From: Lachnospiraceae bacterium
Lineage (GTDB): Bacteria > Bacillota > Clostridia > Lachnospirales > Lachnospiraceae
Assembly (NCBI GenBank): GCA_014804785.1
Contig: JAAUZD010000019.1
Coordinates: forward strand, 15,380 to 49,211
Length of the DNA: 33,832 bases
Direction: 5' to 3'
This document shows, one piece after another, positions 1-33,832 of this stretch; position 1 is the first letter of the stretch, and each line of letters begins with the position of its first letter. A model generated the notes under the pieces. The model searched no databases, was not told the origin of the DNA, and saw only the letters and a list, made by a program, of their open reading frames with translations. The position numbers were made by a program, and so were the translations under genes.

Positions 1-1458
1 TGTCTCCGTTTTTTCTGCATCACCCCCTTTCCGCAAAATATCTTTTGTATTTTTCTCTGCTTCTAACATTAGCATAGTTTTTTCTATCACTTGTACCCTG
101 CTTTCTCCATCGAGAATTTCATTTATCAGATTTTCTTCCTTCCTGAGTTCACGCTTTGCCTTTGCAACTGATGCAAGTTCCCTTTGGAAGGTTTCCTTTA
201 TTTCTATAATCTGACTTACGGAATATCCCTTCTGAATAATGATTTCTGTTGCTTCTTTCCACTTTTCATAATTCGGGGCATAAAAAGTGCTTCCCTCTTT
301 GTAATAGGAAGCACGAATTTCATTTTCTTCAATTATTTTGAGCAGCGCAAGGGCTGGTTTGTACGGGTATCTCCGTTTATAAATCTGATGCCTTTGTTCA
401 TCAAGAACATCCATACGGATGCTGATATCTTCTTTCCGATCCTGTAATTCTTCTACGGAACGAATAGTATGTATACACAGGTATAAATACTGTGACTGCA
501 ATTTTTCAAATCTTGCAGCTTCTTCCCTGTACTTCCACATCTGACTGTAAGGTTTCCGATTTAGCTGACCAGTGCGGTACATCTTTGCAAGGAAAGCCTT
601 TTGGTATGATGTTGGTGGAATATATTTTCTGTAATTCTTCCTGCACTTGATAATCCTTGGAGTACGGTTTTCTCCCCTGTTGCTCTCTCTTCGGATTCCT
701 TTTGTAATCTGATTCTCTATGGATTCCTTTGTATAATAAGAAGAAATATCTGTCAGACGGATAAACCGCTTTTCTCCCATCGGTCTCAAAAAAGTTTCTC
801 CATTTTTCTGCTTTAAGCTATAGCCTTTCAGTTCCATTAATTTCAGGAAATTTTCATAACCAGTAGCAAAAGAAATGGAATCTTCCACATCAAGACTGAT
901 CTGGCGATTCCATTTGAAAATACCCTGTTTTGTTTTATCCCATTTCTTTAGTGTTTTTTCTTCTGCGCCGATTTCAATATCCTGTATGGAAAGACCGTAC
1001 TCTTTACAGAGTTCATTGACAATGGGCTGTATTTCCCTTGCCCAATCCCCTTTTTCGTATCTGTATTTCTTTCCGGTACGCCATGATACACTGTTGAAAA
1101 GAATGTGACTGTGAACATGTTCTGTGTTGTCATGGGTGGCATACAGGCATTGGAAATCATCACCCAAATATCTCTCTACAAACTTCTGTGTGATTTCCAT
1201 TGCTGTTTCCGGTCTAACTTCCTGTTTCTTAAAAGATATGATAAAGTGGTAGCCCTGCCGCTTATCCATTTTTCCGAACTTCCTTTTCGTTGCAAGCATT
1301 TCCTGCAAAACTGTATCTGCATTGCAGTTATGGCTTCCCACCAGCACGCCTCTCTGCGTCTTTTCCTCGTCTGTTATGTAGGAAATGGCGTTTGCAAGGT
1401 GCATAGCCATGTATTTTTTTCCTGTCTGGTGGATGCAGGATATTTTTGTGATTGCGAT
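1..1458 (-). CDS. MOBP-type relaxase (MobA/MobL-like), 3' end beyond window
   Basis: This gene encodes the relaxase that would nick oriT and lead DNA transfer during conjugative mobilisation. The frame is open for all 486 codons and runs off the window edge, so the C-terminus is missing. The N-terminal HUH nuclease domain (about residues 1-200) shows the likely catalytic Tyr27 in the context AISYI and a metal-binding cluster H109-x-D followed by H114, H116, H118 and N122. The rest is charged and helical. No ATG, GTG or TTG exists between the upstream in-frame TAA and residue 17. An AGGAG site lies 7 nt before an ATC codon at 1456-1458, where the family usually has ATG (M-A-I-T-K). I take ATC as the start, either a rare initiator or a mutated ATG. 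MobC lies upstream, separated by two cargo genes. The family assignment is firm; activity is not. Confidence 0.9.
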   Translation of the reverse strand, partial: MAITKISCIHQTGKKYMAMHLANAISYITDEEKTQRGVLVGSHNCNADTVLQEMLATKRKFGKMDKRQGYHFIISFKKQEVRPETAMEITQKFVERYLGDDFQCLYATHDNTEHVHSHILFNSVSWRTGKKYRYEKGDWAREIQPIVNELCKEYGLSIQDIEIGAEEKTLKKWDKTKQGIFKWNRQISLDVEDSISFATGYENFLKLMELKGYSLKQKNGETFLRPMGEKRFIRLTDISSYYTKESIENQITKGIRRESNRGENRTPRIIKCRKNYRKYIPPTSYQKAFLAKMYRTGQLNRKPYSQMWKYREEAARFEKLQSQYLYLCIHTIRSVEELQDRKEDISIRMDVLDEQRHQIYKRRYPYKPALALLKIIEENEIRASYYKEGSTFYAPNYEKWKEATEIIIQKGYSVSQIIEIKETFQRELASVAKAKRELRKEENLINEILDGESRVQVIEKTMLMLEAEKNTKDILRKGGDAEKTET

Positions 1459-1470
1459 TAATCCACTCCT
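1456..1470 (-). promoter_or_regulatory. Relaxase Shine-Dalgarno and ATC start
   Basis: AGGAG (1466-1470) is 7 nt before ATC (1456-1458). The in-frame stop TAA is four codons before the ATC, so no upstream start is possible in this frame. A GTG nearby is out of frame and hits a stop two codons later. Confidence 0.6.
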
Positions 1471-1501
1471 TTATTTTTATGATAAGGTATTAACCTTTGA
1501 A

Positions 1502-2725
1502 TTATTTCATCTGTTCTTTTTCTTGTGTTTTCATTAATTCATCAATTTTCATTAATATTTCTTTATCCTGCCGATTAGTTAATTCTGTTTCCTTTCCTGA
1601 AAATTCCTCTATTGCTGCTTCCACTTCGATAGCTCCCGGGATGTGATAATATACAGAACCCTCATTCTGGATGGCAAAAAGAATATCCTTAATCAAACCA
1701 TATTTATGCATACAGCAATGCTTATACTTTCTCCCACTTCCACAAATGCACAAACTATTGCGTCCAACCTTACCCTTAATCTTTCCTAAATATTCAGTCA
1801 TATATGTATATGAGTTTCTGCTTAAATCCCAGTCTTCCTCATAGAAAAATACTTCCCGCTTAATAATATGATCCTTAAGCGTTCCATCACTGTATCGCAG
1901 CAGGCATTTACCCGGTTCAAATGATATAATTTCATCTTCTTTTACCCTTTCCAGTTCCTGCTTGTATTTCCCTACGCATTCAACATAAGAATTCCTGATT
2001 ATGACATCATTTATCCATTGTACTTCCTCCGGTTTCAAAATAGAAATTTTGTCTTTTACTATATAGGGTGGAATATGCCCGTTATAAAATACCACGTAAA
2101 ATTTAGCACTCAATGGAAGCAAGATCATAGTTTCTTTCATTCCTATTTGCCGATTTGAAGCATTGGCAAATCTGCTCTTATACTTCAATGCAACTGTTGA
2201 CATATATTGATCACTGATAAGAAACTGCTCTGATTCATCCACTATAATCGCTGTATCATAGCAATTGCATACTGTTTGGCTCAATCCATTAATATAGCTT
2301 GAACTAAATATATTGGCAATCATTCTTTCTACCCTGTCAAGTTTGTAGTTATCTGAGGAAAATTCATACTCATGCAGTAATGCACCGCTTCTAAAATAGA
2401 ATACCAGAAGAAGGGGTATCATCTTCTTTATTTGTCTAATATATTTAAAAGCACTCATATCATTCTTATATCCCTGTTCCAATTCAGCTATAATTTTATC
2501 AATCTGTGGAAATATCAGAGATTCAATTTCCCCAAACTTTCTTTCCAGTGTATTTGTCTCCAATGCAGGGTGTTCATATACATAATTCTGCTCCATTGTA
2601 TCTTGAATACGTTTCGGAATAATCAATTTCTTTTCAATTAATAACTCAAACACTTTTCCCTGTTCATTGAGAAAATTTTTCAGTATTCCCTGCGAAACAT
2701 AATGCTGTTTTTTTGTTATATTCAT
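1502..2725 (-). CDS. DUF4238 family protein with C-terminal SEC-C zinc motif
   Basis: This is a 407-residue soluble protein. The N-terminus (KKQHYVSQGILKNF) matches the opening of DUF4238 proteins. At about residues 318-338 there is a SEC-C motif, GRN-x2-C-x-CGSG-x-KYK-x-CC, which binds zinc in SecA and many unrelated proteins. The biochemical role of DUF4238 is not established, so I give none. The start is supported by GAGGG 8 nt upstream of ATG. It lies directly upstream of the relaxase with only 43 nt between, and sits with the next gene between mobC and the relaxase, which are normally adjacent. It is therefore cargo, perhaps a defence or toxin gene. It is more AT-rich than the rep/par genes at 4.6-8.8 kb. 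Confidence 0.75.
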   Translation of the reverse strand: MNITKKQHYVSQGILKNFLNEQGKVFELLIEKKLIIPKRIQDTMEQNYVYEHPALETNTLERKFGEIESLIFPQIDKIIAELEQGYKNDMSAFKYIRQIKKMIPLLLVFYFRSGALLHEYEFSSDNYKLDRVERMIANIFSSSYINGLSQTVCNCYDTAIIVDESEQFLISDQYMSTVALKYKSRFANASNRQIGMKETMILLPLSAKFYVVFYNGHIPPYIVKDKISILKPEEVQWINDVIIRNSYVECVGKYKQELERVKEDEIISFEPGKCLLRYSDGTLKDHIIKREVFFYEEDWDLSRNSYTYMTEYLGKIKGKVGRNSLCICGSGRKYKHCCMHKYGLIKDILFAIQNEGSVYYHIPGAIEVEAAIEEFSGKETELTNRQDKEILMKIDELMKTQEKEQMK

Positions 2726-2738
2726 CTTTCCATCCCTC

Positions 2739-2770
2739 TATGATTCCAAAAATCATAACAACCTGTTATG
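2739..2770. repeat. Two overlapping perfect inverted repeats
   Basis: TATGATT (2739-2745) pairs with AATCATA (2751-2757) across a 5-nt loop. CATAACA (2754-2760) pairs with TGTTATG (2764-2770) across 3 nt. The arms overlap, so only one hairpin can form at a time in single-stranded nucleic acid. The site lies between the unknown gene at 2799-3635 and the DUF4238 gene, just upstream of the latter's Shine-Dalgarno. It could be an operator or a switch; there is no U-run for a classic terminator. Confidence 0.5.
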
Positions 2771-2798
2771 AAGTATCAATGCATCAATTCTATTCAAG

Positions 2799-3635
2799 TT
2801 ATTCATCCTCTTCTATCATTAGTTCCGGCATCTCTATCCAATATCCTGCCAATTCAGGTATCTGTTTTTTAGCCGCATAGATCATTTGGATTGCAAAATA
2901 ATGGATCGGTGTCAATCCTATGGAATCTTCTCCATTAACTAATTCCACGACAAGCGAATGCCCCACATCAATATGTGCTCCACGCTTATCTGACATATGT
3001 TTGATAAAATCATAGACTGAAAGTTTGTTATAACCAATTTCATCTAAAATTTCACTGATCTTCTGATTTGCACTTATATCCAAAGAATTTTGTTTACAAT
3101 ATACTTCTAAAACCTCTCCCTTATATTCGACCTGCTTTTTGCTATACATCCCTTCAAACTGCGATTTGAAATTTTTGTATTTTTTCCCACTTAGTTTGTT
3201 TAAAATCCCTTCATATACACTTTGGGATAAAATTTCCGCCATTGAATTTACATCTCTGATAAACCATGAAACATTTTGATCTAACCATTCCTGCACAGAA
3301 ATCCATTGAGCTATTTCTTTTACTTTATAAGGTGGTCTGACTATTACTTGTTCATCCTCAAGTGTAATTTGGAATCCTACAAGCGGTGGCATTTTAAAAT
3401 CAGGACACACATTCAGCAATACTGAACTATTTTCACATAACAGCTTTCTCAATGGCATAACTAATATCCTATTAAGCATCGGACGATATTCTGCATCCAA
3501 TTCGCTCATATCTTGAATACATAGCCGAATTATATTAAATTCTGTCTCGATTTCTTTTATCATCCCATGTCGTTTTAAATTAAATTCTTCTACAAAATTC
3601 AACTCTACTTTATACCTATCATCGATATTTTCCAT
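2799..3635 (-). CDS. Hypothetical protein, cargo between mobC and relaxase
   Basis: I do not recognise this 278-residue protein. It is soluble, rich in charged helices, and contains DKRGAHID near residue 222 followed by a hydrophobic C-terminal helix. It has no signal peptide or membrane segment. The ATG at 3635 is chosen because AAGGA lies 9 nt upstream; an in-frame TTG at 3677 lacks such a site. It is followed after 73 nt by the DUF4238 gene on the same strand, and an overlapping pair of hairpins lies in that gap. The two genes probably form one cargo unit inserted into the mobilisation operon. A defence or addiction role is a guess based only on position. Confidence 0.6.
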   Translation of the reverse strand: MENIDDRYKVELNFVEEFNLKRHGMIKEIETEFNIIRLCIQDMSELDAEYRPMLNRILVMPLRKLLCENSSVLLNVCPDFKMPPLVGFQITLEDEQVIVRPPYKVKEIAQWISVQEWLDQNVSWFIRDVNSMAEILSQSVYEGILNKLSGKKYKNFKSQFEGMYSKKQVEYKGEVLEVYCKQNSLDISANQKISEILDEIGYNKLSVYDFIKHMSDKRGAHIDVGHSLVVELVNGEDSIGLTPIHYFAIQMIYAAKKQIPELAGYWIEMPELMIEEDE

Positions 3636-3759
3636 GCCTTTGTATCCTTTCCTAACAATATTCCTATTAAAAGACAACTATCTTTCCAACATAACATTAT
3701 TTTTCTATTATATCATGGCTTTTCTTTAGAAAATACTACAATCATCAGTAATACTATTT

Positions 3760-4104
3760 TTAATTTACATACATATGGCTGATTATCGTCTTTTGCAATA
3801 ACACTATCTCTTCCAGATATGCCTTTAGCTGTATTTTATCTTCTTCCTTATATAGATGGGAATTACTGTTTTTTACCAGTTGATTCACATTTACGCCGAT
3901 TTTATTTATTTCATTCCGCAAGCGCATTATTTCTAATTCCAATTCCCTGCTCCTTGGATGTTCTGACTGGTTCAAGAGAAGATATCGAATGTATTCTGAT
4001 TCATTCATATTCTCGGTTTTGGAACGTTCAGCTAACAGTTTTGCAGATTCTTCGGTCAGTTTGAAATGCTTACGTATTACATTTTCACCTTTTGGTCTTG
4101 CCAT
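3760..4104 (-). CDS. mobC: MobC-like relaxosome accessory protein
   Basis: This 114-residue basic protein starts MARPKGENVIRKHFKL, which is typical of MobC/MbeC-like accessory proteins. An N-terminal ribbon-helix-helix-like region (KHFKLTEES, then SEYIRYLLL) is followed by a C-terminal helix with the family's NxIGxNxNQLVK pattern (NEINKIGVNVNQLVKNSN). MobC proteins bind near oriT and help the relaxase open the nick site. Of two in-frame ATGs, the second (4104) is chosen because AGGAG is 6 nt upstream of it, while the first abuts that site. The hairpin-rich oriT candidate begins about 27 nt upstream, the expected arrangement. It is separated from the relaxase by about 2.3 kb of cargo. Confidence 0.88.
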   Translation of the reverse strand: MARPKGENVIRKHFKLTEESAKLLAERSKTENMNESEYIRYLLLNQSEHPRSRELELEIMRLRNEINKIGVNVNQLVKNSNSHLYKEEDKIQLKAYLEEIVLLQKTIISHMYVN

Positions 4105-4130
4105 GTGCATCTCCTTTCTTTTTGGTGAGG

Positions 4131-4203
4131 GCGTTCTATGGAACGCCGCAAGATACGCATTTCGTGGGCACGAAATGCTAAATCTTGTCGGGGAGTACCC
4201 CGA
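4131..4203. other. Candidate origin of transfer (oriT), three consecutive hairpins
   Basis: Three perfect inverted repeats follow one another: GCGTTC/GAACGC (4131-4136, 4141-4146), GCATTTCGTG/CACGAAATGC (4157-4166, 4169-4178) and TCGGGG/CCCCGA (4188-4193, 4198-4203). They sit immediately upstream of mobC, where MOBP oriT sites normally lie. The exact nick site cannot be read; the unpaired stretch between the second and third hairpins (CTAAATCTTG) is a reasonable candidate. The call rests on position and structure. Confidence 0.65.
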
Positions 4204-4235
4204 ACCCCCTGTTTTCCGCTAAATTTATGGTAATA

Positions 4236-4470
4236 GCGCCAAATATCCTAAATCTGACGCCAGTTACCTATTACATGACGCCAATCCGGTTATTTTTTAC
4301 GCCAATTTCTTTTTTGTGACGCCAATCTGCTAAAAATTTACGCCAGTGAAATTTCTCCATTTTTTCAGTGACAGCATTTGGCTGTCAATTTTCACATCTG
4401 TTACGCCAAAATCTCCTTTTTTGACGCAAGTTAATGTGGAATTTCTCATTTTTTACGCCACCCTGACGCT
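4236..4470. repeat. Iteron-like array of (T/G)ACGCCA with 21-bp periodicity
   Basis: The core ACGCCA (or one-base variants) starts at 4236, 4257, 4278, 4299, 4319, 4340, 4403, 4424 and 4455. Successive spacings are 21, 21, 21, 20, 21, 63 (three steps), 21 and 31. This places sites on one face of the helix, as in plasmid iterons or centromere repeats. Flanks are A/T-rich and not conserved. The array lies between the oriT candidate and a long inverted repeat, beside rep-like and par-like genes. The binding protein could be the Rep-like, ParR-like or MobC protein. Confidence 0.65.
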
Positions 4471-4483
4471 TTTCTCCTTTCCC

Positions 4484-4609
4484 CCAAATACTCCGCTGCC
4501 GGCGAGTGTACCGGGGAGTGCGTGCGGTGTCAAGTATTTTAGTCCTAGACGAAAATTCTTGACACCGCCCACCCTCCCCGGTGGGTTACAGCCAAGCGGA
4601 AGTATTTGG
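4484..4609. repeat. Long multi-arm inverted repeat, possible origin element
   Basis: This 126-bp region folds on itself. GCGGTGTCAAG (4524-4534) pairs perfectly with CTTGACACCGC (4558-4568). Outside symmetric 5-nt bulges, ACCGGGGAG (4510-4518) pairs with CTCCCCGGT (4574-4582). Further out, CCAAATACTCCGCT (4484-4497) pairs with AGCGGAAGTATTTGG (4595-4609) with one extra base. It lies in the ~540-bp gene-free stretch with the oriT candidate and the iteron array. It may be a replication origin, a single-strand origin or a strong bidirectional transcription block. Confidence 0.6.
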
Positions 4610-4643
4610 AGGTGTCGGCTATCCGCCGCACTTCTCCACGAAT

Positions 4644-5840
4644 TTACCTTGCGACTGCTTCCTGATAACGGGTACTTTGGTCAGCCACCATTGTATGTTC
4701 CTTCGTTGGAAAATGGTAGATTTGGGTCAGTTTCTCTTTTTCGTCCATTGAAAGGAAATCAGGCAGTTCTCTTTTCAATGCATTTTCTTTTAGTAAATGC
4801 GACAGGTTATGATTCTCTACTGCTTCCAGAAAGCAGGTCAGCTTTCTTGCTATGGAGGCAAATACTATTTTATTCTTTTCCTTTTTTGTAGCGGATGCCT
4901 CATATTTCGCTTCCACCTTCATAGCAACAAGCAATTCCTTGGAGCAGTATACCGGCTTTTCATTTACGAGAATGTCCAGCATCTTCTCCCACTGCTTTCC
5001 CATCAGGAACAGGGAACTTTTATCTCCCGGCTTCACATCATGGACAAATCCGATTTTCCCATCTTTTTGCAGGGTGTATCGGGGAATTGAAAATTTCTTT
5101 GCCTGCACCGCCAGTTCCGGCGTTATCTGTATGTATCCTTCTTTTCTCATCAATCCCTTAAGCTGTGAAATACGGGATTCATCGGGCATTCCCTGTAGGT
5201 ATCTGGTCTGTCTTATTGCCAGCAGCAGTTTCCGGTCTTCCATTGCTGTCCTGAAAAATCCTTTCGTTTTTACTGGAAAGTCATGCTCCCTTTTCCTGTG
5301 GATTTCCCTTACAGCCGCCGACAGGGAACGCTCATTTTCTGCTTCATAGGAGAGGGAATAGACTTTCCGGCTCATCTGCAAAAGACTGTCTGCTACACAA
5401 GCATATTGAACAGTACTAATTTTCTCACCGAAAGGTCCTTTGATATATTTCTCTGTTTTCAATGCACCTACATCTACCGTCCCGTCATAATATTTTACAG
5501 TTATTGATTTCCCTTTTACCTGTTTTTCCTTTATCTCCATGGCAAGCCTTTTGTTATCAAGCACAGTTATATCTGCCCTGCCGGATGCTTTTACATGGAC
5601 TGCATAGGATATGGGCATGTTGGAGAAAAAACAAATTGATTTTGCCAGCAGGTTCTCCATAGTATCTTTGAGATATATTTCTCTTTCTTTCAGGCAGAAT
5701 ACCCTTTCCGCATCTCCATGGATCAGGTAATGCCCTTCCCACTTTAGTTGTTCAAAATCTGATGGCAGCTTTCCGTCCCCATCTGTGAATGAATGTAGGA
5801 ATTCCTGTAGTTCCACGTCATTCACTCTGTATTCAGTCAA
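4644..5840 (-). CDS. Conserved hypothetical protein of the element backbone
   Basis: This 398-residue protein has no domain I can name. It looks soluble and mixed alpha/beta, with no membrane segment. It begins with a TTG codon that has GAGGAGG 5 nt upstream, a strong initiation site. Its stop lies just beyond the long inverted repeat. The Rep-like gene lies 43 nt upstream on the same strand, so the two are probably co-transcribed. GC content is visibly higher than in the cargo genes on both sides, which suggests it belongs to the backbone. A role in replication or transfer is possible from position only. Confidence 0.7.
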   Translation of the reverse strand: MTEYRVNDVELQEFLHSFTDGDGKLPSDFEQLKWEGHYLIHGDAERVFCLKEREIYLKDTMENLLAKSICFFSNMPISYAVHVKASGRADITVLDNKRLAMEIKEKQVKGKSITVKYYDGTVDVGALKTEKYIKGPFGEKISTVQYACVADSLLQMSRKVYSLSYEAENERSLSAAVREIHRKREHDFPVKTKGFFRTAMEDRKLLLAIRQTRYLQGMPDESRISQLKGLMRKEGYIQITPELAVQAKKFSIPRYTLQKDGKIGFVHDVKPGDKSSLFLMGKQWEKMLDILVNEKPVYCSKELLVAMKVEAKYEASATKKEKNKIVFASIARKLTCFLEAVENHNLSHLLKENALKRELPDFLSMDEKEKLTQIYHFPTKEHTMVADQSTRYQEAVAR

Positions 5841-5883
5841 AATTACCTCCTCTGCATATTTAGATTTTCGTGGGTATCAAGTC

Positions 5884-6756
5884 TCATGAACCGTACAGGT
5901 CATGGTTGACCTCTGCCCGGTAGTAGCTGTCCATTGTCGCAGGGGCATTATAGAGTGCTGTCAGCAGATATGCCTTGATATTCCCGACCTTCGTTGTGTT
6001 GTTGTCAATACAGCCAAAGACATACTCCAAATGGCTGGAATTGATCTTCAAAAACCTGCTCCTTACTACCTCCCTTGGGAAATCGTCTCCTGCAATGCGA
6101 ATATAGGGGCGTTTTGACAGAATGACTTCCAGCATCAGTTCAACTGTTTCGTCCATCCGCTGTTTTCCATGCCGCTCTGCCAGAATGTCATACTCGATAT
6201 TCTCACAAATAATCTGACGGTAAGCATCTGCCAGTTCTATCCTATCCATCCCATCATGGCAGGATGCCGCCTCCGGCTCTGCCGGATAGATTGATTGATA
6301 TGTATTTAATCCGTCAGTATTTGATTGTTCAGTATTTAATTGTGCGGGGTTTCCCTGTTCAGGCTCTGCCTGTTTAAGGTTTACCTGTCTTGGATTTTCC
6401 CGTTTAGGTTTTTCCTGTTCAGGTTTTTCTTGCTCAGGCAGCTCATCCTTTTCTTTCTGACCGACCGGCTTTTCGTGTATCGTGTATGTAATATCTCCTA
6501 GCCGCCCATTCTCGTAACGAGTGCGCTGTCTGGTAAGATACCCATGGTTTTCTAATTCCTTTAATGCGCTGGTGATAGAATCCACACCGTCCTTGCAGAT
6601 GCAGGCAAGCCCCTTCGTTGTATAGTCCCAATCCTCCGGCAAGGAAAGCATCAGGGATAACAGCCCCTTTGCCTTCAGCGACAGTTCCACGTCACGTAAG
6701 TGGAAGTTGCTCATGACAGTGAAATCCTTTGTTTTCTCTACCCTGAATACAGCCAT
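5884..6756 (-). CDS. Winged-helix replication-initiator-like protein
   Basis: This 290-residue protein begins with a helix-turn-helix domain (about residues 1-95) whose text (FRVEKTKDFTVMSNFHL, then ALKELENHGYL) is typical of the replication-initiator or replisome-organiser proteins of Clostridia plasmids and integrative elements. Residues about 105-150 are a low-complexity linker rich in Q, E, P and N. It is encoded by degenerate 15-bp repeats at about 6340-6435. The C-terminal domain (about residues 170-290) is helical, as in DUF6017-type proteins. The ATG at 6756 has AGAGGAG 9 nt upstream; an ORF start at 6789 lacks a site. It lies between two conserved unknown genes, upstream of the iteron-like array. 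Initiation at that array is inference. Confidence 0.7.
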   Translation of the reverse strand: MAVFRVEKTKDFTVMSNFHLRDVELSLKAKGLLSLMLSLPEDWDYTTKGLACICKDGVDSITSALKELENHGYLTRQRTRYENGRLGDITYTIHEKPVGQKEKDELPEQEKPEQEKPKRENPRQVNLKQAEPEQGNPAQLNTEQSNTDGLNTYQSIYPAEPEAASCHDGMDRIELADAYRQIICENIEYDILAERHGKQRMDETVELMLEVILSKRPYIRIAGDDFPREVVRSRFLKINSSHLEYVFGCIDNNTTKVGNIKAYLLTALYNAPATMDSYYRAEVNHDLYGS

Positions 6757-6785
6757 AATCAAAATCTCCTCTCCAAAACTATATA

Positions 6786-7319
6786 TCAACGTGTAAGGTC
6801 ACTGTCCCTGCTATGATCATGGTGCAGATGTCCCTCCAGCGTGACCTTCATATGATCCTCTATTTTTATCTCCCCTTTTTCCTGCCTGTCCTGAAATTTC
6901 CTGTATCCGTCATCCGTCAGGAACAGCCGCATCCGGTCTCCTTTATCTCCTACAAAGGAACCATCTGAAAGCACTTCAAAAATGACCATGTGCCGCACTT
7001 CCGGGTCAAAACGTTCCAGAGCCATAATGTCATGCCCCTTTAACTGCTCCGCACCGGATTTCTGCCTTGTCTCCGCTATCATATCCCCGATTGTCCTTCC
7101 CCCTTGTGGCAGGCGGTAATTTCTCCGAATGTCATATACAATCTCCATGCACTCCCTGTCTGACAGGAGACGCAGTTTTTCTATAAGACTGTCCGCTGCC
7201 CTCCGTCTGTCCGGGTCTTTGTCATATCGTGAAGCCATTAAAAGCTCATGCAGGATGGCGTAACGCTCGCTCCCGTCCGTCTGGTACAGCATCCGTTTCT
7301 CCATTTCATTCAGTTCCAT
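6786..7319 (-). CDS. Conserved hypothetical protein of the element backbone
   Basis: This is a 177-residue soluble protein of unknown function. It is rich in charged helices, carries YDIRRNYRLPQGGRTIGDMI near the middle, and ends with a histidine-rich tail (HLHHDHSRDSD). The ATG at 7319 is chosen because AAGGG lies 7 nt upstream. It is followed after 29 nt by the Rep-like gene, and it lies downstream of the terminator that closes the par operon. It therefore heads the rep-side transcription unit. Its position beside rep suggests a role in copy control or maintenance; nothing in the sequence proves it. Confidence 0.65.
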   Translation of the reverse strand: MELNEMEKRMLYQTDGSERYAILHELLMASRYDKDPDRRRAADSLIEKLRLLSDRECMEIVYDIRRNYRLPQGGRTIGDMIAETRQKSGAEQLKGHDIMALERFDPEVRHMVIFEVLSDGSFVGDKGDRMRLFLTDDGYRKFQDRQEKGEIKIEDHMKVTLEGHLHHDHSRDSDLTR

Positions 7320-7362
7320 ATATTTTCCCTTTCCCTGAAAATCTTCTCTAAAAATATGCATG

Positions 7363-7402
7363 AAAAAAGGACACTCATCTTACACATGATGGAATGTCCT
7401 TT
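7363..7402 (-). terminator. Intrinsic terminator of the par operon
   Basis: On the minus strand AAAGGACA (from 7402) pairs with TGTCCTTT (to 7366), with an inner CATC/GATG stem, followed by a run of T. It lies 51 nt downstream of the parR-like stop. A closely related sequence occurs at 16411-16450. Confidence 0.8.
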
Positions 7403-7453
7403 AAGTCACATTATTCAATTTTATATACAGATGGAACACGCATAAATTTATGG

Positions 7454-7891
7454 TCAGCCCATGAAACTGTCCATAAAATCAAGGGCGGCATCATTTATTT
7501 CTTCCGTCTGTGAAATTTGCGTCTGTTCCTGTGTCTGCTTCTCCGGCTGTATCGCCGCATTCTGCATCCCCGGTGCTGGTATCGGCATATAGGGGTACAT
7601 CATGGGGAATGGTATCTGTGAGAAATTTTTCTTTATCTCTTCCGCTTCCCTCTGGATGCTCTCCTGCAATTTGATAAGAAGTTCCTCATTTGTAAGGTGC
7701 ATTTCCTCCTTCCGGTCAAAATATCCAATCATTGCTTTTGCAATGATGCTGGTATAATCCTGCTTCTTTCCATCCGGCGGCTCCTGATAATTGCTCTGTA
7801 AAATCTGCCATGCCCGCCTTTCCTCTGGTATGTCCATATCAAAGCGGCAGGACACTCTCTTGATATTTTTAATCGTCTGTCTTTTCTTCAT
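7454..7891 (-). CDS. parR: ParR-like centromere-binding protein
   Basis: This 145-residue protein follows the ParM-like actin ATPase by only 12 nt, the usual parM-parR order. The N-terminal part (residues 1-65) is basic with a ribbon-helix-helix-like pattern (KNIKRVSCRFDMDIPEERRAW, then DYTSIIAKAMIGYF), suited to binding repeated DNA sites. The middle is a charged helix, and the C-terminus is rich in Pro, Met and Gln (PFPMMYPYMPIPAPGM). Such tails in ParR proteins contact the ParM filament end. The start has GGGGG 8 nt upstream. ParR sequences diverge greatly, so the call leans on context. The candidate centromere is the 21-bp-spaced array at 4.24-4.47 kb or a site near parM. Confidence 0.65.
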   Translation of the reverse strand: MKKRQTIKNIKRVSCRFDMDIPEERRAWQILQSNYQEPPDGKKQDYTSIIAKAMIGYFDRKEEMHLTNEELLIKLQESIQREAEEIKKNFSQIPFPMMYPYMPIPAPGMQNAAIQPEKQTQEQTQISQTEEINDAALDFMDSFMG

Positions 7892-7903
7892 AAGGCATTC
7901 CCC

Positions 7904-8821
7904 CTATCCGCGCCGGATATTGCGTAACCGCCTCTGGTTTGAAAGATATTCATATCCCTTTGCATTGGCATGGATATCCTCAATGAAACGCACTTTATTC
8001 TGATCCAGTTTTGCAAAATGCTTCATCAGCATTGCACCGCCGCCAAGGAAATGAAGCTTTGCCAGTTCTTCATTATAGCCATACTCACGCAGTTTGCGCA
8101 TGATTTTGTCGGTATAATCTGACGCACATTCCGCTATGGCTTTCAGGTATTTTTCCCCGATATCCGCAGTGCCATCTTTCAGCACTTTCTTTACAATACA
8201 GTCATCAACAACAGTATGCACTTTGTTGGTAAGTTCGCTCCGCATCTCGATCACACAGCAGTCCACACCAAAACGTTCTGTATAGTAGCGGCTGGAATCC
8301 GGCTTCCCGTCAATGATAAAGATAACGTTCATGGTTCCGTTGCCGATATCTGCCACAATGTTAAATCCCTGATAGCTGGGTAAATCTGCCGCCACTGCCG
8401 CAAAACCCTGTGCATAGACTTCCACATCTTCAATCTTCACATGATATCGGATATCATTGCACCGGAAAGTCACTTCCTTATTCTTTAGCAGATACTTCTT
8501 AAAACTCTCTGCCTGTTCTCCAAGCCATTTGATAGGAAGCCCCACTGCCAGAATAATGGAAGCATAGCACACTCCCCTTCCTTTCAATTCCTTTGCCAGA
8601 GCCGCCAGCGTCAGGATGTAATAATCCTCATCCCATACCTTATCCATCTGATACTCTTTGTGGGTAGAACCGATTTCGTAAAATTTCCCTTCATACTCTA
8701 CGGTCATCCCTGCCAGTTCTGATTCCTTTGCCCTTTCGATCACACCGGATTCAAAAATGTGATGTGCGGTCTTGATGTTCCCATATCCATGATCAATACC
8801 TATCCTGTAAATCTGTTCCAT
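7904..8821 (-). CDS. parM: ParM/StbA-like actin-fold segregation ATPase
   Basis: This 305-residue protein is a bacterial actin homologue. Phosphate-1 loop IGIDHGYGNIKT is at residues 7-18, phosphate-2 loop VADIGNGTMN is near residue 156, and the adenosine motif LGGGAML is near residue 260. ParM polymerises and pushes plasmid copies apart, tethered through ParR on the centromere. Its length is close to plasmid ParM and Alp proteins. The ATG at 8821 has AGAGG upstream. With parR and the terminator at 7363-7402 it forms a compact partition operon, which indicates that this element has, or had, a replicating circular state. Confidence 0.85.
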   Translation of the reverse strand: MEQIYRIGIDHGYGNIKTAHHIFESGVIERAKESELAGMTVEYEGKFYEIGSTHKEYQMDKVWDEDYYILTLAALAKELKGRGVCYASIILAVGLPIKWLGEQAESFKKYLLKNKEVTFRCNDIRYHVKIEDVEVYAQGFAAVAADLPSYQGFNIVADIGNGTMNVIFIIDGKPDSSRYYTERFGVDCCVIEMRSELTNKVHTVVDDCIVKKVLKDGTADIGEKYLKAIAECASDYTDKIMRKLREYGYNEELAKLHFLGGGAMLMKHFAKLDQNKVRFIEDIHANAKGYEYLSNQRRLRNIRRG

Positions 8822-8845
8822 ATTCGCTTTTCCTCTCCTTCTGAT

Positions 8846-9043
8846 TTATTTTGTTACATAAAAATATCCCATGCACTTAAACTCATGTGTATGGGATATC
8901 CCTTTGGCATATTCGATTACATCTTGCCACCAAATGCATATTGGTACAATATTCATTTTCTCATGAATAGCAATATTCAATCCTTCTTCTATTAAGTCCT
9001 TATCCTTTTCAGAAGATAAATTTTGGCATAAGCTATCGCGCAA
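8846..9043 (-). CDS. Possible small protein downstream of the ABC ATPase
   Basis: A 65-codon frame begins at TTG overlapping the stop of the ABC ATPase gene (GCG-CGA-TAG), an arrangement typical of coupled genes. The protein has an ordinary composition with IVPICIWWQDVIEYAKG in the middle and no membrane segment or known motif. Only a weak AGGGG site precedes the TTG. It may be a small accessory protein of the operon, a remnant of a longer gene, or not a gene. AT-rich composition matches the defence operon rather than parM. Confidence 0.35.
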   Translation of the reverse strand: MRDSLCQNLSSEKDKDLIEEGLNIAIHEKMNIVPICIWWQDVIEYAKGISHTHEFKCMGYFYVTK

Positions 9044-12000
9044 TTACCCCTGCACTACTCAACACTATAAATTTAGATGAATAATACCTTTCATCCATTT
9101 TGACCTTCAATAAATTATAGAACTGCTCGTTATGCGTAGAAATAATGATTTGACGCCCCATTTTAGTGGTAATTGTCCGCAAAACATCAATAAATGCTAA
9201 CAAATTTATACCATCTAAATGTTGAATAGGATCATCCATAAAAATAGTATTAAAAGTAGTATTTTTTTCACTCAAAACTTTTGCCAAAAAAATACATAAT
9301 GATAAAATATTAACTTGCGCAGAACTCAAATACAAAACTGGAGACATTGTATTATTTTCAGAATCATCATAGGTATAAATATGTGTCCTAAGCCCCTTCT
9401 TACCATCTGGGAGAGTATCAAATTTAATGTGTTTCATAGTTGGATGTGGATCTATTTTATTATAAATCTGATTAATAATATCGGAGTTAAAATATTCATT
9501 AGTTTTTTTTACGACAAATTCTTCAACAAATTTTTTACTCTCCTCCAATTTTTCTATTCTTTGATTCAGAAATTCTAATTTTGTTTTATTTAATTCACAA
9601 GCTTGCTTTCTATCCAGCCACATTTTTTGCTCTTTCAAATTTCCTAGTGAAGAAAGAATCCTATTTTCACTTTGTAATTTTTCTCTGATTACCTTTAGTC
9701 TATTTTCAAATTCATCTTTTTTCTCCGTAATTTGAGGAAAAATGTCTTCATCTTTTTCAAATTTTCCTATTATATTTTTATATCTCAAAATATAATCCTC
9801 AATATTTATGTTCAATTCATTTATTTCTTTTATAAGTATATTTAATTTTGATTGATAATTTTCCTTAGTCTCCACCACCTCTGCTTTGTACTTCTCAACC
9901 TCCGAATCTAACTCTTTTATCTGTCGTGATAAACTATCATATATCTTTACTAATATTTCATTCATTTCCACGTAGCTTTTTTCCTGATATGAGAGTTTGC
10001 TCTTTTCCAAAAACTGTTCAACAGATATATATAATGGCTCTTTCTTTAATTTGGTATTTTGCTCATTCATAACCAAAATTTTCAAATTATAATCTATGAC
10101 ACTTTTATCAATTTCCTCCATTTTCTTTTTGATATTTTCTATTTGGGTTAATTCTTTTTCAACACATTCCTTTATACCTTCTTTATCCTTTTGAATTTTT
10201 TCTTCATAACTTATTACTTCGTTTGCATTCGATATTGTAATTCCCTGCTCTAAGTATTTTTCCTCAATACTTTTGCATAGATTCTGCAAATTATCTGTGT
10301 AATAGCTATGCTCTTCAATAGTCTTCAATAACCTGTTCTTTTTACGTTTTTCTTCTGAATACTTCTCATTATACTCAATAAGTATTCCCGAAATTTTATC
10401 ATTGACATCCTGTTCCATTTCTTTAATACTACATTCAATTTCTGTCAGTTTTTCTTTATTCTTCTGTATCTGATTATCAGTTCTTTGTAATTCCTTTTCA
10501 CTTCCTTTGTCATCTTCAATTTTTTTAATTAATTCTTCACTATCCCTATATTTCATATGGCACAAAGGACATTCACTTTGATTTCTTTCAGTCACAATAT
10601 CTTTTCCTTGAATTATTAACTGTTGCATTTTATCAAGCAAAACAATAATATTCTTTCTGTTACTTTCTAAGGTCTCAATATTTTCGAGTAAAATGCTTTT
10701 GTCTTCTTTTAATTTCTGTATTGCATTGTATTCATCTACTACCCTCTCAGAAACAAAATTACAGATTTTTTCAATATCAGATTTCCCCTCCAAAAACATT
10801 TCAAGTGAGCTTATATTCGATAACAACTTATTAGTTCTTCTGTCTCTTTGCTCTAAGATTACCCTGGCCTTTGTATCTAAATTTTTATACTTCACAATAC
10901 TTTTTTGATTGATTATATATTTGGAAACATCCTGCCTTAATTCAGCTAATCCATCCTGCAATTTTTTTATTGAATCTTCATTATTCTTTACCACACATCT
11001 TATTTCCTGAATCTCTCCATCTGCTTTAATCTTATCTTTTTCAAGTACCGATTTTGTTTTCTCAAACACCGCAAGTTCTTTTTCATTTGCATTAATTTTT
11101 TCAAGGCACTGATAGAAATCTTTAATCTGAATCAAAGCATTTGATAAATCTTGTAAATCTTTATCTATTACTTCCCTTTTTTGTACATCCTTTTCAATCA
11201 GCTCCCATATTTCTATTGCTTTTTCTGCCTCCTTCTTTTGTTCGTTTTTTAATTGTACGGTATTTCTATTATCACTAAATAGCGAATAACCTTGCAATAA
11301 CAATTCATTCGCTCCTTGATCATCTTCCGTTTTCTCCTTTTCACATTGTGTCTGCTCATGCAATTTATAAAACTCTTTTAATACGCTGTCAACTTGTGAC
11401 AATAATTCTGCGTTATTTGGCACTGTCTTTATACCATAGATATCTGCATAATCTGATATTAATTTATTTATTCTTAGAACCTGATCATTTTCGTATTCGT
11501 ACTTTCCTAATTCTTTGTCTTCTCTTTTTATGTCTAATATCAATTGTTTCCTTTTTTTATCCAATTCACTGTATAATTCCACAATTACATCCAATATTTC
11601 GGAATAATTATCTTCATCCCACATTACACGTAATTCACTTGTCTTACCCTCCGCCGTATAACTTTGCAAAAACGTTGTGATTTTGTCATGTGCCAATAAA
11701 TTTGTTGTACAAAAAGTGTCTTTCTCATTCCATATTCCTTGTAATTCAGGTGATATCCTTTCAATTTCTCCTGCTTTATAATCCCCTTTCATTCTTCCTG
11801 TCTTCTTTTTAGTATTAACATGAATTACTTTATCATCTTCGTCAATTATCTTTACACTGCCATAATCGGCATTAGAATCTCTATTTTTCAAAACATAATT
11901 TTTTTCCTCACTTAATTCTTCCTTAATTACCAACCCACTTCCAAGCCTTCCTATTTTATCCGTTATGGCCCATTCCACCGCATCAAAAAAAGATGTTTTC

Positions 12001-12134
12001 CCATAACCATTAGGCGCATATATAGTTACTAAATCTGCTACTTTTCCAGTTTCATTATGTATAAAATTAAATTTCTGCATATCCTTATAAGCCCTAAAGG
12101 CATTAATATCAATTTCTTTAATTCTTTTATTCAT
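9033..12134 (-). CDS. Rad50/SMC-like ABC ATPase of an ABC-3C-type system
   Basis: This 1033-residue protein has the SMC/Rad50 layout: an N-terminal ATPase half, a very long coiled coil, a hook, a returning coiled coil and a C-terminal ATPase half. Walker A is APNGYGKTS (residues 40-48). The hook is CPLC (C522, C525), like the Rad50 zinc hook. The ABC signature is LSSAQ (936-940), and Walker B is FMDDP with D967 and D968, followed by the D-loop HLD. Such ATPases clamp or sense DNA ends and foreign structures. The ATG at 12134 has AGGAG 9 nt upstream; an earlier in-frame ATG at 12143 sits on that site. It overlaps the middle-component gene by 8 nt, so translation is coupled. I infer it is the sensor/motor of an antiviral complex. 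Confidence 0.9.
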   Translation of the reverse strand: MNKRIKEIDINAFRAYKDMQKFNFIHNETGKVADLVTIYAPNGYGKTSFFDAVEWAITDKIGRLGSGLVIKEELSEEKNYVLKNRDSNADYGSVKIIDEDDKVIHVNTKKKTGRMKGDYKAGEIERISPELQGIWNEKDTFCTTNLLAHDKITTFLQSYTAEGKTSELRVMWDEDNYSEILDVIVELYSELDKKRKQLILDIKREDKELGKYEYENDQVLRINKLISDYADIYGIKTVPNNAELLSQVDSVLKEFYKLHEQTQCEKEKTEDDQGANELLLQGYSLFSDNRNTVQLKNEQKKEAEKAIEIWELIEKDVQKREVIDKDLQDLSNALIQIKDFYQCLEKINANEKELAVFEKTKSVLEKDKIKADGEIQEIRCVVKNNEDSIKKLQDGLAELRQDVSKYIINQKSIVKYKNLDTKARVILEQRDRRTNKLLSNISSLEMFLEGKSDIEKICNFVSERVVDEYNAIQKLKEDKSILLENIETLESNRKNIIVLLDKMQQLIIQGKDIVTERNQSECPLCHMKYRDSEELIKKIEDDKGSEKELQRTDNQIQKNKEKLTEIECSIKEMEQDVNDKISGILIEYNEKYSEEKRKKNRLLKTIEEHSYYTDNLQNLCKSIEEKYLEQGITISNANEVISYEEKIQKDKEGIKECVEKELTQIENIKKKMEEIDKSVIDYNLKILVMNEQNTKLKKEPLYISVEQFLEKSKLSYQEKSYVEMNEILVKIYDSLSRQIKELDSEVEKYKAEVVETKENYQSKLNILIKEINELNINIEDYILRYKNIIGKFEKDEDIFPQITEKKDEFENRLKVIREKLQSENRILSSLGNLKEQKMWLDRKQACELNKTKLEFLNQRIEKLEESKKFVEEFVVKKTNEYFNSDIINQIYNKIDPHPTMKHIKFDTLPDGKKGLRTHIYTYDDSENNTMSPVLYLSSAQVNILSLCIFLAKVLSEKNTTFNTIFMDDPIQHLDGINLLAFIDVLRTITTKMGRQIIISTHNEQFYNLLKVKMDERYYSSKFIVLSSAGVIAR

Positions 12135-12672
12135 CAATACCATCTCCTATATACATAGCTACCATTTGAGCTGCCTCAACTTTTTCCTTTTGCAATATTA
12201 TATTGTATAATTCACCATCTTTTTCTTTTAGTTTTTCCATTAAAGAAATTTTTTCATCAGAATTTTTTTTGCGTTCATCAATGTCAAGATACAAAAGCCT
12301 ACTTCTAATATATTCTTTATCGTATAAATTTTCCAGTTTCATTTCATCCCAAATTAATTTTCGTACTGCATACTTATCATGCTCTACCATTTCTTTTATT
12401 TCCCAGCCTACTTTCTCTCTACACTCGAAAATCAAATATATATTCCATTTCTCTATTGCTTTTTCCAACCTTGCCTGAAAATCTACAGCAATTGATGCAG
12501 TAATTTTTTCATAATATTTTTCTATTTCTTCCTGATTTTGGGCTACAAGCTGAAACACATATATATTATATCCCGATTCCTTTTCGATCCAGCAAGCAAT
12601 TTTATCTATCCATTCTACATTGTCCTCATTTCTTAATAATTCCTTACCATGTTCAAACAATTCAAATCCCAT
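12127..12672 (-). CDS. Small middle component of the ABC-3C-type system
   Basis: This 181-residue, highly charged helical protein lies between the protease and the ABC ATPase and overlaps both: 11 nt with the upstream gene and 8 nt with the downstream gene. Its start is ATG with GGAGG 6 nt upstream. ABC-three-component systems carry a small 'middle component' gene in just this place, thought to bridge effector and ATPase. I see KEMVEHDKYAVRKLIW in the centre and a charged C-terminal helix, but no catalytic motif. The functional call is from gene order, size and overlap. Confidence 0.7.
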   Translation of the reverse strand: MGFELFEHGKELLRNEDNVEWIDKIACWIEKESGYNIYVFQLVAQNQEEIEKYYEKITASIAVDFQARLEKAIEKWNIYLIFECREKVGWEIKEMVEHDKYAVRKLIWDEMKLENLYDKEYIRSRLLYLDIDERKKNSDEKISLMEKLKEKDGELYNIILQKEKVEAAQMVAMYIGDGIDE

Positions 12673-13972
12673 GTAAAACCTCCATAATTTTTCCACTTAA
12701 CTTTCTTTCCAATTCTCTTCCGTTCAAATTTTCGTTTTCTTCTACATAATTTGCCATCTCATCCACCAATGCACGTATATGCATTAGGGAAATATGCTGC
12801 ATATTACTTTCTACATCATCTATATAAAGATGCTCTTTAACACATACAGTTTTACTAATATTAGCAACAATAGAATCAATACTGCTTGAAGGAAGAACTT
12901 TTCTAGTTGGTGTTTTATCAGTCTTGACTATCAACATTTCGCCATTTTTTACATCTCGATATGCATTTTGTAGATAATCCTTTAAAAAATCTGGAAGTTT
13001 TGTGTGTTTAGTAGAGTAAATTATTTTAACCTTTCTATCACCATCCTCACCTTTAAGCATATAATAATTTTCATCTTTCATGTTTTCCCGATTCTCAATA
13101 CATCTGATTATTAAGTACAATAGCCAAGCTTCCCAGACTTCCTTCTTCAACATATTCTTATCCGAATATGGCCACACTACTTTATTTCCACAATGTTCTA
13201 TAATGTTATTCGGAGAAATATTCTTTATAATTTCCGGTATTTGTGCTGAACAAACTTCCATCAAAGGCTCATCAAATATTTCTAATGTTCCATCAACAAA
13301 TTCGTCAAAGCTGCACCATTTAATATTGGGCAGATGCATATTTGTTTTTTCATATAACTTTTCATCTATTTTTAATATAGATATTCCATTGATAATCGAA
13401 AAAGCACCTTGGGCAGAACCTAACTCTGTAGTAATCCCACATAAAAATGCCTGATCATTACTCTCTATAAATATTCCGCCTCCAGAATATGATGAAACAT
13501 TACCTTTTGCATCATTCTCGTATGTATCGAAATTTCTTTCACTATTAATTTGGACAATTGATTTTCCCGGTAAATCATTTACCTTTCCTCTAAGTAAATA
13601 TCTATGAATAGTACTATCTTCTCCTTTCAAACCATTTGGAAATCCCGCAATAGTAACTTCTTCCTTTATTTCAGGATTCATTATTTGATACTCTGGCACA
13701 TCCTCAAGATAATCTATTGTAAAAATTATTACATCATTATCTTTAATGATTACATGTTTTCTAAATTTAAGATAAAATCTCTCTAATTCTCCCTCAATTT
13801 GTCGAAAAGTGGTTATTTTTTCATAATCAATGTCTACCTGCTCACCCAAACAATGATATGCTGTAATTAGATATGTCTCCGTTTTCCCTGAGTGTGAAAT
13901 AAGTACTCCAGAACCAGTATTACCCTGATATTCAATTTTTACAGAAACTTTATCATAAAAGTCTTTTATCAT
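12662..13972 (-). CDS. Trypsin-like serine protease with C-terminal ABC-3C-type domain
   Basis: This 436-residue protein has an N-terminal chymotrypsin-fold protease (about residues 1-200). The triad is visible: H40 in TAYHCLG, D80 in DNDVII (or D78) and S163 in SYSGGG. The last ~200 residues form a separate domain with a Trp-rich helix (EVWEAWLLYLI) and a charged C-terminal helix. This fits the C-terminal domains that link effectors to the ABC ATPase in ABC-3C systems. No signal peptide is present, so it acts in the cytoplasm. The ATG at 13972 has GGAGG 9 nt upstream and overlaps the MBL stop by 20 nt. I infer a protease effector that is switched on by the ATPase and cleaves host or phage proteins. 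Confidence 0.85.
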   Translation of the reverse strand: MIKDFYDKVSVKIEYQGNTGSGVLISHSGKTETYLITAYHCLGEQVDIDYEKITTFRQIEGELERFYLKFRKHVIIKDNDVIIFTIDYLEDVPEYQIMNPEIKEEVTIAGFPNGLKGEDSTIHRYLLRGKVNDLPGKSIVQINSERNFDTYENDAKGNVSSYSGGGIFIESNDQAFLCGITTELGSAQGAFSIINGISILKIDEKLYEKTNMHLPNIKWCSFDEFVDGTLEIFDEPLMEVCSAQIPEIIKNISPNNIIEHCGNKVVWPYSDKNMLKKEVWEAWLLYLIIRCIENRENMKDENYYMLKGEDGDRKVKIIYSTKHTKLPDFLKDYLQNAYRDVKNGEMLIVKTDKTPTRKVLPSSSIDSIVANISKTVCVKEHLYIDDVESNMQHISLMHIRALVDEMANYVEENENLNGRELERKLSGKIMEVLHGI

Positions 13973-15008
13973 ATTTATTTTCCTCCACATCAATGCCATT
14001 CTCATCTACAGTAATAAATTTCATGCCATATTTTGAGAATTCATCTTCTGTAAAAATATCATTAGCATTTATATCGTAATTGCAATAAAAATTGACCGAT
14101 TTTGTAGAATTGCAAATAACTCTGCTTAGACATTCCTTACTCGGTCTTCCCTGTACCGTACTCTTTGTACTTATTATATAGTTTTTGCAATCCAACATCT
14201 GTATTAATGATCCGCTCGTATTATGCCTACTGGCATGATGTGCTATTTTACAATAATCTATTTTAAGCTTATTTTCTTGCGAATACCCTAAGTGCAATAA
14301 AGATTCCTCAATGGTAGCTGCTTCCGCATCACCTAACAATAATAGTTTTATTTCTCCTAATTCAAATAAAAAGGCTATACTACTTTTATTAGTTAAAGAA
14401 ACTATTCCCTCAAACTCTGTTTGATTTAATTCTAAAACTCCCTTCTGATAATCATTACTACTAGCAATCTTAGCCGACTGCTTTGATTCTTCAATTTCTT
14501 TTCTGGCAAATTCATTTAATGTATCAATCGTCGGAGATAATATGGTAATCTTTGCGTCACCAATAAAATAGGAATCTCCCACTTTCAAAAATGATCGTCT
14601 CTGAACTGCTGTGTCCTGTAATCTTTCTTCTAAACTTCTGCCTTGTTTCCAGCTAATTTTTGTATCATAATCATACAAATTAATCTCTTTATTAATCCCC
14701 TTTATTTCTAAGGAATTTTGCAACTCTTCTCCAAAATTGAACCACATTTCTTTTATAATAGAAAAATCAAATTCCTTTTGTGAAAACAAACGCAAAATGC
14801 CTTCTATATGATCTGAATCAATATGGGTCAGCACTACTAAATCAAATATATTTTTTTCTTTCTTCATGTTCTCAATATATCCACACAATTGATGATAACA
14901 CAACTTTCCACATCCACCATCAATCAAAATATTATATGTTTTTTCTTCCCCATATGAAATAATTATACAGTCTCCATTGAGGGCTTTTAAAAGTTTTATC
15001 TTAAGCAT
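13953..15008 (-). CDS. ComEC/Rec2-like metallo-beta-lactamase-fold hydrolase
   Basis: This 351-residue protein carries the MBL signature THIDSDH (H62, D64, D66, H67). Downstream metal-ligand motifs follow: LLLLGDAE near residue 225 and IAHHASRHNTS near residue 255. This matches the soluble ComEC-type MBL family, whose members usually act on nucleic acids or phosphodiesters with two metal ions. There is no membrane segment. GAGG lies 4 nt before ATG, a short but usable spacing. It follows the DUF1016 nuclease by 36 nt and overlaps the protease gene by 20 nt. As I recall, an MBL protein next to a trypsin-like protease also occurs in type 1 AVAST systems, which supports an antiviral role. The substrate is unknown. 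Confidence 0.88.
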   Translation of the reverse strand: MLKIKLLKALNGDCIIISYGEEKTYNILIDGGCGKLCYHQLCGYIENMKKEKNIFDLVVLTHIDSDHIEGILRLFSQKEFDFSIIKEMWFNFGEELQNSLEIKGINKEINLYDYDTKISWKQGRSLEERLQDTAVQRRSFLKVGDSYFIGDAKITILSPTIDTLNEFARKEIEESKQSAKIASSNDYQKGVLELNQTEFEGIVSLTNKSSIAFLFELGEIKLLLLGDAEAATIEESLLHLGYSQENKLKIDYCKIAHHASRHNTSGSLIQMLDCKNYIISTKSTVQGRPSKECLSRVICNSTKSVNFYCNYDINANDIFTEDEFSKYGMKFITVDENGIDVEENKYDKRLL

Positions 15009-15044
15009 TATTCCTCACCAATACCCATTGCATTATAGATTTAT

Positions 15045-16103
15045 TCACTCTGACAACTCATTTTCTATCTCTTCAATTGTCGGAAGACTGCTCTTAAACT
15101 CATCCCTAAGCACTTTGGTAAGTTCATACTGTGCTATACCTATTGGCTGGGATATATCATCCAATGCATATTCTGCAACAACATCATCTTTATCTTTACA
15201 AATTAAAATTCCTATTGTCTGATTATCCTGTTCTGTCTTCATATTTTTGTTGACTGCAGTAACATAAAAATTCAATTTTCCTGCAAATTCTGGTTTAAAC
15301 TTTTCTGTTTTTAACTCCACAACCACATAACAATGTAACCGGACTTGGTAAAAAAGCAAATCCATATAAAAATCACTATCACCGACTTTTATATGTACCT
15401 GTCTGCCTAAATAGGAAAAACCTGTTCCTAATTCCAATAAAAATTGGGTAATCTGATTAACAAGGGCATCTTCTAACTCTTTTTCATCATATTCCTCACG
15501 CATTGTTAAAAAGTCAAAATTATATGGGTCTTTCAATGTTTGTACTGCTAAATCTGATTGGGGCTCTGGAAGCTTCACTTGAAAATTAGTAATCGCCTTC
15601 CCCTGACGTTCATATAGCTTGCCATCAATCTGATGTTCTAAAACATTTCTGCTCCAATTATTATCTAATGTTTTTTGCACATAAAATATTGCTTCATTAA
15701 TATCTTTACACTTATATGCAATTCTTTGATTGTGTCCCCAAGGTATACTTTTTATCATTTTTTCAACAATCTCAAATTGGGTTACAAGTTGTAACCCTTT
15801 TTCTCCAAGGCTGTAAAATCTATACCAATATCTTATATGTTTGAGGTTTTGTGTTGAAAATCCTGCCATATCTGGAAATTCTTTTTTTAAATCTTTACTC
15901 ATAACAGCAAGAAAAGAATCTCCCCATCTTGCATTTTCCTGCTTTTCAACAATATCCCTACCTAAATCCCAATATAAATTCAATAATTCATAATTTACTT
16001 TAACAGAAGCTTTAATTTGGCTCTGCTTTATCCTCTTCTTAATATCCTTAATCCATGCCCTATATTCTTCTGTCACCGAAAACCCTACCTCGCTCTTTGC
16101 CAC
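15045..16103 (-). CDS. DUF1016 (YhcG-type) PDDEXK nuclease
   Basis: This 352-residue protein has a helical DUF1016 N-terminal domain (about residues 10-160) and a C-terminal PDDEXK nuclease domain. The active-site residues D248 (FYMDLLF) and E263/K265 (VELKTEK) are in place. The family is common near restriction systems and mobile elements and is predicted to cut DNA. The ORF opens at 16226, but the start is set at GTG 16103, because GGGAGG lies 6 nt upstream and the protein then begins where relatives do. It is the first gene of the five-gene unit and is separated from MBL by only 36 nt. It may be part of the system or a separate defence gene. Confidence 0.85.
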   Translation of the reverse strand: MAKSEVGFSVTEEYRAWIKDIKKRIKQSQIKASVKVNYELLNLYWDLGRDIVEKQENARWGDSFLAVMSKDLKKEFPDMAGFSTQNLKHIRYWYRFYSLGEKGLQLVTQFEIVEKMIKSIPWGHNQRIAYKCKDINEAIFYVQKTLDNNWSRNVLEHQIDGKLYERQGKAITNFQVKLPEPQSDLAVQTLKDPYNFDFLTMREEYDEKELEDALVNQITQFLLELGTGFSYLGRQVHIKVGDSDFYMDLLFYQVRLHCYVVVELKTEKFKPEFAGKLNFYVTAVNKNMKTEQDNQTIGILICKDKDDVVAEYALDDISQPIGIAQYELTKVLRDEFKSSLPTIEEIENELSE

Positions 16104-16410
16104 GTTTTTCCTCCCGTTAGTATTTCCTTCCTGCCAATTTCCATTCTCTTTACATGAATATTTTACCATTAATGTTTCTTTTTCTCCATACAAAAATAAC
16201 CATATTACGCAATACAATACGATCATTCCTTACCTTCTTTATCCAAAAAGAATTATTATTCATGTATTCAGGTTTATTTGTTCTATATTTGTAAACCGCT
16301 CTTCTGCGAGAGGCACCGATAGGATTACGCCCCATCAACAAGCTTACACTTCCAATGCCAATCTTACAAATCCTGTTCCATACGATTCCTCTCTTTCTTA
16401 AACATTTGCA
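16104..16410. other. Intergenic region upstream of the DUF1016 gene
   Basis: No convincing gene is seen. A 94-codon frame (16150-16434, minus) starts inside the terminator below and has no ribosome site; its middle (NPIGASRRRAVYKY) could be a gene remnant but matches nothing I know. A promoter for the defence operon should lie here. I see A/T-rich stretches but no clean -35/-10 pair. Confidence 0.4.
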
Positions 16411-16450
16411 CAAAAAAGGACATCCACCCAGCACAGGATGAAATGTCCTT
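16411..16450 (-). terminator. Intrinsic terminator downstream of the integrase region
   Basis: On the minus strand AAGGACAT (16450-16443) pairs with ATGTCCTT (16423-16416), followed by six T. It has the same stem and a similar loop to the terminator at 7363-7402. It would stop read-through from the integrase into the defence operon. Confidence 0.75.
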
Positions 16451-16970
16451 ACATTTGCTTTAATATTATCGTGACAGGCTTATTTTTGCCCTTTTCAAAA
16501 TTAATAAATCATTAGTATGTTTCAAAAAATAATTCCCAAAACCCAGTAAATTTAATACTTTTTAAGGGTTTCTTTTAACACAATAAAAATCCCCTTTCCT
16601 AATACCCCTATCATAGAAGAACAAAAAACTTCTCCATCCATCTTACATTTTTAATATATCATCACAATCATATTTCTAGTTCCAAATAAGTGTTAAGGCT
16701 CAACCTATAGTTTCTAATTTCATTTTCTACGTACCAATTACGTACCAATTTCGCATAAAACCATATAAAAATATAAAGACTTATATGGAAATCAAATCAC
16801 CCTCAACCCCAGTATTTATCAGCCTTTAATCCGTTTTATAGAGATATATGGATTTTCATAAAACAGCCCCGTAAATAACGATTCCTAGTTTCATAATTTA
16901 TCATACCTATTCAGAAAGCCTTTATTTTCAAGGGTTTCTGCCTTTCTCTATATTTTTACTACACAATCTG
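16451..16970. other. Gene-free stretch beyond the integrase stop, probable attachment-site region
   Basis: No open frame with a ribosome site is seen in these 520 bp. The region is AT-rich and holds a tandem 11-bp repeat (16729-16750) and part of a second repeat pair ending in the integrase stop. Tyrosine integrases of Tn916-like elements normally lie with their 3' end next to the attachment site. The element boundary is therefore expected here, but I cannot place the core without the other end. Confidence 0.5.
16729..16750. repeat. Tandem 11-bp repeat, possible integrase arm-type site
   Basis: ACGTACCAATT occurs twice head to tail with no spacer. It lies 221 bp beyond the integrase stop. 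Tn916-type integrases bind short direct repeats near the element ends, so this is a plausible arm-type site. Confidence 0.5.
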
Positions 16971-16979
16971 CTACACAAT
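16959..16979. repeat. Direct repeat at the integrase stop codon
   Basis: CTACACAAT occurs at 16959-16967 and 16971-16979, a 12-bp step. The second copy includes the integrase stop (16971-16973). It could be an integrase or excisionase binding site, or chance. Confidence 0.35.
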
Positions 16980-18104
16980 TTTTAAGGCACTTTCTATTTT
17001 CTCTACCTCTTTGAACTTCTCATCCTCGGTCACATCAACATACAAATTCATCGTAATGCCTACATTCGCATGACCTAAAATTACCTGTAAAGTCTTGGGA
17101 CGCATACCGCCTTCAATACATCTGGTTGCCATCGTGTGTCTTAATACGTGCATTGAAAAACGTCTTATACCAGCTTTGTCACATAGTTTAAATATTGAAG
17201 TGTCGTAAGCTGAATTTTTTGTTGGTTCGCCTTTTCTGCAAAGAAATACAAACTCATTGAACTGCATATTGATCACTTTGATTTCTCTTAGTTTTTCTTT
17301 CTGCCTTTTCAAAATAGCAATCGCTTCTTCTGTTAAAGGTACATCACGATAGCCGGATTTGCTTTTAGGCTCTCCTATTCGCCACTCACCAACACTATAC
17401 CGATACTCCATACTTCTTTGTATGTGTATGACACGCTTCTCCCAATCAATATCAGACCACTTCAAGCCTATCAACTCACCTGTCCGTAATCCTGTCTGCA
17501 AAATAAAAGCAAACTGATTGTAATTACTGCTCTTCTCTGCAACTTCAAGAAATTTCTTTTGTTCATCAATAGTTAATGCTCTGATTTTCTTAGGCTCTTT
17601 CCCGATATTATGTTTTATTCCCTTTGTCACTGGATTTTTGCATATTACATCATTTTCAACAGCATCAGAAAACATACAATACAAAGTAATCCTTGTCTGA
17701 TATATAGTAGATGACTTATAATCATCCTTCATCTGGTTTAAAACATTCTGACAGTGCATTGGCTTTACCTCTAACAATATCATATTGCCGATACACTTCT
17801 TTATATTATGTTCAAACCGCTCTTTATAATTTCTGATCGTATTAGGTCTTATACTGTCACCTTTTATGTTTTCAATCCAGTAATCAAACCATGCCGTTAC
17901 TGTCATATCCCCGGACGCATTGATTCCACCATGTTCATCTTCAAACTTTGCATCCGCATACCACTTACGGCATTCTTGTAGCTTCGGGAAATATTTTTGA
18001 ACTGATTTACCAGTTCTCTTGCTAACAAATCGTGCTGTGTATAAACCATCCTTTCTTTGACAGATACCGACTCCAAGTTCTTTGCCTTTTAAGTCTTTAC
18101 CCAT
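16971..18104 (-). CDS. int: Tyrosine site-specific integrase, Tn916 family
   Basis: This 377-residue integrase has an N-terminal arm-binding domain (about 1-65), a SAM-like core-binding domain (about 70-165) and a catalytic domain. The catalytic set is complete: R207 (TGLRTGE), K249 (PKSKSGYR), H319 and R322 (HVLRHTMA), H345 (LGHANVG) and nucleophile Y355 (MNLYVDV). It integrates and excises circular DNA through a covalent tyrosine intermediate. The ATG at 18104 has AAAGGAG 8 nt upstream; the longer ORF start at 18173 has none. The excisionase gene lies 104 nt upstream on the same strand, the classic xis-int order. No mutation of a key residue is seen, so it should be active. Confidence 0.95.
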   Translation of the reverse strand: MGKDLKGKELGVGICQRKDGLYTARFVSKRTGKSVQKYFPKLQECRKWYADAKFEDEHGGINASGDMTVTAWFDYWIENIKGDSIRPNTIRNYKERFEHNIKKCIGNMILLEVKPMHCQNVLNQMKDDYKSSTIYQTRITLYCMFSDAVENDVICKNPVTKGIKHNIGKEPKKIRALTIDEQKKFLEVAEKSSNYNQFAFILQTGLRTGELIGLKWSDIDWEKRVIHIQRSMEYRYSVGEWRIGEPKSKSGYRDVPLTEEAIAILKRQKEKLREIKVINMQFNEFVFLCRKGEPTKNSAYDTSIFKLCDKAGIRRFSMHVLRHTMATRCIEGGMRPKTLQVILGHANVGITMNLYVDVTEDEKFKEVEKIESALKIV

Positions 18105-18208
18105 AAAATCAACTCCTTTCTGCTGTATTCCAACAAAAAGAGTTTGATACAAACTAACATTATAGCATATCATCTATCATTTTGGAATATTCAAATTGAA
18201 TTTTCAGC

Positions 18209-18415
18209 TTAAATCTCTAAACTTCTTGATATGTACTGCTCAAACTCTTTTCTTTTTACCAATTTTTTATTACCGACATATAATACAAAATCACACTTGG
18301 GTTGTTTTAATAACTCTTCTATTTTGTTGATTCCTATATTTGAATAAGCTGCCGCTTCTTTAATTGTTAATGTTAATTTAAGCCAAAAAGGGATCTCTAA
18401 TGTTTTCGTTTCTAT
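18209..18415 (-). CDS. xis: Excisionase (Xis), Tn916-like, with ATA in place of ATG
   Basis: This 68-residue protein is absent from ordinary ORF calls because it lacks a standard start. The text IPFWLKLTLTIKEAAAYSNI and the later VGNKKLVKRKEFEQYI match the excisionases paired with Tn916-type integrases. They contain a winged-helix DNA-binding domain that bends the element ends and drives excision. GAGGTGA lies 6 nt before ATA (18413-18415), at the residue where relatives have Met. An in-frame TGA is three codons before it, and no ATG, GTG or TTG is usable. Either ATA initiates weakly, limiting excision, or the gene is crippled. Its place just upstream of int supports the call. Confidence 0.85.
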   Translation of the reverse strand: METKTLEIPFWLKLTLTIKEAAAYSNIGINKIEELLKQPKCDFVLYVGNKKLVKRKEFEQYISRSLEI

Positions 18416-18490
18416 AGTGATTCACCTCTACTATTTTTATTTAAAAAGGCACTGTCATAACCGCAACAGTACCTTAAATCGCATCTATAT

Positions 18491-18643
18491 TCAATTTTTC
18501 TCATTATTTTCTCTACTATTATTATACGGAATTCCATTACACTCCAAATGGAGTGCAACCGCATTCACAATGGCTTTGTTATCAGTTACATTAATTTCAA
18601 AATTATCTTGTTCTATTTCTTCTACTTGATTTGCTTGTATTTC
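18491..18643 (-). pseudogene. Out-of-frame continuation of the gene at 18603-18896
   Basis: A 50-codon frame with no start codon runs from just after an in-frame TAG (18644-18646) to TGA at 18491. Its text (EIEQDNFEINVTDNKAIVNA) looks like real protein. It lies in the +1 frame relative to the upstream gene, overlapping its last codons. I read it as the lost C-terminus of that gene after a small deletion, or as the product of ribosomal frameshifting. A 6-bp hairpin (CACTCC/GGAGTG, about 18540-18555) lies inside it. Confidence 0.4.
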
Positions 18644-18896
18644 CTACCACACCACAGATATGTAATCCCTTCAAATCTCCCATCGGTTCCTTGACCCATA
18701 CCTTTTGCATCACTCTTAAATTAAATCCAGGTATGCAACATTGCACAGTTCTTTCGCTTCCTGCCTCATCTAAAACAACATATCCCTTTGGTGTGATTCT
18801 TTTTACTACTGATTGGTAGGTACGGTCACAATTAACCGCTTTCCTGTCAACCGCATATTTGATTGTTCTTAAAATTTCGTCTGCTATATTGCTCAT
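18603..18896 (-). CDS. Small phage-type hypothetical protein, probably frameshifted at 3' end
   Basis: This 97-residue protein starts MSNIADEILRTIKYAVD and contains CIPGFNLRVMQKVWVKEPMG and a Gly-rich end. It resembles small proteins coded beside phage tail genes, but I cannot name the family. The ORF opens much earlier, but the ATG at 18896 with AAGGAG about 12 nt upstream is the only credible start. The last residues (SKSSRRNRTR) look like out-of-frame text, while the +1 frame continues with a plausible acidic sequence to 18491. It is divergent from the plus-strand gene at 18997 and lies between the tape-measure region and xis. Confidence 0.55.
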   Translation of the reverse strand: MSNIADEILRTIKYAVDRKAVNCDRTYQSVVKRITPKGYVVLDEAGSERTVQCCIPGFNLRVMQKVWVKEPMGDLKGLHICGVVGNTSKSSRRNRTR

Positions 18897-18996
18897 TTTG
18901 TTATCACGCTCCTTGTAAACTAATGTTCTGACTATCTCAACATACACGTTTATGATAAAATAACTATTATTATAAAATATACTTGAGGTAGCCATA

Positions 18997-19434
18997 ATGC
19001 AAAAACAACCTTCAAAAGAAGAGCAACTAATAAAATTTTTTATTGAAAAATTTGAAGACAGTAAGACTAATGAAGTTTCAATTAATAAGCATGAATTGCC
19101 AGATTTGAATCTTTCAGAAAAAGAAGCATCTCGAACAATATACCTTCTACAAGAAGAGGGACTGCTTAAAATCAAACAAAAATCTGTTCATGATGATTTT
19201 AGTGTGTTTTGGACAGTTGCACTTAACCCTTCTTGTGTTTATTATTTTGATAATAAACAGTCATATAAAAAAGAGCAACGCAGACAGTTGTTTAATGAAA
19301 TCCGTGCATGGATTACACTAATTATTGCTATCGCTGCTCTTATCCATTCTATTTACACAACCGATTCCAAAAGTGTTTCTTCACAGGCTTATGAATTTCC
19401 TTCTGTGTCAGATAATCTAGTTCATATTCCATAA
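18997..19434 (+). CDS. Winged-helix-like protein with C-terminal membrane helix
   Basis: This is the only clear plus-strand gene in the window. The 145-residue protein has an N-terminal helix-turn-helix-like region (about 1-75, LNLSEKEASRTIYLLQEEG), a short linker with KKEQRRQL, and one membrane helix (about residues 105-123, WITLIIAIAALIHSI). GAGG lies 8 nt before the ATG. The layout suggests a membrane-anchored DNA-binding or signalling protein; similar small proteins of unknown function are common in Firmicutes. Its end overlaps the minus-strand gene at 19349-19807 by 86 nt, tail to tail, which is unusual and suggests late insertion or altered 3' ends. Confidence 0.75.
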   Translation: MQKQPSKEEQLIKFFIEKFEDSKTNEVSINKHELPDLNLSEKEASRTIYLLQEEGLLKIKQKSVHDDFSVFWTVALNPSCVYYFDNKQSYKKEQRRQLFNEIRAWITLIIAIAALIHSIYTTDSKSVSSQAYEFPSVSDNLVHIP

Positions 19435-19807
19435 AAGTATCAAAATGATCGCCTGATATGGGAGTTTTAGCATATATCCTCCGTGACCATATTTTTATTA
19501 CTTGCCATGGATCTTCCATTAATTTATCTATTTTTTCCATCATGGGATATGTACATTGAAGTTTTTCATTAAATTCCATGTCATCAAACCCGTTAGGTTT
19601 CCAACTAAGAAAATCTGTCCATTCTCCAACATCTAAACCACCATAAAATTCACCAATTCTTTCTAAAATATTATCATTATGTTCCATAAATCCATATTGT
19701 AAAACCGCATAAGATATTAATTTCAGAGTGCGGTTATTCCTTTCTCTAAAATTAATATCTTTACCAGTCAACCTGATATTTCTTTCTTGAAATTGATTGT
19801 AAATCAT
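19349..19807 (-). CDS. Hypothetical protein following the tape-measure gene
   Basis: This 152-residue protein has no domain I recognise. It is acidic, Trp-rich (GEWTDFLSWKPNGFDDMEF) and soluble. The frame starts 47 nt before the tape-measure stop, so the first ~15 codons overlap it; a later ATG at codon 41 is possible but neither has a strong ribosome site. In siphoviruses the gene after the tape measure usually encodes the distal tail protein, but this one is far too short and does not look like it. Confidence 0.6.
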   Translation of the reverse strand: MIYNQFQERNIRLTGKDINFRERNNRTLKLISYAVLQYGFMEHNDNILERIGEFYGGLDVGEWTDFLSWKPNGFDDMEFNEKLQCTYPMMEKIDKLMEDPWQVIKIWSRRIYAKTPISGDHFDTFMEYELDYLTQKEIHKPVKKHFWNRLCK

Positions 19808-22800
19808 TCATTAATTCTTCGGCACTGGTTGAATTTGTCACATTAGGCATTGTAATATTGAATATATTATTCACAGGCTGTTGGATATTCTTATTGTTAT
19901 TAGTAATATTACTGATAGCTGTATTATTCGTAATCTCTTTTGTCCATTTTTCCATTTGTTTCTGATGCTCAAACATAGCATTGGAAAAGATTTCTTCACC
20001 CTTTTGTATCTTAGCTACAAGAGGTTCAAATGCTTTCATTAACTCCCAACCACGATCGCCTTCTCGGAGAGGACGTAAGACATTTCCATCCGGAGTAATA
20101 ATAGTACCGTCTGAATACTCTACCGTGCCATTTGCATAGCTTTTCACTACTTTGGCATCCACCTTGTTATCCATAATCTTCTTAGTCTGTTCTTCATTAT
20201 AGATAACAGTATCTTTAGGCAGATCCATCATTGTGGGTTCATCCGTAATAATGGTATTGCCGTCTGGAAGTACGGTCATTTCGGTTTGACCATATTCAGA
20301 TACTAAGGCATTCTTTTCAGCATGTGGGAGTCCTTTATATTTACCTGTTCCTTCTGCAAATGCCTTACCGTATTTTGCAGTATATTCACCGCTTTCAAGG
20401 TTCATATTACCAAGTGTGCCTTCTGCAAAAGCAGGTAATCCACCAGTAGTTTCAATATTCACCTTGATAGTACATTCAACTTCCTTACCGTCTATATCGT
20501 CAAGACCATGATTAATTCCTTGAACATGTTCTTCGGCATCACCAATAACATCCCTGAATTCTTCAAACCTACCAATGATACCATCACCGCCAGATTCACC
20601 CATTTCTTCCTCAGTTTTGTCACCAAGATATTCAATGGAACCAACTAGAGTATCATCACTTTCGCCACCAGAATTACCGCCTTCACCATCTGAGCCTTCG
20701 GTACCAATAGCATCTCTGACATCATTGACAGCGGTTTCCATAGAACCAAACTCACCTATTACAGTACCGTCACCCTCGGCATTAGGTTCACCAATTACTT
20801 CATTAGCAGTTTCACCCATCTGTTCAATAGCCCCTGTGAGTGAGTTGCCACTGCCGCCTTCGCCTTGTAAACCTTTACCTCTGGATTCTCCACCAGAAGA
20901 ACCAGAACCGCCACCTTGACTTTCACCACCAGAGGATTCACCGCCTCCGATGATAGTAGAAGCAACAGCATCAACGGCTTCTTTAAGCTGCGTAAACTGT
21001 CCAATAATGCCATCTTCTAAGGAAATCTCATTAAGTGACTCTATTGCAAGTGCAATGCTGTTTATAAGACCTTCATCCTGAGTCCCTAAAGATTCAAGCG
21101 TTTCTTTTACTTCAAGTATTTTCTCTTTTAGTAATAAGAAATCAGCCATTTCACTACTTGTGGCAATTCCTACGGCTTCTTGTTCTTCCTGAATGGCTTC
21201 TGTCTTTTGAGTGATTGCCTCAATGACTTCATCTATTTTGGTTTTTAAATTTTCAAATGCTGTTTGTTCTTCGGATACAAGAGAATTTACTTCTGTAAGG
21301 TTGCTTGATAATTCACCTACGTTTGATGCTACATCACCAACGCTAGTTGCTGTTTCAGAAATGTTTGTGTTGGCATCGGAAGCGGATGTCGCTAACCCAT
21401 CCATCCCCTCTGCAACAGTACCTAATTCGGAACCTTTGGAGGCGAGTTCATCAATTCCTGCGCCTGTTTCTTTGGTCTTGTCAAGGAATGAGCCTAAGTT
21501 TTCTTTAGCAATGCCTGTTGCATATACCAAGCCGTCTGTGAAGTCAGAATTACTGTTCATATCACTAATCAGTGAAATATATCGTGACTTAAAATCCTCA
21601 AAGGCGGCATCCGAACCATTCAACACATCTTCAACAGTATATCCTAAATCTCCAAACACCTGCTGTATATATGAAAATGCTTCTGCTATCTCTTTAACTT
21701 CAGCAAGCTCTTCCCAACGCGACTTCTGCTGTTCTAGGTTTTTGATCATGGAATCCCAATATTGTTCTTGCTCTTTTATTAAAGTGTCATAATATTTATT
21801 GGAAGCATCAATCATGTCTTGAATAGCATCTTTTTGTTCATTCAGATTATCAATGGTATCGTCTATCTTATCATTTAAATCTTCATAAACTTTTATTTGC
21901 TTTTCAATGTCAGCAATCTTTATTTCATCTTCTGCATCGGACAACTCATTTTTAGCTTTGCGAATACCTTCAGTGTCCTGAACATAATGCATACCCTTAT
22001 CTTCACTGTATTGAAGAATTGTGCGTTGGTGCTGCATCCGTTCTAACTGTATCTGTTTCTCTTGGAGTGTTAGTTGTCGATTACGCTCCTCATTTGCCTC
22101 GCGAATTTTATCAATCTCATCATTCAGACCATCGATAATATCTTGGTTAGCCTTTTTCTCTTTTTCTAATGCTTTTATTTTATCATCAATAGCATCAATC
22201 TGTGACTGGTAGGCTTCCTCTGCGGCTTGTTGTTCAGCTTTAAGACTTTCAATCGCAGCTTCTTTTGATTCTGTATAGGAATCTATTTTTGAATCCATTA
22301 ATTTAGAGATTCCACTGAGTGCAGAATCATAGAGGGATTTCATACCATCAAGATATTGTCTCTCGTATTTAGCATATTCTTCTGCATATTTCTTTTTATC
22401 TTTGAAAAATTTCTGATAGAGTGCCTTTAAAGCATCCAGATATTCCTTTTCAGAAATTTTTCCTTGATCTCTTAACGTTTCTAGTTCCTTAAGTTCCTTT
22501 TCAAATGCTTCGACATAAGCGTCACTGGCTTCTTTTCCTGCTGATTTTGCTGATTTTGTCGCACCGCTGAAATCAACTTTCGGTTCATATTTAATATTGC
22601 TTGCTGATTCCTTGATTGCAGTTTCAAGTTCTGCTGCTCTAGCCAGTTTTGCGTCTAACTGTCCGGGTGTAAGTGTACCGCTTGCTACCTGTTGGTATAT
22701 CTGTTCCAACTCTGTCAGCTGTTCAATTACTTCACCAGTGTATCCTGCATTTTCAGCAAGAGTAAGTAAATTTGCAACTTCACCTGCGGTATTCATATCC

Positions 22801-25800
22801 TGTAGTCCACACAATTCCTTCTGGAATGTAAGCATTGCAATAGCCTGTGATACGTTTTCAGCGGATACAATTTCGTTTGCAAAAGCGGCTATCTGTTCAT
22901 CTGTAGCATTTGCCAGATCAAGACCAGCTTCTTTCAATGCTTCTGTATTACTGATTAATGCATCAAAAGCGACAAGTTCCTCATTTACAACACCTAAATC
23001 CTCAAGTGCCGCTTTCATTGTCTCAAAATCTTCTGCACCTGATATTCCAGCCTGTGCAATAGATGTGGCAAGGTCATTGAAAGCATCTTTTACATCATTT
23101 GCCTCTGATTCAGAATTATTTAAAACTCTTACAAAGTCCTCAAAAGCAGAGTAGTCTACAGTAATATCATCTATTTTGTTTAGTTCGTCCAGTTTTGATT
23201 TAATGGAATCACATGTTGATAGGATATCAATACTGTTCAATGCAAATCCATCATCCGTAAATATATCCTGCCATGCGGATTTTAAAGAATCAAATGCAGG
23301 TTTGAGCTGAGTGTTTAGTTGATCTATGGTGTCGGAGATGGAAAGGGTAGGGGAAACTGATCTCATCTGCTCTGTCATATCACTTACAGCATCCCCTACT
23401 TCTTCAATACTTGTTGCCAAACTCGTAAAATCCGCTGTTAATAATTCTTTAAATCTATCCTGCAAATCAACACAGGAACCAGCGGCACTAACTAATGCAG
23501 ACTCCATAGTCTTATATTCTTCTGTCACGCTTGGAATACCGTTCTGTGCCATATAATTTAATTTTTCTTCCGCATACAGCTTTTCAATGTATGTATCAAG
23601 ACTTTCGGACATTGTATTGATTGCAGTGTTTAAATCTTCATAGATTTCTGTATCAAGTAAGGCTTCATCATCTCCTGATGCAGATACCAACTTTTCCCTT
23701 GCTTCTACTAATGAATTATAAAATTCTAAGGCTTCTGTAGGATCATCACTCGATATATCCCATGAGATATTACCCCACTTACGGTTGACAGTCTCATATT
23801 CTTTTAGTGAATCTGATACAATTGCAACTGCTTTCTGAGCTTCACTCGATAATGACTTGCCTTTGCTGTTAGAATCAATAGATACTTTTGAGCCTTTCCA
23901 ATCGCTCCAAATTTCACCCTGTAATTCTTCTTCTGCTGACTTCCTGCCGATAGTAGCGGTTACTGCCTGAGACTGTAATTCTTCCTTTGTCACTCTTTCA
24001 AGCGCGGCTGCATATTCATCTGTGCCCGCTGTGAGATTTTCGAGTGCTTTTGTTTTATCGCCAAGAGCAACAACAATATTTTCTACCGCTGTTTTAAATG
24101 CTTCTTCCTCGGAAGTCGTTCTATCTTGAATAGATGCAAGGCGCGTATATTCATTATATAAATTTTTTATTTTATCTGCATTTTCGGCGGCGGTTGTTGC
24201 GGCTTCTATGTTTTTCTGGCGTGTTTCTTCTAATTGCTGGTTATATTTTGAAATAAGGGATGTTGCAACACCAATAACTGTACTAATTGCCATTATGGAT
24301 ATTCCAATTTTATTGGTCATCCATGCTGCCTTGATACTTGCACCAAGCCCTTTCACTGCTGCTGAAAGACTAAATGTACTTGCTGTAGCTGCCCCTTGTG
24401 CAACCGTCTGTGTCTCTGTTGTTTGAATTAGTCCAAGTTGTGCTAATCTTGCTTGTGCCTGTTCTTCTTCTAATGTATCTAATTGTAAAATCTCAATTAA
24501 TTGGGACTCACTTAAATTCCTATTAGCAAGAACCTGTTTCAATTGGGCATCCGTAAGATTCACACATGATGTTTTTAACGTGTCCATTGCATTAGCATAT
24601 TTAACTGTTTCTTGCGCATGAACACCAATCTGTTTCACCGCATCTAAGGCATTTCCATAATTACTAATCTGTACCGCACTATTCTTAAATGCTACTGTAA
24701 GTGTAGTAACGCCTTTCAAAATTCCTAAAGCCAAGAACCCCTTAATCGTTCCTTCAAGGATATTCCAAGAATTAGCGAACTCTAAGACCGCTGTGCCTGC
24801 ATTTGTCAATCCTTTAACTGTCTCACCATTAAGAATATTACTGTAAGTTTCAGTCATAGCTACACTAAATCTCTCAGAAGCCGCTTGTGCGCTGTTTAAA
24901 TAGATTTCATATTCCGCACTTGCGGTTCCTGCCGCATTTAAAGATCTCTCCAAAAGTTCATTAGCTTCTGACATATTCTGTAAAATTGCGGAAATCTGAT
25001 TACTACGGTTTTTCCCGGCGATAAGGTCAAGCAATGCACTCGCATCTTTATCTGACATTTTGTCATAAACTTTTGCAATATCATTATAAATATCATAAAT
25101 AGAGCGAAAAGTTTCTTCGTCTGCTTCTAAGATATTAACACCACCGCTACCATTTATATTAGTTAATGCTTTAATCTTTTCTGCTAAAGTAGATGTAGAT
25201 TCAATAACATTATCTGTTTCTTCACCCATTTCTTGAAGTTCTGCTGTACATCCTCTAATTCTTAGTGCCGATGTACGGATTGCCAATGCTACTTTATCAG
25301 AATCCTGTACCGCTCTGTTACCTGCACCAAGTAAAGCAATAAATTCATCAACGGAAGTATTTGCGTCTGACATTACCGACCCTACCGCCTGAATGCCCTC
25401 TGCAACTTCTTTTTGTGAAATACTTGCCGTATTTCCGATAATATCAATCTTATCATTCAATGCCTGTGCCTTTTCTGCAAGCTGATCCATTCCATAATCG
25501 TCAATCTCAATATACCCTTGCAAACCAGCTAAAAGTGCTTTAGAAGCAGATACAGAATCCATGTCTCCAACCTTTTCAAGCTGTACTGCCATATCCGCTA
25601 ATGCTTCTGAATCAGTAAGATTGTAACCAGCTCTTGAAAATGTCGTAACCGAATCTATATAATCTTTTGTGGCAACAGCCAATTGCTTTGTCTTACTGAT
25701 AACCCTATCAAGATAATCAGGAAAACCATCCCTCGTGATTGCCGCATTTACACGCGATAAATCTGTCATAGATTTATCTAATTCTTTTGCTTCTGTCCAC

Positions 25801-26393
25801 GCATTACGCAATTGTGCGGTAAACTGCATTATGACACCAGTACTTCCAAATAATCGTAAAACTTTAGACAAACCATTTTTCAATGCATCTGTCATTGTCA
25901 TTCCAGCATTTCCAGTTATTTTAAGTTCTGATCTAAGGGAGCCTAACTGTGTGCGTAATGTACTTAATTCTACTGAATTTCTTGCCATTTCTGCACTGTC
26001 TAATAAAGAATTATACTTTATGGACATGTCATTGTCTTTGAATAACTTGCTATTTTGTTGTGCCAATAGCTTTATATCATTTAAAAGTTTTTCCTTTTTA
26101 ACAGAAAAAGCTACTTCTAAAGGCTTCGAATCAACCGCTTTTTGCGCTTGCTGAGTTGCTTGATACACTGATGTAGTAATACCTTTATTATCAACTTTCC
26201 CTGTTAAATTTACAGTGCCATTTAAAGAGGATAAATCCTGCTTCAATTGTGCCTTAGTTTTGCTTTTACTAAGTGTACCAATCAAGGGAAGCTTAAAATC
26301 GCCAAGATTTTTAATGTCTTCCTTTATCTGCTTCTGTGATTGAGTTTTCTTCAAAGAAGCAATCAAATCAAGAATAAAATTGTTTTGTTCCAT
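19761..26393 (-). CDS. Phage tail tape-measure protein, TP901 core, 2210 residues
   Basis: This very long protein sets tail length in siphoviruses and is ejected with the DNA. Residues about 190-520 form the TP901-type core (KELDKSMTDLSRVNAAITRD, then TFSRAGYN). A hydrophobic segment (IGISIMAISTVIGVATSLI) lies at about 692-714, and a strong coiled coil at about 1335-1565. A Gly/Ser-rich linker at about 1815-1850 is followed by a conserved C-terminal end (FNITMPNVTNSTSAEELM). Long tails scale at roughly 0.15 nm per residue, so a tail near 330 nm would be expected if it is functional. AAGGAG lies 10 nt before the ATG. No major tail, tail chaperone or baseplate gene flanks it, which is odd for a complete phage. 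Confidence 0.92.
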   Translation of the reverse strand: MEQNNFILDLIASLKKTQSQKQIKEDIKNLGDFKLPLIGTLSKSKTKAQLKQDLSSLNGTVNLTGKVDNKGITTSVYQATQQAQKAVDSKPLEVAFSVKKEKLLNDIKLLAQQNSKLFKDNDMSIKYNSLLDSAEMARNSVELSTLRTQLGSLRSELKITGNAGMTMTDALKNGLSKVLRLFGSTGVIMQFTAQLRNAWTEAKELDKSMTDLSRVNAAITRDGFPDYLDRVISKTKQLAVATKDYIDSVTTFSRAGYNLTDSEALADMAVQLEKVGDMDSVSASKALLAGLQGYIEIDDYGMDQLAEKAQALNDKIDIIGNTASISQKEVAEGIQAVGSVMSDANTSVDEFIALLGAGNRAVQDSDKVALAIRTSALRIRGCTAELQEMGEETDNVIESTSTLAEKIKALTNINGSGGVNILEADEETFRSIYDIYNDIAKVYDKMSDKDASALLDLIAGKNRSNQISAILQNMSEANELLERSLNAAGTASAEYEIYLNSAQAASERFSVAMTETYSNILNGETVKGLTNAGTAVLEFANSWNILEGTIKGFLALGILKGVTTLTVAFKNSAVQISNYGNALDAVKQIGVHAQETVKYANAMDTLKTSCVNLTDAQLKQVLANRNLSESQLIEILQLDTLEEEQAQARLAQLGLIQTTETQTVAQGAATASTFSLSAAVKGLGASIKAAWMTNKIGISIMAISTVIGVATSLISKYNQQLEETRQKNIEAATTAAENADKIKNLYNEYTRLASIQDRTTSEEEAFKTAVENIVVALGDKTKALENLTAGTDEYAAALERVTKEELQSQAVTATIGRKSAEEELQGEIWSDWKGSKVSIDSNSKGKSLSSEAQKAVAIVSDSLKEYETVNRKWGNISWDISSDDPTEALEFYNSLVEAREKLVSASGDDEALLDTEIYEDLNTAINTMSESLDTYIEKLYAEEKLNYMAQNGIPSVTEEYKTMESALVSAAGSCVDLQDRFKELLTADFTSLATSIEEVGDAVSDMTEQMRSVSPTLSISDTIDQLNTQLKPAFDSLKSAWQDIFTDDGFALNSIDILSTCDSIKSKLDELNKIDDITVDYSAFEDFVRVLNNSESEANDVKDAFNDLATSIAQAGISGAEDFETMKAALEDLGVVNEELVAFDALISNTEALKEAGLDLANATDEQIAAFANEIVSAENVSQAIAMLTFQKELCGLQDMNTAGEVANLLTLAENAGYTGEVIEQLTELEQIYQQVASGTLTPGQLDAKLARAAELETAIKESASNIKYEPKVDFSGATKSAKSAGKEASDAYVEAFEKELKELETLRDQGKISEKEYLDALKALYQKFFKDKKKYAEEYAKYERQYLDGMKSLYDSALSGISKLMDSKIDSYTESKEAAIESLKAEQQAAEEAYQSQIDAIDDKIKALEKEKKANQDIIDGLNDEIDKIREANEERNRQLTLQEKQIQLERMQHQRTILQYSEDKGMHYVQDTEGIRKAKNELSDAEDEIKIADIEKQIKVYEDLNDKIDDTIDNLNEQKDAIQDMIDASNKYYDTLIKEQEQYWDSMIKNLEQQKSRWEELAEVKEIAEAFSYIQQVFGDLGYTVEDVLNGSDAAFEDFKSRYISLISDMNSNSDFTDGLVYATGIAKENLGSFLDKTKETGAGIDELASKGSELGTVAEGMDGLATSASDANTNISETATSVGDVASNVGELSSNLTEVNSLVSEEQTAFENLKTKIDEVIEAITQKTEAIQEEQEAVGIATSSEMADFLLLKEKILEVKETLESLGTQDEGLINSIALAIESLNEISLEDGIIGQFTQLKEAVDAVASTIIGGGESSGGESQGGGSGSSGGESRGKGLQGEGGSGNSLTGAIEQMGETANEVIGEPNAEGDGTVIGEFGSMETAVNDVRDAIGTEGSDGEGGNSGGESDDTLVGSIEYLGDKTEEEMGESGGDGIIGRFEEFRDVIGDAEEHVQGINHGLDDIDGKEVECTIKVNIETTGGLPAFAEGTLGNMNLESGEYTAKYGKAFAEGTGKYKGLPHAEKNALVSEYGQTEMTVLPDGNTIITDEPTMMDLPKDTVIYNEEQTKKIMDNKVDAKVVKSYANGTVEYSDGTIITPDGNVLRPLREGDRGWELMKAFEPLVAKIQKGEEIFSNAMFEHQKQMEKWTKEITNNTAISNITNNNKNIQQPVNNIFNITMPNVTNSTSAEELMNDLQSISRKKYQVDW

Positions 26394-26431
26394 GTACTAT
26401 GTACTCCTTAAAATTATTTTTTTGCATTCAA

Positions 26432-26457
26432 AAAGGACAGCCCTAAAACTGTCCTTT
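26432..26457 (-). terminator. Intrinsic terminator upstream of the tape-measure gene
   Basis: On the minus strand AAAGGACAG pairs with CTGTCCTTT over an 8-nt loop and is followed by T-rich sequence. It closes the gene at 26485-27111 and separates it from the tape-measure gene, whose promoter should lie in the short gap after it. Confidence 0.8.
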
Positions 26458-26484
26458 CGTGTTTCTTTATTCAATTTTCTTTTA

Positions 26485-27111
26485 CTATTGTTCTTCTAAT
26501 AATTTCTGGAAAAATTCATCAGCTTCTTTGCTCTGATCTAAAATATCTCGCCACTTTTTATTTTGTGTATTACACTTTTGGTTACAAATATGAATCTCAA
26601 ACGATTCTTTATTTTTAAATTTTAGCCTAATGATCAATTCAGCAATTTCTGAGGTTGAAGTTTCGGTTATTGTTTCCGAATCAGCCGCCCCAACAATCGC
26701 ACCTGTTGTTCCAAACAATATTGCCCCTTTCAAGGCGTTATTTTTGTTTGAATTTGATATTGTGCGCGTTCGTGTACTGGACGCTATGACCATTTCATAA
26801 TCTGTCAAGTCAGTATAATCAATTTCATATGGCTTAACATGATATCTAACAACAAGAATTTTCTTCTGAGTGGTATCAAAATACATATGAGCATCTACAA
26901 CCTTTAATTCTTTATCAGCATTCATGCCTCTATGCTCATACCAACAATGATATATACCATCTTCCTTTTTAAACAAACCTATTCTTTTAGGTTCTTTAAT
27001 CACTTCGCACTTAAAATCCTCTTTATTAATTCCTGACAAATTACTAGCACGAATCAAGGCTTCATCTTTACTTCTTACTGGCCAATCTTCAAACTCATAT
27101 AGTTTAATCAT
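26485..27111 (-). CDS. Jag-N-like domain protein with glycine-rich hydrophobic segment
   Basis: This is a 208-residue protein. The first ~60 residues (SKDEALIRASNLSGINKEDF, then CEVIKEPKRIGLFKKEDG) resemble the Jag N-terminal domain, a small fold found with RNA-binding proteins. The middle is beta-rich. A short hydrophobic Gly/Ala segment (KGAILFGTTGAIVGA) at about 127-141 is common in short-domain membrane-associated or oligomerising proteins. The C-terminus is a charged helix. The ATG at 27111 has GAGGG 7 nt upstream; the ORF start at 27147 has none. It is closed by its own terminator. Function is unknown; it is probably a phage accessory gene. Confidence 0.6.
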   Translation of the reverse strand: MIKLYEFEDWPVRSKDEALIRASNLSGINKEDFKCEVIKEPKRIGLFKKEDGIYHCWYEHRGMNADKELKVVDAHMYFDTTQKKILVVRYHVKPYEIDYTDLTDYEMVIASSTRTRTISNSNKNNALKGAILFGTTGAIVGAADSETITETSTSEIAELIIRLKFKNKESFEIHICNQKCNTQNKKWRDILDQSKEADEFFQKLLEEQ

Positions 27112-27205
27112 ACTGTTTCCCTCATAATCAATCATCCAATATAACACATTATCAATTTAGTAGATTATACTACAAGCACAAGCCTTCTACAACCATACCT
27201 ACTAT

Positions 27206-27661
27206 CTATTTCTCTGCTACACCACTCCCCACATCATTACTTTTCACTTCCACCGCACTCTGAAAGCTATCCATCATCACCTTATAAGCATCTTCAAAAA
27301 ATCCCTTCTTCTGAAGCATTCCCTCACAAAACCGTTTCTGATCCGCTTCTGACATACAGTCAAACATCTGGCACATAGTAGTTGCAGCATCAAATTCTTC
27401 TTTTTTCTTCCTACTTTGCAGGAATGCTTCTGTATGAAGTGCCGAAAGTGCAATAGCTCTGTTAGTGTATTCATGTGATACTGCAAACAAATCATTAATA
27501 TATTTCTCATAGCTTTCATTATTTGCAAATATGTCATATAGCTCTGTAAATTTATAAGTAGAAAGAATGATCCCTTGATGTTCTGGTTTCAAATACCGTA
27601 TAGCGTTATAGATATTATCCAGACTAATATTACTATTTACTTGTTTCTTCTCCGTGATCAA
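27206..27661 (-). CDS. Hypothetical helical protein
   Basis: This 151-residue protein is almost wholly helical, with Met/Cys-containing helices (TMCQMFDCMSEADQKRFCEG). I do not recognise it. It is annotated from TTG (27659-27661), but GGAGG lies only 3 nt from that codon and 6 nt from the following ATC, so the start is uncertain by one codon. It lies between a small helix-turn-helix gene and the Jag-N-like gene on the same strand, in the phage accessory block. Confidence 0.55.
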   Translation of the reverse strand: MITEKKQVNSNISLDNIYNAIRYLKPEHQGIILSTYKFTELYDIFANNESYEKYINDLFAVSHEYTNRAIALSALHTEAFLQSRKKKEEFDAATTMCQMFDCMSEADQKRFCEGMLQKKGFFEDAYKVMMDSFQSAVEVKSNDVGSGVAEK

Positions 27662-27819
27662 TTTCCTCCGTACATTATAATTCTCTATTCAGTTGTCCTA
27701 TTTAATTTGATTTTTGCAGCTTGATTATTGTGCTGCTTTGAATAATATTAGATTTAATTGAATTTTAAATATGTGCTTGATTGATTAATGAGTTACTATT
27801 TGTTTTACTGCTAATTTGA

Positions 27820-27999
27820 TTAATGCGTATCCAGATAATCATTGAGAGCTTGCAATGAGGACTCCCATAATTCACGTTTGCCATTCATAAATTTTGAAAT
27901 AATCTCTATCGGTATTCCTGTAACTTCTGAAATATTCTTTTGCCTAAATGCAAATGTCTTTTCTAATAGCTTGTTTCTTACGCTTTCCTGTGTCATCAT
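27820..27999 (-). CDS. Small helix-turn-helix protein
   Basis: This is a ~59-residue protein made of a single helix-turn-helix domain (FRQKNISEVTGIPIEIISKF, then NGKRELWESSLQALNDYL). AAGG lies 5-8 nt before two adjacent ATG codons; the first (27999) is listed. It is clearly related to the 65-residue protein at 29271-29468, with the same spacing of TG(I/L), S-F/W and the C-terminal NxYL/NFL helix. Both resemble single-domain Cro/phage-type regulators. Likely targets are the operators seen in this block, but no direct evidence links them. Confidence 0.7.
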   Translation of the reverse strand: MMTQESVRNKLLEKTFAFRQKNISEVTGIPIEIISKFMNGKRELWESSLQALNDYLDTH

Positions 28000-28074
28000 T
28001 TTCACCTTCCTCGTATATTTTATTGGTATATCAAATTATTTGATAAAATAAAAAACATTTTTTATATAGTAAAA

Positions 28075-28098
28075 TAGCCATGCACGCATGCATGGCTA
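28075..28098 (-). terminator. Hairpin terminator after the MazF-like gene
   Basis: TAGCCATGC (28075-28083) pairs with GCATGGCTA (28090-28098) over 6 nt, followed on the minus strand by ATTTTAC. It ends the MazF-like transcript before the next gene. A second weak structure (TTGCA/TGCAA inside ACTCA/TGAGT) lies at about 28128-28166. Confidence 0.65.
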
Positions 28099-28189
28099 CT
28101 AACATTGAACTGTAATACATTGTACTAGACTCAGTTGCACGTATGCAATTCGTCCAAATTGAGTAACATATATCTGTGAGTTAACTATA

Positions 28190-28801
28190 TCATTCTATAG
28201 AAAAATCGTCAATACTAAAATCAAAAAATTCATTTATCTTTTTATATATTCTTAAAATGTTGTATTCGCCAACATTATAAGTTTTATCATATGAAACCTT
28301 TTCAATTCTTCTATAATGAATTGTTCTCATTTGGTCAAAACGTAAATATGATATTTTCTCATTATCATGTTCTTTATTTGGGACACCTAATTTAATAGGA
28401 AATTCCATCACCCTTAGTGCTTCGCTAGAACATGGTATCACAAAATACATATTAGCCTTCATCTCGGACATCACAACACCATAATGTCCATCTGATATTT
28501 CACTACAATAACCATAACCAAAGTTAATATGAACAATGTCACCAATATTTATTTGAGAAGGATAATTGGGTGGAAGATATTTCCTTTTATCTTGAACCAT
28601 TTTTTCTTTTTCAACAGGATTCTTTTCTTCTCTGATTTTTTTTATTAACGTCTTTTCTATTTTATCTTTTCTTGTATCTATTGCCAACTTATTACACCAT
28701 CCAATAAACTTGTCGAAATTATTTGGTGTAATATTTTGGATGATAGTGCCTTTTAGTGTACCCATTAAAGAGACTAATTTTTTGCTTTCTTCTTCAGTCA
28801 T
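28190..28801 (-). CDS. PemK/MazF-like protein with N-terminal helical extension
   Basis: This is a 203-residue protein. The C-terminal ~115 residues match the MazF/PemK fold: IGDIVHINFGYGYCSEISDG opening, GVVMS and YFVIPCSS strands, and the RFDQMRTIHYRRIEKV end that carries basic residues near the active site in these ribonucleases. The first ~85 residues are charged helices not found in ordinary MazF (about 110 aa). No antitoxin-sized partner abuts it; the nearest candidate is the small helix-turn-helix gene at 27820. The start has GGGGA 6 nt upstream. It could be a sequence-specific RNase used by the phage-like element or a solitary PemK-like protein with another role. Confidence 0.75.
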   Translation of the reverse strand: MTEEESKKLVSLMGTLKGTIIQNITPNNFDKFIGWCNKLAIDTRKDKIEKTLIKKIREEKNPVEKEKMVQDKRKYLPPNYPSQINIGDIVHINFGYGYCSEISDGHYGVVMSEMKANMYFVIPCSSEALRVMEFPIKLGVPNKEHDNEKISYLRFDQMRTIHYRRIEKVSYDKTYNVGEYNILRIYKKINEFFDFSIDDFSIE

Positions 28802-28883
28802 AGCATTTCCCCAATCATCAATATTATAATTATCTATTATATACCAATAATTGACAGAATACTACTAAATTTTTCATACATCA

Positions 28884-29190
28884 CCGCATGATGCCTGTTC
28901 AACACCATGCGGATGTACAATCTGATAAAGTGTGGAGCCTTTACCAGAACCCTATATACATTGTGGAGATGCATATAGGGTTCTGTATTGTTATTGTGGT
29001 CACACATTAGTGGAGTCAGCGTGACTGTCCAACTTGTGGAGAGTTGGACAAAGGGTTGATATACTTTTGACGGCATACCAGCCATGCCTAAAAGAAGCAA
29101 GTAATACATGGAAGAATCTATGTCAACTGCATAACGCAGCTATTAGCGTGTGGCACAAAAGGTTCTATGCTGGCAGTAATCTTCCACAAT
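28884..29190 (-). ncRNA. Candidate structured RNA with repeated CUCCAC hairpin loops
   Basis: This ~300-nt gene-free region is packed with hairpins. Read on the minus strand, four successive stems have CUCCAC in the loop: 29050-29026 (UGUCCAACU/AGUUGGACA), 29025-28999 (GUCACGC/GUGUGAC), 28984-28946 (16-bp stem AGAACCCUAUAUGCAU/AUGUAUAUAGGGUUCU) and 28945-28924 (GGUAAAG/CUUUAUC). Three of them need G-U pairs on the minus strand that would be A-C mismatches on the plus strand, so the RNA is probably minus-strand. More stems are CCGCATG/CATGCGG (28884-28912), GGCAT/ATGCC (29071-29087) and a long-range GGAAGA/UCUUCC pair (about 29110-29186). Frames across it lack ribosome sites. I know no named class that fits. 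It lies between the MazF-like gene and a helix-turn-helix gene, downstream of the RNA polymerase gene. Confidence 0.65.
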
Positions 29191-29270
29191 TCTATCCAAC
29201 CCTCTTGTGCCTGATATTCATAACATTTAACAGATTTATAATAATCCATATGGGTTATTATCTATAATAA

Positions 29271-29468
29271 TCATGCAAATTTTTTCTGTTTTTCCCTAAG
29301 AAAATTTTGCACCGCATTAATTTCTGTTTCCTTTAAATTTACTCTTCCAGAAAACCATGAAGATAAAATACTGCTACTCAGTCCAGTCTGTTTCGCTACA
29401 ATACCTTTCTTCATACCGTTCTCTTCAAGGAAGTTCAACATTTCCTGTCTTAATTCTTCTGATTTCAT
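29271..29468 (-). CDS. Small helix-turn-helix protein
   Basis: This is a 65-residue protein that is a single helix-turn-helix domain (GIVAKQTGLSSSILSSWFSG, then NLKETEINAVQNFL). GGAGG lies 8 nt before the ATG. It is a paralogue of the protein at 27820-27999. It lies between the RNA polymerase gene and the structured RNA region, separated from the polymerase stop by a hairpin. It may be the regulator that reads the repeated operator at the polymerase promoter, which would form a feedback loop; that is inference from position. Confidence 0.75.
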   Translation of the reverse strand: MKSEELRQEMLNFLEENGMKKGIVAKQTGLSSSILSSWFSGRVNLKETEINAVQNFLREKQKKFA

Positions 29469-29503
29469 TACAAAATCCTCCCTTCATTACCATAACTAAG
29501 AGC

Positions 29504-29542
29504 AAGCCCCGAAAGCCTTGATTTATCAGCGTTTCAGGACTT
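29504..29542. terminator. Hairpin between the RNA polymerase gene and the small HTH gene
   Basis: On the minus strand AAGUCCUGAAA pairs with UUUCGGGGCUU over 11 bp with two G-U pairs, around a 17-nt loop. It has no U-run on that strand. On the plus strand the same stem has two C-A mismatches but is followed by five T. It may end or slow transcription after the polymerase gene, or be an RNA processing signal. Confidence 0.5.
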
Positions 29543-29581
29543 TTTGTAAAAATATCTTCGATTTTTATATCAGCACATAAG

Positions 29582-32500
29582 TTATGAAACTTTATCGCTA
29601 ATATCTTTTTCTCTCATCGAAAATAAGCCTAACAGCAGTTCCTTATGTGAATTATACAGGATATCCATAATTGCTTTCTTATACTGCCCTGCACCGCCAT
29701 CATGGGCTCTGGCTTGGTTTGATCCGAATAATTTGTAGAGTATAAGGTACACTGTCTGCTTGGTCAGTTTTATTTCTGCCGCTTCTTCTACAACACCTCT
29801 AAACAGTTCCCTCTTCTCCATTTCTGCATCATACTCTAATCCATTTGCCTTTGAATGATTGACATGCAGTTCTTTCCTGTTATTTTCATACTTCTCTGCC
29901 AGTTCTATTATTCTTTTGGCATGTTTGTCGTTTCCAGTCTTCAGTTTACCATTCTGTCTATACTCAACAGGCTTTTCAAAAAAATCAATGAATCCTAATG
30001 TAACACTATCCCTCTTTTTCTTATGGGGATATTCATCTTTAAGTATCTGTTGAAGATAATCCATACTGCAATTAAAATATTCATAATATGCCGTGTCACT
30101 TTCAGGAAATACTTCTTTAAAAAACATCGGTCTTGCCATGACATGTTCCCTGTTTCTTTTACGGCTTTTAAGCAACGTGTCAATTTCTTTATTGTTATCT
30201 CTCAGTTGCTTTTTACTTTCTTCCGTTACAGAAGTGGATATGCCTTTCAATATTTCCTCATTTTCAGCATTTAAACTGAGAACCTTTTGTATCACTTCAT
30301 AATCTGCTTTCTCTTCCTCTGCAATATCCGTATCAGTTGTCAGGTACTTTTTCTTTACGGTTTTAACTATAAATTCAACATCTCCTGTTTTGATTATGTC
30401 ATGCAACAGATTATCGGAATCTGCATGACCGACAATATAGCTTCTAATCTTTTTCAGTTCTGCATCTGTATCAATCGGATATTCCCGTTTTGCTCTGTCA
30501 ATCTCACATCCGGAAATAGATGCAAGCTTTGAAATTTCGTTCCTAAGATATAATAATACATTCTTCTTTTTCTCTTCATCAATGCCGGCATCATAAAGCA
30601 CATCAAAATAATATGATTCTAATAGCTGTGATAAATCTACAATTTCCCCGATTTTAGCATTTGCGATTGTTTTATCACAATCAATAAAATCTTCCATACA
30701 ATAATATCTTGCTTTGGATTTAGGTTGTACCAAACATATGGGAGTTGGAAAATTTTCCTCACAATACCGTGCCTTCTCAACTAATATCTCATTTGAGCTG
30801 ACCAACAGGGTATCTGAATCAAAATCCATTCCATTAGCCCGATACATAATATCTGATTCTATACTATTTATTACCACAATATTATCAGAAAGCATCATAT
30901 ACCTGTCAAACCATTCATGATATGTATTATGCAAGCATATCACATTTCCAGAATAAATGTGTGGACTCCTTGTTGCAATCAAATCTTTGTCATGCGAAAA
31001 ATATTTGCAGTATGCTTCTCTCCCCTTATGTATGCGCATCCACTCATTTTGCTGAATACCGCATGCATGTTGCATCATCTCAAAAGGATTAGAACATACA
31101 ACACAATAATCTGAGTTTTCCAGTTTATATTTTCCTTGCTTTAACAAATCTTTATAATCTGTACCAAGCATATTGTTCTTATAATCTCTGAAAAACTTGG
31201 TATATTGTACATCTGGATTGATCTTATATAATTCGCACACAGAATCATCAAATTTATATATCTTTTCCTTCGCCTTATTTGCCTTTTTATGTCCCTTTCT
31301 TTCAATAAACACATTCATAAAATAGTCATTATCATCTTTAGCTTTCTGTATTCGGTCAAATTCATAACGCAACAGTTCTCTCACTTCATCCTTGTTTAAT
31401 GGAATAGAATTATCGACCTGATAATTATATCCTTTGATAAAGCCAGACGCATATTCATTCTTCACAACCCCAAATATACATTCATCTCTTTCTATCTCTT
31501 TCAACCAATACTCAAAAGTAGCTTGTTCTAAGTCCTCTACTGAATTTTCAAATGGTATAAAATTCTTCTGTTTCATGAATTTTAAACTATTCGGAGTCGT
31601 GATCAGCTTAATCTCTTCCACAGTCTTCGCTAAAGTGAAACCATTTAATTGCTTTATGTCAGTCACTTCATTATCTCTAAACCATCTCTGTATATCAAAA
31701 CAGAATGCTGCGCTCTTAAAGAATCTGTTTCTTAGGAGAATCATGGACTTACCATCATGGTAATATTCTGGAGAAAGAAGAGACTGTCCATCAAATATAT
31801 CATTATAAATGGTGAATTCTTCTTCATTATCATGTGTGACTGCCCTTCCATCCTGACCCATTTCAGTGATACTTGCCTTGCCTTTGGCAATTTTACAAGG
31901 TACTTTAATATCTGGAACCAACAATATCTCATTACATTTAATAACTGCAATATCTTTAATTTCGCTTAGTATAAGGCTTTCTGCTGCTTTTAATCCAGCT
32001 ATATCAACTTTCTCTGATATACTGTCATAATCAATCCCCATTCTTGCCCATGTCAAAAAATCTTCTAACAACTTTTCCTTAATAAACAGAATTGCTCCTG
32101 TCCGTGCTTTTCCTGGACTCCTCATGAACTGTACATATTTTTCACCATCCAGAATGAACCCTGGATATACTTCATCCATCAATTCATCTATCTTTTTATC
32201 TGTCTTTAATTCCTCTACAATTTCAAGACTGTACTTTCCTTTTTTATCTATCTTTATTCGTGGTTTGCATTTAACCTGTCCGTCTTTATCTTTCGCTACA
32301 GTCTTAGAAGATTTATCAAATGTAACGTTTACTATATCATTTGAATATACTTTATCTCCAATAATATCAAAAAAAGCATTCTGAATTTTAGACCAATGGA
32401 TTGCCCCTAAAGAATATGGCATCTTCACTTTATATAGCTTTCTCGGTAAAACCTTTCTGTCTTTGTCCCAAAAGACAGATGTATTATATCCACAATCGTA

Positions 32501-32587
32501 TTCTTGATTACCATATATATAGCGTGCTTCAATACTCATAATTGATACACCATCTTTTAAATCATCAAGCGTTATTCTTCTACTCAT
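29582..32587 (-). CDS. YonO-like single-subunit two-barrel RNA polymerase
   Basis: This 1001-residue protein carries the signature of the YonO/QDE-1 branch of the two-barrel polymerases, which also includes the beta/beta' subunits of cellular RNA polymerase. The motif ANGMDFDSDTLLV places catalytic aspartates at D588, D590 and D592. The usual form is DxDGD, so the Gly to Ser change at 591 is odd. The preceding TRSPHIYSGN (R540, P542, G547) matches the conserved Arg-Pro...Gly segment found before this motif in the family. A CxxC (C495, C498) with C509 may bind zinc. After the motif, NAKIGEIVDLSQLL fits the next conserved helix. The ATG at 32587 has GGAGG 9 nt upstream; a TTG two codons earlier is less likely. 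In SPbeta-type phages such enzymes transcribe late genes without a sigma factor; that role here is inferred. Confidence 0.8.
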   Translation of the reverse strand: MSRRITLDDLKDGVSIMSIEARYIYGNQEYDCGYNTSVFWDKDRKVLPRKLYKVKMPYSLGAIHWSKIQNAFFDIIGDKVYSNDIVNVTFDKSSKTVAKDKDGQVKCKPRIKIDKKGKYSLEIVEELKTDKKIDELMDEVYPGFILDGEKYVQFMRSPGKARTGAILFIKEKLLEDFLTWARMGIDYDSISEKVDIAGLKAAESLILSEIKDIAVIKCNEILLVPDIKVPCKIAKGKASITEMGQDGRAVTHDNEEEFTIYNDIFDGQSLLSPEYYHDGKSMILLRNRFFKSAAFCFDIQRWFRDNEVTDIKQLNGFTLAKTVEEIKLITTPNSLKFMKQKNFIPFENSVEDLEQATFEYWLKEIERDECIFGVVKNEYASGFIKGYNYQVDNSIPLNKDEVRELLRYEFDRIQKAKDDNDYFMNVFIERKGHKKANKAKEKIYKFDDSVCELYKINPDVQYTKFFRDYKNNMLGTDYKDLLKQGKYKLENSDYCVVCSNPFEMMQHACGIQQNEWMRIHKGREAYCKYFSHDKDLIATRSPHIYSGNVICLHNTYHEWFDRYMMLSDNIVVINSIESDIMYRANGMDFDSDTLLVSSNEILVEKARYCEENFPTPICLVQPKSKARYYCMEDFIDCDKTIANAKIGEIVDLSQLLESYYFDVLYDAGIDEEKKKNVLLYLRNEISKLASISGCEIDRAKREYPIDTDAELKKIRSYIVGHADSDNLLHDIIKTGDVEFIVKTVKKKYLTTDTDIAEEEKADYEVIQKVLSLNAENEEILKGISTSVTEESKKQLRDNNKEIDTLLKSRKRNREHVMARPMFFKEVFPESDTAYYEYFNCSMDYLQQILKDEYPHKKKRDSVTLGFIDFFEKPVEYRQNGKLKTGNDKHAKRIIELAEKYENNRKELHVNHSKANGLEYDAEMEKRELFRGVVEEAAEIKLTKQTVYLILYKLFGSNQARAHDGGAGQYKKAIMDILYNSHKELLLGLFSMREKDISDKVS

Positions 32588-32948
32588 TAACAATTACCTC
32601 CACAATAACAACAAATTTAATAGCTTCAGTTATTACTTCTCCATTCATCACAAAACTTTTCTCATAATTTCTTCAAACCTTCAAAAATTCCATGGAAAAT
32701 TTTAATTTTTCCGCAAAAATCAGAAATAAATCCAAAAAATCCGTAACAAAAAATAAACTTAAAGCAATCCCAATTTTGAAACTGCTTTAAATCTATATAT
32801 CACTTCTACAATCACTATTAAATTTTCACTCACATAATGGAATCTTTGAATCTGTGTGTTTGTATGTATTAGTTACCTATATCAGTTTTGCAATCCATGT
32901 ACTGCCAATACAATGAATTGCTTTATATGATCGAATATATGTTCTGTG
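32588..32948 (-). other. Long 5' leader of the RNA polymerase gene
   Basis: About 360 nt separate the predicted transcription start from the polymerase ATG. No long frame is present. A 22-codon frame (32648-32580) ends in TAG overlapping the polymerase start (AATGAGTAG), which could couple translation, but its ribosome site is weak. An attenuator-like hairpin lies in the middle. The leader is very A/T-rich. Confidence 0.5.
32747..32790 (-). terminator. Attenuator-like hairpin in the polymerase leader
   Basis: On the minus strand TTAAAGCA (32790-32783) pairs with TGCTTTAA (32766-32759), followed by GTTTATTTTTTG. This is the form of an intrinsic terminator inside the leader, about 160 nt after the start of transcription. 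It could limit polymerase expression until it is read through. Confidence 0.6.
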
Positions 32949-32973
32949 CTCATAATTATATCGAATGTATGTT
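32930..32973. promoter_or_regulatory. Direct-repeat operator at the polymerase promoter
   Basis: ATCGAATATATGTT (32930-32943) and ATCGAATGTATGTT (32960-32973) differ at one of 14 positions and are exactly 30 bp apart, close to three helical turns. One copy lies in the spacer between -35 and -10; the other lies just after the start of transcription. This is a typical repressor arrangement. Confidence 0.65.
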
Positions 32974-32983
32974 TGTATGTCAA
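32955..32983 (-). promoter_or_regulatory. Consensus sigma-A promoter driving the RNA polymerase gene
   Basis: On the minus strand TTGACA (32983-32978), a 17-nt spacer and TATAAT (32960-32955) make a perfect match to the primary sigma consensus. No coding gene other than the polymerase lies downstream. The host enzyme would therefore make the phage polymerase, with control by the repeat operator. Confidence 0.85.
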
Positions 32984-32993
32984 GAGTAAAAAA

Positions 32994-33028
32994 TACCAGT
33001 CACTTTAGTTTGATTTTGGTGACTGGTA
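32994..33028 (-). terminator. Intrinsic terminator of the metallopeptidase-like gene
   Basis: TACCAGTCAC (32994-33003) and GTGACTGGTA (33019-33028) form a perfect 10-bp stem. On the minus strand it is followed by six T. The stem begins right at the gene's stop codon and insulates the polymerase promoter just beyond it. Confidence 0.88.
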
Positions 33029-33742
33029 CTAAAAATTTCTTTCTATCATATCTATCACTGTTTTTAATTCATCTGTATCATTTATAAAGACATCAATAGA
33101 ATCAAATTTACCCAAAATTTCTATAATTCTGCTTATATCTGAGATATTTGCATGATCTTCAATAAAATGTTCTGGAAACATATCAGGGAAAATACTAATA
33201 TATGCCATAGTTTCAGCTATTGCAAACAATTCATCACGCATAAACTCCAAATTATTTGATGATAATTCCTTGGCAAACTTAAACTTTTTAGCCATAGTAT
33301 CGATGTACACACGATCATCCACAATTTTCTTATTTTTATGGAGCAAATCATAATAAATGATAAGTTCTTTTTTCTTTGTTAAAAATTCATCCAAATAATA
33401 AAATAGTTTATAATCATAATGTCCTTCAATCTCATATAAATCAGATAACATCATTTTCTTTGTAATAATACACCTATGTACTAAATGAATCAGTTCATGT
33501 ATTGTTTTTCTGATAGATGCTTCTAATGACAAATCAGATTTTAACAAAATGTATGCCTTTTTATTTATAGTCTGTGGCATAACAACTGTTGCATCTATGT
33601 ACTCAAATTGGTCTTTACATAGCATTACTTTCTCTCTTTGTTTCTCTGTTTCAGTATATTGCATAATGATATCATAAAAATAATCGCTTTCAATAATTTC
33701 TATTTCACTACAAAATGTCATGCGTCGAATTATAGTTCCCAC
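33029..33742 (-). CDS. HExxH metallopeptidase-like protein (ImmA/IrrE-like)
   Basis: This 237-residue protein has a zinc-protease motif HELIH (H82, E83, H86, counted from the GTG at 33742) in an IRKTIHELIHLVH helix. A later segment (RDELFAIAETMAY, then FPEHF) resembles the Glu-bearing helix that gives the third ligand in ImmA/IrrE peptidases. Those enzymes cleave or inactivate repressors of mobile elements. The rest is divergent, so the family is tentative. Start choice is open: GTG at 33742 directly follows an in-frame TAG and has no ribosome site; ATG at 33721 has only a distant GGTGG. The 5' end may therefore have been altered. It is upstream of, and insulated from, the RNA polymerase gene. 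Confidence 0.6.
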   Translation of the reverse strand: MGTIIRRMTFCSEIEIIESDYFYDIIMQYTETEKQREKVMLCKDQFEYIDATVVMPQTINKKAYILLKSDLSLEASIRKTIHELIHLVHRCIITKKMMLSDLYEIEGHYDYKLFYYLDEFLTKKKELIIYYDLLHKNKKIVDDRVYIDTMAKKFKFAKELSSNNLEFMRDELFAIAETMAYISIFPDMFPEHFIEDHANISDISRIIEILGKFDSIDVFINDTDELKTVIDMIERNF

Positions 33743-33800
33743 CTACGGCAGCTTTACCGCAGATTAAATTCGACATCTCCCATATATTGTCTCTCCTAAC

Positions 33801-33827
33801 GTGCTGTATATTACGGCACATTTTTTT
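33801..33827 (+). terminator. Plus-strand intrinsic terminator at the window edge
   Basis: GTGCTGTA (33801-33808) pairs with TACGGCAC (33812-33819) with one G-U pair over a three-base loop, followed by seven T. No plus-strand gene ends here inside the window, so it may face read-through or act on a short transcript not visible to me. Confidence 0.6.
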
Positions 33828-33832
33828 CTGTC

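Follow-up and report, generated by a model that had tools for sequence, protein, structure and literature searches.

A YonO-like, single-chain RNA polymerase of a DxDSD branch, encoded upstream of small helix-turn-helix genes in a Lachnospiraceae bacterium

The stretch of DNA analysed here (the window; 33,832 nucleotides from a Lachnospiraceae bacterium) encodes, at 29582-32587 of the reverse strand, a YonO-like single-chain RNA polymerase of 1001 amino acids with a predicted two-barrel fold. The gene is genuine and intact, and its protein, from a known superfamily, is not categorically new; it belongs to a branch whose metal-binding triad usually reads DxDSD. Most probably, it is the RNA polymerase of a mobile integrated element, works on a DNA template and transcribes the genes of its own element after induction.

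The polymerase gene and its kin

Translation of the gene yields 1001 residues and a stop codon, the frame being intact from an ATG at 32587. A TTG two codons before this ATG could serve as an alternative start, and a probable ribosome-binding site, GGAGG (32597-32601, reverse strand), lies 9 nt upstream of the ATG. The two motifs listed by the first-pass annotation, DFDSD at residues 588-592 and RSPHIYSG at 540-547, were found by translation exactly where it had numbered them (codons 30812-30826 and 30947-30970, reverse strand). They align with DNDGD and with the RSPH at 492 of YonO, and the triad also aligns with DYDGD of QDE-1. By itself, one DxDxD among 1000 residues would carry little weight; DFDSD is more than chance, because 12 of 12 divergent relatives and all 181 aligned rows (165 distinct sequences; loci L017 and L036 are the same gene) keep its three Asp together with R540 and P542.

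Further positions are just as constant. D266, G267, R286, K291, K336, Q390, G485, G647, D697 and K700 do not vary among the 12 divergent relatives either, and the first six of these show no variation in the 181 rows. YonO-like enzymes are described as using two basic residues supplied by the other barrel (PMC7824862). K291 and K336, present in 181 of 181 rows, are candidates for this pair. The codon of K291 (31715-31717, reverse strand) closes the first-barrel motif DG...R....K (266-291), which aligns with DGIG...QIRYGGYKG of maize RDR2; that of K336 lies at 31580-31582 of the same strand, and a first-barrel role of this second Lys is presumed.

Between the window gene and its relative in Acetatifactor muris, differences at codon positions 1/2/3 number 154/90/449 over 1001 codons, and by NG86 dN is 0.12 with dS saturated. 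The gene is under strong purifying selection, as measured against three relatives of 68-79% identity. This selection, the intact frame and the retention of every catalytic residue speak against an inactive relic in a decaying prophage, which we regard as highly unlikely even though neither a terminase (phrog_9, phrog_2) nor a portal (phrog_12) match occurs on the window's contig (C19) or on contig C28 of the same genome.

Phrog_8308, a family of unknown function, matches residues 12-720 of the polymerase (E 1.5e-89). It also matches B. subtilis, in a gene not named by the search, and none of 13 other control genomes. By tblastn 13 records of a phage collection match the polymerase, the extremes being a 176-kb human gut phage contig (8e-80) and, at the other end, Spbetavirus BUCT082 (1e-10) and Enterocloster phages (4e-10). 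Since the BUCT082 gene is only about 25% identical to YonO of SPbeta, authentic YonO was used for comparison. The window protein matched it by blastp over 58 N-terminal residues (E 1.2e-5, in a set of eight proteins). Profile A2, made from the window protein and ten close relatives with YonO excluded, scored 54 bits and placed RSP on the RSPH that YonO has at 492 and the triad on its DNDGD at 535. With the broader profile A1 the score was 490 bits, a value biased toward YonO by the YonO-like proteins from which it was built. Against sequences of solved structures, A1 found maize RDR2 (6.9e-6, 28 bits) and QDE-1 (0.0079, 17.9 bits), aligned the D-x-D-G-D of both to the family triad and aligned the first-barrel DG...R....K segment of RDR2 as well. 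These polymerases came with A1; the single sequence in phmmer returned from the PDB only two flagellar-protein rows at E about 0.1, which were set aside, and neither QDE-1 nor RDR2 at E up to 10.

Domain databases added little. Four Pfam matches of the polymerase (HNH, Ago_N and two more) are all below the curated cut-off, none names the protein, and we take them for chance, as we do a weak PADLOC match to Cas11a (E 0.0042); no NCBIfam model names the polymerase.

The AlphaFold2 model (pLDDT 89.8) has plant RDR2 and QDE-1 as its best PDB matches, followed by phage two-barrel RNA polymerases. QDE-1 aligns with the model over its residues 2-1001, and cellular large subunits do so over 476-850; as judged by this whole-chain alignment of a model, both double-psi barrels are present in one chain, the paired arrangement on which the first-pass annotation had made its assignment depend. 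Its assignment to the single-chain YonO/QDE-1 type thus holds, by phrog_8308, the YonO profile match with both motifs in register and the model. The crAss-like gp66 (6VR4) does not appear among the 50 VIA matches listed in the structure comparison, an absence which excludes nothing.

QDE-1 and RDR2 copy RNA, and these closest solved folds are the counterpoint to reading DNA: the protein might be an RNA-templated polymerase of their kind that produces double-stranded RNA in the host. In four of the 13 phage records the relative indeed bears the label 'RNA-dependent RNA polymerase', but such labels are annotations and not tests. The blastp and phmmer results put the sequence nearer to YonO, sequence comparison revealed no closer kinship to the eukaryotic enzymes than to YonO, and YonO is reported to be strictly DNA-dependent (PMC5467207). 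We therefore hold an RNA template to be very improbable and keep to the DNA-templated, YonO-type reading.

Serine and glycine in the metal-binding triad

Ser in place of Gly within the metal-binding loop had seemed unusual at first sight. It is normal for its branch: residue 591 is Ser in 165 of the 181 rows, Gly in nine, Thr in three, and Ala, Ile, Tyr and Met in one each, and residue 589 can be F, Y, M, V, C, L, Q or K. The tree, built from 64 of these rows after thinning at 60% identity, has a DxDSD side of 55 rows (52 Ser, two Thr, one Ile) with support 100, and nine rows lie outside it (seven Gly, one Tyr, one Met). At least five changes of residue 591 are needed on this tree. Viral contig L114, a member of the window's own subclade, has Ile (DFDID).

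These counts depend on how the rows were collected. Of the genome loci only the best 80 of 126 were retained and of the viral loci only the best 80 of 137, and since the scans worked with patterns of the DxDSD branch, that branch is over-weighted in the set. Profile A2 matched 190 of 194 sequences; it missed L002, which lacks the gene, as well as three loci with divergent homologues (L007, L010 and L011; two genes) that carry Gly (DYDGD, DWDGD), so that the tally of 181 rows undercounts Gly. Three copies of the window gene (L001, L003, L016) were dropped from the 190, together with L105, L106, L107, L187, L188 and L192, whose longest ORF is under 650 aa. In a less biased draw, the genes from 23 of 391 genomes of the class that match profile A1, the 20 distinct genes with a readable triad besides the window gene have, counted by eye, 15 Gly, four Ser and one Thr.

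Judged from row tally, tree and class draw, the wider family has Gly more often than Ser, and Ser is a stable mark of one branch. Passages of two papers likewise give the family signature as DxDxD, without a fixed Gly (PMC7824862, PMC10770324). On row tally, tree and the comparison with YonO we rejected the change as a sign of a dead or exotic enzyme. The Gly of DxDGD is evidently not required in this superfamily, and a likely misreading is thereby corrected. The further suspicion of a new branch survives in part: the branch is real and well supported, its family is already named as phrog_8308. We found the DxDSD branch named only as this PHROG of unknown function. Within the literature covered, which leaves out most subscription papers, no account of the branch or of its carrier element was found, and the word 'DFDSD' turned up only in papers whose titles do not concern polymerases.

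The branch is widespread in gut Clostridia and viral contigs, so natural variation is available for comparison. Phrog_8308 occurs in seven of 37 genomes of the genus, the window's own genome included; the window protein as query finds relatives in 18 of 299 genomes of the family, and 23 of 391 in the class match A1. Most of the 80 genome loci retained as the best of 126 are titled Lachnospiraceae or other Clostridia. In IMG/VR, 137 stretches encode relatives by the A2 search, of which the best 80 were kept; with the single window protein as query the viral contigs gave no relative, and these appeared only with alignment A2. A plasmid collection held one weak match, on a Bacillus velezensis plasmid.

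Some relatives are interrupted. Group I introns split the polymerase gene of two viral contigs (L152:12081-12410 and L170:4225-4507), near the codons of the conserved EID..K motif (window residues about 697-701). In L107 (near 11330-11670) and L187 (near 1481-1723) the frame breaks at the DxDSD codons themselves (residues about 586-589), and Rfam shows no intron over threshold at these two breaks. L152 also carries, beside tRNA genes, a ROOL RNA (15439-16016, 324.9 bits).

Gene order and the carrier element

Across the larger DxDSD clade, clusters of neighbouring genes in 54-61 loci have matches to yonG, yonJ (exonuclease), yonN (HU-like) and yonF (terminase) of SPbeta, E ranging between 1e-36 and 1e-200 in the eight-protein set; the counts are lower bounds, as many loci are contig fragments. 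PHROG labels of example neighbours agree (exonuclease, DNA-binding protein, terminase, portal). By analogy, this order supports a YonO-like role in transcription of a late block for these relatives.

The window polymerase belongs to a subclade with loci L034 (A. muris DSM 23669; 79% identity), L035 (69%), L036 (68%; on the same contig as genome G167) and L018 (42%; in genome G316) and with the viral contigs L114 and L168. The first three are over 60% identical to the window polymerase and were for that reason thinned out of the tree. In every member seen, a small helix-turn-helix gene follows the polymerase at a distance of no more than a few hundred bases, and this protein right behind the polymerase is the lead that the subclade offers. 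In the window it is a 65-aa protein directly downstream (29271-29468, reverse strand) with weak PHROG regulator matches. A second helix-turn-helix gene, of 61 aa (27820-28005, reverse strand), supplied one of the sequences of the helix-turn-helix profile; the window, L034, L035, L036 and L018 have two such genes each. By this profile, to which four of the 187 loci searched had themselves contributed, a helix-turn-helix gene lies within 4 kb of the polymerase in no more than 11 of 187 loci (L017 and L036 represent one gene).

Between polymerase stop and next gene, a stretch of about 100 nt (29490-29587, reverse strand) is conserved at 80% mean identity in an alignment of four members and can fold, with a central hairpin at about 29504-29542. 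Of its 29 predicted pairs, five have changes on both sides in at least one of only four sequences, and several others are broken in one sequence. Rfam has no match in the window, this stretch included. It may be a leader or attenuator. Two conserved sequences downstream of the polymerase were considered as dispersed promoters and rejected: each has one exact copy in the window, at the polymerase, and one of them has in addition a 3-mismatch match elsewhere, which is within chance. Among the loci the exact patterns occur once per element, the shorter one also in two unrelated loci. From these copy counts they look like a leader of the next gene and not like a dispersed promoter; with these two sequences tested, no shared promoter sequence was found.

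The block continues with a PemK/MazF-like toxin-fold protein (28190-28801, reverse strand; Pfam 3e-06, PHROG MazF-like 1e-10) and a giant tape-measure-like protein of 2210 aa (19761-26393, reverse strand), whose PhageMin_Tail match (PF10145, E 1.5e-11) is over the gathering score. Relatives of the latter were found in genomes G335, G167 and G334. Giant PhageMin_Tail proteins of 2210-2375 aa are encoded in the window, L034 and L036, and L035 has a relative of 41% identity, split by a stop codon into ORFs of 1388 and 1234 aa. A tape-measure-like gene is thus downstream in four of the five chromosomal members of the subclade; G316 has no gene of this size after the polymerase, and the window protein has no match in that genome. 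In L036 (15707-22690) the tape-measure-like protein ends in choline-binding-type repeats (PF19085, E 4.9e-12). Upstream of the window polymerase, a 237-aa protein with HELIH (33029-33742, reverse strand) resembles zinc peptidases by eye only; it has no match over the Pfam cut-off and none in NCBIfam or PHROGs.

The tape-measure-like gene that follows the polymerase in the window, L034, L035 and L036 brings to mind virion RNA polymerases, packed in the tail with the tape measure and injected to transcribe early genes, as in Thermus phage P23-45 and crAss-like phages, all the more as a virion polymerase of the superfamily fused to a tape measure is known (PMC10770324). The window polymerase is, however, a separate ORF, and no other tail gene was identified in the window with Pfam and PHROGs. 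In L114 partition and other genes stand between tape measure and polymerase, and many members of the larger clade, like SPbeta, have the gene beside the terminase block, in a position for late transcription. A virion enzyme is accordingly quite improbable, and an enzyme that transcribes its own element after induction remains the preferred reading.

A tyrosine integrase recognised by Pfam (16971-18173, reverse strand), downstream of the block, probably marks the element's left end. A. muris and G316 likewise have an integrase behind the block, and in L035 its place is taken by a serine-recombinase-like gene, named by eye. The genes beyond it, inspected by eye, seem to be chromosomal in A. muris, L035 and G316; in the window there are defence and plasmid-type genes. 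These include a Lamassu-like defence operon at 9033-15008, with MBL-fold and protease-like LmuA matches, LmuC and a LmuB of 1036 aa (E 1.3e-157), and an adjoining YhcG-type nuclease gene (15045-16226). Plasmid- or ICE-type genes at 3760-8821 comprise a partition protein (phrog_691), a replication initiation protein and a protein that is MobC-like by eye only (3760-4110).

Upstream of the polymerase, G167 and G316 encode TubZ, a protein for which Clostridium phage c-st is also known; TubZ_C_3 has no match in the genomes behind L034, L035 and L114. The window's genome has, close to the start of C28, a TubZ that shares 80% identity with the one of G316, among neighbours that match element genes of G316 and G167. 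C28 probably holds the rest of the window's element, since C19 ends 1.2 kb upstream of the polymerase; the contig ends do not overlap, so that we infer this from gene order. C28 (L250) also carries GmrSD/Schlafen-like and Mrr-like genes near TubZ (1402-3192 and 12607-13635) and a Lar-like restriction-alleviation gene (16330-17616).

L168 can be recognised as a phage by the genes for terminase, portal, head protease and capsid behind its polymerase. Within 35,235 bases, L114 (G336) encodes a terminase, a portal, a capsid protein, a tail-tube-like protein, a tape measure, a minor tail protein and ParA; its ends share a 98-base repeat, and by gene set and terminal repeat it looks like a complete phage-plasmid. 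Its polymerase relative has 1123 aa; the named phages among the YonO matches have records of about 90-137 kb. Beside the window polymerase, no head or packaging gene was found among the few families searched (phrog_9, phrog_2, phrog_12). G167 and G335 lack phrog_9 terminase and phrog_12 portal throughout their genomes, and the matches in the window's genome (G000) all lie outside contigs C19 and C28. For phrog_2 these three genomes yielded weak matches only, none of them on C19 or C28. The terminase and portal matches listed for A. muris lie on contigs other than that of the element, and in G316 phrog_9 and phrog_12 match on the element's contig but about 160 kb away. The L114 portal protein as query had no match in five genomes, which alone shows nothing.

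The polymerase is a gene of a mobile, integrated and probably phage-derived element. The chromosomal elements may be decayed prophages, phages split by assembly or elements without a capsid. A bolder interpretation is that the subclade marks an integrated, often TubZ-segregated element free of head and packaging genes, whose own polymerase, steered by one or two tiny helix-turn-helix partners, expresses the giant tape-measure-like protein for a non-phage use; we judge this rather unlikely.

Proposed role and comparison with known systems

The analyses establish the gene, its motifs, homology, branch, selection and gene order, together with a predicted fold; from these data we infer polymerase activity, template and targets as follows. 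The catalytic Mg ions would be bound by Asp588, Asp590 and Asp592, the first barrel would contribute Lys291 and Lys336 as the basic pair, and Arg540 and Pro542 presumably help to place the 3' end and the incoming nucleotide, a role we assume from cellular polymerases. With Asp triad and Lys pair the enzyme would make RNA on DNA, as its YonO kin do. Once the element is induced, the polymerase would read the element's own genes, its targets probably including the downstream block of two helix-turn-helix genes, MazF-like gene and giant tape-measure-like gene. The helix-turn-helix protein is a candidate for a factor that selects promoters for the polymerase or regulates it; that the polymerase may need it to choose promoters is a guess from their conserved adjacency.

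A late-gene role fits the gene order of many relatives and of L168, but among the few families searched no head or packaging genes were found beside the window copy, and 'late genes' may not exist in its element.

With YonO, a one-chain relative of cellular RNA polymerase was shown to work for a phage. The SPbeta late block is reported as transcribed by YonO, and the report left open the promoter sequence of YonO and its need of other factors (PMC5467207). Like YonO, the window protein is a single chain, and profile alignment brings its DxDxD and RSPH into register with those of YonO; matches of yonN, yonJ, yonG and yonF lie, as in SPbeta, next to the polymerase in many members of the larger DxDSD clade. 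Unlike YonO, which has 839 aa and the triad DNDGD, the window protein has 1001 aa and DFDSD, and its gene has helix-turn-helix genes, a tape-measure-like gene and an integrase for neighbours. Among phage members of phrog_8308, tblastn gave 31% identity over 74% of the query for MT835469 and 24% over 46% for Enterocloster phage PMBT24; the window subclade branches apart from these members with support 99. QDE-1 of Neurospora and plant RDR2 share only about 12% identity with the window protein and are eukaryotic, RNA-copying enzymes. The polymerases of the P23-45 type (gp64-type non-virion and gp96 virion) differ as well: in the window polymerase and tape measure are not united in one polypeptide as in gp96 of P23-45, but are separate ORFs (29582-32587 and 19761-26393). 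The polymerases of large phages such as Clostridium phage c-st, finally, resemble the window protein in being, by description, single-chain and YonO-like (PMC7824862).
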